A DNA stretch of 64,000 nt from Candidatus Rokuibacteriota bacterium. Its GTDB lineage: Bacteria > Methylomirabilota > Methylomirabilia > Rokubacteriales > CSP1-6. Position numbers and translations under genes: made by a program. Shown here one piece after another: positions 1-64,000 of this stretch. How positions within the stretch are numbered: position 1 is the stretch's first letter; each line of letters starts with the position of its first letter. Under the pieces are notes generated by a model that searched no databases, was not told where the DNA came from, and saw only the letters and a list, made by a program, of their open reading frames with translations. Where the stretch lies: the NCBI GenBank assembly GCA_023248995.1, contig JAHFDN010000001.1, positions 124,001 through 188,000 on the forward strand, written 5' to 3'.

Positions 1-208
1 GGCTGATGGCTTCGCGGGCCGTGACGAGAACCCGATCCTTTTCGGACTCCGTCAGGAGCGGAAACTCGCCCGTGGAACCGAGCAGCACATAGCCGGCCAG
101 TTCGGTTTCGTTCCAGCGCGCCAGGTTGGCCTTGAGTCGATCCACGGCGACGTCAGCGCCACGGAAGGGCGTCGGAACCGGGATGAACACCCCCTCCAGC
201 TCAGGCAT
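1..208 (-). CDS. DapA/HpaI-family lyase, N-terminal part (runs off window)
   Basis: The first 69 codons read MPELEGVFIPVPTPFRG and then GSTGEFPLLTESEK. This is the N-terminal pattern of the dihydrodipicolinate synthase / N-acetylneuraminate lyase family of Schiff-base aldolases and dehydratases, including the GTTGE-like phosphate/carboxylate loop. The catalytic lysine lies outside the window, so the substrate cannot be assigned. It starts inside the last codons of ppdK (8-base overlap), so the two genes are probably translated together. True DapA is possible, but a 2-oxoacid aldolase or dehydratase fits the carboxylate-uptake neighbourhood equally well. Confidence 0.85.
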   Translation of the reverse strand, partial: MPELEGVFIPVPTPFRGADVAVDRLKANLARWNETELAGYVLLGSTGEFPLLTESEKDRVLVTAREAIS

Positions 209-2891
209 TCGTGACCTCCCGTTGACGCTCAGCCTTGATGCGTGCCTGGGCCCCCGCCAGGCGCGCGATCGGAATCATGAAGGGAGAGCAGGACACGTAG
301 GTCATCCTCACCCGATGGCAGAATTCGACGGACCCGGGCTCCCCGCCGTGCTCTCCGCAGATCCCCACCTTCAAGTCCGGCCTGGTTTTCCGCCCTCGCT
401 CGATCCCAATCTTGACCAGCTCGCCAACGCCCTCCAGATCCAGCACCGAAAACGGGTCGGCCGGCAGGATCCCGCGCTCCAGGTAGAAGGGGAGAAACTT
501 GGCGACGTCGTCGCGACTATACCCGAACGTCATCTGCGTCAGGTCGTTGGTCCCGAACGAGAAAAACTCGGCGTCCTGCGCAATCTGGTCCGCCACCAGT
601 GCGGCGCGCGGCACTTCGATCATCGTCCCGATGAGATACTTCACGGACATGTTGGTCTCGGCCAGGACCGCATCCGCCACCGTTCTGGTCATCTCGTGGG
701 TGAGCTTCATTTCGCCGAGCGTTCCCGTCAGCGGGATCATGATCTCCGGTTCGACCCGGATACCCTCGCGGCTAACCGCGCAGGCGGCCTCCATGATGGC
801 GCGGACCTGCATCTCGTAGATTTCCGGGAACGTGATGCCGAGCCGGCAGCCGCGGTGCCCCAGCATGGGGTTGAACTCCTGCAGCGCGCGCACCTTGGCC
901 ATGATCTCTTCAAGTTCCTTCATCCGCTCGGGGTTGATACCAAGCGCGTCCAGGCGCGTGTGCTCTTCGAGCAGATCGGTGTAGTGCGGGAGGAACTCGT
1001 GCAGCGGCGGATCGAGGAGGCGGACCGTGACCGGAAACCCGTCCATCGCGCGAAAGATTCCGATGAAGTCCTCGCGCTGGAACGGCAGAAGCCGCTCCGC
1101 CGCCTTTCGGCGTGCCAGCGTATCCGTCGCCATGATCATTTCGCGGACGATTGGGATCCGATCGGCCTGGAAGAACATGTGCTCGGTGCGGACCAGGCCG
1201 ATCCCCTCCGCCCCGTTCTCGCGGGCCTTCCGCGCGTCCTGCGGGGTGTCGGCGTTCGCGCGGACGCCGAGCGTGCGGGTCTCATCGGCCCACTTCAGCA
1301 AGACCCGGAGCTCTTCGCTGATGGGTGGCGGAACGCGCGTGATGGTGTCCGAGAATATTTCCCCCGTATGACCGTCCAGCGCGATGACGTCGCCTTCGCG
1401 GATGAGGATCCGGCCCGCCTGGAACGCGCGCCGTTCTTCGTCGACGAAGACCTCGCCGGCGCCGACGATGCAGCACTTCCCCATGCCGCGCGCCACCACG
1501 GCGGCGTGCGAGGTGAGGCCGCCGCGCGCCGTGAGGACGCCTTCCGCTGCCCACATCCCGGCGACGTCTTCGGGCGAGGTCTCCGGACGAACGAGGATGA
1601 CCTTCTGCCCCTCCTTGCCCCACTCGACGGCGCGGTCGGCTTCGAATACGACGCGCCCGACGGCCGCCCCAGGGCCGGCCGGCAGGCCTTTCGCGAGCAG
1701 ATGTCCCTTCCCCGCGGCGCGCGCCTTGTCGGTGGGATCGAAGATCCAATGGAGCAGCTCCTGCAGCCGGTGCGGCTCGACGCGGAGCAGCGCGGTCTCC
1801 CTGTCGATCAGCCCTTCGCGCACCATCTCGACGGCGATCCGGACGGCGGCGCGGGCGGTCCGTTTTCCTGAGCGAGTCTGCAAGAGGAACAGCGTGCCCT
1901 CCTGGACGGTAAATTCGATGTCCTGCATGTCCCGGTAGTGGTGCTCGAGCCGATCCTTGATCGCTACCAGGTCGTCGTAGACGCTCGGCGCCCGCTGCCG
2001 GAGCGCGGTGATCGGCTCGGGTGTGCGGGTCCCGGCGACCACGTCCTCCCCCTGGGCGTTGACCAGGAATTCCCCGAAGAAGCGGCGCTCGCCCGTGCCG
2101 GGGTCGCGGGTGAACGCCACGCCGGTCCCGGACGCGTCCCCGAGGTTGCCGAACACCATCGCCATGACGGTCACCGCGGTTCCCCACTCGTGCGGGATGC
2201 CGTGAATGCGGCGGTAGGTCGCCGCGCGCGGGTTGTTCCAGGAGTTGAAGACAGCGTCAATCGCCAGCCGCAACTGCTCCAGGGGGTCTTGGGGAAATAC
2301 CCTCCCCGTCTTCTCCTGCACCAGCGCCTTGTACCGGTCCACCAGATCCCGGAGCGCGTGGCCGGGGACCTCCGCATCGCTCTTGGCGTTCGCGCGGGCT
2401 TTCGCCTCATCCAGAAGGCCCTCGAAAGCCGCCCGCTCCAGCCCGAGGACCACATCGCCAAACATCGTGATGAAGCGGCGGTAGCAGTCCCAGGCGAACC
2501 GGTCGTTCTTGGTCCGGCGCGCCAGCCCGAGCACGGTCTCATCCGTCAGCCCCAGGTTGAGAACGGTGTCCATCATGCCCGGCATGGACACGCGGGCGCC
2601 AGACCGGACCGAGACCAGGAGGGGACGCTCTGCATCGCCGAGACTCCGCTCCAGCGTGGACTCGAGCCGCTTGAGGTGCGTCAGCACTTCCTCCCATAGC
2701 CCGTCCGGGTGCCGCTTGTCCCGCCGGAAGTACTCGACGCACGCCTCGGTGGTGATCGTGAACCCTGGGGGCACCGGGATACCGAGGTTCGTCATCTCGG
2801 CCAGATCACAGCCTTTTCCGCCCAGCAGGGCCCGCATCGACGAGGAACCCTCGGCCTTGCCGGCTTCGAAGAAATACACGTACTTGGCCAT
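201..2891 (-). CDS. ppdK: pyruvate, phosphate dikinase
   Basis: Interconverts pyruvate + ATP + Pi with PEP + AMP + PPi, feeding gluconeogenesis from pyruvate or running in reverse. The protein is 896 residues, close to the usual 870-900. The N-terminal ATP-grasp part begins GGKGCDLAEMTNLGIPVPPGF. The swivelling phosphohistidine domain has GGLTSHAAVVARGMG with the catalytic His at residue 462. The C-terminal PEP-binding barrel has GLVRTEHMFF, FSFGTNDLTQMTFGYSRDD and GICGEHGGEP. I chose the ATG at 2891 (MAKYVYFFEAG) over an upstream start because GAGGAG lies 10 bases before it and homology begins there. It follows the GntR regulator on the same strand after a 166-base gap with its own promoter, and overlaps the DapA-like gene downstream. 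Confidence 0.97.
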   Translation of the reverse strand: MAKYVYFFEAGKAEGSSSMRALLGGKGCDLAEMTNLGIPVPPGFTITTEACVEYFRRDKRHPDGLWEEVLTHLKRLESTLERSLGDAERPLLVSVRSGARVSMPGMMDTVLNLGLTDETVLGLARRTKNDRFAWDCYRRFITMFGDVVLGLERAAFEGLLDEAKARANAKSDAEVPGHALRDLVDRYKALVQEKTGRVFPQDPLEQLRLAIDAVFNSWNNPRAATYRRIHGIPHEWGTAVTVMAMVFGNLGDASGTGVAFTRDPGTGERRFFGEFLVNAQGEDVVAGTRTPEPITALRQRAPSVYDDLVAIKDRLEHHYRDMQDIEFTVQEGTLFLLQTRSGKRTARAAVRIAVEMVREGLIDRETALLRVEPHRLQELLHWIFDPTDKARAAGKGHLLAKGLPAGPGAAVGRVVFEADRAVEWGKEGQKVILVRPETSPEDVAGMWAAEGVLTARGGLTSHAAVVARGMGKCCIVGAGEVFVDEERRAFQAGRILIREGDVIALDGHTGEIFSDTITRVPPPISEELRVLLKWADETRTLGVRANADTPQDARKARENGAEGIGLVRTEHMFFQADRIPIVREMIMATDTLARRKAAERLLPFQREDFIGIFRAMDGFPVTVRLLDPPLHEFLPHYTDLLEEHTRLDALGINPERMKELEEIMAKVRALQEFNPMLGHRGCRLGITFPEIYEMQVRAIMEAACAVSREGIRVEPEIMIPLTGTLGEMKLTHEMTRTVADAVLAETNMSVKYLIGTMIEVPRAALVADQIAQDAEFFSFGTNDLTQMTFGYSRDDVAKFLPFYLERGILPADPFSVLDLEGVGELVKIGIERGRKTRPDLKVGICGEHGGEPGSVEFCHRVRMTYVSCSPFMIPIARLAGAQARIKAERQREVTNA

Positions 2892-2974
2892 CGGTGTCGA
2901 TCTCCTCAACGAGGGGATCCGGCCGCCAACCGCTCCACTCCCCCAAGTGTCGCGATGGGGCAAAATGTTGAATT

Positions 2975-3004
2975 AATCTAGCAAAAGTCCGCTTGGACTG
3001 TCAA
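2975..3004 (-). promoter_or_regulatory. predicted sigma70 promoter of ppdK
   Basis: On the minus strand TTGACA (2999-3004) and TAGATT (2975-2980) are 18 bases apart, about 85 bases upstream of the ppdK ATG. The spacer begins with the small inverted repeat GTCC-AAGC-GGAC. Just upstream a GGGG/CCCC hairpin (about 3005-3020) may end the GntR transcript. Confidence 0.55.
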
Positions 3005-3057
3005 GGGGAATCCCCCCTTTCGGGGGCTCGCGGCAAGCTGAGGGCCGTCCACCCGCA

Positions 3058-3810
3058 TCAGCGGGTGTGCTTCTTAGTCTTCCCGCTGCGGACAGGACGG
3101 GTGGCCTCGCCTTCCCGGGAGAGCAGCAGGGCCTCCACGGCGTTCAGGTGTTCGAGCATCGCCCTGTGCGCTCCGCCCTCGTCCCGACGCCGGATCGACT
3201 CGAGGATCCTTCGGTGGTCCTGGTGGGAACGCGTGGGCCGACCGGGAGTCTGTAGCGATTCCTCCCGGCTCTGGGTCAGAAGGTCCATCAGTGCGTTGAC
3301 GATCCGCGTGATCGCTCGATTCTGGACCGATGCGGCGATGGACGCGTGAAAGGCCGCGTCCTGAGCAAGGCCGGTGTTGCCAGCGGCGACTTCCTTCGCC
3401 TGCTGTGCCAGGATCTCCTCCATCTCGCGAATCTCGTCCTGGGTGGCGCGGCGTGCGGCCAAGCCCGCGATGTTCGGTTCCAGGAGCCGCCGCGCCTCGA
3501 ATAGTTCGCCGACGGCCTTGTGCTGGGAGACGAGGACCCTCGCGAGCGGCTCGACCAGGGACTCCACCGACACTTCTCGCACGAACGTTCCCTCGCCCGG
3601 GCGGATTTCGATGAGCCCGAGGCTTTCGAGCGTGCGGAGAGCCTCGCGGACGGAGGTGCGGCTGACCCTGAACTGGTGCGCCAGATCGCGTTCGGGAGGG
3701 AGCTGATCCCCCGATTTGAGTTGCCCCTCGCCGATCAGCGCCTTAACCTGGCGCACGATCTCCTCGTAGATTCGCGTGCTCTTGATAGGCGCGACTTCGG
3801 GCAGTTCCAT
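3058..3810 (-). CDS. GntR family regulator, FadR subfamily
   Basis: A 250-residue DNA-binding regulator. The N-terminal winged helix-turn-helix runs over about residues 8-75 (IYEEIVRQVKALI, LPPERDLAHQFRVSRTSVRE, EIRPGEGTFVRE). A C-terminal FCD all-helical ligand domain follows, with FEARRLLEPNIAGLAARRA and FHASIAASVQNRAI. FCD domains usually bind carboxylates such as lactate, glycolate or pyruvate through a metal. It is the last gene of the tctCBA-TerC run, 19 bases after TerC, so it is the obvious candidate to regulate the carboxylate transporter and perhaps the oxidoreductase operon upstream. The start at MELPEVAP was chosen because the longer reading frame runs back into terC. Confidence 0.9.
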   Translation of the reverse strand: MELPEVAPIKSTRIYEEIVRQVKALIGEGQLKSGDQLPPERDLAHQFRVSRTSVREALRTLESLGLIEIRPGEGTFVREVSVESLVEPLARVLVSQHKAVGELFEARRLLEPNIAGLAARRATQDEIREMEEILAQQAKEVAAGNTGLAQDAAFHASIAASVQNRAITRIVNALMDLLTQSREESLQTPGRPTRSHQDHRRILESIRRRDEGGAHRAMLEHLNAVEALLLSREGEATRPVRSGKTKKHTR

Positions 3811-3829
3811 GGGGGCGGGGCGTCCCGGC

Positions 3830-4525
3830 CTACTTGGCTGCCTTGGAGCCCTGCAGCGCTTGAGATCGACGCGCCAGCGCCAGCCCGACCACCACGATGG
3901 CAACGGCCAGACCGATGCGGACGCCCCACTCCAGGGCCCTCGACGCTTCCCCAATGCTTTGCTCGACGAACCGGTCTTCCAGAATCATCTTGCCCGCAAC
4001 CTCCCCCAACATGCCCGCTCCCAGGTAGATGATCCAACCGTAGCGGTTCATGAGTGTCGCGACGAACGCCGCTCCCCAGACCACGATGGGAATGCTGAGG
4101 CCGAGACCAAACAAGAGGAGCGCAAAGCTCCCTTCCGCCGCGGCGGCGATCGCCAGGATATTGTCGGTGGACATGATGAGGTCCGCGAGAATGATGATAC
4201 GGATCGCTTCCCCCAGGGTCGTCCCGTGGCGCACGCGCGCCTCGCCGCTCTCCTGGCGCAGCAGCTTGAACGCGATCCAAATCAAAAGGAGACCGCCGAT
4301 GAGTTGTAGGAACGGAAGACGAAGAAGCTGGACCGCCACGAACGTGAGAGCCACCCGCATGACGACGGCGCCGATCGCACCCCAGAAAATCCCGAGACGC
4401 TGCTGGCGCCGGGGGAGCGTGCGCACGGCCAGGGCGATCACCACCGCATTGTCGCCGGAAAGGACGATATTGATGAAGACGATCTTGAGCAGGCGCGCGG
4501 TGAATTCCCAGTCCACGGTTGCCAC
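3830..4525 (-). CDS. TerC family integral membrane protein (YjbE-like)
   Basis: A 231-residue membrane protein with about seven hydrophobic segments. It carries the paired acidic motifs of TerC proteins inside helices: LSGDNAVVIALA near residue 22 and ADLIMSTDNILAIAAA near 113. Known members act in metal-ion (especially manganese) export or tellurium resistance. The basic linker near residue 90-100 between the two halves is usual. It lies 6 bases after tctA and 19 bases before the GntR gene, so it is cotranscribed with a carboxylate transporter, which is an unusual partner. The substrate cannot be read from the sequence. Confidence 0.88.
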   Translation of the reverse strand: MATVDWEFTARLLKIVFINIVLSGDNAVVIALAVRTLPRRQQRLGIFWGAIGAVVMRVALTFVAVQLLRLPFLQLIGGLLLIWIAFKLLRQESGEARVRHGTTLGEAIRIIILADLIMSTDNILAIAAAAEGSFALLLFGLGLSIPIVVWGAAFVATLMNRYGWIIYLGAGMLGEVAGKMILEDRFVEQSIGEASRALEWGVRIGLAVAIVVVGLALARRSQALQGSKAAK

Positions 4526-4531
4526 GTGTCG

Positions 4532-6052
4532 TCAGTCGTGCGTTGTGACTCCCCCGCGCGAGGGCCGGCCCCGAAGGCGCCGCCACCAGGGGGTCAGAAC
4601 TGGCAGCACGAAGAAAAACAGCGCCACCGCGGTGATGATGCCCGCGATGGGACGCGTTGCGAAAATCGTGAGCGAGCCCTGGGACATGATCAGGCTCTGC
4701 CGTAGCGCGTTTTCCGCCAAATCTCCCAGGACCAGAGCCAGCACCAAGGGTGCCAGCGGGTAATCCAGCTTCTTGAACACGTAGCCGAGCACTCCGAAGA
4801 TGAGCATATACCAGACATCGATCATGTTGTTGTGGACCGCGTACGAGCCGATCGCGCACACGACCACGATCAGCGGTGTCAGGATCGCGAACGGAATGCG
4901 CAGGATCGCCGCGAAGAAGGGAACGAACGCGAGGACCATGAGCACGCCGATGATGTTGCCCGTGTACATGCTCGCGATGAGTCCCCAGACGAAATCCGGC
5001 TTTTCCACGAACAGCATCGGACCCGGCTGGAGTCCCCAAATGATGAGGCCGCCGAGCATGACGGCCGCGGTGGGCGAGCCCGGGATGCCGAGCGTGATCA
5101 TCGGGAGCATGGCCGCGACGCCGGCGGCGTGGGCAGCCGTCTCGGGGGCGACGACGCCCTCGAGTTCGCCCTTGCCGAACTTCTCGGGGTTCTTCGAAAA
5201 CCGTTTGGCGAACGAATAACTCATGAAGGACGCCGGCGTCGCGCCTCCCGGCTTGAATCCCATCCAAAAGCCGATGAAACAGCCGCGGATGAACGTGCGC
5301 CAGTATCGGGGAAGGACCTTCCAGGTATCCAGAACGACACGCAGGTTCATCCCCGTTCCGACACCCTTGAAGCTGAGACCCTCTTCGACGGACAGAAGGA
5401 TTTCACCGATCCCGAACAGCCCGATGACCGCCACGATGAAGTCGAATCCCGTCATGAGTTCGGCAATGCCGAACGTCATCCGGAGTTGACCGGTCACGAT
5501 GTCGAGGCCGACCGCGGCCAAAATGAAGCCGAGGAGGATCGATACGAGCGATTTGAGCGGATTCCCGCCGCCGAGACCCACGAAAGCCGAGAAGGTCAGG
5601 AACTGGATCGAGAAGATCTCCGGCGGCCCGAACTTGAGCGCCACGTCGGCGAGCAGGGGGGCGAACAGCGTGATCAGCACGGTGGAGAAAAACGCACCCA
5701 CGAACGAAGAGGTGAACGCGCCCGTCAGCGCGGCTCCACCCTGGCCCTTGCGGGCCATTGGGTACCCGTCGAACGTCGTGGCGACAGACCAGGGCTCGCC
5801 GGGGATGTTGAACAGCACCGACGTGATGGCGCCGCCGAACAAAGCGCCCCAGTAGAGGGAGGTAAGGAGGATGATGGCCGAATTGGGCGGCATCCTGAAC
5901 GTGAGCGGGAGGAGAATCGCGACGCCGTTGGCGCCCCCGAGGCCCGGCAGCACCCCGATGATGATGCCGAGGCTGAGGCCGACCACCGCGACGAAGAGGT
6001 TGAACGGCTCAAAGGCGATTTGAAAGCCGAGAGCGATATTCTCGATGCCCAT
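4532..6052 (-). CDS. tctA: tripartite tricarboxylate transporter, large membrane subunit TctA
   Basis: The 506-residue TctA permease has about 11-12 membrane segments. Family motifs include GIIIGVLPGLGGANGVAILLP near residue 30, the GxxxG-rich loop around NIPGEPWS, GFKPGGATPASFMSYSFA and MLPMITLGIPGSPTAAVMLGG. With TctB it forms the sodium- or proton-coupled channel that takes substrate from the periplasmic binding protein TctC. Gene order TctC-TctB-TctA with gaps of 1-3 bases is canonical. Substrates of the family include citrate, other di- and tricarboxylates and some aromatic acids; the particular substrate here is not determined. Confidence 0.96.
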   Translation of the reverse strand: MGIENIALGFQIAFEPFNLFVAVVGLSLGIIIGVLPGLGGANGVAILLPLTFRMPPNSAIILLTSLYWGALFGGAITSVLFNIPGEPWSVATTFDGYPMARKGQGGAALTGAFTSSFVGAFFSTVLITLFAPLLADVALKFGPPEIFSIQFLTFSAFVGLGGGNPLKSLVSILLGFILAAVGLDIVTGQLRMTFGIAELMTGFDFIVAVIGLFGIGEILLSVEEGLSFKGVGTGMNLRVVLDTWKVLPRYWRTFIRGCFIGFWMGFKPGGATPASFMSYSFAKRFSKNPEKFGKGELEGVVAPETAAHAAGVAAMLPMITLGIPGSPTAAVMLGGLIIWGLQPGPMLFVEKPDFVWGLIASMYTGNIIGVLMVLAFVPFFAAILRIPFAILTPLIVVVCAIGSYAVHNNMIDVWYMLIFGVLGYVFKKLDYPLAPLVLALVLGDLAENALRQSLIMSQGSLTIFATRPIAGIITAVALFFFVLPVLTPWWRRLRGRPSRGGVTTHD

Positions 6053-6055
6053 CGC

Positions 6056-6517
6056 TCAGTAACCCAACCAGGCCTCGAACGGTCCCTTCGGCAGTGGGAC
6101 GAGGAGCCATTTTTCGAAGACGAGGAACGTCACGAGCGGAATACTTAGCGACAAGGCCATGACAGCGAGCCACGAGTGGCGGCCCACCCAGCGCATGTAG
6201 AAGCCTATGTACAGCGCCGATGCGACGTACAGGCCCAGGAACTGGGTCACCGCCACCATCCCCGCCGCCGGCCACAAGACCTTGAGCACGGGCGCCAGCT
6301 GCTCGCGGGTCACGAAGGGCGCCGCGGACCCCCGGCGCAACGCCTGCAGCACGATCACGGCGCACGTCGCGATCATGATGGTGGCCAGCCAGAAGGGAAA
6401 GAAGCCGCTCTTGGGCCCGTCCGTCCCCCACCCGATGCCGAGCCGGACGGCGTCAAAGAGCACGACGCCGGCCAGCAGCATCAGAACTGCCGCGGTGATG
6501 AGATCGGCAGCCCGCAT
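6056..6517 (-). CDS. tctB: tripartite tricarboxylate transporter, small membrane subunit TctB
   Basis: A 153-residue protein with four predicted membrane helices: LITAAVLMLLAGVVLFDAV, FFPFWLATIMIATCAVIVL, a central helix near VLWPAAGMVAVTQFLGLYV, and LAVMALSLSIPLVTFLVF. TctB subunits are poorly conserved and are recognised by size, topology (including the GPKSGFFPFW loop after helix 1) and position between tctC and tctA. It starts 1 base beyond the tctC stop and ends 3 bases before tctA. Confidence 0.92.
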   Translation of the reverse strand: MRAADLITAAVLMLLAGVVLFDAVRLGIGWGTDGPKSGFFPFWLATIMIATCAVIVLQALRRGSAAPFVTREQLAPVLKVLWPAAGMVAVTQFLGLYVASALYIGFYMRWVGRHSWLAVMALSLSIPLVTFLVFEKWLLVPLPKGPFEAWLGY

Positions 6518-6518
6518 C

Positions 6519-7526
6519 CTACTTCTTTAGCAGACCGCCTTTAGCCATCAGATCCTTGTGAAGCTGTTCGTTCTCCTCCACCCACTTCACGTACTCGGCG
6601 CCGGTCGTGAACGCGGGCTTGAGCGCGCCGTCCGACAGGTACTTCTTGAATTCGGGGGTGTCGTAGACTTTCTTGAGAAGGCCGATGTACCAGTCCACCG
6701 CGTCCTTGGGCATGTTCGGAGCGCCGAAGATCCCGCGCAGCATCAGATAGTGGATGTCGACGCCGAGGGCCTCCTTCACCGTCGGGATCCCCTTCCAGTC
6801 GGGATCAGGGATGTGTGCCGTGTCGAACACTGCGAGGGGACGGACGCGACCGGCCTTCCAATGGCTCACGCATTCGATCGGGTTGTTGACTGTCGAGTCC
6901 ACGTGCGTGCCGACGAGGTTGACGCAGACCTCACCCCCGCCCTTGAACGGCACGTAGGTGAACTTGAGCCCGAGCGCTTGCTCGAGCTGGATCGTGATGA
7001 TCTGGTCCTCCTGTGCCGACCCGGTTCCGCCCATCTTCATGCGGTTACCCCCACCCGAGCGCTCCTTGACGACGGCGATGTACTCCTTGGCCGTCTTGTA
7101 GGGCGTCTCGGCGTTTACCCAGAGGATGAACTGGTCCAGCGCCATCCGGGCGATCGGGGTGAGATCACGCCAGTTGAAGGGGACACCCGTGTGGAGAGGG
7201 GTCGTGAACAGGTTCGACAGCGTGATGACGATCGTGTAGGCGTCGCCTTTCTTGCCCTTGACGTGAAGAAAACCTTCCGCGCCGGCGCCACCGGACTTGT
7301 TGACCACGATGAGCGGCTGGGGAGAGAGCTTGTGCTTCTCGGCGATGCCGCTGATCAACCGGGCCATCTGATCGGCCCCGCCCCCGGTCCCGGCGGGGAC
7401 GATGAACTCGATGGGTTTCGTGGGCTCCCAGGCGGCGACCGCGGGAGCCGCTCCACCCGTCAGCCAAACCGATCCCAGGATGGACAGGACGATCCAATGC
7501 GGAGACGGCGAACGCTGACCCTTCAT
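6519..7526 (-). CDS. tctC: tripartite tricarboxylate transporter, periplasmic binding protein TctC
   Basis: A 335-residue extracytoplasmic solute receptor (Bug family). A signal peptide is clear: basic MKGQRSPSPH, then the hydrophobic run IVLSILGSVWLTGGAAP, with cleavage near AVAAWEP. The mature part starts with the family hallmark EPTKPIEFIVPAGTGGGADQMARLI. The start at 7526 has AAGGAGGATT placed 7-8 bases upstream; the longer reading frame crosses the promoter. It is first in the tctCBA-TerC-GntR run, directly downstream of the oxidoreductase terminator. Bug receptors bind a carboxylate through two water-mediated contacts, so specificity cannot be predicted by eye. Confidence 0.95.
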   Translation of the reverse strand: MKGQRSPSPHWIVLSILGSVWLTGGAAPAVAAWEPTKPIEFIVPAGTGGGADQMARLISGIAEKHKLSPQPLIVVNKSGGAGAEGFLHVKGKKGDAYTIVITLSNLFTTPLHTGVPFNWRDLTPIARMALDQFILWVNAETPYKTAKEYIAVVKERSGGGNRMKMGGTGSAQEDQIITIQLEQALGLKFTYVPFKGGGEVCVNLVGTHVDSTVNNPIECVSHWKAGRVRPLAVFDTAHIPDPDWKGIPTVKEALGVDIHYLMLRGIFGAPNMPKDAVDWYIGLLKKVYDTPEFKKYLSDGALKPAFTTGAEYVKWVEENEQLHKDLMAKGGLLKK

Positions 7527-7581
7527 AGCAGAATCCTCCTTGGTCTGGATGCTTTGAGGTCGGACGCCCCAACGATGCAAG

Positions 7582-7587
7582 ACTATA
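7582..7587 (-). promoter_or_regulatory. possible -10 element of the tct operon
   Basis: TATAGT on the minus strand lies about 55 bases upstream of the tctC ATG and just past the oxidoreductase terminator. No good -35 is present at the proper spacing. The leader also holds CCAGACCAAG, which shares CAGACCA with the site at the oxidoreductase promoter. Confidence 0.3.
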
Positions 7588-7591
7588 CAAC

Positions 7592-7629
7592 AAAAAGGGC
7601 CAAGCCCCTATTGGGTGTGGGCTTGGCCC
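7592..7629 (-). terminator. rho-independent terminator of the 2-oxoacid oxidoreductase operon
   Basis: A perfect 11-bp inverted repeat, GGGCCAAGCCC (7597-7607) and GGGCTTGGCCC (7619-7629), has an 11-base loop. On the minus strand it is followed by TTTTTGTT. It sits 26 bases after the stop of the beta subunit, so it ends that operon and separates it from tctCBA, although some read-through is likely. Confidence 0.9.
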
Positions 7630-7654
7630 TCCTGAGCGTTCCCGGCAGGGCCTC

Positions 7655-8671
7655 TTAGGCCTTCGCCTCCACGTCCTTTCGGAAGCAGACCACCCCCGGG
7701 ATCTCCCACTTGTCCCACATCTGGTCCACCTTGGCCTGGAAGTACTCCAGGTCTTCCTCGGTGAAGTGGGCGAAGCGGCCCTGCTTCAGCAGATACTCGC
7801 GAACCGGCTTGCGAGGCCGACCCTCGACAATGGCCTTGGTCTTCCCGTAGTACTTCAGGACGCCGTCCTCCACCTCGTAAAGGGGGAAGATGCCGCTTTC
7901 GATGGCGAGCTCCCCGAGCTCGTGGGAGAGCATGGGGTCGTAGTCCCACCCCTTCGGACACGGGTCCAGCGAGTGGATGAAGGTGGGACCGCCGAGCGTC
8001 AGCGCCTTGCGCACCCTGTTCATCATCTCCACGGCGTACGACGCGCAGACTGTCGCCACGTAGCGGCACTCGGGGTGGCCCGCCGCCAGCATGCCCGCCG
8101 TGTTCTTCTTCCACCGCGTGTGCATGATCCGCTTGACCTTGCCGGGCGGGCTGAAGGTCGTGTGGGCCCCGTAGGGGCTCGAGCCGGACACCTGGATGTC
8201 CGTGTTCGCGTACGACTCGTTGTCATAGAGCAGGATCAGCGAGTTGTACTCTTTGTGGGTGAGCGTCGCCGAGATCGCCCCCAGGCCCATGTCGGCCCCG
8301 CCGCCGTCGCCGCAGAAGGCGATGACGTTGATCGGCTCGGCCTTCATCTTCCCCTTTTTCATCAGAGCCTTCAGCCCCGCGGCGGTCCCCAGGGCCGCAG
8401 AGCCTGAGGAGCCGAGCTGGGTGTGCATCCAGGGAACCACCCACGGCGTGCTGTAGTAAGTGGTGTTGGCCACGTACATGCAGCCCGTGGACCCGAGCAC
8501 GATGGTTCGAGGCCCAGCGGCTTTGACCATGAGCTTCATGACCAATGCCGACTCGCACCCCTGGCAGGTCCGGTGACCCGAGGAGAAATACTCCTCGATC
8601 GTGACCTTCTTAACGCCCTTGAAGGGCTCAAGCACCTGGGTTGCGTTGCTGAAAGTGGTCGTTTCAGCCAT
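7655..8671 (-). CDS. 2-oxoacid:ferredoxin oxidoreductase, beta subunit (probable oxalate oxidoreductase beta)
   Basis: The 338-residue TPP-binding subunit. TPP/Mg motif: AFCGDGGGADMGLGAIS at about 118-134, followed by YDNESYANTDIQVSG. A [4Fe-4S] cluster is indicated by C36-x2-C39 (TCQGCESALV), C64 (STGCMYV) and C238 (SLDPCPKGW), the standard PorB set. It is the third gene of the gamma-delta / alpha / beta operon, 12 bases after alpha, and is followed by a strong terminator. The fold is that of pyruvate:ferredoxin oxidoreductase; the oxalate assignment rests on the alpha subunit, because the beta residues seen here are common to the superfamily. Confidence 0.93.
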   Translation of the reverse strand: MAETTTFSNATQVLEPFKGVKKVTIEEYFSSGHRTCQGCESALVMKLMVKAAGPRTIVLGSTGCMYVANTTYYSTPWVVPWMHTQLGSSGSAALGTAAGLKALMKKGKMKAEPINVIAFCGDGGGADMGLGAISATLTHKEYNSLILLYDNESYANTDIQVSGSSPYGAHTTFSPPGKVKRIMHTRWKKNTAGMLAAGHPECRYVATVCASYAVEMMNRVRKALTLGGPTFIHSLDPCPKGWDYDPMLSHELGELAIESGIFPLYEVEDGVLKYYGKTKAIVEGRPRKPVREYLLKQGRFAHFTEEDLEYFQAKVDQMWDKWEIPGVVCFRKDVEAKA

Positions 8672-8683
8672 GGGTTGGCCTCC

Positions 8684-9913
8684 TTACTCGCGTACGCCGA
8701 GCCAGTAGGTGGCTCGCTCCGTTTTACCGGCCTTAGCTGCACTGTAGCAGATTTCGGTGGTCTTGTAGACGTCCTCCAGCGTGACCTCCCGGCCCCCCAG
8801 CCCGCAGATGAAGCCAATGAGCGGCGGCCGGTGCTCGGCGTTATAGAGCGCTGCCCTCACCTCCGTGGCCACGACACCGGAGCCGAACGGCGACCCGAAG
8901 GAGTAGTCCCGGTCGATGACCCCAATGGCTTTGGCCTTTCGGAGGGCTTCGGCGAGCTGCTCGTAGGGGAATGGCCGGAACCAGCGAAGTCGGATCAGCC
9001 CGACTTTCTTCCCTTCCTCGCGCATCTTCCGGATCGCCACCTTGACCGGGAGCGAGAGCGTTCCCATCCCCATCAGGATAACCTCGGCGTCCTCCGTCAT
9101 GTACTCCTCAAACCACGGATTCTCGGGCCCCCGCCCGAACACTCGACGAAAGTCGGCGTAGGCCTCCTCGATCACCGTATAGGCCCGCTCCGTCGCGGCG
9201 TTATTCTGACGACGGATTTCGATGACCCAGTCCTCGTTTACCTGAGGGGCGACGGTGATGGGGTTATCGGGGTGGAGCTGGAGGTCGCCGCGGTTGTACG
9301 GGGGGAGGAACTTCTCCACAAGGGATTTGGACGGCACCTTGGTGATGGCCTGGGAGTGGGTCAGGAAGGCCCCGTCGGCAGAGATCGCGATGGGGAGGAA
9401 GATCCGACGGTCTTCGGCCACGCGATAGGCGATCAGCGTCGTGTCCAGCGCTTCCTGGGAGCTGTCGATCCAGCAGAGCAGCCACCCCAGATCCCGGACG
9501 AACAGGGCGTCGTTGTGCTCCACGCCGAAGGCGCCCGGGTCGTCGAGGGCACGGTTGCCGACCATGGCGACCAGCGGCACCCTGAGCGCCGGCGTGACGA
9601 CCAGGCACTCCATCGCGTAGGCCCAGCCGACGCCAGAGGAGCCGCAGAAGACGCGGGCCCCGACGGTGGAGGCGTGCTTGACGATCTCGAACTGGCTGTG
9701 CTCACCCTCCGCGACGATGTACTCGGCGACGAGCTGCCCGTTGGCAATCTTCTTGGCGATGGCCTGCATGACCGTATCGTAGGGTCGGATCGGGTACGCG
9801 GTGACGACGTCGATGTCAGCGAGTGTCAAGGCCTCGGCGATGGCCTCGCTCCCGGAGATCAGCATCTCCTGTTCTTGAGCGGCGGCCGGAGCCGCTTGGG
9901 TTGCCACGGTCAT
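8684..9913 (-). CDS. 2-oxoacid:ferredoxin oxidoreductase, alpha subunit with oxalate oxidoreductase active-site residues
   Basis: The 409-residue alpha subunit contains the domain I pyrimidine-binding half of the TPP site (VAEYIVAEGEHSQFEIVKHA, with the glutamate that activates TPP) and the C-terminal domain II (VILMGMGTLSLPVKVAI). Pyruvate enzymes have a YPITP-type loop. Here it is AYPIRPYDTVMQAI, with Arg43, and a second loop reads GNRALDDPGAFGVEHND. From memory, the key residues of Moorella thermoacetica oxalate oxidoreductase are alpha Tyr28, Arg31, Arg109, Asp112 and Phe117. Tyr40, Arg43, Arg121, Asp124 and Phe129 all match with a constant offset of 12. The predicted reaction is oxalate to two CO2 with reduction of ferredoxin, without CoA. 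It sits between the gamma-delta and beta genes. Confidence 0.85.
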   Translation of the reverse strand: MTVATQAAPAAAQEQEMLISGSEAIAEALTLADIDVVTAYPIRPYDTVMQAIAKKIANGQLVAEYIVAEGEHSQFEIVKHASTVGARVFCGSSGVGWAYAMECLVVTPALRVPLVAMVGNRALDDPGAFGVEHNDALFVRDLGWLLCWIDSSQEALDTTLIAYRVAEDRRIFLPIAISADGAFLTHSQAITKVPSKSLVEKFLPPYNRGDLQLHPDNPITVAPQVNEDWVIEIRRQNNAATERAYTVIEEAYADFRRVFGRGPENPWFEEYMTEDAEVILMGMGTLSLPVKVAIRKMREEGKKVGLIRLRWFRPFPYEQLAEALRKAKAIGVIDRDYSFGSPFGSGVVATEVRAALYNAEHRPPLIGFICGLGGREVTLEDVYKTTEICYSAAKAGKTERATYWLGVRE

Positions 9914-9939
9914 GATTCGTTCCCCCCTTAGAGATCCGG

Positions 9940-11217
9940 CTAGCCGCCGGGAGCTTCGGCGACTCCCGTGACGATCGATGACGATTTGTCTTCGTGGGCG
10001 CTCGGCTTCAATCCCTTCTGGTCCGCATTCTCTCCCGGGATGCCGCTAGCCAGCGCCGCACCACCCAGTTCCAGCTCGCCTGATGCCAGCTCCTGTTCAT
10101 ACTGGCCGCGGTAGCGGAAGCCGTGGGAGCGAGCCACGTGGACCTTGTCCGTGATCTTTGCCCCGAGCCACACCTTGTACGCATCCTTGTCCTTACGCCA
10201 CATGTCCCACTGGCTGGCGTTATTGTCGAAGGCCGCCTCGTTCACCATCGTGATGCAGTTCCCCACTGGGCAGACGGCCTCGCAGATGCCGCAGCCGCAG
10301 CAGGATTCCATGTTGGCGTCGTAGAGGCCCTCTGGGGTGACGTCGAAGCAGGAGTCCGGGCACTGGAGCCAGCAGAGCGTGCACTTCACGCACGTGTCGA
10401 AGTCGATGACCGGCCGCATGGTGCGGGTGGAGAACTTCTTGAAGACCGTGCTTCGCTCGGGCCGATAGCCCTTCCCCCCCTCGATGGGCTTCCCGATAGG
10501 AAGGGATGGAATCGTCACGCCCTCGCGCATCTCCCACCACTTGGGCATCTCGAAGGAGTAGGGGGTCTCAGGGTTCCCCTCGGTAATTTTCACCGCCCGG
10601 CCCTCGACCCGCTCGTAGGCCTTCCTGGCGGATTCGACCTTGAGGTCGGACCCCCAGTCGGCCTCCCTGATCGCCTCCGCGACCGCCTGGAGGCTGAGGA
10701 TCTGGGGCGCGATCTTGGCCAGGGCACCCAGGACCCGCACCTCGGTGTGATCCTCCTTATAGACCCAGAGCCCCGCCAGAGAGGCCTTCCCGGGAAGAAT
10801 CCAGAGGGAATAAGGCGTGTTCTTCTTGTGGGCGTCCTTCAGGAGTTCGTCCGCTGACTGTGTGGAGGTGACGAGGAGATGGCCGTTCGGGAGGAGCAGC
10901 CGGTTGATCGGCTGGAGCCCGTACCAGGCCCAGGATTCGACTCCCTTGCACAGGGTGTCGTCCACACAAATGGTGACGTGGAGCTCCTTGGGCTGGTAGC
11001 GGGCCATGTGCTGCTCCAACTCTTCCTTGGTGTCCGCCACGATGGCGAAGTCCTTAGCAGGGACCCCGTTTCGCTGCGGGCTGTCCCCATAGCGGCCGAA
11101 GGCGATCCCCCACCTGCCCGCCTTGCGAGCGGAAAGGACGATGCCGCGCGTGATACGGGCCGCCAGGTTCTTCTGGAAAATGCCACGATAGACGACTTCA
11201 GCGATTAGGTGGGCCAT
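9940..11217 (-). CDS. 2-oxoacid:ferredoxin oxidoreductase, fused gamma-delta subunit
   Basis: A 425-residue fusion. Residues about 1-185 form the gamma domain (YRGIFQKNLAARITRGIVLSARKAGRWGIAFGRYGDSP at the start). A linker follows, then a ferredoxin-like delta domain with two cluster motifs, CVKCTLCWLQCP and CCGCGICEAVCP, carrying two [4Fe-4S] clusters that pass electrons to ferredoxin. About 100 C-terminal residues beyond the second motif are less conserved and polar. A gamma-delta fusion with separate alpha and beta genes is the arrangement of Moorella oxalate oxidoreductase. The ATG at 11217 (MAHLIAEVVYRG) was chosen because GAGGAGG lies 6 bases upstream; the longer frame lacks a site. First gene of the operon. 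Confidence 0.92.
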   Translation of the reverse strand: MAHLIAEVVYRGIFQKNLAARITRGIVLSARKAGRWGIAFGRYGDSPQRNGVPAKDFAIVADTKEELEQHMARYQPKELHVTICVDDTLCKGVESWAWYGLQPINRLLLPNGHLLVTSTQSADELLKDAHKKNTPYSLWILPGKASLAGLWVYKEDHTEVRVLGALAKIAPQILSLQAVAEAIREADWGSDLKVESARKAYERVEGRAVKITEGNPETPYSFEMPKWWEMREGVTIPSLPIGKPIEGGKGYRPERSTVFKKFSTRTMRPVIDFDTCVKCTLCWLQCPDSCFDVTPEGLYDANMESCCGCGICEAVCPVGNCITMVNEAAFDNNASQWDMWRKDKDAYKVWLGAKITDKVHVARSHGFRYRGQYEQELASGELELGGAALASGIPGENADQKGLKPSAHEDKSSSIVTGVAEAPGG

Positions 11218-11284
11218 TGACGCCTCCTCAAAACCAGCGCCGACACGCGTGAACGCCAAAAAGAGTTCACGAAAGTGGTCCGAT

Positions 11285-11326
11285 GGTCTGACCGGATGAT
11301 ACCTTACCTCCTGCTGAGGCTGTCAA
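11285..11326 (-). promoter_or_regulatory. promoter of the oxidoreductase operon with overlapping GGTCTGACC operator
   Basis: On the minus strand TTGACA (11321-11326) and TATCAT (11296-11301) are separated by 19 bases, or 18 if GTATCA is used. The 9-base palindrome GGTC-T-GACC (11285-11293) covers the expected transcription start, with a second TGGTC half-site at 11276-11280. TGGTC-N-GACCA-like sites are typical of FadR-type GntR regulators, and such a regulator is encoded at 3058-3810. The link is inference. Confidence 0.55.
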
Positions 11327-11385
11327 GCGCATTTTCCACCGAAAAAACGGAGGGGCTGCGTCGCAGGCCTGTGCCCTCGCCACCT

Positions 11386-12471
11386 TCAAAGCGAGAAGGC
11401 GCCGCGCGCGCGACCGTGGGCAGGCTGGTCGCTCCGCATCGTGTCCGGGTTCGCCCCGCGCCGGAGGGCCAGATAATACGTCAGAAGCTGGAGCGGAACC
11501 ACGGCCAGAATGGGAGTGAGGTCTTCCGGGAGCGGCGGGAGGGTGACCGTATGAGCCGACAGCCCCGCAAGCTCGGTATCGCCTTCCTCCACGATGCTGA
11601 CCACCGCCGCACCGATCTCCCGAGCCGCGCCGGCGAGGGCGACCAACCGCTCGTATGACGGCCCGGGCGGCGCAATCAGGAACACCACGTCGGTCTTCTC
11701 CATGGCCGCCCATGGGCCGTGGAGCACTTGCTCGCAATTCATACCCACGGTCGTCGCGTAGTTGGCTTCGTTCATCTTGAGTGCGGCCTCGTAGGCCGTG
11801 GCGGTGTTGGGCCCGCCGCCGACGAAATAATACCGCCGCGCCGCGCCGAGGCGGCCTGCCAGTTCCTCCCAGGACTCCTGCCCCAGAAGGAGCGCCATCT
11901 GATCCGGCATGGCTTGGAGGGCCCCCCTCACTTCCTCATCCCCTCCCAGCTCCGCCGCCAGCGCGGCGAGCAGCAGGAGAGCCGTCGTGTAGCTAACCGT
12001 GTGGGCGGCGGAGTTTTCCTGGTCCACCGTCGTCAGCACGTGATCCGCCACTTTCAAGCCGTCGCCGCTGCCGCGACCGGTGATCGCGATCCCGAGGCCT
12101 CCGCTCGCCTTGGCCTTTTGAAGCGCTTCCAGGGAGAAGCGCTTGGTCCCCCGATGACTCACCACGATCACGCCGCTTTTAGGTTCCGGGTCCGGCCAAT
12201 AGTTCCTGAACTCGAAGGAGTGGAAAGCCCGCACCCGGTGTCCCAGCCCGCCAATCCGGGAAAGGAGCAGTTCACCCACGAGGCAGGCGTGCCAGGAGGT
12301 GCCGATCCCGGAGAGGAGGACTCGGTCCACCCCTCGGAGGTCGCGGGCTGCCGCTTCGAGGAGGTCCTTGTTGGCGCGGAGCACCAGCCGGAGGGCTCCC
12401 GGCTGCGCGTAGATGGCCTCGTACATGAAATAGGGATGCGCCGGGCGCGGCGTCGGTGGAGTCCAGGCCAT
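11386..12471 (-). CDS. double SIS-domain sugar isomerase-like protein
   Basis: 361 residues with two sugar-isomerase (SIS) domains, like the isomerase half of GlmS and the AgaS/FrlB deglycases. The first SIS spans about 45-170 (RVLLSGIGTSWHACLVGELLL, VIVVSHRGTKRFSLEAL); the second spans about 210-340 (RRYYFVGGGPNTATAYEAALKMNE, DVVFLIAPPG). The glutaminase half of GlmS is absent, so it would use free substrate or act as a deglycase. It follows pdxT by 1 base and ends the pdxR-pdxS-pdxT run. A link to PLP synthesis, which starts from a pentose phosphate, is plausible, but the reaction is unknown. Confidence 0.85.
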   Translation of the reverse strand: MAWTPPTPRPAHPYFMYEAIYAQPGALRLVLRANKDLLEAAARDLRGVDRVLLSGIGTSWHACLVGELLLSRIGGLGHRVRAFHSFEFRNYWPDPEPKSGVIVVSHRGTKRFSLEALQKAKASGGLGIAITGRGSGDGLKVADHVLTTVDQENSAAHTVSYTTALLLLAALAAELGGDEEVRGALQAMPDQMALLLGQESWEELAGRLGAARRYYFVGGGPNTATAYEAALKMNEANYATTVGMNCEQVLHGPWAAMEKTDVVFLIAPPGPSYERLVALAGAAREIGAAVVSIVEEGDTELAGLSAHTVTLPPLPEDLTPILAVVPLQLLTYYLALRRGANPDTMRSDQPAHGRARGAFSL

Positions 12472-12472
12472 G

Positions 12473-13051
12473 TCAGCGCTCCGCCTTCACCAGGGACGCG
12501 AAATAGCGATGGACGGTCGGGTCCTCGGTCAGCTCCGGATGGAACGCGGCGACGACGACCGTGCCCTGTCGAGCCATCACGCATTCGCCGCCGTGAGAGG
12601 CCAGGCGGCTCACCGCCGGGCCCAGCCGCCGGATGCGTGGCGCCCGGATGAACACCATCTTGAGCGGACGGGGGGAACCGTCGAGGGTCGCCTCCCCTTC
12701 GGACTCGAAGGATTCTCTTTGACGCCCGTACGCGTTTCGCTCGACCGTGACGTCAATGAACCCCAACGAGAACTGCTCCGGGTTCACCACCTCCCGCGCC
12801 AGCACGATGAGCCCGGCGCAGGTCCCGAACATCGGCCGGCCGCTGGCGTGAAACTTCTCGAGCGCGGGGACGAACTCCGACGCCTTCATGAGGGTGAGCA
12901 GGGTCGTGCTCTCCCCACCCGGAATAATCAGGCCGTCCACGGCATCCAACTCCGTCGGCCTTCGCACCTCTGCCGAATCCACCCCGAGGCGCGCCAGTGC
13001 CTCCTCGTGAAGGGCGAAATCCCCCTGAAGCGCCAGGACGCCGATCCTCAT
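12473..13051 (-). CDS. pdxT: pyridoxal 5'-phosphate synthase glutaminase subunit
   Basis: A 192-residue class I glutaminase that releases ammonia from glutamine and channels it to PdxS. The start IGVLALQGDFALHEEAL is the family signature. PGGESTTL near 45-51 gives the oxyanion region, FGTCAG holds the nucleophile Cys78, and the triad is completed by His171 and Glu173 in AAFHPELTED. The length is normal. It is preceded by pdxS with a 3-base gap and followed by the SIS gene with a 1-base gap. Confidence 0.97.
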   Translation of the reverse strand: MRIGVLALQGDFALHEEALARLGVDSAEVRRPTELDAVDGLIIPGGESTTLLTLMKASEFVPALEKFHASGRPMFGTCAGLIVLAREVVNPEQFSLGFIDVTVERNAYGRQRESFESEGEATLDGSPRPLKMVFIRAPRIRRLGPAVSRLASHGGECVMARQGTVVVAAFHPELTEDPTVHRYFASLVKAER

Positions 13052-13054
13052 GAC

Positions 13055-13936
13055 CTACCAGCCTCGGGTCTGGAGGAGGTCCTTTTCGGCCAGCCGCGAG
13101 GTCTCGATCCCCGGCATCGCCTCTCCGAGCTCCTCGGATATCTTCGCCAGGACCGCGGGATCCTTATAATGGGTCGTCGCCTGAACGATGATTTTGGCGC
13201 GAACCGCCGGGTCCGCGGACTTGAAGATCCCGGAACCCACGAAGACCGCCTCGGCGCCGAGCTGCATCATCAGGGCGGCGTCGGCGGGCGTAGCGATCCC
13301 CCCGGCGGCGAAGTTGGGCACGGGGAGCCGGCCGTTCTGCGCCACCCACCGCACGAGCTCGTACGGCGCACCCAGCTCCTTGGCTTCGGTCATGAGCTCC
13401 TCCGGACCGAGCGTGGTCAGACGCTTGATGTGGCTCGTGACTTTGCGCATGTGGCGCACCGCTTCCACGATGTTCCCCGACCCCGCCTCCCCCTTGGTGC
13501 GGATCATCGCCGCCCCCTCCCCGATCCGCCGAAGGGCCTCCCCCAGATCGCGCGCGCCGCATACGAACGGAACGCTGAAGGCGAACTTGTCCACGTGGAA
13601 GTGCTCGTCGGCGGGGGTGAGCACCTCCGATTCGTCAATGTAGTCAACGCCGAGGGCCTGGAGGATTTGGGCCTCCACGAAGTGGCCGATCCGACACTTG
13701 GCCATGACCGGGATCGTGACCGTCGCCATGATCTCCTTGATCCGCCTGACGGATGCCATCCGGGCCACCCCACCCTGCGCCCGGATGTCGGCCGGCACTC
13801 GCTCGAGAGCCATGACCGAAACTGCTCCGGCGTCCTCGGCGATCCTCGCCTGCTCCGCCGTCGTCACGTCCATGATGACCCCGCCCTTCAGCATCTCGGC
13901 CAATCCAACCTTCAATCGAAGCGTCCCACTCTCCAT
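13055..13936 (-). CDS. pdxS: pyridoxal 5'-phosphate synthase subunit PdxS
   Basis: The 293-residue (beta/alpha)8 synthase condenses ribose 5-phosphate, glyceraldehyde 3-phosphate and ammonia into PLP. Characteristic stretches are [40 protein letters not shown] and [16 protein letters not shown] (catalytic Lys80), then the second lysine region [18 protein letters not shown] and the phosphate loop [20 protein letters not shown]. This is the DXP-independent route. Its mRNA probably begins upstream of the PdxR-like gene, with a hairpin in the 73-base gap. Confidence 0.98.
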
Positions 13937-13989
13937 CGTTGTCTCCTTATTCTGTCTCAGGGCGCATGAGCCCGATTCGAGGCGCGTCC

Positions 13990-14008
13990 AGTTCCGCCAT
14001 ACGGAACT
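13990..14008 (-). terminator. hairpin between pdxR-like gene and pdxS
   Basis: AGTTCCG-CCATA-CGGAACT is a perfect 7-bp stem starting 2 bases after the PdxR-like stop codon. It has no T-run, so it is more likely an attenuator or mRNA-stabilising hairpin than a full terminator. Confidence 0.4.
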
Positions 14009-14009
14009 C

Positions 14010-15533
14010 CTAGACCAGGGGAACCATGGGCCGATCGACCTCGCCGGAGCGTATCGGCCGATTCATGGCCTGGCGGATCACTTCGCCCAGTCGCCTGATA
14101 CCTTCGTTAATCCGCTGGGTCCGGACGGAGGAGAAACTCAGGCGCAACGTCCGCTCCCCTCCCCCGTCCACGAAGAAGACGCTCCCCGGCGTGAACGCTA
14201 CGCCGTTGGCCAGCGCGCGTGGCAGGAGCGCGGCTGCGTCCATCCCTTCGGGGAGCGTGACGAGCAGCGAAAAGCCCCCCTGGGGTTCGGTCCAGCTGGT
14301 TCCTTTAGGCATCCGGGTCGCCAGGGCCCTGAGGAGACTCGCCCGCCGGCGGCCGTACTCCACGGCGCATCGCGCCAGGTGGCGCTCGAGCAGACGCTCA
14401 TGGCAGAAGTGGAACGCAGCGGCCTGGATCAGGGGACTCGTATGGATGTCCGAGAGCTGCTTGGCCAGCTCCAGACGCTTGAGGACGGGCACCGGCGCCA
14501 CGAGCCAGCCCAGCCGGAGCCCAGGGAAGAGGATCTTCGAAAAGGTCCCGATGTACATCACGAGCCCGGACGTGTCGGCGGCCTTGAGGGGCGTCGGCGG
14601 GCGGTCACCGAAATAGACGCCTCCGTCGAACCCATCCTCAACCACCGGCACCCGATGCCGCCCGGCAAGTTCCAGGAGACCGCGCCGCGCGCCCGGGGTC
14701 ATCGTGAGACCGGTCGGGTTGTGGGCGGTCGGCTGGCAGTAGAGCAGCTTCGGCGTATGGCGTCCCAGGAGGCGCTCGAGGAGATCCAGGCGAAGCCCGT
14801 CGCTCCCGAGGGGGATCGGCAAGAGCTGGGCTCCGAACGCGCGAAACACCTGGATCGCGCGGGGGTAGCTCGGTTCTTCGATGGCCACGAAGTCCCCCGG
14901 GTCCAGAAGGACGCGCGCGATGAGATCGAGCCCCTGCTGGGAACCGTTGACGATCAGGGTCTCCTCGGGCCGGGCCTCGACGCCGGATCCCAGCAGGTGG
15001 CGCGACAGAAACTGGCGGAGCGGGGGATAGCCCCCGACCGGGTAGTACTGGAGGAGTTCCGTTCCCTCGCTCCGGATCACCCGGTTCAGGATTTTGCGGA
15101 AAGCCTCAGTCGGGAAGAGCCCGCTATCCGGCATCCCCCCCGCGAAGGAGATCACCCCGGCACTCTGGGCCACCGGCTGCCCGGAAAGATCGCGCCGCTG
15201 GCCATCCACGGCCGCCAGCTGGGAGCCTTTAGAAAAGAGGCCCGACCAATCCAATCCGGGCAGGGTGTTGGAGGCTCCCGCCTGCGCCTTAACTTGAGGG
15301 GAGGCGACGAAGGTGCCCTGCCCCACATGCGCCGCTACCAGGCCGTCCTGGACGAGCTCCTCGTAGGCCTGGGTGACCGTGGCCCGATTGACGGCCAGGT
15401 CCCTGGCCAGCTCGCGGCTGGCCGGGAGCTTCACCCCGGCGCCCAGGATCCCCTCCCGGATCAGCCGCTCCAGATGGAAGCGGATCTGCCGGGCGAGGGG
15501 CACGGGCGCCGAACGGTCGAGCCGAAGTTCCAC
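14010..15533 (-). CDS. MocR/PdxR-type GntR regulator with aminotransferase-like domain
   Basis: 507 residues. An N-terminal GntR winged helix ([28 protein letters not shown]) is fused to a fold-type I aminotransferase domain. That domain carries the PLP lysine motif [16 protein letters not shown] and the [11 protein letters not shown] loop. In PdxR regulators this domain senses PLP and controls pdxST. Here the gene is on the same strand immediately before pdxS, instead of the more common divergent arrangement. The GTG at 15533 (VELRLDRS) was chosen because AGGAGGT lies exactly 6 bases upstream; the longer TTG start has no such site. Confidence 0.9.
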
Positions 15534-15551
15534 GTCACGACCTCCTGGGCC

Positions 15552-15592
15552 ATTATCGGACAATTATGACCATTGTAAAGAGCCAATTGGCT
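15552..15592 (-). promoter_or_regulatory. promoter and palindromes upstream of the PdxR-like gene
   Basis: On the minus strand TTTACA (15574-15579) and GATAAT (15552-15557) have 16-base spacing. An imperfect operator, ACAAT-N7-ATTGT (15560-15576), fills the spacer, and a perfect 12-bp palindrome AGCCAATTGGCT (15581-15592) sits just upstream of the -35. Either could be an autoregulatory site; the motif has not been matched to a known PdxR operator. Confidence 0.45.
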
Positions 15593-15650
15593 CATCCCGC
15601 GGAAGACCCGTCACAACGCGGGCGTGATAGAATTCGCCCAGGGTGTGGCG

Positions 15651-16385
15651 ATGGCGGGCCTCATCGTGCTCGAGAGCATGTGGAATCCCCGAGGTCGGCT
15701 CCTCGACGAGGAGCCGTCGGTGCTTCCCTACCTCAAAGCCATCCGCCAGTCGCTGGTCTGGGAGGGCGCGCACGTCCACCTGGTCTACCGCCGCTTCCAC
15801 ACGGCGTACGACCTGGGCCTGCTTCTCCACGAGGTGCTCCGAAGGCGCAAGGCCTTTCGATACTGCTACATCGCTTCCCACGGCCAACGGCGGAAGCTCC
15901 TGGGCCTCGGGGAGCGGGCCATCCGCCTCGTGACGCTGACCGACTACTGCCGACCCAGCCACGGCATCGGCTACGTCTTCGGCGCCTGCGACTTCCTCAC
16001 GCCGGACACCGCGCTCAACTTCCTCAAGAAGACCGGGGCCCGCTTCGTCGCCGGGTATCAGAAGAGCATCCCGTGGACCGAGTCCATGCTCGTGGATTGC
16101 CTCTTCCTGTCCTACATGCTCGGCGGCACGATGAAGTGGGTGCGGACCAAGCACGGCGAGCGCGTCCCGCCGCTGAAGACCGCGAATAACTTTCAAATCA
16201 CCCACAGCGACAACGCGCAGAAAGTGGTGGGCCAGCTCTACCGCGACTTCCCCCTCTCCCACGACATCACGTTCAGCCTTTTTACGCTCTCCCGCCGGCG
16301 CGGCCGGAAGCCGCAGCTGCTGAACTCTTTCGATCTGTACGAGCGCCGCATCACCCGGGCCAGGCGCCTCGTCCGAGACCTCTGA
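15651..16385 (+). CDS. caspase/CHAT-like domain protein of unknown role
   Basis: 244 residues, no signal peptide or membrane helix. I do not recognise a named family, but the pattern is caspase-like. A hydrophobic strand ends in CYIASHGQ (His77) and a second strand ends in GYVFGACDFL (Cys113), followed by LKKTGARFVAGYQKSIPWTES. This is how the His-Cys dyad of CHAT and other clan CD peptidases is laid out. The N-terminus LIVLESMWNPRGRLLDEEPSV is conserved-looking. ATG 15651 was preferred; GTG 15624 or 15645 are alternatives and no clear ribosome site decides. It is 3 bases before an ABC transporter ATPase, so probably one operon. Activity is inference. Confidence 0.55.
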   Translation: MAGLIVLESMWNPRGRLLDEEPSVLPYLKAIRQSLVWEGAHVHLVYRRFHTAYDLGLLLHEVLRRRKAFRYCYIASHGQRRKLLGLGERAIRLVTLTDYCRPSHGIGYVFGACDFLTPDTALNFLKKTGARFVAGYQKSIPWTESMLVDCLFLSYMLGGTMKWVRTKHGERVPPLKTANNFQITHSDNAQKVVGQLYRDFPLSHDITFSLFTLSRRRGRKPQLLNSFDLYERRITRARRLVRDL

Positions 16386-16388
16386 GCG

Positions 16389-17144
16389 GTGCCTCTCGCG
16401 GAGCACCAGACGCTCCTCCGTCTCGACCGCCTCTCGAAGCGATTCGGCGACCGCCTCGCGGTGGAGGACCTCTCCCTGGAGATCGCCCCCGGCGAAATCT
16501 ACGGCCTGATCGGCCCCAACGGTTCGGGCAAAACGACGACCGTCAAGATGATCACCGGCCTCTACCGGCCGACCACCGGTCGGGTCCTGGTTGACGGAAT
16601 GGATCTCCAGGCCGAGCCCGTGCGGGTTAAACGCCTGCTCGGCTACATCCCGGACGAGCCGTTCGTGTACGAGAAGATGACCGGCCGGGAGTTCCTCCAG
16701 CTGGTGGGGCAGCTCTACGGGGTTTTCGCTCCGGAGCGAGCGCGCCGGATCGAGGAGCTCCTCGACCTCTTCAGCCTGGGCGGCATCGCGGACGAGTACG
16801 CCCAGAACTACTCCCGAGGGAACCGCCAGAAATTCGCCATCCTCGCGAGCCTGCTCCACGCGCCACGCCTGCTGATCGTGGACGAGCCCGTCGTGGGCCT
16901 GGACCCGGAGAGCATCATCAGGACGCGCGACCTTCTCGTGGCCTTCGCCGGGCGCGGAGGCGGCGCCCTGATCTGCACCCACACCCTGACGTTCGCCGAA
17001 CAGGTATGCGACCGCATTGGCCTGCTCAAAGAGGGCCGACTGATCCGCGAGGGCGGCCTCCCGGCGCTCCGCGCCGTCGCCCAACGGCCCGACGCGTCGT
17101 TGGAGGAGCTGTACCTCTACTTCAACAAGACGGGCCCGCCGTGA
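16389..17144 (+). CDS. ABC transporter ATP-binding protein (ABC-2 type)
   Basis: 251 residues. Walker A is GPNGSGKTTT near residue 43 and Walker B is RLLIVDEPVVGLDPES near 160, with the H-loop at LICTHTLTFAEQ. The signature motif is unusual: NYSRGNRQKF instead of LSGGQ or YSHGMRQ. GTG start, 3 bases after the caspase-like gene. Its stop overlaps the GTG of the permease (GTGA), so the two are coupled. An exporter of the ABC-2 class is expected; the cargo is unknown. Confidence 0.9.
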   Translation: MPLAEHQTLLRLDRLSKRFGDRLAVEDLSLEIAPGEIYGLIGPNGSGKTTTVKMITGLYRPTTGRVLVDGMDLQAEPVRVKRLLGYIPDEPFVYEKMTGREFLQLVGQLYGVFAPERARRIEELLDLFSLGGIADEYAQNYSRGNRQKFAILASLLHAPRLLIVDEPVVGLDPESIIRTRDLLVAFAGRGGGALICTHTLTFAEQVCDRIGLLKEGRLIREGGLPALRAVAQRPDASLEELYLYFNKTGPP

Positions 17145-18817
17145 CGATCGTCCTGGCGCTGCTCCTCCGGCGGGTGCGGGCTCTCGCCCGGATCTTCCGC
17201 GATCGCGAGGGAACCAAGGTCGCTGTCATAGGCCTCTTCGCGCTCCTCTTCGTCCTCGTCATGGCCGGCGAGTACCTGATGGTCCGCCAGGGGCTCGCCG
17301 AGGTGCGCGCCTTCGGCGGCGCCAGCGCGGCCCTGACCCTTTACATCCTCGAGGGTTTCCTGATCCTGGTTCTTGTCGTTTCCCTGCTCAGCTTCGTGGG
17401 CAACGGCCTCTGGACGTTCTTTCGCGCCGCCGACACCGCCTTCCTCCTGGCCACTCCGCTTCCCCTCGGCCACCTGTTCTGGCTCAGGGCGGCGGAGACG
17501 TTCTTTCTCTCCTCCTGGGCCTTCGTCATTCTGGGTGTCCCGGCGTTCATGGCCCTCGGAGCGGCGTACGGCCAGGGCGCGGTCTTTCACCTCCGGGCAC
17601 TCGTCGTCCTGATTCTCTTCATGGCGCTGGCTGGGGGCATGGGGGCGGTCCTCAGCATGGTCGCGGGAGCCGCCTTGCGGCGCTATCGGGCCGGCATCGG
17701 CATGGTCCTTGCCACCGTCACCTTGGCCGGGACGTTCGCCTTCCTGGTCGGCCTCCAGATCGTGCCCTCGGCCGCCGATTTCTATGTCATCTTCGAACCA
17801 GCGATCTTGAACGGAAAGCCCGCTTCCCTCAAGTTCGTCGAGTCGCGATTCGAGCTCTGGCCGACCCACCCTTTGGCCGTGTTGCTTTACCGAGGGGTCA
17901 GCGCCGCGACCATGGGCTCGCCCGCCCTGGCCGGGGCGGCCTGGTTCCTCCCGCTGCTCGCGCTACTCGCCGCCGGGGTTCTGGGGCGGGCCCTCTTCAC
18001 CGCCACCTTGCCGATCATCGCAGAGGGAGCTGGGGCATCGATGCGCGCGCGGACCCGAACGGCAGGCGGGCGGCCGGCGTTCCCGCGGCTACTCCCCGGG
18101 CCCATCGGTGCTCTCGTCGAGCGGGACCTCACCCTCCTGGCCAGGAGCCCGGAGGAGCTGGGGCGCGCGGCCTTCGTCACGTTCCTCCTCATCCTCTACA
18201 CGGCGGTACTCTTTCTGGCCCCCCTGCGCCAGGCTCTGGAAAAACCCGAGGTGGCGGCGCGACTCTTCTTCCTCGACCTCCTGGCCCTCGGCTACTTTCT
18301 CACGGCATTCGGCATACGCTTCGTGTTCCCCAGCCTCTCGCTGGAAGGTCGAGCGGCCTGGATCGTTCTCACCAGCCCCGTACCGGTAGCCAGGCTTCTC
18401 CTCGCGAAGGTCCTCGCCTCTTCCGCCCTGCTCCTCCTCGTCGTGGGCCCGATCGCTGGCGCGGGGGTGACCCGCTTCGTGTCTCAGCCCGCGCTGCTCG
18501 GTCTTTTCGCGCTGCTCCTGGCGCTGATGACGGTGACGACAACGAGCGTCGCGCTGGCCTTCGGCGTTCTCTGGCCGAACTTCAAGGAGCCCAACGCCGA
18601 CCGGCTGGCGACCAACGCCGGCGGCCTCGGCACGATCCTTCTCTGTCTCGCGTACGTGGCGGGGGTGGCGTGGCTCGGGCGCGGCGCCGTCCTGGCGTTC
18701 GCCCAAGGCGAATCGCTCGCGGCCTATGCGGCCTCCGCCCTGACCCTCTCCGCCCCGATCATCGCGGGCGTGACGGTGGCGGCGCACCGGCGAATCAACC
18801 GGCTCGAAATCCTCTGA
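17141..18817 (+). CDS. ABC-2 type transporter membrane protein
   Basis: 558 residues with about 12 hydrophobic segments in two halves separated by a basic, proline-rich cytosolic linker near 290-320 (around MRARTRTAGGRPAFPRLL). It begins at a GTG overlapping the ATPase stop; the longer frame upstream lies inside the ATPase gene. The two-lobed layout suggests a large bacterial ABC exporter permease in which one polypeptide supplies both halves. Substrate unknown. Confidence 0.82.
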   Translation: MTIVLALLLRRVRALARIFRDREGTKVAVIGLFALLFVLVMAGEYLMVRQGLAEVRAFGGASAALTLYILEGFLILVLVVSLLSFVGNGLWTFFRAADTAFLLATPLPLGHLFWLRAAETFFLSSWAFVILGVPAFMALGAAYGQGAVFHLRALVVLILFMALAGGMGAVLSMVAGAALRRYRAGIGMVLATVTLAGTFAFLVGLQIVPSAADFYVIFEPAILNGKPASLKFVESRFELWPTHPLAVLLYRGVSAATMGSPALAGAAWFLPLLALLAAGVLGRALFTATLPIIAEGAGASMRARTRTAGGRPAFPRLLPGPIGALVERDLTLLARSPEELGRAAFVTFLLILYTAVLFLAPLRQALEKPEVAARLFFLDLLALGYFLTAFGIRFVFPSLSLEGRAAWIVLTSPVPVARLLLAKVLASSALLLLVVGPIAGAGVTRFVSQPALLGLFALLLALMTVTTTSVALAFGVLWPNFKEPNADRLATNAGGLGTILLCLAYVAGVAWLGRGAVLAFAQGESLAAYAASALTLSAPIIAGVTVAAHRRINRLEIL

Positions 18818-18855
18818 GGGCGCGGGCGAATCGAGTTCCCGCGGGAGGTACCAGC

Positions 18856-19041
18856 ATGACAGTCGGGCAGGCCCCCATCAAGCAGGCGCTCAAGTGGATC
18901 GGTGAACAACTGAAAGACAATCCGGCTGCGGACCGGACCCGCCTCGTGGACGAGGCCAGCCGACGGTTCGACCTCACGCCGCTGGACGCTGATTTCCTCT
19001 GGCGCCATCTGGCCGAGCGCGGAACCAAGAAGGAAAGCTAG
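18856..19041 (+). CDS. small conserved-type hypothetical protein
   Basis: 61 residues, ATG with GGGAGGT 8 bases upstream. Charged and helical; no membrane segment. Residues about 22-57 (NPAADRTRLVDEASRRFDLT, then LDADFLWRHLAERGTKK) look like a small helix-turn-helix or helical-bundle domain. It lies 38 bases after the ABC permease and may belong to that operon. Function unknown. Confidence 0.6.
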   Translation: MTVGQAPIKQALKWIGEQLKDNPAADRTRLVDEASRRFDLTPLDADFLWRHLAERGTKKES

Positions 19042-19085
19042 AGGGGCGCGGCGCGCGGCCGGGTGTCCGTCGTGGCCGCGTCCGC

Positions 19086-19427
19086 TCACGGCTTGAAGAC
19101 GACGATCGTCGCGCCCCAGCCGCCGCGCTCGGCCGGCGCGTCGAAGAAGCGCTTCACCAGCTCGTGACCGGCCAGGAGCGACTGGACGATCCCCCGCTGC
19201 ACCCCCTGGCCGCGCCCGTGGATCAGCCTGACTTCCTTGAGGCCGCGCTGGCGCGCCGCTCGGAGATACTCGTCCACGACCGAAGGGATGTCTTGCGGCG
19301 CGAAGGCGTGCAGGTCCAGGGAGTCCTCGATCGGGACGACGACCGGCTCGTCCGACCCACCCGCAAGGGGTGGGTGCCCGAAGGGGATGCTCGCTTCGCT
19401 CGCGCTTCCACGAGGGTCCACCACCAT
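19086..19427 (-). CDS. Smr domain protein
   Basis: 113 residues. From about residue 35 it is a stand-alone Smr (MutS2 C-terminal) domain: SLDLHAFAPQDIPSVVDEYL has the DLHG-like start, and VRLIHGRGQGVQRGIV is the HGxGxG nuclease/nucleic-acid loop. It ends GGWGATIVVFKP. Smr domains nick DNA or cleave RNA in ribosome rescue. The N-terminal 35 residues are proline- and glycine-rich and poorly conserved. The ATG at 19427 was chosen over an upstream TTG without a ribosome site. Confidence 0.85.
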   Translation of the reverse strand: MVVDPRGSASEASIPFGHPPLAGGSDEPVVVPIEDSLDLHAFAPQDIPSVVDEYLRAARQRGLKEVRLIHGRGQGVQRGIVQSLLAGHELVKRFFDAPAERGGWGATIVVFKP

Positions 19428-19509
19428 GGGCCTACAGGCGCGGTCCGGCAAGGAGGTGCTTCTGCCAGTGCTGGAGACTCAGGAGATCCTCTCCCGAGAG
19501 CTTGCACTG

Positions 19510-19923
19510 TCAGAAGGTGGCGGCGCGCTCGAAGAAGGCCACGTCCACGAGGGCGACGCCCTCGGCCCGGGCGGTGTCGGCCACCTTCTCGGTCACCATC
19601 TGGCGGACGAAGGGGATGGGGATCCGCCCGAGGCGGTGAAGGACGTCGTCGGTGCACCGGATCGAGGTTCCGGGCAGGACCGGGCCGCCGCCCGCCGCCG
19701 GCTCCGGGGCGTGCTCGCAGGTCTCCGGGACGAGATCCTGGAGACGGAGCGAGACGTAGTCCGTGACCCAGGACCTGATTCCCTCCCTGGCGGAATCGGA
19801 ACTCAGCTGGGAGCGCTCGAGCAGTTGGCTCATGCTGAGGAGCATACCCTCCAGGTGGGCCAGTCGGCGGTCGAGGGCGCGCAGGCGCTCGTCCAAGGTG
19901 GCGGGGTCCATCGCGCCGGTCAT
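19510..19923 (-). CDS. protein with C-terminal protochlorophyllide-reductase-like (PCP_red) domain
   Basis: 137 residues. An N-terminal coiled coil (residues 5-50, LDERLRALDRRLAHLEGMLL) is followed by a short helical C-terminal domain, VLHRLGRIPIPFVRQMVTEK and DTARAEGVALVDVAFFERA. The latter resembles the PCP_red module found at the end of BchB/ChlB and as stand-alone proteins. No bacteriochlorophyll genes are in the window. It overlaps the amidase stop by ATGA, so the two are coupled. Function unknown. Confidence 0.65.
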   Translation of the reverse strand: MTGAMDPATLDERLRALDRRLAHLEGMLLSMSQLLERSQLSSDSAREGIRSWVTDYVSLRLQDLVPETCEHAPEPAAGGGPVLPGTSIRCTDDVLHRLGRIPIPFVRQMVTEKVADTARAEGVALVDVAFFERAATF

Positions 19924-21380
19924 CCTACCACACCCTGCGACGTCGGGGGAGCCGCGGGCGCCTCGGAAGCCATCGGCGGCCGTCGCAGGTGCCAGTCGGT
20001 CATGCGCTGGTAGGCGTCGGCAACCCGCAGCACCGTCGCCTCGTCAAAGGCGCGCCCCACAATCTGCATCCCCATGGGGAGTCCCGCGACCGTGAACCCG
20101 CACGGCACGGCCGCCACGGGATGCCCCGAGAGGTTGAACGCGCGCGTCAAGCGGGTCAGGCTTGCGCGCACGTCCCGCCGGTCGCCCTCGACCATCACTT
20201 CGGTCTGCCCCACCGGTGTGGCCACGATGGGTGTGCTGGGGGCGATGAGCACGTCGTGGTCGGCCAGGAGAGCGTCCACCTCCCGCCGAATCAGCTGCCG
20301 CGCCCGCTGGGCCTTGAGGTACTGGGTCGCGGAGACGAAGGCGCCAAGCCGTAGCCGGTCGCGTACATCCGGCGCGTAATCCTGGGGCCGCGTCTTCATC
20401 CACTTCTCGTGGTACGCGAGCGCCTCCGAGGCGGAGATGGCGAAGGCGGCCCCCGCGACCTGGCCGGCGCTCTCGAGCTCGACCTCCTCCACCCGCGCTC
20501 CCTGCCGCTCGAGCTGCTTGGCCGCCTGCTCCACCGCCTGGCGGACGACCAACCCCGCGGACTCCAGAAAGAAGGCACGAAGCAGGCCCACCCTGAGGCC
20601 GCGGACCTCGCCCGTCAGCCTGGCGGTGTAGGCTGGAACCGGCAGCGCGCTGGTCGTCGGATCTCGCCCGTCGAATCCCGCCATGGCCCCGAGCATCAGC
20701 GCCGCGTCCATCGCCGTCCGGCCCATGGGGCCGACATGATCCATGGACCAGGCCACGGGCACGACGCCGGCCCGACTCACCCGGCCGTACGTGGGCTTGA
20801 TCCCCGAGACACCACAGAGCGCCGCGGGAATCCTGATGGAGCCGCCCGTGTCGGACCCGAGCGCGCCCGCCGCCAGTCCGGCCGCCACTGCCACCCCCGA
20901 CCCGGAGGACGAGCCCCCGGCGATCCGGTGGGTCTGGGCATCCCACGGGTTCCAGGCGCTTCCGAAGTGGATGTTGAGTCCTTCGGGCCCGTAGGCGAAC
21001 TCGTGCATGTTGAGCTTGCCCAGCACGATGGCTCCGGCCGCCCTGAGACGAGCCACGACCGTGGCGTCCTCCTCGGGGACCCAGTCGGAGAGAATTTTGG
21101 ACCCCGCTGTCGTCCGCACGCCCTTGGTGGCGCAGAGATCCTTGAGCGCGATCGGGATGCCGTGGAGCGAACCAAGGGCCTCCCCCCGCCTGACGGCACT
21201 TTCGCCGGCCTTGGCGGCCCCAAGCGCCTCGTCCCGACAGACCGTGATGAAAGCCCGGAGTTTGCCATCGAGGGATTCGATGCGCTCCAGATAGGCCTGG
21301 ACGACTTCCACGGGAGAGATTTCTCTGGCGACGATCAGGCGGGTCAGATCCGCGATGGACTTCCAGACGAGATCGCTCAT
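19920..21380 (-). CDS. amidase signature family hydrolase (GatA/AtzE-like)
   Basis: 486 residues, a complete amidase signature enzyme. The Ser-cisSer-Lys triad is visible: Lys in GIPIALKDLCATKG, the glycine/serine-rich loop GGSSSGSGVAVAAGLAAGAL, and the nucleophile in GSDTGGSIRIPAALCG. It ends with the PVAAVPCGFTVAGLPMGMQIV signature shared with GatA. It begins inside the stop of a 63-residue GatC/AtzG-like gene, and no gatB is present. This makes a small-molecule amidase with an accessory subunit (as in AtzE-AtzG, 1-carboxybiuret hydrolase) more likely than a Glu-tRNA(Gln) amidotransferase. MSDLVWKS at 21380 is the start; the longer frame covers the small gene. Confidence 0.88.
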   Translation of the reverse strand: MSDLVWKSIADLTRLIVAREISPVEVVQAYLERIESLDGKLRAFITVCRDEALGAAKAGESAVRRGEALGSLHGIPIALKDLCATKGVRTTAGSKILSDWVPEEDATVVARLRAAGAIVLGKLNMHEFAYGPEGLNIHFGSAWNPWDAQTHRIAGGSSSGSGVAVAAGLAAGALGSDTGGSIRIPAALCGVSGIKPTYGRVSRAGVVPVAWSMDHVGPMGRTAMDAALMLGAMAGFDGRDPTTSALPVPAYTARLTGEVRGLRVGLLRAFFLESAGLVVRQAVEQAAKQLERQGARVEEVELESAGQVAGAAFAISASEALAYHEKWMKTRPQDYAPDVRDRLRLGAFVSATQYLKAQRARQLIRREVDALLADHDVLIAPSTPIVATPVGQTEVMVEGDRRDVRASLTRLTRAFNLSGHPVAAVPCGFTVAGLPMGMQIVGRAFDEATVLRVADAYQRMTDWHLRRPPMASEAPAAPPTSQGVVG

Positions 21381-21568
21381 GGCGTTCCGCTCGGAATCCG
21401 CCAGCCGACGGCCGGCTCGACGTCGTCGAGCGGCAGAGCGTCGAGCTGATCCAGCGCGGCCAGGTGCTTCTCCACGAGCGGGAGGAGGCGCTCGATCTCC
21501 TCTTCGGTCCAATCGTATCCGAGCAGACCGGCGATCCGCTTCAGGGCTTGCAGGCTGACAGGCTCCAT
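21377..21568 (-). CDS. GatC/AtzG-like small amidase partner
   Basis: Only 63 residues: MEPVSLQALKRIAGLLGYDW, TEEEIERLLPLVEKHLAALD and a tail LPLDDVEPAVGW. The helix pair and the DDVEP tail resemble GatC (about 95 residues), but the length fits the DUF4089/AtzG family that wraps and stabilises amidases such as AtzE. It overlaps the amidase start by ATGA, the arrangement expected for two subunits made in equal amounts. Confidence 0.75.
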   Translation of the reverse strand: MEPVSLQALKRIAGLLGYDWTEEEIERLLPLVEKHLAALDQLDALPLDDVEPAVGWRIPSGTP

Positions 21569-21644
21569 TCGGCCTCCACCCCACGGAGAGTGAGCGCAGG
21601 GAAGAATATCCCTGCCCCTCGCCAGGGTCAAGAAATGCGCGGTC

Positions 21645-21672
21645 TTGACAAGACAGTGCGCGCGAGCATAAT
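21645..21672 (+). promoter_or_regulatory. predicted promoter of the lipoprotein gene (very short leader)
   Basis: TTGACA (21645-21650), a 16-base spacer and CATAAT (21667-21672). The ATG at 21684 is only 11 bases past the -10, so the mRNA would have a leader of 0-5 bases. No Shine-Dalgarno sequence precedes the ATG. Confidence 0.6.
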
Positions 21673-21683
21673 GAACGGCCACC

Positions 21684-22130
21684 ATGGCTCAGGGCTTCCG
21701 GGTCGGCGCGTTCATCTTCCTGGCCCTGCTCGTCGCGGGCTGCGGGGCCGAAGAGAAGAAGGCCAGGGCGAGCGCCGTGGCAGAGGGATATCTCAAGGCG
21801 GTGAAGGACAAGGACCTGGACAAAGCCATGAGCTTCTTCGCCAAGGCGTACTTCGAAACCCGGAGCCCAACCGGATGGAAGGCTGACCAGAGGCTCATCA
21901 CCACTCGCCTGGGGCCGCTTCAATCCTATTCGCTCACGAGCTGGAGCTGGCGGACGGACTTCGTCCCGCCCGACAGCGGCACCCACGTGACGCTAGAATA
22001 CGACGTGAAGTATGCCAAGCACTCGGCGGTCGAAAGCTTCCTGCTCCTCAAACCGTTCACGCGGCACGAGTACAAGATCATGAGCCATTCGATCGCATCC
22101 GAAGGGCTCCTGACCCAGCCAGCCCGCTGA
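21684..22130 (+). CDS. small lipoprotein, hypothetical
   Basis: 148 residues. A short lipoprotein signal peptide (FRVGAFIFLALLVAGCG) with lipobox LVAG-Cys at residue 20. The mature part has a helix rich in Ala and Lys (VAEGYLKAVKDKDLDKAMSF) and then a beta-rich stretch ending SHSIASEG, a layout like SnoaL/DUF4864-type secreted folds. Probably anchored on the outer face of a membrane. Role unknown. The aldehyde dehydrogenase gene follows 18 bases later. Confidence 0.75.
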   Translation: MAQGFRVGAFIFLALLVAGCGAEEKKARASAVAEGYLKAVKDKDLDKAMSFFAKAYFETRSPTGWKADQRLITTRLGPLQSYSLTSWSWRTDFVPPDSGTHVTLEYDVKYAKHSAVESFLLLKPFTRHEYKIMSHSIASEGLLTQPAR

Positions 22131-22148
22131 CCGCCTGAAAGGCACTCG

Positions 22149-23540
22149 ATGCCCCCACGGACCTGGACGCTCGTCAACCCCGCTACCGAGGAGCCGTTCC
22201 GCACCGTTTCGTACACCGATCCACCGGAGGTCGCGCGGCTGCTCGAGCGCGCCCAGAGAGCCCAGCGCCAGTGGCGGAACGTCCCGCTCGACGAGCGTGT
22301 CCGGACCGTCTCGCAGATGATGCCGGCGTTCCGCGCGATGGCCGACGGCGTGGCCGGCGACATCACGCGCCAGATGGGGAAGCCGCTCCGGCAATCCCTG
22401 GACGAGATCCAGACCATGATCGACCGCGCCGAGGCGATGTGCCGCCTCGCCCCGGCGGCGCTCGCCGACGAGCGCCTACCGGAAAAGCCGGCGTTTCGCC
22501 GCTTCATCCGCCACGAGCCCCACGGTGTGGTGCTGGACATCGCAGCCTGGAATTACCCGCTCCTGATCGCCGTCAACGTGGTGGTCCCGGCCCTTCTTGC
22601 CGGCAACGCCGTCCTCCTCAAGCACGCGCGGCTCACGCCCCTCTGCGCCGATCATTTCGTTGACGCCTTCGCCAAGACAGACCTGCCCCCCGGCCTCATC
22701 GCCGCGCTCCGGCTCGATCACGAGGCCACGGCCGCGCTGATCCGGTCCGGGGACGTGGATCATGTCTCGTTCACGGGCTCGGTGGCCGGCGGCCGGGAGA
22801 TTTACCGGCACGTGGCCACCCGCTTCATGGACGCGGGGCTGGAACTCGGCGGGAAGGATCCCGCCTACGTCGCGGCCGATGCCGATCTGGACCACGCGGT
22901 CGAGAACCTGGTGGACGGCGCCTTTTACAACGCCGGGCAGAGCTGTTGCGCGGTGGAGCGGATCTACGTGGATCGCTCCGTCTTCGGTCGGTTCGTGGAC
23001 GCGTACGTCGAGCTGGTCCGGCGCTACCGCATGGGCGAGCCGGAGGACGACGGCACGACGCTGGGCCCCCTGGCCCAGCGGTCGGGCGTCACGCTCGTTC
23101 TCGAGAAGATCGCAGAGGCCAAGGCCAAGGGCGCACGGGTCCTCACCGGCGGCGTCCCCTGGGCGGGCAAGGGGTTCTTCTGCGAGGCGACCGTGCTCGT
23201 CAACGTCAACCACAGGATGACCGTCATGCGTGAGGAAAGCTTCGGTCCCGTGATCGGGATCATGCCCGTTGCCGACGAGGAGGAAGCGGTCCGACTGATG
23301 AACGACAGTCCGTACGGGCTCACCGCGTCCATCTGGACGCGCGACCTCGACCGGGCCGCGCGTCTGGGCGACCGCCTCGAAACCGGAACGGTGTACGCAA
23401 ACCGGTGCGACTACCTCGATCCCATGCTGCCCTGGGTGGGCGTGAAGGACAGCGGTAAGGGGTGCTCCCTGTCCCATCTGGGCTTTCTGTCCCTGACCAG
23501 GCCGAAGAGCTTCCACCTGCGCGCGACCGAAAGGAGGTGA
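22149..23540 (+). CDS. NAD(P)-dependent aldehyde dehydrogenase
   Basis: 463 residues, aldehyde dehydrogenase superfamily. The general base lies in LELGGKDPAYVAADADLDHA, the nucleophile in NAGQSCCAVERIYVD (cysteine pair), the cofactor region in DIAAWNYPLLIAVNVVVPAL, and the C-terminal EESFGPVIGIMP motif is present. The length is slightly short (470-500 is usual), as in succinate-semialdehyde or aryl-aldehyde types. The substrate is unknown. It precedes the [2Fe-2S]-ASKHA gene by 29 bases. Confidence 0.93.
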   Translation: MPPRTWTLVNPATEEPFRTVSYTDPPEVARLLERAQRAQRQWRNVPLDERVRTVSQMMPAFRAMADGVAGDITRQMGKPLRQSLDEIQTMIDRAEAMCRLAPAALADERLPEKPAFRRFIRHEPHGVVLDIAAWNYPLLIAVNVVVPALLAGNAVLLKHARLTPLCADHFVDAFAKTDLPPGLIAALRLDHEATAALIRSGDVDHVSFTGSVAGGREIYRHVATRFMDAGLELGGKDPAYVAADADLDHAVENLVDGAFYNAGQSCCAVERIYVDRSVFGRFVDAYVELVRRYRMGEPEDDGTTLGPLAQRSGVTLVLEKIAEAKAKGARVLTGGVPWAGKGFFCEATVLVNVNHRMTVMREESFGPVIGIMPVADEEEAVRLMNDSPYGLTASIWTRDLDRAARLGDRLETGTVYANRCDYLDPMLPWVGVKDSGKGCSLSHLGFLSLTRPKSFHLRATERR

Positions 23541-23554
23541 GTGAGGGGGCGTGC

Positions 23555-23560
23555 TATCAT
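23555..23560 (+). promoter_or_regulatory. possible -10 element before the ASKHA gene
   Basis: TATCAT ends 9 bases before the ATG at 23570, with no convincing -35 and no ribosome site close to the ATG. If used, the transcript would be leaderless. Read-through from the aldehyde dehydrogenase gene is the alternative. Confidence 0.3.
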
Positions 23561-23569
23561 ACGGCCGGC

Positions 23570-25420
23570 ATGACCGTTTCCCTCACCGTCCTTCCCGACA
23601 ACCGGGAGCTCCAGGTGCCGGCTGGGGCCACGATCCTCAAGGCAGCTCAGGCCGCAGGGATTGACATTACCGCCACGTGCGGCGGACGCGGCCGCTGCAC
23701 CTCCTGCCGCGTAAAATTCCTGCGCGGAACCGTTCCGCCCGCCACCATCATGGATGAGCTCCAGCTGGGCGCCGATCTGGTGCGCGAAGGCTACCGCCTC
23801 TCTTGCCAGTGCCGCGTCACCGAGCCCGTCGCGGTGCAGGTCGCCCCGCCCCTGGACGAGCGGGCGTTCCAGATGCTGGGCGCCGACCGGAGCATCCGGG
23901 ATGTCGCGCGGGTCGTCATCGGCGCCGGCATCGCCAAGCAGGTCGTGAAGGTCCCGCTCCCCCGCGAGGAGCACCACCAGACATCCGACCTCGAGGAGCT
24001 GCTGGGCGTCATCGGGCGCACCACCGACGACATCGCCCCCGCCATCCTCCGGGAGCTGCCACTGACTCTGAGGGACGGCGGGGGCGAGGTCACGGTCACC
24101 ACGTTCGGGCGGCAGGTCCTCGCGGTGGAGAAGGGCGACACGGCGCTCATGAAGTTCGGCCTGGCCGTGGACGTCGGGACGACGAGCGTCGTGAGCACGC
24201 TGATCGAGCTCGAGTCGGGGGAGCAGCTCGCCTCGGTCGCGAGCCTGAATCCCCAGGCCGTGTTCGGCGGTGATCTGATGTCCCGGATCGCTTTCGCGCA
24301 ATTCAACCCGGTTAACCTGCGCAAGCTTCAGACCAGGATCATCGGCCTCCTGAACCAGCACGTCGAGGAGATCGTCCGCCAATCGGGCGTGCTCGCCAAG
24401 TGGATCTACAAGGTCGTGGTCGTGGGCAACACCTGCATGCACCACATCCTCCTCGGCATCGACCCCTCCTACGTCGGGCTGGCCCCGTACGCCCCCGTCA
24501 TGCGCCACTCCCTGGTACTACCCGCCCGGGAGCTCTTCCTCAAGGTGAATCCTGAAGCGAGAGTGTGTCTGCTCCCGATCGTCGCCGGCTTCGTCGGGGC
24601 CGATGCCGTGGCCGTCGCACTCGCCACGCGCATCTACGAGAGCTCCGAGGTTCGGATCGCCGTGGACATCGGGACCAACGGCGAGGTCCTCCTGGGCTCC
24701 AAGGCGCACCTCTGGGCGTGCTCGGCACCCGCCGGCCCCGCTCTGGAGGGCGCCCAGATCCGGCACGGGATGCGCGGCGCCCTCGGCGCGATCGACCGCG
24801 TGCGGATCGGGGACGAGGTCGAGATCCACACCATCGGGGAGGTCGCCCCCCTCGGCATCTGCGGCTCCGGGATCATCGACCTGCTGGCCGGGATGCTGGA
24901 CCAGGGCATCATCGACCACTCAGGGCTCATCCGGCTCGAGGATCGCGACCGCCTCGCGCCGCGTCTCAGGGAGCGCGTCGTGATGCGCGGCGAAGAGCGC
25001 CAGTTCATCCTCGTCAGGCCGGGGGAGGCCGGCGCGACGGGGGAGATCGTCCTCACCCAGGAGGACATCCGCCAGGTCCAGCTGGCCAAAGGCGCCATCG
25101 CCTCCGGCGTGGCGATGCTCCAGCACGTGGCCGGCATCCCCAGTGAGCAGATCGCCGAGCTGATGCTGGCGGGCGGCTTCGGCAACTACATGTCGATCGA
25201 GAGCGCGCTCAGGATCGGACTGGTCCCGACGCTGCCGGCCGGGAAGATCCGCTACGTCGGAAACGCCGCATCCCTGGGGGCCCAGCTCTGCCTCGTCTCC
25301 GAGGCCGAGCGGCAGCGCGCCGACCGCATCGCGCGCGGCATCGAGCACGTCTCCCTCGCAGCGCATCCCGCCTTTCAGGACCTCTTCGTCGACTGCATGA
25401 ACTTTCCCAGGCGGGCATGA
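23570..25420 (+). CDS. [2Fe-2S] ferredoxin-ASKHA protein, corrinoid-activating RACo-like (DUF4445)
   Basis: 616 residues. An N-terminal plant-type [2Fe-2S] domain has C37-x5-C43-x2-C46 (TCGGRGRCTSCRVKF) and a fourth cysteine near 79 (YRLSCQCRV). The long C-terminal part has ASKHA ATPase motifs: LAVDVGTTSVVSTLIEL, VVVGNTCMHHILLGIDP, IAVDIGTNGEVLLGS and AGGFGNYMS. This is the architecture of reductive activators of corrinoid proteins (RACo, and the activating enzymes of methyltransferase systems), which use ATP to re-reduce Co(II). It overlaps a UroD-family methyltransferase-like gene by ATGA. No corrinoid protein gene is present. Confidence 0.9.
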   Translation: MTVSLTVLPDNRELQVPAGATILKAAQAAGIDITATCGGRGRCTSCRVKFLRGTVPPATIMDELQLGADLVREGYRLSCQCRVTEPVAVQVAPPLDERAFQMLGADRSIRDVARVVIGAGIAKQVVKVPLPREEHHQTSDLEELLGVIGRTTDDIAPAILRELPLTLRDGGGEVTVTTFGRQVLAVEKGDTALMKFGLAVDVGTTSVVSTLIELESGEQLASVASLNPQAVFGGDLMSRIAFAQFNPVNLRKLQTRIIGLLNQHVEEIVRQSGVLAKWIYKVVVVGNTCMHHILLGIDPSYVGLAPYAPVMRHSLVLPARELFLKVNPEARVCLLPIVAGFVGADAVAVALATRIYESSEVRIAVDIGTNGEVLLGSKAHLWACSAPAGPALEGAQIRHGMRGALGAIDRVRIGDEVEIHTIGEVAPLGICGSGIIDLLAGMLDQGIIDHSGLIRLEDRDRLAPRLRERVVMRGEERQFILVRPGEAGATGEIVLTQEDIRQVQLAKGAIASGVAMLQHVAGIPSEQIAELMLAGGFGNYMSIESALRIGLVPTLPAGKIRYVGNAASLGAQLCLVSEAERQRADRIARGIEHVSLAAHPAFQDLFVDCMNFPRRA

Positions 25421-26412
25421 CCAAGCTCGAACGGCTCCGGGCGGCGATCGCCCGGCAGCCTGTAGATCGCGTTCCCTACGCGGTCTGGTGCCATTTCCCC
25501 GACGTGGACCGCTCGACCGCCGGCCTGGCCCAGGCCACGCTCCGCTTCCACCAGCGATACGGCTCGGACTTCATCAAGGTCACCCCGCGCGCGGCCTACG
25601 CCGTGGAGGACTGGGGGTGCGTGGAATCCGACAAGGTCATGCCCGATGGTCACCGCCCGTGCGCCTCCCACGCGGTCAACCGCGCCGCCGACTGGAAGCG
25701 GATCAAGCCCCTCGACCTCGGCACGACGGCCTATGCGCAGCATCTGGAGAGCGTCGTGCGCGTCGTCCTGGACAAGCGCGCCGACGCGCCGGTCATCCCG
25801 ACCGTCTTCAGCCCTCTCTCGGTGGCTCGGAAGCTGTCGGGCGACAGGCTGAGCCAGGACCTCCGGGAGCAGCCCGAGGCGGTGGTGGAGGCGCTGGAAG
25901 CTATCACTGACACGCTGGTCCGTTTCGTCAACCTCTGCCTCGACCAGGAAGCCGGCGGGATTTTCTACTCGATCCAGGCCGCCAGCCGTCGATTCCACAC
26001 CGAGGCGGAGTACGCCAGGTTCGGAGAGCCCTACGACCGGCGGGTCCTCGAGACCGCCAGGGCTCGGGCCTCGCTCGCCATCGTCCACGCCCATGGGGAC
26101 GAACTGATGTTCGACTGCCTCGCACGACTGCCCGGCCACATCTGGAACTGGGACGACCGGGTCGCCGGGCCTTCCCTCAGAGAGGCGAAGGCGCGGGTCC
26201 GCGGCGCCGTGAGCGGCGGCGTGAACCAGTGGGCCACCATCCGCGACGGGAGCCCGGAGGACGTCCGCGCAGAGGCCGAGGACGCCGTGGCTCAGACCGA
26301 CGGGATCGGCCTCATCGTGGGGCCGGGCTGCGTGCTGCCGCCGGGTTCGCCCGACCAGAACGTGACGGCCCTCGTCAGGGCCCTCGGCGGGAATGTGGGA
26401 CTCGTCCTGTGA
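25417..26412 (+). CDS. uroporphyrinogen decarboxylase family protein (corrinoid methyltransferase-like)
   Basis: 331 residues, UroD/MtaA/CmuA fold, starting KLERLRAAIARQPVDRVPYA as methyltransferases of this family do. The HemE substrate residues are absent. MtaA-type enzymes bind zinc with H-x-C and a late Cys. Here the equivalents are H224-A-H226 (IVHAHGD) and C305 (VGPGCVLPPGSPDQN), so zinc could be held by His-His-Cys. With the upstream RACo-like gene this points to methyl transfer to or from a corrinoid or thiol. A SAM-methyltransferase gene overlaps its stop by one base. Confidence 0.85.
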   Translation: MTKLERLRAAIARQPVDRVPYAVWCHFPDVDRSTAGLAQATLRFHQRYGSDFIKVTPRAAYAVEDWGCVESDKVMPDGHRPCASHAVNRAADWKRIKPLDLGTTAYAQHLESVVRVVLDKRADAPVIPTVFSPLSVARKLSGDRLSQDLREQPEAVVEALEAITDTLVRFVNLCLDQEAGGIFYSIQAASRRFHTEAEYARFGEPYDRRVLETARARASLAIVHAHGDELMFDCLARLPGHIWNWDDRVAGPSLREAKARVRGAVSGGVNQWATIRDGSPEDVRAEAEDAVAQTDGIGLIVGPGCVLPPGSPDQNVTALVRALGGNVGLVL

Positions 26413-27071
26413 TGGAGCGCGTCCTCGAGCCCGAGCTCATGGAAGACCCGGCTCAGGCCCTCGCATACGCGCGGGCCGACTTCGCCGAGGTGAATCAGGG
26501 GTTCGTGGACCGCTTCCGGGCCCTCTTCCCCGAGCTCACGCGCGGCAGCATCCTCGACCTCGGCTGCGGCCCCGCCGATATCCCGATCCGCCTCGCCCGG
26601 GCGCTTGCCGACGTGGACATCACCGCTCTCGACGGCTCGGACGTCATGCTGGCCCACGCCCGGAGTCGAGTCGCGGCGGCCGGGCTCACGGCGCGCATCC
26701 GCCTCATCCGGGCGCGGCTACCGGGGGTCCCCTTCCCGCCCCGGAACTTCGACGCGCTGATCTCCAATAGCCTCCTCCATCACCTCCCGGACCCCGACGT
26801 CTTCTGGCAGGAAATCCTGAGGCTCGGCCGCCCGGGCGCCCCCGTCTTCGTCATGGACCTCTCCCGTCCCGAGTCGCCCGAGCGCGCCCGCGAGATCGTC
26901 GAGACCAGGGCGGCGAAGGAGGACCCGATCCTGAAGCACGATTTTTTCCAGTCCCTGCTGGCCGCGTGGACGGCGGAAGAAGTCCGCGCCCAGTTCCCCC
27001 CGCGGCTTCACACCCTGGACTGCCGAATCGTGAGCGATCGCCACTGGCTCGTGTCCGGGCGCCTACCGTGA
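26412..27071 (+). CDS. class I SAM-dependent methyltransferase
   Basis: 219 residues. SAM-binding motif I is SILDLGCGPADIPIRLARAL, motif II includes DITALDGSDVMLAHAR, and motif IV is FDALISNSLLHHLPDP. The Asn-Ser-Leu-His-His stretch is typical of small-molecule methyltransferases of the Methyltransf_25/11 group. Its ATG overlaps the UroD-like stop (TGATG), placing it in the same operon. Substrate unknown. Confidence 0.88.
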   Translation: MERVLEPELMEDPAQALAYARADFAEVNQGFVDRFRALFPELTRGSILDLGCGPADIPIRLARALADVDITALDGSDVMLAHARSRVAAAGLTARIRLIRARLPGVPFPPRNFDALISNSLLHHLPDPDVFWQEILRLGRPGAPVFVMDLSRPESPERAREIVETRAAKEDPILKHDFFQSLLAAWTAEEVRAQFPPRLHTLDCRIVSDRHWLVSGRLP

Positions 27072-27155
27072 CCGCATTATCTTCCGCAAGGAGAGCCCTT
27101 CCCTATCAGTGACTTAGATTGACGTACTTAAAGTGATTTCGCGTCCTCCCCCGCC

Positions 27156-28061
27156 TTGCCGCCCTTGGTAACAACTCCCCATCGTGATCTCGACCTCCGG
27201 GGCGCCGCCCTCGTCCTGCTCCTCTCCGCGCTCTGGGGCGGCAACCCGGTCGCGCTCAAGATCGGGCTTCTCGACGCGCCGCCCTTTTGGCTGGGGTCGG
27301 TACGCTTCATCCTCGGTGGCCTCTCGATCCTGGCCTGGGCCTGGTGGACGCGAGCGTTCGCCGGTTTCAAAGTCGAGCCAACGGAGTGGCGGCCGCTCGC
27401 CTTTCTCGGCCTGCTCTTCACCGCCCAGATCGGCTGCCTCAACCTCGGCACGCAGTTCACGACGGCCAGCCACTCGGCGGTGCTCCTCAACGCTTACGCC
27501 GTCCACACCGTCGTGCTGGCACATTTCCTCGTTCCCGGCGACCGGCTGACGCCCCGGAAGCTCAGCGGGGTGCTGATCGCCTATGCGGGAATCGTGGTCC
27601 TCTTCGCGAGCCGGCTCGGCGGGAGCGGGGCCACCCTTCGAGGCGATGCCATCGTCTCCCTCAGCGCGCTGCTCCTCGGCGAACGGACGATCTATCTTGC
27701 GAGGGCCGTCCAGCGGATGGACCCGACCAAGCTCCTCCTGGCCCAGGCGCTGGTCGGCGCCGCCGGGCTCGGGGCACTCTCTCTCTGGCTCGAGGCCGCC
27801 GACCCGCACCGGTGGACCCTGTCCCTCGGCATTTCCCTCTTTTACCAGGGCGTGGTCGTCGCCGGGTTCAACTTCATCGTGAACCTCTGGCTCCTCAAGC
27901 ACTACCGGCCGAGCGCCCTTGCCGGGTTTTTTCTGACCTCCCCCATCTTCGGTGTTCTTCTCTCCAACCTTTTCACCGGCGAGCCCCTCACCGCGCTGCT
28001 GCTCCTATCGAGCCTCCTGGTGGCGATCGGGATCGGCCTCACGACCCGCCCCGCCGACTGA
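27156..28061 (+). CDS. EamA/DMT-family permease
   Basis: 301 residues with ten predicted membrane helices in two EamA repeats (first LVLLLSALWGGNPVALKIGL, second from about residue 165 in ALLLGERTIYLARAVQRM). These transporters export metabolites or amino acids. The start is uncertain: the frame opens with TTG codons at 27156 and 27165 and has no ATG before the first helix. The 84 bases before it contain only AT-rich sequence with TTGACG at 27118. Confidence 0.85.
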   Translation: MPPLVTTPHRDLDLRGAALVLLLSALWGGNPVALKIGLLDAPPFWLGSVRFILGGLSILAWAWWTRAFAGFKVEPTEWRPLAFLGLLFTAQIGCLNLGTQFTTASHSAVLLNAYAVHTVVLAHFLVPGDRLTPRKLSGVLIAYAGIVVLFASRLGGSGATLRGDAIVSLSALLLGERTIYLARAVQRMDPTKLLLAQALVGAAGLGALSLWLEAADPHRWTLSLGISLFYQGVVVAGFNFIVNLWLLKHYRPSALAGFFLTSPIFGVLLSNLFTGEPLTALLLLSSLLVAIGIGLTTRPAD

Positions 28062-28151
28062 CCGGCGCGGTGCCGCCCAGAGCCGGCTCGGGAGAGCCCC
28101 CTCCCATCGTTCCGTGTGCTATGCTCCCCCAAACGGGAAGGAGGCAGCCCC

Positions 28152-28529
28152 ATGGTCACCCAGGTGGACCACATCGAGCTGATCGTCGACGACATCGAAG
28201 GGTACGTCCGACTGTTCCAGGTGATGAGCTTCAAGCTGTTGTCGCGCACGACCCATCACGGGGTGTCGGTCGAGTTGCAGCTGCCCGGGCCGAACCAGCC
28301 GATCTTCGAGCTCCATCAGGTGGCGGGCGAAGAGGTGCTCGGCGTCAACCACATCGCCTTCAGGGTGGACGACGTGCGGGCCGCCTACGACGCCCTCAAG
28401 GGCGCGGGCGTCAGGTTCGAGCGCGAGCCGCAACTGATCAAGGAGACGGGGCGCACCATCGCCAACGGCCGTGATCCCGACGGCTGGCGCCTCCAGCTCG
28501 TGGACGCCCGGCGCCAGGCCCCCGCCTAG
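28152..28529 (+). CDS. VOC (glyoxalase/dioxygenase) family protein
   Basis: 125 residues forming the paired beta-alpha-beta-beta-beta modules. It starts [20 protein letters not shown] and repeats [20 protein letters not shown] from about residue 63, with [13 protein letters not shown] at the end. Metal-ligand positions are H7 and E52-like (PIFELHQV) in module 1 and H68 in module 2, with E absent or shifted in the last strand. It may be a lyase, epimerase or dioxygenase. GGAAGGAGG lies 7 bases before the ATG at 28152. It is 2 bases upstream of queF. Confidence 0.85.
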
Positions 28530-28531
28530 CG

Positions 28532-28897
28532 ATGCCGACCCAACCCTCGAAGCACCTCGAGGTGGTCCCGAACCCGCACCCGGACCGGGACTACGAGGTC
28601 AACGTCACGATCCCCGAGTTCACCTGCCTCTGCCCCCGCACGGGCCAGCCCGACTTCGCCACGATCCGGATCCGCTACGTCCCCGACCAGCACCTCGTCG
28701 AGCTCAAGTCGCTGAAGCTCTACATCTGGTCCTACCGGAACGAAGGCGCCTTCCATGAGGACGTGACGAACCGGATCCTGAACGACTTCGTCACCGCGGC
28801 CCAGCCGCGCTGGATCGAGGTGGTCGGGGACTTCAACATGCGGGGCGGCATCAAGACCGCCGTCACCGCCACCTACGGCAAGCGCCCCGACCTCTAG
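28532..28897 (+). CDS. queF: NADPH-dependent 7-cyano-7-deazaguanine reductase
   Basis: 121-residue type I (unimodular) QueF, which reduces preQ0 to preQ1 in queuosine synthesis. The catalytic motif [14 protein letters not shown] gives Cys34 and Asp41; the family QueF motif is [20 protein letters not shown], followed by the His-Glu pair at 75-76. The length matches Bacillus-type QueF. The neighbours are unrelated, so no queuosine operon is formed here. It converges with the DUF1501 gene (4-base overlap of ends). Confidence 0.96.
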
Positions 28898-30144
28898 ACT
28901 GTTCCGGGGAAGGCCGAGGGCTTCAGGGCGAAGCCCGGGAAGAGCGGGGCGGAGGCAGGGACGCCGAGGTGCTTGACGGCGACCTCGGCGAAAAGGTGCC
29001 GGAAGTCGGTGGTCACATCGAGGTCGCGCCCTTCGAATAGCTGCTCGCGGGAGATGCCGGGCCAGCGACCGTAGACCTGGCCGCCCTTGACAGGCCCGCC
29101 GAGCACCAGCATGACGGTCGCGTGGCCGTGGTCGGTGCCGTGGTTGCCGTTCTCCTGGACCGTGCGGCCGAACTCCGACATCGTCAGGACAACGACATCG
29201 GCCATCCGGTCGCCCAGGTCGCGATCGAACGCGCCCAAGGCCTGGGCGAACTCCCCGAGTCGGTTGGCGAGCTGCCCCTGGGAATTTCCCTGCCCCGCGT
29301 GGGTGTCCCAGCCTCCCGAATCGAGGAACGCGACCTCGATCCCCACGTTCGCCTTGATGAGCTGGGCGATCTGCCTGAGGCTCTCGCCGAACCGCCCCCG
29401 CGGGTACAGGGCGCCGTTGGCCGGCTGGTAGCGCAACGGATCGGCGGCCTTGAGCATCTTGACGGCCTCGAAGGTTTCCCGGCCCGTCCCGTGGAGGAGA
29501 TCCTGTACGCCGCGCTCGTAGAGTGCCTCGAAGCCCCGCTTGGCATTGAGCGTGCCCACCCCCGAGCGGATGTCAAAATCGGCGATGTTGCTGATCGCCA
29601 GGCTGGGCGCCTCACCTCTGAGCGCGCGCGGCAGCGCCGCGCCCATCGCCACGGCCCTGAACGCCGTAGCGGACGGATCGGGTTTGGCGTGGAGTGCCCG
29701 GCCGAGCCACCCATCGGCCGTGCTCTTCACCCCCGGCGTCCCCGACTCCATGTAGTCCTGGGCGTCGAAGTGGGATCGCGTGGTGTCAGGCGAGCCGCAC
29801 GCGTGAACGATGGCGAGGCGACGCGACTCCCAGAAAGGCAGAAGCGGGCCGAGGGCGGGATGGAGGCCGAAGAACCCGTTCAGGTCGATCGCCGCCTCCG
29901 AATTGCCGGACTGAGGACGCGGGATGGCGATCGACGACCGAACCGCGTAGTAGTTGGGCTCGGCGTGGGGCACGACCATGCTGAGCCCGTCCACGGCGCC
30001 GCGCTGGAAGAGCGCGACCAGGATCTTCCGATTGGGCGCGCCTGCCCCGGCGGACGCCGTCCGCACGAGGAATCTGGGCAGCGACCCCAGCCCGACGAGG
30101 GCAATGGCGCCGGACTTGATCAGGGCGCGACGCGTCATCTCCAT
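28894..30144 (-). CDS. DUF1501 family Tat-exported protein
   Basis: 416 residues. Twin-arginine signal at the very start ([20 protein letters not shown]), with cleavage near RTASAG. The body belongs to DUF1501, related to alkaline-phosphatase/sulfatase-fold proteins: [33 protein letters not shown] and [21 protein letters not shown] carry the likely metal ligands (Asp, His). It is always paired with DUF1800, as here (13-base gap). The pair is thought to be a secreted two-protein system, but the reaction is unknown. GGGAGG lies 6 bases before the ATG at 30144. Confidence 0.92.
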
Positions 30145-30157
30145 CGAGTTCCTCCCG

Positions 30158-31816
30158 CTATCGCCTCTGGAACTCGGGGGATCCCAGCACCAGGGCGGCG
30201 AGCTTCTCGAGGTCGGGGTTGATCGTCCGGTCGCCGCGCGGGCCACGGGTGATCTCCGGGTCGGTCAACTGTCGCAGCAAAGCCTCCCGCGTCTCCACGC
30301 TCACGCGGTCGTGGACCAGGCCCGCCAGCAACCGGTCGAGCAATTCTGGCGAATCACGTGGATCGCCGGCTCCCACGAGCCGCCCGAGGTCAACGCGCGT
30401 ACCGGGATAGCGATTCGCCGTCAGTCCGAGAGCGAAGTTCATCCGCGAGAGGAGCGCGCCCGTGCTCACCCACGCCTCGGCCCTGTCGGGGTAGCCGGTG
30501 GGCGGCTGCGACGCGTAGAGCGGCTCACCGATCTGGCCCACGGTCCGGGCCAGGGATGGGCCGCCGCTGGTTCTTCCCCCGACGGCCCGGACGGCGCTCG
30601 CCACCAGATCGAACGGCTTCTTGATCTTGGCCCGATAGGCTCCGGCGGAGAAAAACTCCGGCGAGGTGACAATCGTCGCCAGGACGGCCCGGATGTCCCC
30701 GTCGGTCCGCGTGAAGGTGTCCGCCGCGCGGGCCACCAGCGCCGGGGGCGGCTCATCGGCCACGAACCTCCGGGCGAGCTTAGTCGCGATGAATGTGGCC
30801 GTGGACGGATGACGCGCAAGGAGCTCGATGACCCGATCCCCGTCACTCTGGCCGCCTCCCGCCGGAATCCGGTGGCCCAGCACCACCTTGTCGCCCTCAT
30901 CGTGGGCGCCGGTGCGGAAGACGAAGGAGCCGTCGTTCCGCGGCTGGTTGATGGTCCAGCCCGTGAAGCAACGGGCCACCTCGACGACGTCCTTCTGCGT
31001 GTAGCCCCCGTCCACCCCCAGCGTGTGGAGCTCCATCAGCTCCCGCGCGTAGTTCTCGTTCAGCCCCTTGGGCCCCTTCCCGCCGGGTCGGCCGGGGAAG
31101 TCGTTGCGCACGCTCATCCAGTTGTCGAGATAGAAGAGCATCGCGGGGTGGCGGGCCGTCGCCAGCAGCAGGTCCTTGAACTTCCCGAGCGCGTGGGGAC
31201 GGATCGCGTCCCGTTCGTAGGACACGAGCATCCACTTCACCGCTCCCTTCCCCGCGAAGACGTTGAAGTGGTTGAACCAGAAGTCCACCATGCTCTCCTG
31301 GAGCTGGCGCTCGCTCTCGACGGCCCGGATCAACTTCGCCGACTGGAGCTCCCCCACGATCCGGACCGGGCGCTTTTCCGCGGGGAACACCTCCATCGCC
31401 TCGGCCCGGCTCATCTCCCCGTCGCCGACCTTCTTCAAGAGCTTGGGGTCCGGCTGGGGGAATTCCCGCACGAGCTCGGAGGTCGTCATGCTCAGCGTCA
31501 AAAGCCCTTTCAACTGACGCTCCACCTCGTGATCGGGAATCGTTTCGGGGTAGAGCTGCTGCCGGAGGTAGGCGGGGAGGCCCATGGCTTTGACTCGCTC
31601 CACGTCCCCGGGGCGGGGGCCGTAGCCGAGCCGGTTCAGGACATGCAGAATCTTCTGCTCTTCGGTCAGCGGGGACGGCGGAACGGAGAGGCTGAGAGGC
31701 ACGGTCGAGGAGGGCGACGACGGCCGGGGCGCCGAGGCGCCTCTCGCCCCGGGACCGCCCACGACTCCGAGGACCAGCGAAAGGATCAGGACCACCGGGA
31801 GCCTCGATCGGGGCAT
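30158..31816 (-). CDS. DUF1800 family secreted protein
   Basis: 552 residues with an N-terminal signal (VVLILSLVLGVVGGPGARGA). The conserved DUF1800 body begins LHVLNRLGYGPRPGDVERVK and includes MVDFWFNHFNVFAGKG, MLFYLDNWMSVRN, NYARELMELHTLGVDGGYTQ and VARCFTGWTI. Of two neighbouring ATGs, 31816 has GGAGG at good spacing. It precedes its usual DUF1501 partner in one transcript. The pair is common in soil bacteria and planctomycetes; function unknown. Confidence 0.92.
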   Translation of the reverse strand: MPRSRLPVVLILSLVLGVVGGPGARGASAPRPSSPSSTVPLSLSVPPSPLTEEQKILHVLNRLGYGPRPGDVERVKAMGLPAYLRQQLYPETIPDHEVERQLKGLLTLSMTTSELVREFPQPDPKLLKKVGDGEMSRAEAMEVFPAEKRPVRIVGELQSAKLIRAVESERQLQESMVDFWFNHFNVFAGKGAVKWMLVSYERDAIRPHALGKFKDLLLATARHPAMLFYLDNWMSVRNDFPGRPGGKGPKGLNENYARELMELHTLGVDGGYTQKDVVEVARCFTGWTINQPRNDGSFVFRTGAHDEGDKVVLGHRIPAGGGQSDGDRVIELLARHPSTATFIATKLARRFVADEPPPALVARAADTFTRTDGDIRAVLATIVTSPEFFSAGAYRAKIKKPFDLVASAVRAVGGRTSGGPSLARTVGQIGEPLYASQPPTGYPDRAEAWVSTGALLSRMNFALGLTANRYPGTRVDLGRLVGAGDPRDSPELLDRLLAGLVHDRVSVETREALLRQLTDPEITRGPRGDRTINPDLEKLAALVLGSPEFQRR

Positions 31817-31951
31817 CTCCATCCTCCTTGCCCCTATAGACGCCGGCGTGTATCTCTTTGTTTACACCTCCCTGTGTGCCCCTCGGGCGAGGATCGTTGA
31901 GCGGTCAGGACCCTGCCCGTGACGAAGGCACCGCCGCCCTATCCCCGAACC

Positions 31952-32956
31952 TCACGGGATGACGGCCACCTTGATGGAGGCGGCAGACTGCTGGGCAATG
32001 AACGCCTCCCCGACGGCATCCAGGCCGAAGCGGTGGGTGACCAACGGGTCGGCCTTCACCGCTCCCCCTTCAAGAAGGCGCATGGCCTCGGGGAACTCGT
32101 CCTGGTAGATCATCGAGCCGATGATGGTGAGTTCCCGCCGGACGACCGTGGAAAACTGAACGCGCGAGGGTTCGTGAGGGAGCCCCGTGAGCACCACGCG
32201 ACCCCCCGGGCGTGCGAGCCCGAGCGCCTCCTCCACCGCCTCGGGAGTACCGGCCGTTTCGATCACCACGTCCACTCCCTCGCGCCCCGAGAAGCGGCGC
32301 GAGGCGTCCGCCCCGGAGCCATCAGAAAGGCTCTGAACCGCCTCGGCCCCGAGCTCTCTGGCAAGGAGAAGGCGCCGCCCGCTCCGGCTCACCGCGAGCA
32401 CCCGCGCGCCGTGGGTCCTCAGCACCTGCACCGCGAGGAGCCCGAGTGTGCCGGCCCCGAGCACGGCGGCGGTCTCGGCAGTCCGGACGCCGCTCCGGCG
32501 CACCGCGCGGACGACCACCGCCAGCGGCTCAGCCAGGAGCAGAGACGCCAGCGGCATCCCCTTCGGGGTGGGCCAGCAGCAGCGCGCCGGAACCCGCGCC
32601 AGTTCCGCGAGGCCTCCGTCCACGTCAATGCCGACCGCGGTCCGCGACAGGCAGAGATTGCGGTTCCCCTCGCGACAGAGCGCGCACTGCCCGCAGGAGT
32701 AGTTCGGCTCCACCGCCACGGCATCGCCCGGCCGAACTTTCTGGACACCGGGGCCGACCGCCGCGACCTCACCCACGAATTCATGCCCCATGATCAACGG
32801 ATAGCGGACCGGCCGGTCGCCCGCCCAGATCCGAAAGTCGGTCCCGCAGAGGCCGGCCGCACGGACGCGAACCAGTGCCTCGCCCACGCCGGGCGCGGGA
32901 TCCGGTGCTACCTGAACGCGCAGGTCTTTCGGAGCGTAGAGCACTGCCGCCTTCAT
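31952..32956 (-). CDS. zinc-dependent alcohol dehydrogenase (threonine/sorbitol dehydrogenase type)
   Basis: 334 residues, medium-chain dehydrogenase. The catalytic zinc ligands are in GLCGTDFRIW and MGHEFVGEVAAVG. The structural zinc loop has the expected four cysteines (CGQCALCREGNRNLC). The Rossmann motif is AAVLGAGTLGLLAVQVL, with a serine- and arginine-rich second strand (VLAVSRSGRR) suggesting NADP. Its start overlaps the SDR stop by ATGA, and the SDR in turn overlaps an acyl-CoA synthetase gene, so a sugar-alcohol or secondary-alcohol oxidation operon is possible. The long upstream frame is inside the SDR gene. Confidence 0.93.
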   Translation of the reverse strand: MKAAVLYAPKDLRVQVAPDPAPGVGEALVRVRAAGLCGTDFRIWAGDRPVRYPLIMGHEFVGEVAAVGPGVQKVRPGDAVAVEPNYSCGQCALCREGNRNLCLSRTAVGIDVDGGLAELARVPARCCWPTPKGMPLASLLLAEPLAVVVRAVRRSGVRTAETAAVLGAGTLGLLAVQVLRTHGARVLAVSRSGRRLLLARELGAEAVQSLSDGSGADASRRFSGREGVDVVIETAGTPEAVEEALGLARPGGRVVLTGLPHEPSRVQFSTVVRRELTIIGSMIYQDEFPEAMRLLEGGAVKADPLVTHRFGLDAVGEAFIAQQSAASIKVAVIP

Positions 32957-33714
32957 GCCGCGCTGTGCCCTCCGTCGAGGAAGATCGTCTGCCCGGTCAT
33001 GAAGTCCGAGGCGGGCGAGGCCAGGTACACGATGAGCGGTCCGATCTCCTCCACCCGGCCGGGGCGCCGCATCGGCACCTCCCGCAAGAGACGCTCGCGG
33101 ATCTTTTCGTCCGCGAACGCCCCTCGGTTCATTTCCGTGACGAACCAACCCGGCGCGATGGCGTTGACCTGGACGTTATATCGCGCCCACTCCACCGCCA
33201 GCGTCCTGGTCAAGGCGATGACGCCACCTTTCGAGGCGGCGTACGCGGTGTAGCCCGGGAGCCCCACCGCTCCCAAGACCGACGCCACGTTCACGATCTT
33301 CCCCGAGCGCGCGCTCAGGAAGTGGGACGCCACGGCCCGACAGCCGTTGAACACCCCGGTCAGGTTCGTCTCGAGGACCCGCCCCCATGCGGCGGGAAGC
33401 ATCTCTGCGAGCGGCGCGACCTCCGCCACGCCCGAGTTGTTGACCAGGATGTCGAGTCGGCCCAGGAGGTCCCGCGTCTGTCGCACCAGCGCCTCCATCT
33501 CCGTCACGGATCGCACGTCCGTCGGAATCACGCTCGCCCGGCGGCCGAGTCGCTCCACCTGGTGCGCGGTCTCCTCCAGGCCGGGCTTGGAGCGGGCGGC
33601 CAGCGCCACGTCGGCCCCGGCCTCGGCGAGCGCCAGCGCCATGACGCGACCCAGTCCGCGGCTCCCACCGGTGACGATCGCCACTCGTCCGTCCAGCCGG
33701 AGCGTCTCAAGCAT
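32953..33714 (-). CDS. short-chain dehydrogenase/reductase
   Basis: 253 residues, classical SDR. Cofactor motif VTGGSRGLGRVMA; NNSG in place of NNAG; catalytic Ser in VNVASVLGAVG; YTAYAASKGG gives the Tyr-x3-Lys pair; the C-terminus FMTGQTIFLDGGHSA is typical of FabG-like or gluconate-5-dehydrogenase-like enzymes. It overlaps the acyl-CoA synthetase stop by 8 bases and the alcohol dehydrogenase start by 4. Confidence 0.93.
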   Translation of the reverse strand: MLETLRLDGRVAIVTGGSRGLGRVMALALAEAGADVALAARSKPGLEETAHQVERLGRRASVIPTDVRSVTEMEALVRQTRDLLGRLDILVNNSGVAEVAPLAEMLPAAWGRVLETNLTGVFNGCRAVASHFLSARSGKIVNVASVLGAVGLPGYTAYAASKGGVIALTRTLAVEWARYNVQVNAIAPGWFVTEMNRGAFADEKIRERLLREVPMRRPGRVEEIGPLIVYLASPASDFMTGQTIFLDGGHSAA

Positions 33715-35497
33715 AGAGCGACTCGATCACGTGGCGGTATTTGTCCGCCACGATCTTCCGCTTCACTTTCAGCGTCGGGGTCAGCTCGCCGCCGTCCTGC
33801 GTGAAGTCTTCCGGGAGCACCGCGAACTTCTTGATCTTCGCGTAGGAGGGGAGCGCAGCGTTCTTCTCCTCGACGATCCGCGAGACACGCCCCAGGACTT
33901 TGGGATGCGTCGCGAGGGAGGGCAGGTTGCTGGCGAGGATTCCCTGCGCGGTCGCGAAGTTCCTCAGCTCCTCCGGATTCAGCGTCATCAGAGCGACCGG
34001 ATATGGCCGCCGGTCACCGTACACCATAACCTGACTGATGAAGGGGTCACTCTTCAGGAGGTTCTCGATGTTCTGGGGCGCGACGTTCATCCCGCCGGCA
34101 GTGACGATCAGGTCTTTTTTCCTGTCTGTGATGAACAAGAAACCCTCCTCGTCGAGTCGGCCGATGTCGCCCGTGTGGAACCATCCGCTCGGCTCGAAGA
34201 CCTCCGAGGTCGCCTCGTGGTTCTTGAAGTAGCCTCGCGTCGCCACGTTGGGGCCGCGGGCCAGGATCTCGCCGTCGGGGGCGATCTGGAGCTCCACGCC
34301 GGGAATCGCGCGCCCGACCGAGCCGAACTTGAAGGCATCGGGATGGTTGGCCGCGAGGATCGGACAGGTCTCGGTGAGCCCATAGCCTTCGAGGACCAGA
34401 ATCCCGGCGGCGTGGAAGAATTCGGCGATCTCTTTGGCAAGCGGCGCCCCACCCGAAAAGCAGAAGCGGAGACGACCGCCGAGAGCCCGATGCAGCTTCG
34501 AGAAGACCAGCCGGTGCGCCAAGCGATGCTTCAAGGCGAGGCCCCCCGGAATCGGCTGGCGGGCCTGCTGGCGCTGGCTCACCTGGCGTCCCACGCCGAT
34601 CGCCCAATAGAAGAGGTTCCTCTTGAGGGGGGAGCCCGCTTCGACCCCGGCCAGGATCTTCGCGTACACCTTCTCGAAGACGCGCGGGACGCTGCAGATG
34701 AAATCCGGGCGCACCTCGCGGAGGTTCTCCCCCACCTTGTCCAGGTTCTCGGCGAAGGCCGTGGTCAGGCCGCGGTGGATCCCCATGAACGCTTCGAAGC
34801 GGGCGAAGGCGTGAGCCAGCGGGAGGAAGAGCAGATGCTCGTCCCCCGGCGCGATCCGCGTACTCTCTGCCGCCGCCCGAAGGGCCGCCATGTGGTTTCC
34901 GTGAGTCTGGACCACTCCCTTGGGGGGGCCGGTCGTCCCGGACGTGTAGACGATGGTGGCGACGTCGTCCGGATCGGTGGAGGCCACGCGATCCGCCAGG
35001 ATGCTCGAGAGACGCTCCCGGCTGTCCCGACCCAGCCGACGCAGCTCGTCCCAGGTGAGCACGGAGCGCTCCTGCCCCGCGTATTCCCGGATCACGACGA
35101 TCTGCTCGAGGCCGCCCATCTTCCCCCGGGCCTCGAGGGCCTTGGCGAGTTGCTCCGCGTCCTCGACGATGAGCGTCTTGGCCCCCGAGTCGCTCACGAT
35201 ATAGGCGAGCTGCTCCGGCGTGTAGGTCGGATAGACAGGAACCGTCGCGCAGCCCGCGGAGAAAATACCGAAGTCCGCCTGCACCCACTCCGGCCCGCTT
35301 GCCGCCAGAAGCGCCACGAGCTCCCCCTTCTGCCGACCCAGCGCCAGAAGTCCCAGGGCGATCTCTTCCACGGCCCCCCCCAGCTGGCGCCATGAGAGTG
35401 TCCGCCACTCTCCGGCGCGCTTCACGCGCTGGGCGGGGCCATCGCCACCCGTCTCGACCCGGGTCCAAAAGAGCCGGGCCAGGCTCTCCCCCCCCAT
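33707..35497 (-). CDS. long-chain acyl-CoA synthetase (AMP-forming)
   Basis: 596 residues, FadD/FACL type. ATP-binding motif IVYTSGTTGPPKGVVQTHGN, the loop VLEGYGLTETCPILAANHP and the adenylation motif GWFHTGDIGRLDEEGFLFITDRKKDLIV are all intact, and the lysine region near the end reads DFTQDGGELTPTLKVKRK. The tail WRTLSW and LALGRQKGELVALLAASGPE at the start match eukaryote-like long-chain synthetases. Membrane-associated fatty-acid activation is expected. First gene of the synthetase-SDR-dehydrogenase run; its upstream region faces the phasin gene. Confidence 0.94.
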   Translation of the reverse strand: MGGESLARLFWTRVETGGDGPAQRVKRAGEWRTLSWRQLGGAVEEIALGLLALGRQKGELVALLAASGPEWVQADFGIFSAGCATVPVYPTYTPEQLAYIVSDSGAKTLIVEDAEQLAKALEARGKMGGLEQIVVIREYAGQERSVLTWDELRRLGRDSRERLSSILADRVASTDPDDVATIVYTSGTTGPPKGVVQTHGNHMAALRAAAESTRIAPGDEHLLFLPLAHAFARFEAFMGIHRGLTTAFAENLDKVGENLREVRPDFICSVPRVFEKVYAKILAGVEAGSPLKRNLFYWAIGVGRQVSQRQQARQPIPGGLALKHRLAHRLVFSKLHRALGGRLRFCFSGGAPLAKEIAEFFHAAGILVLEGYGLTETCPILAANHPDAFKFGSVGRAIPGVELQIAPDGEILARGPNVATRGYFKNHEATSEVFEPSGWFHTGDIGRLDEEGFLFITDRKKDLIVTAGGMNVAPQNIENLLKSDPFISQVMVYGDRRPYPVALMTLNPEELRNFATAQGILASNLPSLATHPKVLGRVSRIVEEKNAALPSYAKIKKFAVLPEDFTQDGGELTPTLKVKRKIVADKYRHVIESLYA

Positions 35498-35584
35498 GGT
35501 GTCCTAAACTCCCCTCATTTCAATGGGTTAGCCGGCATCGCCTCACCATACCACGGGTTGCATAACGCACCGCACAAAAAACGC

Positions 35585-35613
35585 TTGACACACTATGCCG
35601 CACCGCGTTATCG
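35585..35613 (+). promoter_or_regulatory. predicted promoter of the phasin gene
   Basis: TTGACA (35585-35590), 17-base spacer, TTATCG (35608-35613), then AAAGGAGGTG before the ATG at 35646. The 148-base gap to the divergent acyl-CoA synthetase holds no other gene. Confidence 0.6.
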
Positions 35614-35645
35614 TCGTTCCACAACCTAAAAGGAGGTGCCACACC

Positions 35646-36098
35646 ATGGCAGCCACGAAAAAGACCGATGACATGTTCGCGCAGTTCACGGGCAAGGCCG
35701 GCGAGGCTCTGACCCTCTGGGCCGACGCCAACCAGAAAGTCCTCCAGGAGCTGGTGGATCTCTCCGCCGGCACGGCCAAGGAGAGCGTTCGGCTGTATGC
35801 GGAGCTACAGTCCTCCGCGGTCGCGGCGGTCAAGGCGAGCCAGGACTTCTTCCTCACTCAGCAGATCGAGTGGCCTGAGGTCCAGAAAGATCCCGTCGCC
35901 TGGTACCAGAAGAGCCTCCTCGACGGCCTCGAGGGAACCCAGAAGGCCTTCAAGATCGTGGAGGGCAACGCCCAGGCCATCACCCAGTCCGCCGAGCGGC
36001 TTCAGGCCCTGGCCGAGCAGACCGGCAAGGAGATCCAGCAGACCTTCGCCAGCCTCGGAACCAAAGTCAAGACGCTCTACACCCCGTCGAGCAACTAG
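35646..36098 (+). CDS. phaP: phasin (PHA granule-associated protein)
   Basis: 150 residues, amphipathic and helical without membrane segments. It contains the phasin-like regularities FAQFTGKAGEALTLWADANQ, ASQDFFLTQQ and TQKAFKIVEGNAQAITQSAE. Phasins coat polyhydroxyalkanoate granules. The assignment is supported by the neighbours: PhaR and PhaB-like genes immediately downstream, PhaE and PhaC 2 kb further. It has its own promoter and a strong ribosome site AAAGGAGGTG, fitting a protein needed in large amounts. Confidence 0.88.
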   Translation: MAATKKTDDMFAQFTGKAGEALTLWADANQKVLQELVDLSAGTAKESVRLYAELQSSAVAAVKASQDFFLTQQIEWPEVQKDPVAWYQKSLLDGLEGTQKAFKIVEGNAQAITQSAERLQALAEQTGKEIQQTFASLGTKVKTLYTPSSN

Positions 36099-36110
36099 GC
36101 GCGGCGCTTT

Positions 36111-36638
36111 TCAAGGCCGGCCCGGCGACCCGGGCCGGCCTTTGTCTTTCCCCTTCCCCTCGAGCCGCTCCTCCAGCGCCCTGAGCTTCTCCTTCAGCGC
36201 CGAGACCTCGTCCCGCAGGGCTTCGCCTTCCTCGCTCCCCTCCCGGCCCTGCCGGGCGCTCGATTCCGGTTCCCTGGCAGTCACCCATCCCGCGCGCGAG
36301 GCCCACTCCTTGAAGACACGGTCGGCTTCCCGCTGACTGGTGATGACCCCTTCCAGGCTGCTGCGGAGCGAGCGCTGAACAAAATCCTGCCACGCCTCGC
36401 CGTGCTTGATGAGCTGGTGGAGGAACGCCGTCGGGAGGGCGGCGCGGTGGGCCCGTTCGTTCTCCAGAATGATCTGCGCCAGGGTCACGGAGGTCAAATC
36501 CTCCCCGGTCGCGGCGTCGAGCACCCGAATCTCCCGCCCGGCGCGAATCATCTCTTCCAGTTCCTCGAGCGTGACGTAGCGGCTCTCCTCAGTGTCGTAG
36601 AGCTTCCGGTTGGAGTAGCGTTTGATCACGTAGGCCAT
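36111..36638 (-). CDS. phaR: polyhydroxyalkanoate synthesis repressor PhaR
   Basis: 175 residues. The N-terminal PHB_acc_N DNA-binding domain is unmistakable: VIKRYSNRKLYDTEESRYVT, then LEELEEMIRAG and RVLDAATGEDLTSVTLAQII. The C-terminus is a charged coiled coil (ALRDEVSALKEKLRALEERL). PhaR represses phasin and its own gene and is released when it binds nascent PHA granules. It is convergent with the phasin gene and divergent from the reductase, ideally placed to control both. Confidence 0.95.
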   Translation of the reverse strand: MAYVIKRYSNRKLYDTEESRYVTLEELEEMIRAGREIRVLDAATGEDLTSVTLAQIILENERAHRAALPTAFLHQLIKHGEAWQDFVQRSLRSSLEGVITSQREADRVFKEWASRAGWVTAREPESSARQGREGSEEGEALRDEVSALKEKLRALEERLEGKGKDKGRPGSPGRP

Positions 36639-36694
36639 GGCATGTCCGCGGACAGTTTAACACTCTGCGTCATTTTTGACAAGAAGCCCTCTGC

Positions 36695-36700
36695 TATACT
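36695..36700 (+). promoter_or_regulatory. -10 element close to the phaB-like start
   Basis: TATACT ends 10 bases before the ATG at 36711. A TTGACA is present at 36676-36681 but only 13 bases upstream, so the -35 is unclear. No Shine-Dalgarno site is present, suggesting a leaderless mRNA. The 72-base gap is shared with divergent phaR. Confidence 0.4.
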
Positions 36701-36710
36701 ACCGGCCGCC

Positions 36711-37454
36711 ATGAAGCTCAAGGGACGGACCGCACTCGTGACCGGGGGATCGCGTGGGATCGGCCGGGCGATCGCTGTCGCCCTGGCCGAGGAGGGAGCC
36801 GACCTGGCGCTCAATTACGTCTCGAGCGAGGCGGCGGCCCAGCACCTGGCGGAGGACATCAGGACACTCGGGCGCCGTGTGATCCTGGCCCGCGCCGATG
36901 TCAGCGATTACCCCGATACGTTCCGAATGGCCCAGGAGGTGCTCCAGGAGTTCGGCCACCTGGATATTCTCGTCAATAACGCCGGGATCAACTCCGACAA
37001 AACCTTCATCAAGATGGATCATGCCGCCTGGCGGAAGGTGCTGGCGATCAATCTCGATGGGGCGTTCAACTGCACGAAAGTCTTTATTGACCAGATGATC
37101 CAGCGCAACTTCGGCCGAGTCGTCAACATCACGTCCGTGATCGGCCAGATCGGAAACTTCGGCCAGGCCAACTACGCGGCGTCCAAGGCGGGACTGATGG
37201 CCTTCACGAAATCCCTGGCCAAAGAACTGGCCGGCAAGGGCGTCACCGTGAACGCGGTGGCCCCGGGGTTCATCGAAACCGAGATGGTGGGCGCGATCCC
37301 GGAAAAGGTGAAGCAGCGCCTCCTCGACCAGATCCCGCTCAAGCGCTTCGGCCGGGCCGACGAGGTGGGCCGGGCCGTCGTCTACCTCGTTTCCTCCGAC
37401 GGCGACTACGTGACGGGGGCGGAGCTCTCGATCAACGGCGGCCTCTTCATGTAG
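36711..37454 (+). CDS. 3-oxoacyl-ACP / acetoacetyl-CoA reductase (FabG/PhaB-like)
   Basis: 247 residues, classical SDR: VTGGSRGIGRAIAVALAEEG, NNAGI, NITSVIGQIGNFGQANYAAS with the Tyr-x3-Lys pair, and VAPGFIETEMVGAIP. The GGLFM ending is usual for FabG/PhaB. In this PHA cluster the likely role is NADPH-dependent reduction of acetoacetyl-CoA to (R)-3-hydroxybutyryl-CoA; FabG in fatty-acid synthesis cannot be excluded by sequence. Its 3' end overlaps the convergent hydratase gene by 8 bases. Confidence 0.93.
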   Translation: MKLKGRTALVTGGSRGIGRAIAVALAEEGADLALNYVSSEAAAQHLAEDIRTLGRRVILARADVSDYPDTFRMAQEVLQEFGHLDILVNNAGINSDKTFIKMDHAAWRKVLAINLDGAFNCTKVFIDQMIQRNFGRVVNITSVIGQIGNFGQANYAASKAGLMAFTKSLAKELAGKGVTVNAVAPGFIETEMVGAIPEKVKQRLLDQIPLKRFGRADEVGRAVVYLVSSDGDYVTGAELSINGGLFM

Positions 37455-38016
37455 GGCGACGGCCCGGACGACACGCCGCGAGCGCGGAAAAACTCAGCAT
37501 TGCCCAGACGGTCAGCGCCTGGGCCGCCCACGTCCACGGCTGAAGCGTCCAGAAGGTCATCGCGCCGGCCCCGCTTCTGTCCTCGGCGTAGAAGACCGAG
37601 CTCTTCGGGGGCAACACCCAGGCTTCGCCCCCTACCACCTCTTCCCCCTGCTGGTTCACGCAGACGGTCTTCAGCCGGACGCGGTTCCGCTCCCTGACGA
37701 TCTCGACCACCTCGACGCGCGCGGTGATCGTGTCTGCCGGCCTGACCGGCCGGAGAAAGCGGAGATCCTGCGTCACGTAGATGCTCCCCGGCCCGGGCAG
37801 GCGGGTGCCGATCACGGCCGAGATCAGCCCGGCCGTCCAGATCCCCGGGGCGATCGGTCCCCGAAACGGCGTCGTCGCCGCAAACGCGGGGTCGGAGTGA
37901 ACGGGGTTATAGTCGCCCACCGCGTCAACGAATTCGGCGATATCACCGTCGGAGGCCGTTCGCGAGATTTCCGCCCAATCGCCAACCGCCAGCTCGTCGA
38001 TGGCGCGTCCGATCAT
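37447..38016 (-). CDS. MaoC-like (R)-specific enoyl-CoA hydratase, PhaJ-like, with C-terminal hydrophobic tail
   Basis: 189 residues. Residues 1-140 form the hot-dog hydratase with the hydratase-2 motif FVDAVGDYNPVHSDPAFA; catalytic Asp35 and His40 fit PhaJ. It converts enoyl-CoA from beta-oxidation into (R)-3-hydroxyacyl-CoA for PHA synthesis. After the normal end (GEAWVLPPK) the frame continues for about 48 residues, with a hydrophobic segment TLQPWTWAAQALTVWAMLSFSALAAC, so it may be membrane-attached or the tail may be recent. It overlaps phaE by ATGA. Confidence 0.88.
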   Translation of the reverse strand: MIGRAIDELAVGDWAEISRTASDGDIAEFVDAVGDYNPVHSDPAFAATTPFRGPIAPGIWTAGLISAVIGTRLPGPGSIYVTQDLRFLRPVRPADTITARVEVVEIVRERNRVRLKTVCVNQQGEEVVGGEAWVLPPKSSVFYAEDRSGAGAMTFWTLQPWTWAAQALTVWAMLSFSALAACRPGRRPT

Positions 38017-38591
38017 TGGGCCGTCCTTTCCCGCGCGCGTCGCGCCGCAGCCGCTTCGTGATCTTCCAGAGCCTTGAAGAGGTCGTCCATCCGCGCCAGG
38101 AGCGCGGCCAGGCGATCCTCCACCCCCTCGACCCGCTCCTCAAGATCGACCATCTGCCGGGCGATCCCGACCACCTGGCGACGGGAGGGCACGCCGAGCG
38201 CCTGCAGTGTGGCCTCCGTGGACTCTTCAGCAATCTTCTTCGCCGGCCCCTGAGCGGAGAGCCACTGATCCAGGTACTTACCGAGGGCCTGGGCGAACGT
38301 CTCCGTCCCCATGGCCTGCTCGAGCACTTTGCCCCAGGCCGCGATCCACTGGTCCAGGAACTGCTTCCACTGCTTCAACGCGTCGGGCGTCGGCGGCGCC
38401 TGGGTCAGCAGCTGGCTCCAGCCCGTCATCTGGGCGTCCATGAACGGCCGCCAGAACGCGAACGGGTCGGGGGCCTGCGCCTGCCCGCCCTGGCCCAACT
38501 GGCCGACCAGCCTGGTCCAGGCCCGGGTCCCCTCCTCCATCTGCTTCTTCCAGAGATCGAAGAGCGCCTGGGTGCTCGCGTCGTCTGCCAT
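38013..38591 (-). CDS. phaE: class III PHA synthase subunit PhaE
   Basis: 192 residues, soluble, rich in Trp, Gln and Leu. It has the PhaE pattern: WKKQMEEGTRAWTRLVGQLG, FWRPFMDAQMTGWSQLL and the C-terminal LGVPSRRQVVGIARQMVDLE followed by a coiled coil. PhaE is the non-catalytic partner that activates PhaC in class III synthases. It lies 59 bases downstream of phaC with its own promoter and overlaps the hydratase gene. Shorter than PhaE of Allochromatium (about 350), as is common in these lineages. Confidence 0.88.
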   Translation of the reverse strand: MADDASTQALFDLWKKQMEEGTRAWTRLVGQLGQGGQAQAPDPFAFWRPFMDAQMTGWSQLLTQAPPTPDALKQWKQFLDQWIAAWGKVLEQAMGTETFAQALGKYLDQWLSAQGPAKKIAEESTEATLQALGVPSRRQVVGIARQMVDLEERVEGVEDRLAALLARMDDLFKALEDHEAAAARRARERTAQ

Positions 38592-38606
38592 AGCCTTACC
38601 TCTTCA

Positions 38607-38635
38607 ATCCTAGCGTCTGTGACGCCGCGCGTCAA
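38607..38635 (-). promoter_or_regulatory. predicted promoter of phaE-hydratase
   Basis: Minus strand TTGACG (38630-38635), 17-base spacer, TAGGAT (38607-38612), then AGAGGT before the phaE ATG. The -35 overlaps a perfect hairpin TGACGC-CGC-GCGTCA (38620-38634), a possible operator or phaC 3' hairpin. Confidence 0.6.
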
Positions 38636-38650
38636 TACTCTTTTCGACCC

Positions 38651-39748
38651 TCAGGAGCGCGCTCCCAGCCACCCGGAGACTTTGGGCCAGCAGTGGATCG
38701 CGGCGCCGCGCCCGGCGATGAGGGAGATGTGGCCGCCGGGCAGCTCCACGTATTCCTTGTCCGTGCTCCCCACGGCGTCGATCAGGGCCCTGACGCACGC
38801 GGGGGGCGCGATGTAGTCCTCCTTCGCCCCTACCACGAAGACAGGGCAGCGGATCTCCGCCAGGCGGACCGCGCTGCCGTCGATCCTCAGCTCCCCTCGG
38901 ATCATGCGGTTCTCCTGGTAGAACTCCTTCGCCCACTGGCGGAAGAACTCGCCCGGGAAGGCCACATAGTCGTTGGCCCACTTGTTGAGGGCCCGGAAGC
39001 CCTCCACGTAGTCGTCGCTCCAGAGGTTCCACCAGAGATTCAAGCCCGTGGTGAGGTCCATCGTGGGCTTCAGGAGCTTGAAGCCGACCCTGACCAGATC
39101 GGCCGGGATCTCCCCGAGCGTGTCCACGAACTTGTCCACGTCGAAGTACTTGCGGTCCAGCCACTGGCCGAACAGCCCGGCGCTGGCAAAGTCGAAGGGG
39201 CCGGCCATGTTAACGAAGTTCTTCACGCGAACCTCGGGGTGCGTGGCGATGAAACACGCCGCGAGCGGCCCTCCCATGCAGTAGCCGATGACGCTGAGCT
39301 CCGGAGCCCCGGAGCTCTCCAGCACCTTCCGAACCATCCGCGGGAGGATCCGCGCCACCGTGTCCTCGAGCGTCAGCGTGTTGTCCTCGGGGCCGAATAC
39401 CCCCCAATCCAGGAGGTAGAAATCGAACCCCTTCCCGGTCATGTACTCCACGAAGCTCCCCTTCGGCAACAGGTCGAAGATATACGGACGGCTGATCCCC
39501 AGGTTCGGGACGAACAGGACGGGGGTCCGGTACTTCCGATCGGACTCGTAGCGGTAGAGAATGGATTTGTTCTTCCGGTAGACCACCTGGCGCGGCGTCG
39601 GGCCCACCACGGGCTCTTTCGGATGCAGCAGGAGCTCGGCGAAGTTCTTCATACGGCGCGCGTTCCGCTCCACCTCTTCCTGCCACTGGCCCGTCACCTG
39701 CGCCTCCCCGGGCGTTTCTCCCCTCGCCATCGCGAAGCGGTCTGCCAT
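38651..39748 (-). CDS. phaC: class III polyhydroxyalkanoate synthase subunit PhaC
   Basis: 365 residues, the short class III type. The alpha/beta hydrolase core has the synthase lipase-like box GYCMGG with nucleophile Cys157, Asp311 in VGAKEDYIAPP and His340 in LPGGHISLI. Upstream, PVLFVPNLGISRPYIFDLLP is the family signature. It polymerises (R)-3-hydroxyacyl-CoA into PHA with PhaE. The ATG at 39748 overlaps the CoA-transferase stop by one base (TGATG), so synthase and CoA-transferases are cotranscribed; longer upstream reading is inside that gene. Confidence 0.97.
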   Translation of the reverse strand: MADRFAMARGETPGEAQVTGQWQEEVERNARRMKNFAELLLHPKEPVVGPTPRQVVYRKNKSILYRYESDRKYRTPVLFVPNLGISRPYIFDLLPKGSFVEYMTGKGFDFYLLDWGVFGPEDNTLTLEDTVARILPRMVRKVLESSGAPELSVIGYCMGGPLAACFIATHPEVRVKNFVNMAGPFDFASAGLFGQWLDRKYFDVDKFVDTLGEIPADLVRVGFKLLKPTMDLTTGLNLWWNLWSDDYVEGFRALNKWANDYVAFPGEFFRQWAKEFYQENRMIRGELRIDGSAVRLAEIRCPVFVVGAKEDYIAPPACVRALIDAVGSTDKEYVELPGGHISLIAGRGAAIHCWPKVSGWLGARS

Positions 39749-41034
39749 CAGAGCACCCCCTGGTCCCCAAGCTCGGCCAGGCGTTCCGGGCCGAAGCCGA
39801 AATACTTCCTGTACACATGCGCGTTGTGAAAGCCGACCGGCCGGCACGCCCACGTGAGGCGGGGCGGCGTCCGGGTCATGCGCCAGGCCGGCATCTGAAG
39901 CAACAGCTCGCCGTACAACGGATCCCTCACCTTCTTGAAGCAGCCCCGCTCCCACCAATGGCCTTCCTCCAGCACGCGCGTGGGCGGATTCATCGGGCCG
40001 AACACGATGATCCCTGGACCGGGATCGGCCATCACTTTTTCTAGTATCTCATCCGCGGTGAGCGTGATGGACCATTTTTCGATCTCCTGCCGCAGGAGGA
40101 TCTCGTGCTCCGGATGCGTCCGCTGGATGGTCGTGCTGAAGCGGGAATCCTTGGCCAGCTCCGGCCGGCCCATCACGCGGCAGATCGCCTGAAAGTTCGG
40201 ATCCGTGTAGCCCGCGATGAAGGCGTAGCCGTCCTTGACCCGGACGAACGTATACGGAAAGACAGCCAGCTCGTAGAGCCCCATCCGCCCCCTCACTTGC
40301 CCCGTCGCGTGATAGAGGAGCACCGTGTACTCCATGTATCGCAAGAGCGCCTCCACGCCGGACACGTCGATCATCTGCCCCCGCCCCGAGCTCTCCCGCC
40401 AGTGAAGCGCCGCGAGGACGCCGAGCGTGGCCCAGGCAGCCTGGGCATAGGCGCTGACCCAGCTCCCCACGCGGATCGGCGGCCCGTCGGGGTCGCCGGT
40501 GACGTGCATGAGGCCCGACAGCGCCTGGTCGGTCAGGTCGTACTCGGCCGCTTGTCTCGGTGCGTCGGGACCGAACTGCCCATAGGCCGAACATGCGACG
40601 TACACGAGGCGCGGGTTCATCCGGGCCAGCTGCCGGTAGCCGAGGCCGAGGCCGTCGAGGTACCCCGGTCGAAATCCTTCGACCAGGACATCAGCCCGCG
40701 CGGCCAGCCCTTTGAGCAGTCTTCGACCCGACGGTTTGCCCAGGTTCAGCGTGACGCAGTACTTGTTCCGCGCCTCGGCGACGAACGCGAGACCCGTGCC
40801 GTTGACCGTGGCGTCGGCCGGTCCCCAGCGGCGAACCGGGTCCCCTCCGGGTGGCTCGACTTTGATCACCTCTGCCCCGAGCTCCGCCAGGTACGTCCCG
40901 CAGAGAAAGGCGCCGTAGTGCCCCTGGGAGACGTCGAGCACGACGAGGTCGTCGAGTGCCTCAGGCTTCTCCGAGACCCGGGCGGGATCCTCCTCAGCCC
41001 GGATCCAGTCGTACCAGGGGACTGGTCCGCTCAC
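39748..41034 (-). CDS. CaiB/BaiF (class III) CoA-transferase
   Basis: 428 residues. It starts at a GTG overlapping the stop of the preceding CoA-transferase (GTGA). Family marks: LVVLDVSQGHYGAFLCGTYL, AELGAEVIKVEPPGGDPVRR, LNLGKPSGRRLLKGLAARAD and the catalytic-aspartate region AAEYDLTDQALSGLMHVTG. It moves CoA between organic acids; this subgroup includes succinyl-CoA-dependent and aromatic or branched-acid enzymes. Together with the next gene it could form a heterodimer or two isozymes. Substrate unknown. Confidence 0.92.
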   Translation of the reverse strand: MSGPVPWYDWIRAEEDPARVSEKPEALDDLVVLDVSQGHYGAFLCGTYLAELGAEVIKVEPPGGDPVRRWGPADATVNGTGLAFVAEARNKYCVTLNLGKPSGRRLLKGLAARADVLVEGFRPGYLDGLGLGYRQLARMNPRLVYVACSAYGQFGPDAPRQAAEYDLTDQALSGLMHVTGDPDGPPIRVGSWVSAYAQAAWATLGVLAALHWRESSGRGQMIDVSGVEALLRYMEYTVLLYHATGQVRGRMGLYELAVFPYTFVRVKDGYAFIAGYTDPNFQAICRVMGRPELAKDSRFSTTIQRTHPEHEILLRQEIEKWSITLTADEILEKVMADPGPGIIVFGPMNPPTRVLEEGHWWERGCFKKVRDPLYGELLLQMPAWRMTRTPPRLTWACRPVGFHNAHVYRKYFGFGPERLAELGDQGVL

Positions 41035-42365
41035 AGCAGAGACCCCTCCCCTTGCCAGCCGTCTGGCGGCTTGGGGCCGACCCGGTCCGCCCACTTCCCC
41101 ACGACCCCTTCCACCGCGAGCGCCTGGATCTCCTCGTCCGAGAGGCCGAGGATCTTTTTCAAGACGAACTCGTTGTGAAAGCCCACAGGCTTGCCGGCCC
41201 ACTTGATCCGGGCTGGGGTGGCGGAGAGCTTGGGTGCCGGGCCGTACTCCACCATGGTGCCGTACACAGGATCCTCGTACTCCCACACCGACCGCCGCGC
41301 GCGGAGGTGCTGGCTCTCGTAGTGGTCTTTCCCCGTCATCACCCGGCCTACCGGGACGCCGAAGCGGCGCGCCGCGCTGTCGATCGCGCGCCGCGTCCGC
41401 TTCTCGCACCAGGCCCGGATCGCGCCGTCGAGGGCATCGGCGCTCTCCGGCTTCCTTCGGGATTCGACGCCGCGAAAGCGCCGGTCTCGCGCCCAGGCGG
41501 TCTTCCCAAGCATCCGGAGCAATCCGCGAAACTCGGCGTCGCTTCCCGCCACGAGGGCCACGAACCCGTCCTTGCATGGGTAGACGCCCGAGGGGGAGAA
41601 GACCGGGTCGCGGTTGCCGATCCTCGGCCGGTCCCGCTTGGTCACCCCCGCGTAGAGCCAGGTCCAGTCCATGGCCCGGAGCAGCCCTTCGCACTGGGCC
41701 ATCTCCACGAACTGCCCCTCCCCCGTCCGGTCGCGCCAGCGGAGCGCCGCCAGCGCGCCGACGGCCGACATTGACGCGCCGTACCAGTCCCCGATGTAGT
41801 TGCCGATCTTCGTGGGGTGCTCCCCCGGCGTGCCGGTGATGGCGGTGAGCCCGGACACGGCTTGGGCGAGGCCGTCATAGGAGGCGCGCCCGCGCGCGAA
41901 CGGGCCCCACTGACCAAAGCCCGTGTTCGCCACGTAGATCAGGCGCGGGTTCACCTCGCGCAGCTGGCGGTAGCCGATGCCGAACCTCTCCTCGCACGTC
42001 CCGGCCCGGAAGTTTTCGATCACGACGTCCGACCGGGCGGCGAGCTTCCGGATCAGCGCCTGGCCGGCCGGCTTGTGCATGTCGATCCCGACGTGGTACT
42101 TGGAGTGGTTTTGGGGGAAAAAAGCCAGGGAGACGTTCTTCCAGAAGAACGAGGCGCCGCCGAGGATCCGCGTCACATCCCCCTGCCCCGGCAACTCGAC
42201 CTTGATGACCTCCGCCCCCAGCTCTCCCAGGAAGTCCGCGGTCGCGGGGCCGAAGATGATGACCGACAGGTCCAGGACGCGAATACCGTTGAGGGCCTCG
42301 GGCTTGGCGTGGATCTGGGCCGGGTCAAAAAGCCGCTGCGCCCACCGGAAATACTCGCGGCGCAT
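41031..42365 (-). CDS. CaiB/BaiF (class III) CoA-transferase
   Basis: 444 residues, paralogue of the downstream gene. RVLDLSVIIFGPATADFLGE, LGAEVIKVELPGQGDVTRIL, VVIENFRAGTCEERFGIGY and ASYDGLAQAVSGLTAITGTP (catalytic Asp) are all present. A 27-residue N-terminal lead (YFRWAQRLFDPAQI) precedes the normal start, as in alpha-methylacyl-CoA racemase/benzylsuccinate-type members. It follows the SCP2 gene by 13 bases; the order SDR, SCP2, CoA-transferase pair, phaC suggests one long acyl-CoA operon. Confidence 0.92.
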   Translation of the reverse strand: MRREYFRWAQRLFDPAQIHAKPEALNGIRVLDLSVIIFGPATADFLGELGAEVIKVELPGQGDVTRILGGASFFWKNVSLAFFPQNHSKYHVGIDMHKPAGQALIRKLAARSDVVIENFRAGTCEERFGIGYRQLREVNPRLIYVANTGFGQWGPFARGRASYDGLAQAVSGLTAITGTPGEHPTKIGNYIGDWYGASMSAVGALAALRWRDRTGEGQFVEMAQCEGLLRAMDWTWLYAGVTKRDRPRIGNRDPVFSPSGVYPCKDGFVALVAGSDAEFRGLLRMLGKTAWARDRRFRGVESRRKPESADALDGAIRAWCEKRTRRAIDSAARRFGVPVGRVMTGKDHYESQHLRARRSVWEYEDPVYGTMVEYGPAPKLSATPARIKWAGKPVGFHNEFVLKKILGLSDEEIQALAVEGVVGKWADRVGPKPPDGWQGEGSLL

Positions 42366-42378
42366 GTCCGCGCGTCGC

Positions 42379-42699
42379 TCAGGCGGTGAACATGCCGCCC
42401 AGCTTCATCGCCAGCCCCATGTCTCCTTTGAGCTTCAGCTTTCCCGACATGAAGGCCATCTGCGGATTGAGCTTTCCCGCCAGCATGTCCAGCCAGTCCT
42501 GCCCGGATATGGTGAGCGTCAGGTTGGGGGCCGGCGCCGCGCCGGAGGCGACGCTGCACGTGCCGTCCTTGATCGTGGCGTTCCAGGTGCCGCCACCCTC
42601 CCCGGTGATCTCGTACTGGATGACCGCGTTGACGCCGGCCGCCTTGTCCCTCCTGAAGCGGCTCGACATCAGGTCGAACGTTTCTTTCACGGTTGGCAT
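42379..42699 (-). CDS. SCP2 sterol-binding domain protein
   Basis: 106 residues, a single SCP2 fold: TVKETFDLMSSRFRRDKAAG, a beta sheet (NAVIQYEITGEGGGTWNATI) and the hydrophobic tunnel region PNLTLTISGQDWLDMLAGKL. The end GDMGLAMKLGGMF is typical. Such proteins carry or present fatty acyl-CoA and lipids. It sits between an SDR and two CoA-transferases. Confidence 0.93.
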   Translation of the reverse strand: MPTVKETFDLMSSRFRRDKAAGVNAVIQYEITGEGGGTWNATIKDGTCSVASGAAPAPNLTLTISGQDWLDMLAGKLNPQMAFMSGKLKLKGDMGLAMKLGGMFTA

Positions 42700-42726
42700 G
42701 CCCCAGGCCTCCTTTCCGGTGAAGGA

Positions 42727-43482
42727 TCAGAACGTGAAGAGGTCCAGCCCGCCCGTGATGGTCAGGACGGCGCCGGTGATGTACCGCGCCCGCTCCGAGC
42801 AGAGAAAGGCGATGGCGTACGCGATGTCCTCGGGCTCGCCTTCGCGCTGCATGGCGACGCGCTTGGCAATCCGTTCGTACATGGGGGACATCCTGGCCAT
42901 GGGGCCGATGATGCCCGGGGCGATGACGTTGGCGGTGACGTTGGAGCGGGCCCCCTCGAGGGCGACCGATCGGGCGAACCCGATGACGCCCATCTTCGTC
43001 GCGGAGTAGGCGGTCTGCCCGAAGCCCCCCATGAGCCCCGCGACGGATGCCATGCAGATCACGCGCCCCCACTTCCGCTCCCGCATCCCCGGGAACACGA
43101 CCTTCGTTACGTTGTACGTCCCCGTCAGGTTCACGCTCACGTTCAGGTCCCACTCGTCGTCCTTCATGTCCTTGAGCTGGGCCAGCGTGAAGACGATGGA
43201 GGCGTTGTTGACGCAGATGTCCACGGGTCCCAGATCCTTCTCCACCTGGGCGATCACCGAGGCGACCTGGGACCGATCGGCGATGTCGCAGGCGTAGCCC
43301 CTTCCCTGCCCGCCCTTGTCGGAAATCTCCCGGGCCGCCTCGAGGGCGCCCTCGCCGTTTAAGTCCAGCACCGCGACGGAGCAGCCTTCCCGGGCGAGCA
43401 CCAGCGCGTCCGCACGACCCAGGTTGCGCGCTCCACCGGTGACCAGGGCAACCTTCCCCTTGATCCCCAGGTCCATGGTCAC
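42727..43482 (-). CDS. short-chain dehydrogenase/reductase
   Basis: 251 residues, SDR with VTGGARNLGRADALVLAREG (an unusual R-N in the cofactor loop), NNAS in place of NNAG, ICMASVAGLMG and TAYSATKMGVIGFARS (Tyr-x3-Lys). Likely a 3-hydroxyacyl-CoA or related dehydrogenase, because it begins inside the stop of an enoyl-CoA hydratase gene (ATGG/ATGA overlap of 4 bases) and precedes SCP2 and CoA-transferase genes. Confidence 0.92.
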   Translation of the reverse strand: MTMDLGIKGKVALVTGGARNLGRADALVLAREGCSVAVLDLNGEGALEAAREISDKGGQGRGYACDIADRSQVASVIAQVEKDLGPVDICVNNASIVFTLAQLKDMKDDEWDLNVSVNLTGTYNVTKVVFPGMRERKWGRVICMASVAGLMGGFGQTAYSATKMGVIGFARSVALEGARSNVTANVIAPGIIGPMARMSPMYERIAKRVAMQREGEPEDIAYAIAFLCSERARYITGAVLTITGGLDLFTF

Positions 43483-44252
43483 CGTCCTTTGAACTGGGCC
43501 GGGCGCTTCTGGAAGAACGCCTGGATCCCCTCGGCCGCGTCCTCGGTCTTGAGGACCTCGACGAAAGCCCGGACCTCGGCCGCCAAGGCCTGGTCAATGT
43601 CGGTATTGAGGCCGTCGTCCACGAGACGCAAAATCAGGCGCGTCGCAACAGGGGCGCGCGTGGCGATCTGGCGGGCCAGGGCTCTCGCGTCGTTGAGGGT
43701 CTCGCCTTCCCTGGAAAGGCGGTTGACCAGGCCCAGCTGGAGCGCCTCGGGCGCCGGGATCTGGGTGCCCAGAATCAGGAACTCCAGCGCCTTGGTTCGC
43801 CCGATGAGGCGCGGCAGCCGCTGGCTCCCGCCATAGCCGGGGATGATCCCGAGGTTCGACTCGGTCTGGCCCAGCCGCGCCGTCTCCTTCATGACCCGGA
43901 GATGGCAGGCCATGGCGATCTCGCACCCGCCGCCGGTGGCGTGGCCGTTGACCGCCGCGATGACGGGCTTGGGGAAGCGCTCGATCCGACGGAGCACGCC
44001 CGTTCCGAACTTGATGAACTCCTCGACGTCGCCGCCGGAAAAGGCGGAGCCTAGATCAGCGCCGCCGCAGAAGATCCGGTCGCCCGCGCCGGTGATGATG
44101 ATGGAGAACACGGCGGGATCTTTCTCGAGCTCGGCCAGCGCGCGGTCCAGCTCCCGCATGAGCTGTTCGTTGATCGCGTTGGCCGGCGGGCGGTTGAGCG
44201 TGACGATGGCGTGGGATTCCTCCCGGGTGACGACGAGCGTTTCGAAGGCCAT
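43479..44252 (-). CDS. enoyl-CoA hydratase/isomerase family protein
   Basis: 257 residues, crotonase fold. The N-terminal HAIVTLNRPPANAINEQLMR and the oxyanion region FCGGADLGSAFSGG are present, followed by VNGHATGGGCEIAMACHLRV. The second catalytic acid position is in LGQTESNLGIIPGYGGSQRL, where Glu is present. The ending AEGIQAFFQKRPAQFKGR is classic. It is first in the acyl-CoA run after the TetR gene, 10 bases downstream of it. Confidence 0.95.
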   Translation of the reverse strand: MAFETLVVTREESHAIVTLNRPPANAINEQLMRELDRALAELEKDPAVFSIIITGAGDRIFCGGADLGSAFSGGDVEEFIKFGTGVLRRIERFPKPVIAAVNGHATGGGCEIAMACHLRVMKETARLGQTESNLGIIPGYGGSQRLPRLIGRTKALEFLILGTQIPAPEALQLGLVNRLSREGETLNDARALARQIATRAPVATRLILRLVDDGLNTDIDQALAAEVRAFVEVLKTEDAAEGIQAFFQKRPAQFKGR

Positions 44253-44261
44253 GGGCGTCCT

Positions 44262-44846
44262 CTATGGTTTGGCGGCGAGGCCCAGCAAGAACATGTCGCC
44301 GAGAGCGTCGGCGGCGTCCGCAAGCTTGTAGGTTCGTTTCCCCAGCACCCAGCTCGTCGCCATCTGATCCATGGCCCCGAACAGGGCTCTGGTCGCGGTC
44401 TTGACGGGTAGATCGTGCCGAAAGACGCCCGACGCCACGCCCTCCTCCAACACCGAAGCGATCACGTTGAAGTAGTCGCCCACCTCCGCCGACGACGCTC
44501 CACGGAAGAACTTTTGACCCTGGCGCAGCTCCACCTGGATCACCTCGGCCAGGGCTGGATCGCGCTCCAGGATCTGAAAGTGAAGCCGTATCAGGCGTCT
44601 CAGCTTGGCCAGCGCGTCCGGCTCCCCGGCGATCGCCTTCCTCACATCGGCGACGAAGCCCCCTATCTTCTCGCGAAAGAGCGTCACCAGGATGTCGCCC
44701 TTGGTCTCAAAGTAGAGATAGATAGTCCCGCTGGCGATCCCCGCTTCGTGGGCGATGTCGGCGACGCGGGCACTGTGGTATCCCCTGCGGGCGAAGACCC
44801 GCACCGCGGCGTCTATGATCTGCTGGTGCTTGTCGGGCTCGGGCAT
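44262..44846 (-). CDS. TetR family regulator, FadR-like
   Basis: 194 residues. The N-terminal helix-turn-helix (QQIIDAAVRVFARRGYHSAR, IASGTIYLYFETKGDILVTL) and a C-terminal ligand domain (ALFGAMDQMATSWVLGKRTYK) resemble acyl-CoA-responsive FadR/PsrA-like TetR proteins of Gram-positive type. It is first in the acyl-CoA operon, so it is the likely acyl-CoA sensor for this degradation or storage cluster. The ATG at 44846 was chosen because the longer GTG start overlaps the promoter and operator. Confidence 0.9.
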   Translation of the reverse strand: MPEPDKHQQIIDAAVRVFARRGYHSARVADIAHEAGIASGTIYLYFETKGDILVTLFREKIGGFVADVRKAIAGEPDALAKLRRLIRLHFQILERDPALAEVIQVELRQGQKFFRGASSAEVGDYFNVIASVLEEGVASGVFRHDLPVKTATRALFGAMDQMATSWVLGKRTYKLADAADALGDMFLLGLAAKP

Positions 44847-44860
44847 AGGCGAGTTGCGAC

Positions 44861-44904
44861 TGAATCGGCATTCATTATGTAGCACCGGGGCGAGAGGCTG
44901 TCAA
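44861..44904 (-). promoter_or_regulatory. promoter and TetR-type operator of the acyl-CoA operon
   Basis: Minus strand TTGACA (44899-44904), 17-base spacer, TACATA (44876-44881). Directly downstream, on the expected start point, is the inverted repeat TGAAT-CGGC-ATTCA (44861-44874). It resembles FadR operators of the TGAATGANTANTCATTCA type. Upstream lies AACCAA-AAG-TTGGTT (44904-44918). Confidence 0.65.
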
Positions 44905-44936
44905 ACCAAAAGTTGGTTCGCGTAGGACGAGCCGCT

Positions 44937-45896
44937 CTAGGACGCCTTCAGAATGTCGGCCAGCGCCCCCGGGTCCACGTTCCCGCCCGAGAGAACCACG
45001 CCGACCCGCGAGCCCTTGGGCAGGGGGAGTCTCCCAGCCAGGACTGCCGCTGCGCCCACCGCTCCCGTCGGCTCGACCAGGAGTTTCGCGCGGAGCAGCA
45101 GGAACTTGACCGTCTCGACGATCTCGGCGTCGGCCACGAGCAAGATGCCCTCGAGGTTTTTCTGGAGAATCGGAAAGGTCAGTTCCCCGGGGCTCAGGTT
45201 TCGGATACCATCGGCGATCGTCGGCGGCGGAGCGATCGTGACCCGCTCGCCCTTCTGGAGCGAGAGCCACGTGTCGTTGGCGCTCTCGGCCTCCACGCCG
45301 AACAGCCTGACGGCCGAGTCCATCGCCTTGGCGACCGTGCTCGAGCCGGCCATGAGGCCGCCACCCCCGACCGGGGTCAACAGCGCGTCCAGCACGGGCA
45401 CGTCCTCGAAGAGCTCGAGCGCGGTCGTCCCTTGGCCCGCGATGATCGCGGGGTCGTCGTAGGGCGGCACGAGCACCCGGCCCGTTTCGGCAACGAGGCG
45501 TCGGGCGATGGCTTCCCGATCCTCGGTCTGCCGATCATATAGGACGACATCGGCCCCGTATCCACGGGTCGCCGCCAGCTTCAGCCGCGGGGCGTCGGTC
45601 GGCATGGCGATCACCGCCGAGGTCCCCACCATCCGCGCGGCCAGCGCCACGCCCTGGGCGTGGTTCCCGGACGAGAACGCCACGACCCCTCGGGCACGCT
45701 CCCCGTCCGAAAGCGTGAGCAGCTTGTTCAGCGCTCCGCGGATTTTGAACGAGCCGGCGCGCTGGAGGTTTTCGCACTTGAAGAAAACCGAGAAGCCGCT
45801 GGCCTCGTCGAAGGACCGGCAGGTGACGACCGGAGTCCGGTGGATGCGATCCCGGAGACGCCCGGCCGCGGCGCGGACGTCGTCAAGGGTGATCAC
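44937..45896 (-). CDS. PLP-dependent threonine/serine dehydratase-like enzyme
   Basis: 319 residues, fold-type II PLP enzyme. The lysine motif is LQRAGSFKIRGALN, the phosphate-binding loop is VGGGGLMAGSS, and SSGNHAQGVALAARM is the substrate-binding stretch. It lacks the C-terminal ACT regulatory domain of IlvA. This layout fits catabolic threonine dehydratase, serine racemase or 3-hydroxyaspartate ammonia-lyase. It overlaps the upstream CoA-transferase stop by ATGA, so one role may be linked to a hydroxy-amino-acid route. The exact substrate is open. Confidence 0.9.
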   Translation of the reverse strand: MITLDDVRAAAGRLRDRIHRTPVVTCRSFDEASGFSVFFKCENLQRAGSFKIRGALNKLLTLSDGERARGVVAFSSGNHAQGVALAARMVGTSAVIAMPTDAPRLKLAATRGYGADVVLYDRQTEDREAIARRLVAETGRVLVPPYDDPAIIAGQGTTALELFEDVPVLDALLTPVGGGGLMAGSSTVAKAMDSAVRLFGVEAESANDTWLSLQKGERVTIAPPPTIADGIRNLSPGELTFPILQKNLEGILLVADAEIVETVKFLLLRAKLLVEPTGAVGAAAVLAGRLPLPKGSRVGVVLSGGNVDPGALADILKAS

Positions 45897-47086
45897 ACCA
45901 CTCCTTCCTTCCGGAGCCCCGCCACCTCGGCGGCCGTCAGGCCCAGGAGGCGCCCCAGCACCTCTTCCGTGTGCTGGCCCAGGAGCGGCGGCGGACTCGC
46001 GACTTCTCCCGGAGTCTCAGAAAACTTCACCGGGACACCGACCAGCTTGATACTCCCGGCCGTGGGATGGGTGACTTCCTCGACCATGTCACGATCGAGC
46101 ACCTGAGGATCTCTGAACACGTCGGCAACGCTGTTAATGGGACCCGTGGGCAATCCGGCGGCGCCGAAGGCCTCCACCCACTCGTCGCGGCTCCGGCTCT
46201 TTAAACGCTCCTCGATCATCCTGACGAGCTCGCCCCGCCGCGCCACTCGCTTCTCGTTGGAATCGAACCGCGGGTCGTCGGCCCACTCGGGCACCCCGAG
46301 CACCTCGCAGAAGCTCTTCCACAGGCGCTCGTTACCGGCGCCGACCATGAGGTAGTCGTCCTTGGCCTTGAAGGCCTGGTACGGGACGACCGAGGCGTGG
46401 GCGCTTCCCCACCGCCCCTGCACCTCCCCGGCTATGAGATGGGCCGTGGCGGCGTTCATGAGCGAGGCCACTCCGGATTCGAGGAGCGAACACTCCACCT
46501 TCTGCCCCCGCCCGGTCCGCTCCCGGTGCAGCAGCGCCGCCAGGATCGCCCCGTGGGCGTATAGCGCGGTGATCTCGTCGATCAGCGCCACACCCACCTT
46601 GACCGGCGGCCCATCGGCCTGGCCAGTGATGGACATCAGCCCCGTCACACCCTGCATGATCGCGTCGTAGCCGGCCCACTCGCGCTTCGGGCCGGAGGCG
46701 CCGAATCCAGAGATCGCGCAGTAGATCAGGCGGGGGTTCTCCTCGCGGAGGGTTTCGTAACCCAGTCCTAAGTCTTCCATCGTGCCCGGCTTGAAGTTCT
46801 CCAGGACCACGTCGGCCTGGCGGACCAGCGCCTTGAGGATCTCCTTGCCGCGGGGGTGTTTCAGGTTCAGGGTGACGGACTTCTTGTTCCGGTTGATCGA
46901 AAAAAAGTAGGTCGGCGAGCCGTCCGGCGCCTTCGGCGGCGCCCATTGCCGGCTGTCGTCCCCTACTCCGGGCTGCTCGATCTTGATGATCTCGGCGCCG
47001 TAGTCGCCGAAAATCTGCGTGGCCAGCGGGCCGGCCACGATGCGCGAGAGATCAACGATTCGCACGCCCTCGAGGGCACGGGGCAC
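45893..47086 (-). CDS. CaiB/BaiF (class III) CoA-transferase
   Basis: 397 residues, a canonical class III enzyme (formyl-CoA:oxalate or succinyl-CoA-type). It has the start RALEGVRIVDLSRIVAGPLA, the stretch YGAEIIKIEQPGVGDDSRQW, the motif FSINRNKKSVTLNLKHPRGK, and the catalytic aspartate in AGYDAIMQGVTGLMSITGQ. The C-terminus LGLTAAEVAGLRKEGVV is family-typical. It is the third of its kind in 7 kb, but in a separate transcript with the threonine dehydratase-like gene. Divergent from sppA. Confidence 0.93.
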   Translation of the reverse strand: MPRALEGVRIVDLSRIVAGPLATQIFGDYGAEIIKIEQPGVGDDSRQWAPPKAPDGSPTYFFSINRNKKSVTLNLKHPRGKEILKALVRQADVVLENFKPGTMEDLGLGYETLREENPRLIYCAISGFGASGPKREWAGYDAIMQGVTGLMSITGQADGPPVKVGVALIDEITALYAHGAILAALLHRERTGRGQKVECSLLESGVASLMNAATAHLIAGEVQGRWGSAHASVVPYQAFKAKDDYLMVGAGNERLWKSFCEVLGVPEWADDPRFDSNEKRVARRGELVRMIEERLKSRSRDEWVEAFGAAGLPTGPINSVADVFRDPQVLDRDMVEEVTHPTAGSIKLVGVPVKFSETPGEVASPPPLLGQHTEEVLGRLLGLTAAEVAGLRKEGVV

Positions 47087-47118
47087 GGATTCCTCCTGGG
47101 TTCCCGGACGGCACGGAT

Positions 47119-47129
47119 TATACTATACT
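47119..47129 (+). promoter_or_regulatory. tandem -10 elements before sppA
   Basis: TATACTATACT holds two overlapping TATACT boxes (47119-47124, 47124-47129), 11 and 6 bases before the sppA ATG. TTCCCG at 47101-47106 would give 17-base spacing to the second. No ribosome site: a leaderless mRNA is predicted. Confidence 0.4.
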
Positions 47130-47135
47130 TCGGTC

Positions 47136-48089
47136 ATGCGTTCGATCCGCCTCCTCGCGCTGACGCTCGCGCTGTCGGGTTGCTCGGTGATCTCCATCGA
47201 TTTCACGCCGAGGATCCAGCCGTTGCGCGAGCAGACCATCGAGGGGTCGGGGCCGGGGAAGATCCTGCTCCTGGATCTCTCGGGAGTCCTGAGCGAGCAG
47301 CCGCTGTTCGCGGTCGGCTCCCAGGCTCCCCAGGTCTCCATCCTGGCCCGGGTCCGCGAGGAACTGAGGAAGGCGGAGGAAGACGACGAGGTCCGCGCGC
47401 TGGTCGTCAGGGTCAACAGCCCCGGTGGGACCGCGACGGCCTCCGACATCCTCTACCGCGAGCTCTCCCTATTCAAGGCGCGCCGCAAGATCCCGGTGGT
47501 GGCGGCGATCATGGACGTGGGCGCCTCGGGCGCCTACTACGCCGCCCTGGCCGCCGATGCGATCGTGGCCCATCCGACCACGGTCACGGGCTCCATCGGC
47601 GTCGTCATGCTCACCCTCAACGCCGAGGGACTCCTCCAGAAGGTCGGGGTCACGCCGCTGGCGATCAAGTCCGGCGCCAGAAAGGACATGGGCTCGCCGT
47701 TTCGCGGCCTCACCGACGAAGAGCGAGCGATCTTCCAGGGGATCATTGACGACCTCTACGGCCGGTTCGTCTCGCTCATCGTCAAGGAGCGGCGGATCCC
47801 CGAAGACAAGGTCCGCGCGTTCTCCGACGGCAGAATCTACACCGCGTCGCGCGCTCAGGAACTGGGTCTCGTGGACCGCGTCGGGTACCTGGAAGACGCC
47901 CTCCAACTCGCCAAGCAGCGCGCGGGGCTCAGCGAGGCGCGCGTCATCATGTATCACCGACCGCGCGAATACCGCTCCAACATCTACTCGGGCACCGCCG
48001 CCCCCGAGCGCCTCGAGGCCTCACTGGCGCAGCTCTCGTCGCTGCTCATCGGCCCCGGACCCCGCTTCCTCTACCTCTGGTGGCCCTGA
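47136..48089 (+). CDS. sppA: signal peptide peptidase SppA-type serine protease, lipoprotein
   Basis: 317 residues, single-unit SppA as in Bacillus. The N-terminus RLLALTLALSGC has a lipobox with Cys16 as lipid anchor, unusual for SppA, which normally has a membrane helix. The S49 peptidase core shows PGGTATASDILYRELSLF, nucleophile Ser131 in DVGASGAYYAALA, and the general-base Lys183 in IKSGARKDMGSPF. It degrades cleaved signal peptides or membrane protein fragments on the outer face of the membrane. Confidence 0.92.
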   Translation: MRSIRLLALTLALSGCSVISIDFTPRIQPLREQTIEGSGPGKILLLDLSGVLSEQPLFAVGSQAPQVSILARVREELRKAEEDDEVRALVVRVNSPGGTATASDILYRELSLFKARRKIPVVAAIMDVGASGAYYAALAADAIVAHPTTVTGSIGVVMLTLNAEGLLQKVGVTPLAIKSGARKDMGSPFRGLTDEERAIFQGIIDDLYGRFVSLIVKERRIPEDKVRAFSDGRIYTASRAQELGLVDRVGYLEDALQLAKQRAGLSEARVIMYHRPREYRSNIYSGTAAPERLEASLAQLSSLLIGPGPRFLYLWWP

Positions 48090-48145
48090 TGATGCCTCTC
48101 ACCTCTTCTCCCCCTGTACGCAAAACGCGAGCGGAGCGAGCTACC

Positions 48146-48370
48146 TCATCGGGCACCCGACCCGTGCGGTCGGGTCACAGGGTGAGGGGGCTCGTAGCCC
48201 CCGCACTCGAGCACCGGGAGGCGGGGGTACTTCGCGAAGCGCGGGTCGGTGTCGGATTTGGCGCACAGCCAGAACTCGGAACCCTTCGCCGAGACGACGC
48301 GGTGGCCGTGGGCACACCCGGCGCAGAGGCCGACGCGCTGCCGCTCATTGGGCCTTGACACGCCCTTCAC
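48146..48370 (-). CDS. small cysteine-rich (zinc-ribbon-like) hypothetical protein
   Basis: 74 residues, GTG start. Four cysteines in the order CAGC, LCAKS and LECGG, with the pattern VVSAKGSEFWLCAKSDTDPR and FAKYPRLPVLECGGY. This reads like a real small metal-binding protein family rather than a chance frame: charged, compact, with conserved-looking glycine and proline. The C-terminal 15 residues are less certain. It lies after a structured intergenic element and is convergent with sppA. Function unknown. Confidence 0.65.
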   Translation of the reverse strand: MKGVSRPNERQRVGLCAGCAHGHRVVSAKGSEFWLCAKSDTDPRFAKYPRLPVLECGGYEPPHPVTRPHGSGAR

Positions 48371-48390
48371 CGTCGGCTAGGGTGAAACTG

Positions 48391-48539
48391 CCCTGAGGAA
48401 TCGGACGCCGGTCTGAGAACCGGCGGGTCACTGGACGGGCAGCAGGTCAGTTGGGGCCGAGGGGTCCCAAAGGGCAGGTCGCTCACCCCGGCTGAAAGTT
48501 GGGCCGGAGGTCGCCAGCCCCAAGCAGAGTTCCTCAGGG
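48391..48539. ncRNA. folded intergenic element, candidate structured RNA
   Basis: A 149-base element closed by the perfect 10-bp pair CCCTGAGGAA (48391-48400) and TTCCTCAGGG (48530-48539). Inside are a hairpin GCCGGT-CTGAGA-ACCGGC (48407-48424), a pair TTGGGGC (48451-48457) with GCCCCAA (48517-48523), and within that GGGGT/ACCCC (48462-48466/48485-48489) and CCGGC/GCCGG (48488-48492/48503-48507). No coding frame explains it. The right arm overlaps the NUDIX stop codon. The strand is undetermined. Confidence 0.45.
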
Positions 48540-49109
48540 CGTTTCTTTCACAGCGTCCAGAAACTGCTTGAGAATCCGGGCCGTCGCCCCCCAGATCGTT
48601 TCTCCCCCGTACTGATAGAAATAGACGGGTTGCCGTCTGCCGTCGCGCTCCGACAGTTCCTCCCTGAAGTTTGCCGGGTCCAGGAGCGCGGCGAGCGGCA
48701 CCTCCAACACCCGCTCGATCTCCCTTCCGTCGGGGACATAGCGAACCGGCTCGCGGATGAGCCCGACGAATGGCGTGATCACGAACGAGGTCGCTCGGGT
48801 TTCGGCGTCATCCAGCGTTCCGATGATCTCCACCGCCTCAGGGGGGAGTCCGATCTCCTCCTGGGCCTCTCGAAGCGCCGCTTCCAGCCGGGAGCCATCC
48901 CAGGCCTCCACGATGCCGCCGGGGAAGGAGAACTGGCCCTTGTGATGGGAGACTCGCTCGGTCCGCTTCGTGAAGAGAACGTGCGGCCCAGCGCGGTCGA
49001 TGAGGAGCAGGAGCACGGCCGCCGGGACTAACCCTTTCCCCTCGACGACGCGCCGTGGCCGATTGGCGAGCGCCGTTTCGATACGTTTGCGCAGCGCCTC
49101 CAGATTCAC
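48534..49109 (-). CDS. NUDIX hydrolase, CoA diphosphatase NudL-like
   Basis: 191 residues. The Nudix box is GGIVEAWDGSRLEAALREAQEEIGL, preceded by TKRTERVSHHKGQFSFPGGI, which is the UPF0035/CoA-specific signature just upstream of the box. This group hydrolyses CoA and acyl-CoA to 4'-phosphopantetheine derivatives and 3',5'-ADP. The length matches NudL/YeaB. The stop lies in the right arm of the folded element downstream. Confidence 0.92.
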   Translation of the reverse strand: MNLEALRKRIETALANRPRRVVEGKGLVPAAVLLLLIDRAGPHVLFTKRTERVSHHKGQFSFPGGIVEAWDGSRLEAALREAQEEIGLPPEAVEIIGTLDDAETRATSFVITPFVGLIREPVRYVPDGREIERVLEVPLAALLDPANFREELSERDGRRQPVYFYQYGGETIWGATARILKQFLDAVKETP

Positions 49110-49117
49110 GTATCCCC

Positions 49118-49894
49118 TCAGACGAATTTGGCGCTGATCGAGCCCATCCGAGTGAACCTCGCGCGGATCGTGTCCCCGGCCTTGGGACGCAGGGGCTTGG
49201 AAATCGAGCCGCTCATGACGAGATCTCCTGGCAGGAGACCGAGGCCCCGCGTTGCCAGATGGTTGGCGAGCCAGGCGAGCGAGTTCAGCGGGTTGCCCAT
49301 CACCTCGGCCGCGGTGTGGGTCCCCACGATCCGCCCGTTGTGCTCGTACACGACTCCCTCCAGCGCGAGGTCGAGCCCGCGGAGCGGCGTGAGGGGACTT
49401 CCCAGGACGATCGCACTGGCGTACACGCCCGAGGCGACGATATCCACCGCCCGGGCCTTTCCGGCGAAGAAGAAGTCGGGCAACTCGAGCGCCGGCAGGA
49501 CGCCCTCGACGGCGAGGAGCGCGGAGTCGGCAGTCACCCCCGGCCCCTTCAGCTTCGTCCGCATCCTGAAGGCCACCTCCACCTCGGCCACAAGGTTGGC
49601 GAACCGGCTGAGGGGCACCTCGGCCCCGCTGGCGAACTGGCCCGAGCCGAGGAGGAAGCCGGCAAGCGGCTGGTCGACGCCCAGGTCTGCACGCGCGCCC
49701 TCGCTCGTCGCACCCATCTTCCAGCCGATGAACCGCTCTCCCTTCCGCCCCATCTCAGAGCGGAGTGCGTCCTGGATCGCGTAGGCCTGATCGAGGGTGA
49801 GGTCAGCATCCGTCTCGGAGAGGGGCGTGGCCAGACGGTGGACGGCCCGCGCTTCGATCAGCCGCGCGACGGCGGCTTCCATCTGAATGGGCAT
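49118..49894 (-). CDS. 2-keto-4-pentenoate hydratase / 2-oxohexenedioate decarboxylase family
   Basis: 258 residues, MhpD/fumarylacetoacetase-like fold. It shows QAYAIQDALRSEMGRKGERF, IGWKMGATSEGARADLGV, metal-binding VAEVEVAFRM and a C-terminal PLRPKAGDTIRARFTRMGSI. Such enzymes act in meta-cleavage of aromatic compounds, hydrating 2-hydroxypenta-2,4-dienoate or decarboxylating 4-oxalocrotonate. No other meta-cleavage gene is nearby. The ATG at 49894 has GGAGAC upstream; the longer frame runs through sir2. Confidence 0.9.
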   Translation of the reverse strand: MPIQMEAAVARLIEARAVHRLATPLSETDADLTLDQAYAIQDALRSEMGRKGERFIGWKMGATSEGARADLGVDQPLAGFLLGSGQFASGAEVPLSRFANLVAEVEVAFRMRTKLKGPGVTADSALLAVEGVLPALELPDFFFAGKARAVDIVASGVYASAIVLGSPLTPLRGLDLALEGVVYEHNGRIVGTHTAAEVMGNPLNSLAWLANHLATRGLGLLPGDLVMSGSISKPLRPKAGDTIRARFTRMGSISAKFV

Positions 49895-49911
49895 GGCGTT
49901 GTCTCCGTTTC

Positions 49912-50685
49912 TCAGGCGAGGCGCTGCCTCACCCGCTCGACAATCCGTTCCATGAGGGCACCCGCCCTGCCGGGGAGCAGGACGTCGGCGTAGGCGTCGT
50001 GAGGGGTATCGGACAGGTTGACGATGACGAGCGCCGCGCCGGCCTCCTTGGCGTACAGCGGCATCAGGGCCGCCGGGTAGACCACGAGGGATGAGCCCAC
50101 CACGATGAAGACGTCGCACTGCCTCGCGCGCCGCTCGGCCTCCCGGGTCTCCTCTTCGGGCATCGCCTCGCCGAACAGGATCGTGTTCGGCTTGATGATC
50201 CCGCCGCACGGCGGGCCACACAGGGGAATGTCCACCCCCTGCTCGAGGCACTCGTGGATCTCGTCCCGCGTGTACCGACGGCCGCAGCGGAGACAGCGCG
50301 CCCGCGTGGCGTTACCGTGAAGCTCGATGACCTTCTCCGCCGGCAGCCCGGCCCGCTGGTGGAGGTTATCGATGTTCTGCGTGATCACGCAATCCAGCCG
50401 CCCGAGCCGGTGGAGCTCCGCGATGGCGAAGTGGGCGGCATTGGGCTCGGCCTTCCGGATCACCGGGTAGACCTCGCGGCCGAGCTCCCAGTACTTCCGC
50501 CGGCCCTCGGCACTCTCCACGAAGTTCCGAAACGTGAACTCCGAGGGATCGAAGCGATCCCACACTCCACCCGGACTTCGGAAATCGGGGATGCCTGATT
50601 CAGTGCTCACCCCCGCGCCCGTGAACACCACCGGCCGACCCGCCCGGCAGATCATGTCGGCGATGCGCTCGACCTTCTCCAGCAC
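49912..50685 (-). CDS. cobB: NAD-dependent protein deacylase, Sir2/CobB family
   Basis: 257 residues. NAD-binding GAGVSTESGIPDFRSPGGVW, catalytic region ITQNIDNLHQRAG with His in VIELHGNATRARC, zinc cysteines in CLRCGRR and CGPPCGG, and GSSLVVYPAALMP. The Rossmann fold is complete. It removes acyl groups from lysines such as acetyl-CoA synthetase. It ends 17 bases before the hydratase gene and follows a small basic protein gene by 2 bases. Confidence 0.95.
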   Translation of the reverse strand: MLEKVERIADMICRAGRPVVFTGAGVSTESGIPDFRSPGGVWDRFDPSEFTFRNFVESAEGRRKYWELGREVYPVIRKAEPNAAHFAIAELHRLGRLDCVITQNIDNLHQRAGLPAEKVIELHGNATRARCLRCGRRYTRDEIHECLEQGVDIPLCGPPCGGIIKPNTILFGEAMPEEETREAERRARQCDVFIVVGSSLVVYPAALMPLYAKEAGAALVIVNLSDTPHDAYADVLLPGRAGALMERIVERVRQRLA

Positions 50686-50687
50686 GC

Positions 50688-51032
50688 CTAGCGCCTCCGG
50701 GGCTTCCTCCGGCTGACCTTCTTTCGCACGGCGGCCTTGGCCGTCTTGCCAGCGGGCTTCGTCACGCCGCGCACCGGCCCCCGTGTCACGAAGGGCTCAT
50801 TCCGCTTACCCACGTCTCCGCGCACCACGGGACCCGCCTTGATGGCGCGGATCCAGCCCTCCAGATCCCGGGCCAGCTCGGGATAGCAGTTCTCCCGGTA
50901 GGTTTCGAGCGCGCAGAGCCCCGCCGGATCCTTCCAGGGCTTGAGGACGAACACGCCGTCCGGGTCGTTCGCGTCGAACGGCGCCTCCGTCGCGAGGGAC
51001 ATCACGAGGTATCGCCTCATCAGCTCCGCCAT
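50688..51032 (-). CDS. hypothetical protein with basic C-terminal tail
   Basis: 114 residues, no known domain recognised. The first 75 residues are compact and conserved-looking (FDANDPDGVFVLKPWKDPAG, LCALETYRENCYPELARDLE). The last 30 are strongly basic and alanine-rich (TAKAAVRKKVSRRKPRRR), a possible nucleic-acid or membrane-binding tail. Starts at MAELMRR; MSLATEAP at residue 12 is an alternative. Lies between the patatin and sir2 genes in the same direction with gaps of 12 and 2 bases. Confidence 0.65.
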   Translation of the reverse strand: MAELMRRYLVMSLATEAPFDANDPDGVFVLKPWKDPAGLCALETYRENCYPELARDLEGWIRAIKAGPVVRGDVGKRNEPFVTRGPVRGVTKPAGKTAKAAVRKKVSRRKPRRR

Positions 51033-51044
51033 GAATTCCTCCGC

Positions 51045-51992
51045 CTAGTTGCCGAGTTCGGACAAGCACGCCACACCGTCCGCCTTGCCCTGCGCCAGAG
51101 CGCGGGCCAGGGCCGCCGGATCGAAGTCCAGGGGGCGTAGGTCGAGCGGGACCGTCGGCGTGAGCAGGTGGACCTCGACGCGCGGATAGCGCAGGCGGGC
51201 CAGCTCCGTGTCACGCCGGATCTGCGAGGTCATGCCCATCTCGAAGGCCGCCTCCACGGCGCGACGGACCGTGGTGGGGGGCGCGGCGCGCTCCCCCTCC
51301 GCATAGCTCATTACCACCACTGCCCGTTCCACGTCCACCTCCGATTCGAGCGCGTCGAGGACCGGAGCCCGGCCCGTCATCCCGCCGTCGAAGAGCAGCG
51401 CCCCGTCCACCGCGGCGGGCGGGAACGCCCCGGGGACCGCCACCGCGGCCATGAGCGCGTCCACGGAGACCGACTCGTTATCGAAGAGCCGCTTGGTCCG
51501 CGTGACGAGGTCCACCGTCACGATCACGAGACGGACGGGCGAGCGGCGCACGCGTTCCAGGTCCAGCCGTGTCTCGATGAGGTCCCGGAGCGGGCTCGGG
51601 TCGAACAATGACCCCGCTGCATTGACTCCCCAGAGGGTCAGCCATCCGGGGAGAAAGCCCGCCAGGAATACCGACGGCCGAAGCTGATAGACCTGCTCGC
51701 GGGTGATGCTCCCCCACATTTCCTCGAGCATGGCGAGCTGCCCCGCGGCCAGCGCCGTCGCGTTCAGGGCCCCGGCCGAGGTGCCCGCCACGAGCCTGAT
51801 CGGCACCCCCCGGGCGACGAACGCCACCGCCACCCCCGCTTCGTAGGCCCCCTTGGCGCCGCCCCCCGAGAACACGAGGGCTGTCGGCACCTCGCTCGGA
51901 GGCTTCCCAAGACTCGAAGGCCCGCATAGAGCCGCCTCGGCAACCGACGATAGCCCCCACGCGAGAAGACAGGCGCTCATCCAGTGCTTCAT
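51045..51992 (-). CDS. patatin-like phospholipase, secreted
   Basis: 315 residues. Signal peptide WMSACLLAWGLSSVAEAAL. Patatin core: oxyanion loop FSGGGAKGAYEAG, nucleophile Ser in LVAGTSAGALNATALA, and the catalytic Asp in DGGMTGRAPVLDAL. Probably a periplasmic or outer-membrane lipid acyl hydrolase. The ATG at 51992 gives the proper signal peptide; MGCAMKHW (52001) is also possible. Confidence 0.92.
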   Translation of the reverse strand: MKHWMSACLLAWGLSSVAEAALCGPSSLGKPPSEVPTALVFSGGGAKGAYEAGVAVAFVARGVPIRLVAGTSAGALNATALAAGQLAMLEEMWGSITREQVYQLRPSVFLAGFLPGWLTLWGVNAAGSLFDPSPLRDLIETRLDLERVRRSPVRLVIVTVDLVTRTKRLFDNESVSVDALMAAVAVPGAFPPAAVDGALLFDGGMTGRAPVLDALESEVDVERAVVVMSYAEGERAAPPTTVRRAVEAAFEMGMTSQIRRDTELARLRYPRVEVHLLTPTVPLDLRPLDFDPAALARALAQGKADGVACLSELGN

Positions 51993-52005
51993 GGCGCACC
52001 CCATC

Positions 52006-53235
52006 CTACACCATCCCGGCTCCCTCCTCGCGCTCCGGCAGAGCGCCACGCCGGACGATCCAGAAGCACGCGGCGGCCACGGCGCACAAGGCCATCGCGG
52101 TCAGAAACGCCAGCCGGTAGCTCCCGGTCAGATCGTAGACGGCGCCGCCGAACCAGGGACCGATGGCCGCGCCGAGGCCGTTGCCGAGGTTCAAGATCCC
52201 GTAGATGGCGGCGAACCGCCGCCCGGCGAAGATCTCGGAGGCCATGGCCGTGATGATGGGCCCCCGCGCGCCAAAGCCCAACCCGAAGAGCACGGCGTAG
52301 GCATAGAGCCAGCCGGCGTGGGGCGAGACCTCGAGGAGGAGCAGCGCCCCCGTCCCGCCCGCGGTGAACCCGAAGGAGAGCGTGGCCGCCGCCTGCCGGC
52401 CCATCCGATCGGACACCACCCCGAACGCCGCGCGCCCGACGGCCGACATCAACCCCATAAGGCCGAAGATCCCGGCCACGAACATCCGCGGGAAGCCGGC
52501 GTCCACCGCATAGGCGACCTGGTGGGCGAACACGGGGAAGACCGCCAGGGGTGTGAAGAAGTACGCAAAGAAGAGCCCCCAGAACGCGCGCGTCCGAAGC
52601 GCCGTGCCAATCCCGACGTCCTTCCCCTCCGGAACCCGCGCACCGTCCGTCTCGCCGGAAGAACCAGGCCGCGACGCCTCGGCGATCCCGAGCCAGAGGA
52701 GCGGCACCAGGACGACCAGGGTGCCGATGCCAAGCACCAGGTACGCCTGCCGCCACCCCGCCCGGGTGATGAGCCACTGGGCCAGGGGGCCCACCACGAG
52801 AACGCCGGCGCCCATGCCGGAAAACGCCAGCCCTATCACTCCCCCCCGGTGCCGCGAGAACCACCCGGCGAGCAGCGCGCCGCTCGGCACCCACCCCACC
52901 GCCGTGACCCCAGCGGCCATCACGACACCCGTGACCAAGTAGAGATCCCAGACGGTCTGGATTCCGCTCGCCAGGAGACACGCCCCTCCCAGAAGGACGG
53001 CGCCCCCGAGGATCACGCGCCGGGGACCGACGCGGTCCACGAGCACGCCGACCACGGGGGACAGGATGCCTTGGACCAGCGTGGAGAGCGAGAAGGCGCC
53101 GGCCGTGAGACCACGGGACCAGCGGAACTCCTCGACGAGCGGAACGAAGAAGATCGCGAAGGAAAAGAAAAGCCCGTACGCGAGTCCGAGCGTGAGCCAC
53201 ACCGCCGCCAGGACGATCCAGCGATTCGGGGTCAC
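52006..53235 (-). CDS. major facilitator superfamily transporter (monocarboxylate/OxlT-like)
   Basis: 409 residues with 12 predicted membrane helices. The first helix TPNRWIVLAAVWLTLGLAYG, loop 2-3 GVLVDRVGPRRVILGG, loop 8-9 GVVSDRMGRQAAATLS and FFSFAIFFVPLVEEFRWSRG resemble the monocarboxylate porter / OxlT-like branch. The start is a GTG; no better one was found. It follows the small RR-rich gene by 54 bases. Substrate unknown. Confidence 0.88.
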   Translation of the reverse strand: MTPNRWIVLAAVWLTLGLAYGLFFSFAIFFVPLVEEFRWSRGLTAGAFSLSTLVQGILSPVVGVLVDRVGPRRVILGGAVLLGGACLLASGIQTVWDLYLVTGVVMAAGVTAVGWVPSGALLAGWFSRHRGGVIGLAFSGMGAGVLVVGPLAQWLITRAGWRQAYLVLGIGTLVVLVPLLWLGIAEASRPGSSGETDGARVPEGKDVGIGTALRTRAFWGLFFAYFFTPLAVFPVFAHQVAYAVDAGFPRMFVAGIFGLMGLMSAVGRAAFGVVSDRMGRQAAATLSFGFTAGGTGALLLLEVSPHAGWLYAYAVLFGLGFGARGPIITAMASEIFAGRRFAAIYGILNLGNGLGAAIGPWFGGAVYDLTGSYRLAFLTAMALCAVAAACFWIVRRGALPEREEGAGMV

Positions 53236-53289
53236 GCGGCGCAGGAGGTCGACAAGGAGTTCGGGCGGAAGGCGACGCGGCCGAGGACG

Positions 53290-53523
53290 CTACGGCCGGG
53301 AGACGATCGAGAACCCCATGTTGCGAAGCTCCTCTTCGATGCCCGGGCTCTCACGACGGTCGGCCTGGCGGCGCTCGGACTCAAACGTCCCCTGGGCCCG
53401 CCGCCGCTCCCCGCGCCGACGGTCGAGAACCACCTCGACCCCCTGGAGCCCCGAGAACCAGCGTCTCCAGTAGTCCCAGAGGTCCGGTCGGTCCCACGCG
53501 ACAATGAAGAGGTGCTGTCCCAT
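53290..53523 (-). CDS. small basic hypothetical protein with DRRxxERR repeats
   Basis: 77 residues. The N-terminus HLFIVAWDRPDLWDYWRRWF is followed by VVLDRRRGERRR and ERRQADRRE, an arginine/glutamate repeat, and ends MGFSIVSRP. This DRR-x-ERR signature with a C-terminal hydrophobic VIVxRP tail recurs in short conserved proteins of high-GC bacteria, often near regulators, so I take it as a real gene. Function unknown. Confidence 0.6.
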   Translation of the reverse strand: MGQHLFIVAWDRPDLWDYWRRWFSGLQGVEVVLDRRRGERRRAQGTFESERRQADRRESPGIEEELRNMGFSIVSRP

Positions 53524-53714
53524 TTCTTGCTCGCCCTATGGAGTGTGGGCCCAGTAAGCGTGCAAGGCTCGTGCCTGAAGGCCTTCGCAAGCCGCTGACT
53601 CCTATCCGGCCGAAATTCCTACCTTCCGCCTGGACCGTCATTCGTGAAAAGAGCCGCGGCCGGTCAGGCTGGCATCCGGCCGGTCACCATGGCATCCCTT
53701 GAAGAGATCCTAAC

Positions 53715-55697
53715 CTAGTCGAGGCTCTCTGCCACCACTTCGGCGATGTCCCGGGCCTCCAGGCGATCCTCCACGCCCTTGACCTTCCGGCCGAGATCCA
53801 CCATGGCCAGACAGAACGGGCACGCCGAGACCACCGCGTCGGGCTTCACCGTCAGCGCCTCCTCCACGCGGATCAGGTTCACCCGCTTTTCGGAGCGCAC
53901 CTCCATCCACATGTGCCCGCCCCCGCCGCCGCAGCAGAGCCCCTGCCTTCGGTTGCGCGGCATTTCGACCAGCTCCACCCCCGGCACGGCCCGGAGAACC
54001 TCCCGCGGCGCCTCGGTGATCCCGTTGTAGCGGCCGAGGTAACAGGAGTCGTGGAAGGCGATCCGCTCCCGAACCGGTCGGGTCGGCCGGATGCGTCCCT
54101 CGCGCAGGAGACGCTCGATCAGGACCGAATGGTGGAGCACCTCGAAGTCCCCCCCGAACTGCGGGAACTCGTTCAGGATCGTGTTGAAACAGTGCGGGCA
54201 GTGGGTGATCAGCGTCCTCCAGGCGTACTTCTTCAGGTTGGCGATGTTTTCCTGCTGGAGCGTCTGATAGAGGTACTCCTCGCCCAGCCGCCGCGCGACC
54301 TCGCCGTGACAGCGCTCTTCCTGCATGACCGCGAACGACGCCCGCGCCGCCTTGAGGATCTTGACCATCGAGCGCGCGATCGCCTGGTTGCGCCGGTCGT
54401 AGGACGCCGAGCAGCCGACCCAGTAGAGGTATTCCACCTCCCGGCCCTTCTCGAGCACCGGGACGTCCAGCCCCTCCGCCCACTTGAAGCGATCGGCAGG
54501 CGGGAGCCCCCAGGGATTGCCGGCGCGCCGGATGTTCTGGAGCGACTGCGGTGCCGTGGACGGGAGCGCCCCCTGGGAGAGCGCCAGGTACCGGCGAAGG
54601 TCAATAATGGTGTCCACGATATCTATGAACGCGGGGCACGCCTCCACGCACGCCATGCACGTGGTGCAGGCCCAGAGCTCTTCCGCCTCGATCACTGCCC
54701 CGTGGATCGGCCCGGGGCGCGCGCCCCGCATGTGGTCGCGCAGTTTCACGATCACGCCCTTCGGGTTCAGCTTCGTCCCGGCCATGTGGGCCGGGCACAC
54801 GTCCTGGCAGCGCCCACACTCGGTGCACGCCTCGAAGTCGAGCCGCCGCTTCCACGAAAACTCCTCGATCGTCGAGACACCGAGACTCTCGGCCTCCTCG
54901 ATGTTGGGGATCTCCGCGATCTCCCCGCGGGGCGTCAACTTGACGAAGAACGCGTTCAGCGGCGTCGTGATGAGGTGCATGAAGTACGAATAGGGAACGA
55001 CCGCGATGAAACCCAGGGCGATGACGGCGTGGAAGAGCCAGGCGCTGAGGTGGAGCCCGCGCAACGCGGGGTCGGAAACACCCGCGGCCAGGAGACCCTG
55101 GCCCATGGCGTACCCGACGGGGGACCACGCCGCCCACGGAGGGTTCACCACCGCCAGGCGCGCGGCCTCGACGACGAAGCCGGTGACGTTGATCAGCAAA
55201 AGGAGCGCGAGCGCGCCCGCGAAGCGCCAGGTCGGGTCGAGCCGGCGCGGACGGACGACGTAGCGGCGGTAGAGCGCCATGCCGAGGCCGACGACGAAGA
55301 AGAGGCCGAAGAGGTCGAGCACCGCCTCGTAGGCCAGGTAGAAGGGGCCGCGGAGCAGTTTGTAGTCGAAGAGCAGCAGCGTGATGTCGTAGTCGATCGT
55401 GGCCAGGATCGTGCCGAGGAAGAGCGCGAGAAACCCCCAGAACATGATGGCGTGCATCACACCGGGATACGCCTGGGAGAGGATCCGGGCCTGCCCCAGC
55501 GCCTCTTTCACCACGAACCAGAGCCGCTCGGGAATCCGGTCGAACCGGGGCTCGGCCCTTCCCTGTCGCCAGAGTCTCACGTGCCGCCAAAGCCCCGCGG
55601 CGAAGATCGCGAGGGCGACAACGGCGCCGGCGTAAAGCGCCGCCTGGGCCCACGGGGGGACGTTCCAGAACGTGTCGCGAAAGGGGACGGCGCTCAT
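53715..55697 (-). CDS. membrane Fe-S oxidoreductase, ETF:quinone oxidoreductase (EMO)-like
   Basis: 660 residues. The N-terminal 240 residues have about five to six membrane helices of NarI type (VMHAIMFWGFLALFLGTILA, LHLSAWLFHAVIALGFIAVV), expected to bind heme and quinone. Then two [4Fe-4S] motifs, CTECGRCQDVCP and CTTCMACVEACP. Then two CCG (cysteine-rich) domains, the second with GLCCGGGGGHMWME. This matches the DUF224-type ETF:menaquinone oxidoreductase that takes electrons from electron-transferring flavoprotein in fatty-acid oxidation. It overlaps meaB by ATGA. No etfAB genes are in the window. Confidence 0.85.
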   Translation of the reverse strand: MSAVPFRDTFWNVPPWAQAALYAGAVVALAIFAAGLWRHVRLWRQGRAEPRFDRIPERLWFVVKEALGQARILSQAYPGVMHAIMFWGFLALFLGTILATIDYDITLLLFDYKLLRGPFYLAYEAVLDLFGLFFVVGLGMALYRRYVVRPRRLDPTWRFAGALALLLLINVTGFVVEAARLAVVNPPWAAWSPVGYAMGQGLLAAGVSDPALRGLHLSAWLFHAVIALGFIAVVPYSYFMHLITTPLNAFFVKLTPRGEIAEIPNIEEAESLGVSTIEEFSWKRRLDFEACTECGRCQDVCPAHMAGTKLNPKGVIVKLRDHMRGARPGPIHGAVIEAEELWACTTCMACVEACPAFIDIVDTIIDLRRYLALSQGALPSTAPQSLQNIRRAGNPWGLPPADRFKWAEGLDVPVLEKGREVEYLYWVGCSASYDRRNQAIARSMVKILKAARASFAVMQEERCHGEVARRLGEEYLYQTLQQENIANLKKYAWRTLITHCPHCFNTILNEFPQFGGDFEVLHHSVLIERLLREGRIRPTRPVRERIAFHDSCYLGRYNGITEAPREVLRAVPGVELVEMPRNRRQGLCCGGGGGHMWMEVRSEKRVNLIRVEEALTVKPDAVVSACPFCLAMVDLGRKVKGVEDRLEARDIAEVVAESLD

Positions 55698-56671
55698 GCC
55701 GGGTGGAGCCGCTTGAGGATCTCCGCGACCGCGGAGTACGGGTCCATCGCGCCCCCCGCGACGGCCTCGAACGTGGCCGCGAGGTCTCCGTCGGATCGGA
55801 GCCGGCGGCCGACCTGCTCGCTAAACTCCTCGATCAGGAGCGCCTGAAGCGCGGCGCGCCGGCGGGCCTGGCGACGCCTCTCCAGGGCGCCGGCGGCTTC
55901 CAGGAGGTGCCGGTGCCGCCGGATCTCGGCGAGGAGCTCTTCAATGCCGACCCCGCTCTGCGCCTCGGCGGTCAGCGCGGGGATTTCCCATTCGATGTCC
56001 TTGGGCTCCCCGGGACTCGACCGGTGCAGGTGGCCCATGAAGCGCAACTCGGTCACGAGGTGGTCGGCGCCGCTCCGGTCGGCCTTGTTCACGACGAAGA
56101 TGTCGGCAACCTCCATGAGCCCCGCCTTCATGGTCTGCACGCCGTCGCCGGATTCGGGAACCAGCACGACGACGGTCGTGTCGGCCTGCTTGACGATGTC
56201 GAGCTCCGTCTGCCCCACCCCGACGGTCTCGATCAGTATCCACTGCTTGCCGAACGCGTCGAGCAGCCGGATGACGTCGCTGGTCGCGCGCGCGAGCCCT
56301 CCCAGGCTCCCCCGCGTGGCCATGCTCCGGATGAACACCTCGGGGTCCAGCGTGTGCGCCTGCATCCGGATCCGGTCCCCAAGGACCGCCCCGCCGGTGA
56401 ACGGGCTCGAGGGATCCACCGCGACGATGCCGACGGACGCGCCCTCGGCGCGGAAACGTGCGGTGAGCTGATCCACGACGGTGCTCTTGCCCGCCCCGGG
56501 CGGGCCGGTGATCCCGACGACGTAGGCCTGCCCTGTGCGCCCGTGCACGCGCCGCATGATCTCGCCGACGGCGGCGGAGCGGTTCTCCACCTGGGTGATC
56601 AGCCGGGCCAGCGCCAGGCGGCTCCCCCCGAGCATCTGCTCGATCAGCTCTTCCGTCTTGCGGTCCGCCAT
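55694..56671 (-). CDS. meaB: methylmalonyl-CoA mutase-associated GTPase MeaB/ArgK
   Basis: 325 residues, SIMIBI GTPase. P-loop GITGPPGAGKSTVVDQLT, switch/Mg region AVDPSSPFTGGAVLGDRIRM, ILIETVGVGQTELD, and the guanine specificity NKAD. MeaB protects and reactivates B12-dependent acyl-CoA mutases (methylmalonyl- or isobutyryl-CoA mutase). No mutase gene lies in the window, so it probably serves one elsewhere. It is coupled to the EMO-like gene and follows rimI by 6 bases. Confidence 0.95.
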   Translation of the reverse strand: MADRKTEELIEQMLGGSRLALARLITQVENRSAAVGEIMRRVHGRTGQAYVVGITGPPGAGKSTVVDQLTARFRAEGASVGIVAVDPSSPFTGGAVLGDRIRMQAHTLDPEVFIRSMATRGSLGGLARATSDVIRLLDAFGKQWILIETVGVGQTELDIVKQADTTVVVLVPESGDGVQTMKAGLMEVADIFVVNKADRSGADHLVTELRFMGHLHRSSPGEPKDIEWEIPALTAEAQSGVGIEELLAEIRRHRHLLEAAGALERRRQARRRAALQALLIEEFSEQVGRRLRSDGDLAATFEAVAGGAMDPYSAVAEILKRLHPA

Positions 56672-56677
56672 GGCAGG

Positions 56678-57157
56678 CTAGCGAGTCCCGGTCGTGCTCG
56701 CGCCCAGGTCGGCCTTCATGAGCAGAGCGTCCTCACCGGTGTCGAAGTAATACCCCTTCCGGCGGCCGACGACCTCGAAGCCGAGGCGCTCGTAGAGTGT
56801 CCGCGCTTCCGTGTTCGTGGGTCGGACCTCGAGGTAGGCCAGGCTCAATCGGCGACGGCGGGCATCCGACAAAATCGCTTCGAGGAGCGACCGGCCCACT
56901 CCCCGGCGACGCCAGGCCAAGTCAACCGCGATGTTCGTGATGTGGATCTCCGGCGGGATCTCCCAGAGGCAGAGGTACCCCAGGACCCGGGGGTCCCCAC
57001 CCTCGCCGCGCGCGACCCAGCAGCGCGCCAGCGGATTCTGCTCGAGCTCGTAGAGAAACGCGCCGCGCGACCAGGGGGTCGGGAACGAGGCCTGCTCGAT
57101 CACGAGCACCTCGTCGAGGTCGGCGACCGTCAACGGCTCAATGGACCAGGAGGGCAC
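56678..57157 (-). CDS. rimI: ribosomal-protein-alanine N-acetyltransferase
   Basis: 159-residue GNAT enzyme. LTVADLDEVLVIEQASFPTPW is the RimI start and the acetyl-CoA loop is AWRRRGVGRSLLEAIL, with LEVRPTNTEARTLYERLGF in the C-terminal part. RimI acetylates the N-terminus of protein S18. It overlaps the tsaB end by 20 bases, the usual tsaB-rimI linkage. Confidence 0.93.
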   Translation of the reverse strand: MPSWSIEPLTVADLDEVLVIEQASFPTPWSRGAFLYELEQNPLARCWVARGEGGDPRVLGYLCLWEIPPEIHITNIAVDLAWRRRGVGRSLLEAILSDARRRRLSLAYLEVRPTNTEARTLYERLGFEVVGRRKGYYFDTGEDALLMKADLGASTTGTR

Positions 57158-57836
57158 GTCGGCGCCTGAGCTCGGCCTCCGACGGCCGAAGGTAGAGCGG
57201 CGTCAGTGCGGCGGGATCCACGCGCTGTCCCGCCAACAGGAGCGCGTGGCCGAGGGCGCCCACCGTGGCCGCAGAGGGAAGGCGCCGGCCCGCCGGCGCG
57301 AGCCTCGCCCTGCCGCCGAGCCGCGCGACGAAGAGATCGCCCAGCGCGTCCAGAGCGTCGCCGACCAGAATGACGGGCCCGAGGATCCGCTCGCAGAGCG
57401 CTTCGGGCGCCAGGGCCAGGTATTCCCAGTCGCGGACCATCGTGCCTTCCGCCCAGTGGTAGAGGCACGCGTACACCTCGCCCTTCCTGGCGTCGAGCAC
57501 CGGGCAGACCGGATGGGCGGCGAACGGCAGTCTCGCGGCGAGCGCGTCGAGAGTCGGCACGGCGACCACCGGAATCCCCAGGGCCAGGGCCAGGCCCTTG
57601 ACCGTGCTCACGCCGATCCTGAGGCCCGTGAAGGAGCCCGGACCGATCGCGACGGCCACGCCTTCGAGATCTCCGAGTTCCCACCCACAGTCCTGGAGCA
57701 GCCGATCCACCGCCGCCATCAGCCGTTCGGAGTGCGTTGTTCTGATGTTCAGGGTGTATTCGCCGAGCAGCCGCTCCCCATCGACAATCGCCGCCCCGCC
57801 CGCCAGGGTGGAGGTCTCGACCGCGAGAATTCGCAT
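57138..57836 (-). CDS. tsaB: tRNA threonylcarbamoyladenosine synthesis protein TsaB
   Basis: 232 residues, ASKHA fold without the metal-binding site of TsaD. RILAVETSTLAGGAAIVDGE is the phosphate-1 motif and VAIGPGSFTGLRIGVSTVKG is the TsaB hallmark. PVCPVLDARKGEVYACLYHW is also typical. Partners are TsaD and TsaE, for t6A37 in tRNAs. First in the tsaB-rimI-meaB-EMO run; its upstream region is shared with the AMIN-domain gene. Confidence 0.95.
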   Translation of the reverse strand: MRILAVETSTLAGGAAIVDGERLLGEYTLNIRTTHSERLMAAVDRLLQDCGWELGDLEGVAVAIGPGSFTGLRIGVSTVKGLALALGIPVVAVPTLDALAARLPFAAHPVCPVLDARKGEVYACLYHWAEGTMVRDWEYLALAPEALCERILGPVILVGDALDALGDLFVARLGGRARLAPAGRRLPSAATVGALGHALLLAGQRVDPAALTPLYLRPSEAELRRRRALLVH

Positions 57837-57868
57837 GGCAGGCTCAGTCTACATCTCCTACTTTCGGG

Positions 57869-57908
57869 TTGACAAGGATAACCCCCCACGCCAAGATGTT
57901 CGAACATC
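57869..57908 (+). promoter_or_regulatory. promoter with 14-bp palindrome before the AMIN-domain gene
   Basis: TTGACA (57869-57874), 17-base spacer, CAAGAT (57892-57897). A perfect 14-bp palindrome GATGTTCGAACATC (57895-57908) covers the -10 and start point. Downstream, GTCTCA (57918-57923) pairs with TGAGAC (57931-57936), placing the ATG at 57930-57932 partly in the loop. Confidence 0.5.
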
Positions 57909-57929
57909 CGACAACTTGTCTCACGTGTC

Positions 57930-58739
57930 ATGAGACGGTGGTTGCCGACCGTGGCCCTGGGGCTGGGCCTCTGGCTTCTCGGGCCAGGCGAAGGGCTCGC
58001 GGGGTCTGCCGTCGTATCGGCGATCTTCGCCGGCATTCACAAGGGGCGCCTACAGCTGGAGATCCGGGGCTCCGAGCCGCTCAACTACCTGGTGGTCGAA
58101 AACGCCGACCCGTTCAGCGTCAGCCTGCTCTTCCTCAACGCCACGTTCGGCTTCCCCCCGGAGGAGCGCCACCTGCCCGGACCCGCGCTCACGAAGATCC
58201 GGACCGCGGTTCTTGAGCGGGACGGCAGCCGTCTCGGCCGCCTGGATCTCACGTTTGCCAAGAACACGCCGTACCGGGTCCTGAAGGAGGGAACGCGGGT
58301 CCTGATCCGCGTGGACGCGCCCCCGCCGGCCCGGCCGCTACTCCTCGCAGGCTCCCAGCGACACGCGCCCCTCCGAGCGGTGACCCTCTCGCGCCCGCCA
58401 GCCCCGGCCGGAGAGGTGGTACCCTTGATCTTGAAGCTCGTGGCTGAGGTCGCCGGGGAAGATCCGCGCGTCGTGGTGGAAGCCCATGGACCACTGGCCT
58501 ACAGGAGCTTCGCGCTGGACAAGCCGGACCGCGTCGTGGTGGACTTCGAGCGTGCCCGGCTGACCCCCGCCAGGAAGACCGTCGAGATCGAAGGTACGGT
58601 GCTGAAGCGGGTGCGCTCGGCCCAGTTCAGCCCGACCGTCGTGCGGGTGGTACTGGATCTGGCGCGACCCACCCCGTTCTGGATCGAGGCGCGGAAGGAG
58701 GGCGTCGTGATTCACCTCGAAGCGCCTCGCCCGCCGTGA
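57930..58739 (+). CDS. secreted AMIN-domain protein
   Basis: 269 residues. Signal peptide LPTVALGLGLWLLGPGEGLA. Two AMIN-like beta-sandwich units, the first about 30-115 (VVSAIFAGIHKGRLQLEIRG, TPYRVLKEGTRVLIRVD) and the second about 165-265 (YRSFALDKPDRVVVDFERAR, VRSAQFSPTVVRVVLDLARP). AMIN domains localise periplasmic proteins to the cell wall or pilus secretin. A catalytic domain (amidase, secretin) is absent. No Shine-Dalgarno site; GTGA overlap with the next small gene. Confidence 0.85.
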   Translation: MRRWLPTVALGLGLWLLGPGEGLAGSAVVSAIFAGIHKGRLQLEIRGSEPLNYLVVENADPFSVSLLFLNATFGFPPEERHLPGPALTKIRTAVLERDGSRLGRLDLTFAKNTPYRVLKEGTRVLIRVDAPPPARPLLLAGSQRHAPLRAVTLSRPPAPAGEVVPLILKLVAEVAGEDPRVVVEAHGPLAYRSFALDKPDRVVVDFERARLTPARKTVEIEGTVLKRVRSAQFSPTVVRVVLDLARPTPFWIEARKEGVVIHLEAPRPP

Positions 58740-58936
58740 GGCTGGACCGCTTCTGCAACAACCCGGCGTGCGAGATGTGCGACGTGCTCCTCTCGCTTCA
58801 CCAGGTTCTGAGAAAGGGAGGGCAGGAGGTGTGCCCGAAGTGCCTGGAGCCCCTGGTCGTCCGGCCCGCCCAGCCTTCCCTCCGCCTCAGGAAAACTCCT
58901 CCGCCGACCCATCATCTTCAGGAGAGTGTCGAATGA
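58736..58936 (+). CDS. small zinc-finger-like protein
   Basis: 66 residues from a GTG overlapping the previous stop. Cysteines at CNNPACEMC and VCPKC form a potential zinc knuckle. The C-terminus QPSLRLRKTPPPTHHLQ is disordered. Its stop overlaps the ATG of the phosphoribosyltransferase (ATGA), so three genes are chained. Function unknown; coupling suggests a real gene. Confidence 0.55.
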   Translation: MRLDRFCNNPACEMCDVLLSLHQVLRKGGQEVCPKCLEPLVVRPAQPSLRLRKTPPPTHHLQESVE

Positions 58937-59649
58937 CGCCACCCCCGAAAAGGCCGGACGCCGTGCTGGACGCCGAGGCGCGCGAGAAAATTCACCTGGA
59001 CATCCTCAAGCGCACGGGCGCCTATCACGCGAACGATCACATTCTCCTCCCCTCGGGCCAGCACACGGGGGAGTTCATAGAGAAGACCCTCGTCACCACC
59101 GAGCCGTCCTTCACCGAGGGGCTGGGCGCCGTCATCGCCAAGCACTTCGCCCAGTGGCCCATCGACGTCGTCCTCTCGACCGGGCCCGGGGCGCTCATCC
59201 TCTCCCACTGCGTCGCCCGGGCCCACCCCTCGCGCCCCGTCCTGGTCTACGCCAGCAAGGGGGTATCGGGAGGGAAGCGCAGGGTGACGCTCCCCGCCGA
59301 GTTCCACCGGCTGATCCGCCAGGGCACGAAGGTCCTTCTCGTGGAAGACCTGGTGAGCACCGGGACCACGCTGAAGCTCCTGATCCAGCTCGTGGAGCAC
59401 CACGGCGCCCAGGTCGTGGGGATCGGCGCCCTCTGGCGCCGCACGAAGAAGGCCGACGTGCGCGGCAAGCCCGTCTTCAGCCTCGTGAGCCGCGACTTTC
59501 CCGCCTACCCGCCCGACGCCTGCCCCCTCTGCAAGAAGGGCGTGCCGTTGAACGAGGAGTTCGTCAGACGGCGCCAGGCCCGCAGACCCTCTTCCAGCGA
59601 GGAGCAACGGGCGAAAGAAAACGCGCCGGGGAAGACCCCGGCGCGCTGA
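58933..59649 (+). CDS. orotate phosphoribosyltransferase-like phosphoribosyltransferase
   Basis: 238 residues, type I PRTase. The PRPP-binding motif is KVLLVEDLVSTGTTLKLLIQ. The N-terminal ILKRTGAYHANDHILLPSGQ is that of OPRTase (PyrE). The substrate-side residues of PyrE (lysine in the FKIRGE/YARK region) are replaced: here LVYASKGVSGGKRRVTLP. A C-terminal four-cysteine-type segment YPPDACPLCKKGVPLNEEF and a basic tail are extra. This is one of the PyrE homologues with unclear substrate, not a confident pyrE. A hairpin covers its last codons. Confidence 0.85.
   Translation: MTPPPKRPDAVLDAEAREKIHLDILKRTGAYHANDHILLPSGQHTGEFIEKTLVTTEPSFTEGLGAVIAKHFAQWPIDVVLSTGPGALILSHCVARAHPSRPVLVYASKGVSGGKRRVTLPAEFHRLIRQGTKVLLVEDLVSTGTTLKLLIQLVEHHGAQVVGIGALWRRTKKADVRGKPVFSLVSRDFPAYPPDACPLCKKGVPLNEEFVRRRQARRPSSSEEQRAKENAPGKTPAR
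59622..59645 (+). terminator. perfect hairpin over the phosphoribosyltransferase 3' end
   Basis: CGCGCCGGGG (59622-59631), loop AAGA, CCCCGGCGCG (59636-59645): a 10-bp GC stem lying in the last codons of the gene. No T-run follows, so termination efficiency is uncertain; it also faces the convergent radical SAM gene. Confidence 0.55.
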
Positions 59650-59673
59650 CAAGCTCGGCGTCAGGACGGCGGC

Positions 59674-61503
59674 TCAGGCCGCTTCCCACAACCCCTCGGT
59701 CACCCCCGCCTTCCGGTAGGCCAGCCGGATCCTGTCCAGGTTGTTCGTCACCAGGAGGCCGATCTTGGCAAAGGGCTCGAAGATCGGTCCCTGGTCCCCC
59801 AGGAGGGGGAAGGAAACCTTGGGCAGCTTGCCGAATCGCGCCTGGAGTGTGTCAACGGCGGCCGCCAGCTGGGCGTAGAACTCTTCCTTGCCCTGCTCGG
59901 CGCGCTTGACAATCGGCATGACCAGACAGTCCACAGACTCCTTCGCCCGCGCCAGGGCGTCCTCGGCCGAGGCGTGGAGCCGCTCGGCGAGCGGCACCAC
60001 CTTCACCCCGAGCTCCGTCAGGAACGTCTGGAGGAGCTGCCCAACCTTGTCCTTCAGGAGCACCTCCGGGATCCCGACCCGCTGTGGCGCGCGCCCGCCG
60101 ATGGCCGGCGCGTCGCTGTAGAGCCGGTCCCTGAGCCACTGGACGTGGGCGCGGTTCTCCTCGTCCTTCCACCAGTCCCGGATCATCTTCTTCCCCCAGT
60201 ACCGGATGGTCGCGTAGTAGACGTCACCCTTGAGGAGGCGCCGGGTGATCCCGCCCCACGAGTAGAACTTCTGCATCGCCTTGATCGCCCCCATCTGGAG
60301 CTCGTACGGGGAGATCCGCCGCGGCTGGTGGACGACGTGGTGGCCGTCGTAGAGCGACCAGTTGTCGTTGATGACGTATTTGCTCCCCTTGGCGTAGATG
60401 GTGTCCCAGTCGGGGGAGCCCGGGATCGGGGTCAGGATCATGAACTGGATCGAATCAATGTCGTGTTTCTTGGCGAAAGTCGCGGTGGCGTCCAATGTCT
60501 CCAGGTCATCCTCGTCGGAGCCCACCACGAACATCCCGTGGATCTTGATCCCGTGGGTGTGGAAGCGCTCGATGGAGCGCTCGATCTTGGCCAGGTCCTG
60601 CTTTTTCTGGAAGAGCTTGAGCGTCCGCGGGTTGATGGACTCGAACCCGACGTAGACGTTGAAGCAGTTGGAGTCCCGCATCAGCTGGAGCAGCTCCGGG
60701 TCGTCCACCGTCTCGGTGCGGACCTGGGCGCCCCACATCGGCGTGAGCCGAGCCTCGATCATCCGGCCCAGGAGCTCCTTCACCCGCTTCTTGTTCGCCG
60801 TGAAGATGTCGTCGGCGAAGAAGGTATAGAGGTCGTCCCGGTGGATCCGGAGCTCTTCCAGGACCCGGTCCAGCGAGTGGGTCCGGAAGGCATGGCCGTA
60901 CATCCCCGGAACCGAGCAGAAGGTGCAGGAGAACGGGCACCCGCGCGAGGTGGCGATGGACACGACCCCGCCCGGCTTCCAGCCGGTGATGAGCCCGTAG
61001 TCGGGGATGGGATTCACATCCAGGTTGGGAATCTTGGGCCGCTCCGTGTTGTGGATCGTCTTGCCGTCCTTCAAAAAGGACAGGTTCTGGATCTTCTCGA
61101 AGCCTTCCCCGGACTGGATGGCGTCGACCAGCTCCTGGAAAGCGAACTCCCCCTCCCCCTTGACGACGTAGTCGGCGTGCCCGAGCGCCTCATCGGGCAG
61201 GAAGGTGACGTGCGTCCCGCCCATGACCGCGACGATCCCGGCCTCCCGGACCTTGTCCGCCAGGCGGTAGGACTGAGGCGCCGTCGAGGTGATGGCGGAG
61301 ATCGCGACCAAGTCAGCGCTCATCACCTCCGCCATATCAATCGGATGAATGTCCTCGATGTAAACCCGCACGTCGTACCCCTTGTTGCGCATGATCGTCC
61401 CGAGCAGGACGGACCCGAGGCGGGGGATCGCGACGCGGGTGTAGACGTGCAGGTGCGTGGACTTGGGTTCAACGAAGACGAGTTTTTTGAGCTGTCGGCG
61501 CAT
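59674..61503 (-). CDS. cobalamin-binding radical SAM protein
   Basis: 609 residues. An N-terminal B12-binding domain lies at about 5-135 (VLLGTIMRNKGYDVRVYIED, AVMGGTHVTFLPDEAL). The radical SAM core at about 185-400 has the cluster motif SRGCPFSCTFCSVPGMYG and FADDIFTANKKRV, ending ILTPIPGSPDWDT. The C-terminal ~150 residues have no recognised domain (KVVPLAERLHASAEDALARA). The group resembles BchE and the hopanoid enzymes HpnJ/HpnP; I cannot assign a product. The ATG at 61503 has GGGAGGGCACTTG upstream and a nearby promoter. Confidence 0.88.
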   Translation of the reverse strand: MRRQLKKLVFVEPKSTHLHVYTRVAIPRLGSVLLGTIMRNKGYDVRVYIEDIHPIDMAEVMSADLVAISAITSTAPQSYRLADKVREAGIVAVMGGTHVTFLPDEALGHADYVVKGEGEFAFQELVDAIQSGEGFEKIQNLSFLKDGKTIHNTERPKIPNLDVNPIPDYGLITGWKPGGVVSIATSRGCPFSCTFCSVPGMYGHAFRTHSLDRVLEELRIHRDDLYTFFADDIFTANKKRVKELLGRMIEARLTPMWGAQVRTETVDDPELLQLMRDSNCFNVYVGFESINPRTLKLFQKKQDLAKIERSIERFHTHGIKIHGMFVVGSDEDDLETLDATATFAKKHDIDSIQFMILTPIPGSPDWDTIYAKGSKYVINDNWSLYDGHHVVHQPRRISPYELQMGAIKAMQKFYSWGGITRRLLKGDVYYATIRYWGKKMIRDWWKDEENRAHVQWLRDRLYSDAPAIGGRAPQRVGIPEVLLKDKVGQLLQTFLTELGVKVVPLAERLHASAEDALARAKESVDCLVMPIVKRAEQGKEEFYAQLAAAVDTLQARFGKLPKVSFPLLGDQGPIFEPFAKIGLLVTNNLDRIRLAYRKAGVTEGLWEAA

Positions 61504-61551
61504 CAAGTGCCCTCCCACTGGAGGTGGCATGCACGGCGGCAAAGTTGGCCT

Positions 61552-61581
61552 ACCTTACCACCCCCCCGCGGGGGTTGTCAA
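61552..61581 (-). promoter_or_regulatory. promoter of the radical SAM gene
   Basis: Minus strand TTGACA (61576-61581) and TAAGGT (61552-61557) with an 18-base spacer made almost entirely of ACCCCCGCGGGGGGGTGG, a self-complementary run, between them. The start is expected near 61545, giving a leader of about 42 bases. Confidence 0.55.
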
Positions 61582-61613
61582 TGGGCGCGTCTCCCCCCCA
61601 TCTTGGGGGTCTC

Positions 61614-61644
61614 ACGGGGGTGTCCCCCCGTATTTTGTATTTTT
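61614..61644 (+). terminator. terminator-like hairpin upstream of the 11-codon ORF
   Basis: ACGGGGG (61614-61620) pairs with CCCCCGT (61625-61631) and is followed by ATTTTGTATTTTT. It has the form of a plus-strand rho-independent terminator, although no plus-strand gene ends here; it may insulate the small unit downstream. Confidence 0.5.
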
Positions 61645-61648
61645 CCTC

Positions 61649-61677
61649 TTGACACGTCCTCCCCCCTTCTCTACGAT
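61649..61677 (+). promoter_or_regulatory. sigma70 promoter of the small unit
   Basis: TTGACA (61649-61654), 17-base spacer, TACGAT (61672-61677). A leader of about 75 bases follows, folding with CGGATC (61699-61704) paired to GATCCG (61730-61735) around CTCGGGCGCGCGCGAG. Confidence 0.55.
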
Positions 61678-61758
61678 CCGGCTATACCACCTCGGCAGCG
61701 GATCTCGGGCGCGCGCGAGCCTGAGAGCCGATCCGAAGGTCCGGAGGGAGGTGACAGG

Positions 61759-61794
61759 GTGGCCAAAAAGAAGAAGGCCAAGAAGAAGAAGTAA
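61759..61794 (+). CDS. 11-residue lysine-rich peptide (candidate)
   Basis: GTG start, codes MAKKKKAKKKK. The GGAGGT at 61747-61752 lies exactly 6 bases before the GTG and is part of a long GGAGGGAGGTGA. A promoter lies upstream and two hairpins follow the stop at once (AGCGCC-N5-GGCGCT 61794-61810, then 61811-61841). All signals of an expressed gene are present for a peptide with nine lysines, which might bind DNA, RNA or ribosomes. Alternatively the reading frame is a leader peptide or accidental within a small RNA. Confidence 0.45.
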   Translation: MAKKKKAKKKK

Positions 61795-61810
61795 GCGCCC
61801 CGATGGCGCT

Positions 61811-61841
61811 CGGCCCTGTCGGCCCCATCCCGGCAGGGCCG
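61811..61841. terminator. bidirectional hairpin between the small unit and nrdR
   Basis: CGGCCCTGTCGG (61811-61822) and CCGGCAGGGCCG (61830-61841) pair over 12 bp with one G-U. No clear T-run on either side, but the position suits the ends of both convergent transcripts. Confidence 0.6.
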
Positions 61842-61853
61842 CACTATCTGCGG

Positions 61854-62375
61854 TTACTTGGAGCTTTTGACGGCGGGCTTGGCGGCCACGGGCATGGGCT
61901 TCGGTGGGACCTTCGGCTTCTCCCCTTCCTTCAGGAGCCCCTTCACCTCGTCCATGAACTGCGCGATGTCCTTGAACTGCCGGTACACGGAGGCGAAGCG
62001 AACGTAGGCAACCTGGTCCAGCTTCTGGAGGTGCTCCATCACGAGGTCGCCCAGCTCCAGGCTCGAGATCTCCTTCTCGGCCCGGTCGTGGAGGCGCGCC
62101 TCGATGTCCGCCACCACGTCGTCCACGGCCTGGACCCCCACCGAGCGCTTCTCGCAAGCCTTGAGGATGGAGGAGCGGAGCTTCTGTCGGTCGAACGGCT
62201 CCCGCCGCCCATCCCGCTTGACCACCATGGGGAGCACGTCCTCAATGTACTCGTAGGTCGTGTAGCGGCGGCGGCACTTGAGGCATTCCCGGCGCCGGCG
62301 GATGAACTCGCCGTCCCGCCCCACGCGCGAGTCCACCACCCGGTCCTCCGAATGCCCGCAGAACGGGCACTTCAT
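61854..62375 (-). CDS. nrdR: transcriptional repressor NrdR
   Basis: 173 residues. Zinc ribbon [20 protein letters not shown] with [17 protein letters not shown], then the ATP-cone: [20 protein letters not shown] and [11 protein letters not shown]. NrdR represses ribonucleotide reductase genes when bound to dATP/ATP. The C-terminal 30 residues are an extra Lys/Pro/Ala tail. It overlaps glyA by ATGA. Confidence 0.97.
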
Positions 62376-63619
62376 CTGAGCCTCTCCGGGTAGAGGGGGA
62401 AGCGCGACGTGAGCTCGTGGACCTCGACCCGCACCGCCGCCTCGACCGAGGCGTTTCCCAGATTCGCCAGCACCCGATCGATCAGCGCGGCGATCTGGAC
62501 CATCTCGGGCTCCTTCATCCCCCGGGTCGTCACGGCCGGCGTGCCGATGCGAACCCCGCTGGTCACCATAGGGCTTCGCGTCTCGAAGGGGATCGTGTTC
62601 TTGTTCACGGTGATCCAGGCCCGATCCAGCGCCTCCTGCGCCTCCTTCCCCGTGATCCCCCGGCTCGTCAGATCCACCAGCATGAGGTGGGTGTCGGTCC
62701 CGTTGGACACGAGCCGGTACTCCCGGCCCATGAGCGCTTCAGCCAGGACCCGGGCGTTCTTCACGATCTGGTGCTGGTAGGCCCGCCACTCGGGCGTCAG
62801 CGCCTCCTTCAGGGCGACCGCCTTGGCCGCGATGATGTGCATCAGGGGGCCGCCCTGCACCCCCGGCATCACGATCTTGTCGAGAGCCTGGGCGCGGGCG
62901 GTCCGGCACATGACCATGCCGCCGCGCGGGCCGCGGAGCGTCTTGTGGGTCGTGGTGGTGGTGAAGTCGGCGTAGGGGATCGGCGAGGGGTGAAGGCCGG
63001 CGGCCACGAGCCCCGCCGGGTGAGCGATGTCGGCCATCAGCGCCGCCCCCGCCTCATCGGCGATCTCTCTGAACGCCTTGAAGTCGATGGCGCGTGGGAA
63101 GGCCGACCCCCCTGCGATGATCAGCTTGGGTCGGTGCTCACGGGCCAGATCGCGGATCTGGTCGAAATCGATCAGCTCGGTGTCCTTGCGGACGCCGTAG
63201 GGAATGATCTTGTAAAACTTCCCGGAGAAGTTGACAGGGCTCCCCATGGTGAGGTGGCCGCCGTGGGAGAGGTTCGGCCCCAGGACCGTGTCTCCCGGCT
63301 GAAGCAGGGCGAAGTAGACCGCCATGTTGGCCTGGGAGCCCGAGTGCGGCTGGACGTTGGCGTGCTCGCACCCGAAGAGCTCCTTCGCGCGCGCGATGGC
63401 CAGCTCCTCGGCGATGTCCACCACCTCGCAGCCGCCGTAGTAGCGCCGGCCCGGGTAGCCCTCGGCGTACTTGTTGGTCATGACCGAGCCCATCGCCTCC
63501 AGCACCGCCTCGGAGACGAAGTTCTCGGAGGCGATCAGCTCGAGGTTGCGCGCCTGGCGCTCGGTCTCCGCGCGCAGGGCCTTGGCGATGTCCGGGTCCA
63601 CCTGATCAAGCCGACCCAT
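62372..63619 (-). CDS. glyA: serine hydroxymethyltransferase
   Basis: 415 residues, converts serine + tetrahydrofolate to glycine + methylene-THF. PLP lysine motif [17 protein letters not shown]. Other marks: [20 protein letters not shown] at the start, [35 protein letters not shown] and [19 protein letters not shown]. Full length. Its start overlaps rpiB by 14 bases; order rpiB-glyA-nrdR is common in many bacteria. Confidence 0.98.
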
Positions 63620-64000
63620 GGAAGTCCTCTTCCTTTCCCTGCAGGTAGCGCCGCTCGATCTGGACGATCTTGCCGATGCGCCGCTCGTGGCGACCGCCGG
63701 CGAAGGCGGTGACGAGCCACATCTGGAGGATCTCCAGCCCCAGCTCCCCGTCCATCAGTCGCCCGCCGAGGGTCAACACGTTGGCGTCGTTGTGCTCCCG
63801 GCTCATCCGGGCGGTAAACGGGTCCGAGCAGAGGGCCGCCCGCACGCCCGGGACCTTGTTGGCGCTCATCGCCATGCCGATCCCGGTGCCGCAGACTAGA
63901 ACGCCACGCTCAGCCTTGCCTGACGCCACGGATTCAGCCACCTGGAGCGCGTAGTCCGGGTAGTCAACGGATTCGGTGGAGTGGGTGCCGAAATCCAGGA
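63606..64000 (-). CDS. rpiB: ribose 5-phosphate isomerase B, C-terminal part (runs off window)
   Basis: About 131 residues seen to the window edge. The active-site cysteine motif is [20 protein letters not shown], and the rest reads [18 protein letters not shown] with the His-Asp pair and [15 protein letters not shown]. The frame continues upstream without a start ([20 protein letters not shown]). RpiB interconverts ribose and ribulose 5-phosphates. Confidence 0.96.

Follow-up and report, generated by a model that had tools for sequence, protein, structure and literature searches.

Oxalate is a common soil acid derived from plants and fungi, and its breakdown by bacteria is usually credited to the oxalyl-CoA route. 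The oxalate oxidoreductase (OOR) of Moorella thermoacetica (PDB 5c4i, 5exd and 5exe; NCBIfam NF045790–NF045792) is made of α, β and fused γδ chains, an organization also found in the enzyme described below. In the Moorella enzyme, Asp116 is cited alongside Arg31 as important to the bait-and-switch mechanism (PMC5020499; the roles of OOR residues were taken from this work and from the PDB titles). A 2024 review named OOR for Moorella only (PMC11045627), and OOR was left unconsidered in PMC8062136. Our literature search, which missed most subscription journals, found no report of OOR in Rokubacteria, Methylomirabilota or Acidobacteria, and the novelty of the present observation is unproven.

In the window (the whole 64,000-nucleotide stretch of DNA analysed), seven closely spaced minus-strand genes run in the same direction, in the order γδ, α, β, TctC, TctB, TctA and TerC:

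9940..11217, minus strand: γδ subunit, in which a POR-γ-like domain is joined to a ferredoxin domain with two [4Fe-4S] clusters (cysteines, fold, Met15 start).
8684..9913, minus strand: α subunit, carrying the YPIRP motif and, in its switch-loop region, LDDPGAFG (5c4i_A match, residues, trees, fold).
7655..8671, minus strand: β subunit, TPP binding, with the motifs TGCMYVAN and YDNESYANT as in OOR (5c4i_C match, motifs, tree).
6519..7580, minus strand: TctC, the tripartite transporter's binding protein and probable oxalate receptor (PF03401, linkage to OOR).
6056..6517, minus strand: TctB, small membrane subunit of the transporter (PF07331, conserved synteny).
4532..6052, minus strand: TctA, large membrane subunit of the transporter (PF01970, conserved synteny).
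3830..4525, minus strand: TerC-family membrane protein closing the gene run (PF03741; found after TctA in most Rokubacterial loci).

The genes from γδ to TctA form an apparent operon. Position 11217 corresponds to a conserved methionine of γδ, Met15, and the longest open frame extends to 11259 from a TTG. The TctA, TctB and TctC domains lie side by side, the arrangement that defines a tripartite tricarboxylate transporter. Against an assignment to oxalate, TctCBA is a family with many substrates. These genes very probably encode an oxalate:ferredoxin oxidoreductase belonging to a sister clade of the Moorella OOR, in an apparent operon with an uptake transporter. With the same high degree of likelihood, the enzyme would turn oxalate into 2 CO2 and reduce ferredoxin.

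The closest solved relative of the α subunit was the Moorella OOR chain 5c4i_A (348 bits), followed by a Methanosarcina pyruvate oxidoreductase (217 bits), and the closest relative of the β subunit was 5c4i_C, again from Moorella OOR (296 bits, next 202). The α model (mean pLDDT 80) was also nearest to 5c4i_A, with 43% identity and a TM score of 0.88–0.91, residues 122–131 in the switch-loop region being among its least confident inner segments. The γδ subunit matched OOR by sequence at its ferredoxin end. The best structural matches of its predicted fold were the γδ chains of the three Moorella structures, across both domains; the mean pLDDT of 65 makes this a low-confidence model from which the fold match alone was drawn. 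The cluster cysteines C290, C293, C296, C300, C320, C323, C326 and C330 were invariant in 16 homologues. The sequence-only reading had counted the γδ fusion among the likenesses to OOR. The two domains are fused and the fold matches that of Moorella, but the fusion is weak evidence and not diagnostic, because γ and δ are encoded in separate frames in the strict OORs of the window's phylum. Among plasmid records, only pyruvate-type relatives were found, all below 60% identity and the best at about 34%.

The OOR models were the top NCBIfam matches for all three chains, despite scores below the cut-offs: 392 bits against 500 for α (NF045791), 343 against 590 for β (NF045792) and 78 against 230 for δ (NF045790). 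Strict-OOR α chains from the window's phylum and from Acidobacteria scored 581–592 bits, over the NF045791 cut-off. In an α tree of 47 sequences, a branch with a support of 100/100 set 18 pyruvate-type sequences apart from OOR (Moorella and ten sequences from Acidobacteria and the window's phylum), the window set and a small third subclade, and OOR was the sister of the window set with the third subclade. An earlier α sample of 56 sequences agreed, as did the β tree, also at 100/100. The protein thus falls with OOR, as anticipated, and not among the pyruvate-type enzymes. The trees covered OOR-type and pyruvate-type enzymes; phenylglyoxylate and indolepyruvate enzymes were placed by NCBIfam scores alone, well below OOR. 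Judged from its sequence, the window enzyme is an OOR-like sister branch and not OOR in the strict sense, because it lies below the NCBIfam cut-offs and because Asp116 is replaced by Ala.

The motifs AYPIRPYDT and GNRALDDPGAF are both present in the α subunit, as first noticed. In the alignment with 5c4i_A, Tyr40, Arg43, Arg121, Asp124 and Phe129 corresponded to Moorella Tyr28, Arg31, Arg109, Asp112 and Phe117 with an offset of +12; both arginines are at the OOR positions, and all five residues are conserved within the window clade. The significance first given to this match must be restricted to Arg31, Asp112 and Phe117, which are discriminating, as Tyr28 and Arg109 are present in nearly all pyruvate-type sequences too. 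Identification as a pyruvate:ferredoxin oxidoreductase by the YPITP motif, with Thr at position 31, was rejected, Arg43 being found there instead. A systematic column count against 18 α and 16 β pyruvate-type sequences identified 12 α and 7 β columns that are fixed across OOR and the window clade but absent from the pyruvate-type set. The reverse pattern, with the window clade and the pyruvate-type enzymes agreeing against OOR, was limited to two α columns and no β column. On these alignments, the number of OOR-only columns is far beyond chance.

All the carboxylate-binding positions separating OOR from pyruvate enzymes are kept in the window α subunit. The switch loop reads LDPPGDFG in Moorella and LDDPGAFG in the window clade, with two acids in each, placed differently. 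Moorella Asp116 corresponds to Ala128, and alanine occupies this position in every aligned sequence of the window clade and of the third subclade. The Moorella enzyme has Pro113 where the window α subunit has Asp125.

Where a Rokubacterial locus had sufficient flanking sequence, TctCBA almost always followed the enzyme genes, and it was likewise located downstream of the enzyme genes at the strict OOR loci of the window's phylum. The TctC proteins of these strict OOR loci were 60–74% identical to the window TctC, against just 42–44% for the α chains. Among the matches listed, 45 of the 56 TctC copies with at least 41% identity lay within 6 kb of an OOR-type α gene, compared to none of the 22 copies below 41%; some of the copies devoid of a linked OOR may reflect contig breaks. 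As an exception, the 12 kb of sequence read around one TctCBA set of the window type, at L127, contained no OOR gene. At the Rokubacterial loci L013, L038 and L003 (the last from a Candidatus Rokuibacteriota genome, with an α subunit 97% identical to the window's), a more distant TctCBA occupied the same place.

In Acidobacteria, an MFS gene replaces TctCBA at the enzyme loci. It was present at seven window-clade loci (L113–L119, with a partial match at L118), at the two strict OOR loci whose flanks were long enough (L123 and L124), and at L031, L034 and L035. All nine MFS proteins scanned, from both enzyme clades, exceeded the cut-off of 335 for the TIGR04259 oxalate/formate antiporter (378–532 bits), and the nearest solved protein of the acidobacterial MFS proteins was the oxalate:formate antiporter (OxlT, PDB 8hpj). 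As a caveat, this family borders the lactate transporters, and several of these proteins matched lactate models at or above cut-off. One of the two transporter families shared by the enzyme clades carries an oxalate annotation. The antiporter was detected in 11 of the 15 acidobacterial genomes that carry the enzyme, against 0 of 20 that lack it (Fisher p 3e-6, related genomes not being independent). It was missing in all three members of the third subclade, and the window genome showed a single weak and unlinked antiporter-family match, of 211 bits.

The transporter type tracks the phylum, not the enzyme clade. The existence of two unrelated transporter families, each common to both enzyme clades within its phylum, points to the use of one substrate by both clades, as this sharing is otherwise hard to explain. 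The linkage with oxalate-type transporters in a second phylum supports oxalate as the substrate, independently of the enzyme sequence. The initial proposal of an enzyme resembling OOR is therefore strengthened by its grouping and by its transporters, and narrowed by its position as a sister clade, below the cut-offs and with alanine in place of Asp116.

Within the window's family, 57 genomes were sampled and 41 of them carried the window-clade α gene, which was also present in other genomes of the order and class. Strict OOR was found in six genomes of the window's phylum, one of which (G003) has both enzymes. One or both enzymes occurred in 12 of the 396 sampled acidobacterial genomes, and the window-clade enzyme was seen on one Gammaproteobacterial contig (L036).

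No oxalyl-CoA decarboxylase scored over the cut-off in the window genome (best 261 versus 739 bits) or in the five genomes, acidobacterial and Gammaproteobacterial, where the window clade was first seen, and just one of 95 genomes of the window's phylum had one. Two family III CoA-transferases of the window (41031–42365 and 45893–47086) were considered as formyl-CoA transferases, an assignment unsupported without oxalyl-CoA decarboxylase. Searches of the window genome (97% complete) for the RuBisCO large subunit, haem-copper oxidase and NiFe hydrogenase were all negative, and for this reason oxalate is likelier to supply electrons than to be the sole source of carbon. Some acidobacterial loci hint at adjacent glyoxylate metabolism: the enzyme genes at L115 lie near isocitrate lyase and a weak match to malate synthase, a malate synthase domain is nearby at L113, and L123 has an aminotransferase, an acyl-CoA ligase and a ketopantoate-reductase-like gene.

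We propose the following model. Oxalate would be imported by TctCBA and would add to TPP at the αβ interface, where Arg43 and Arg121 would hold the carboxylates. The switch-loop chemistry has probably been retuned, with Ala128 in place of Asp116 and a second acid at Asp125, and we infer that Asp125 may substitute for Asp116. It is possible that the clade represents a second OOR design, in which the acid located three residues earlier takes over from Asp116 and in which many Rokubacteria and a few Acidobacteria obtain ferredoxin-linked electrons from oxalate without oxalyl-CoA or acetogenesis; we give this broader proposal slightly less than an even chance.

An OOR-derived enzyme may alternatively have moved to another small acid, such as glyoxylate, mesoxalate or another 2-oxo-dicarboxylate, imported by TctCBA or by an OxlT-like carrier. 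This would agree with the 22 α columns at which the OOR and window clades are fixed for different residues, among them the D116 to A change and two positions next to Arg109, and with the isocitrate lyase, malate synthase-like and aminotransferase genes near some acidobacterial loci. The co-occurrence of both clades in some genomes (G003 and G096) could also mean different roles. Such a shift nevertheless appears unlikely, given that the transporter type is common to both clades in each phylum, one type passing the oxalate/formate antiporter cut-off, and that the carboxylate-binding positions distinguishing OOR are all conserved.

A pyruvate or branched 2-oxoacid:ferredoxin oxidoreductase with a superficial likeness to OOR would belong to the same superfamily, and the archaeal PorA model gave 338 bits compared to the 392 bits of the OOR α model. 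The presence of YPIRP instead of YPITP, with 11 further OOR-only α columns, and the fully supported separation in the trees make it very improbable. In addition, the pyruvate-type loci of the same genomes are made of separate genes and are devoid of TctCBA or antiporter-type transporters. Finally, the enzyme might work in reverse, making oxalate from CO2 for export, since antiporters are bidirectional and this enzyme class is reversible in principle. We attach almost no weight to this direction: the CO2/oxalate couple has a more negative potential than ordinary ferredoxin, TctCBA with its binding protein is of the uptake type, and the window genome yielded neither RuBisCO large subunit nor NiFe hydrogenase.

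With oxalate:ferredoxin oxidoreductase as the preferred reading, a supposedly rare way of using oxalate is probably at work in uncultured bacteria of soil and groundwater. If this is true, ferredoxin-linked oxalate oxidation would be common within an uncultured lineage of these habitats, oxalate would be suggested as a growth substrate to isolate its members, and genes omitted by surveys of oxalate degradation would be brought to attention.

Compared to known systems, the window enzyme is most similar to Moorella OOR, with which it shares TPP, ferredoxin-type clusters and an α fold at a TM of about 0.9, at 44% identity for α and 48% for β. The hosts differ: Moorella is an acetogen, whereas the window clade comes from Rokubacteria, Acidobacteria and a single Gammaproteobacterial bin. 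The pyruvate:ferredoxin oxidoreductase of Methanosarcina acetivorans (PDB 9bt4) has the superfamily, subunit fold and cofactors in common with the window enzyme, but it shows YPITP instead of YPIRP, lacks equivalents of Asp112 and Phe117, is 33% identical in α, and has separate γ and δ. Phenylglyoxylate dehydrogenase (PadEFGHI) has related α and β subunits; this identity was rejected, as the window scores of 268 bits for PadG, far below OOR, and 137 bits for PadI compare to an NCBIfam cut-off of 700 each. The TIGR04259 antiporter (OxlT) adjoins the acidobacterial members of the window clade, and the window operon has TctCBA instead.

The strict-OOR operons of Acidobacteria, which belong to the clade of the Moorella oxalate oxidoreductase (OOR), encode a FAD/NAD(P) module resembling the small subunit of glutamate synthase, followed by the δ ferredoxin domain in one fused chain of 610 aa. 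Two loci carried this fusion:

L123, 5922-7754: FAD/NAD(P) module fused to the δ ferredoxin domain
L124, 9478-11310: FAD/NAD(P) module fused to the δ ferredoxin domain

Such a fusion of δ suggests that the acidobacterial strict OOR is linked to pyridine nucleotides. Several strict-OOR operons also encode a CDC48-like AAA ATPase (approximately 700-750 aa), its gene being flanked by the GntR regulator on one side and γ on the other:

L075, 1574-3697: CDC48-like AAA ATPase
L078, 7972-10089: CDC48-like AAA ATPase
L124, 12008-14269: CDC48-like AAA ATPase

Strict OOR and the window-type enzyme of its sister clade coexisted at separate loci in two genomes of different phyla, G096 (loci L034 and L123) and G003 (loci L090 and L081). 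Each of the two enzymes in G096 was adjoined by its own transporter.

Two further groups of genes were located in the window:

11386-15563: SIS-domain protein, PdxT-like, PdxS-like (by sequence) and GntR/MocR-type genes, upstream of the window's OOR-like operon
23462-26412: RACo-type corrinoid-protein activator, then a URO-D-family gene

The order of the upstream genes was conserved at most Rokubacterial loci, the SIS gene being present at that place only in the nearest relatives. The activator and URO-D-family genes suggest corrinoid-dependent methyl transfer in the window genome, which at 2.34 Mb is small compared to most sampled relatives in its family. No haem-copper oxidase was found in this genome, despite its completeness rating of 97%.

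A third OOR-like subclade, with an α identity of approximately 55%, was formed by L120, L121 and L122 (genomes G392, G368 and G379, respectively). No oxalate/formate antiporter was present near these loci. The subclade retains Arg31, Asp112 and Phe117 (Moorella α numbering), whereas its β motif is NESAANT instead of the NESYANT of other OOR-like enzymes, and its substrate may differ from theirs.
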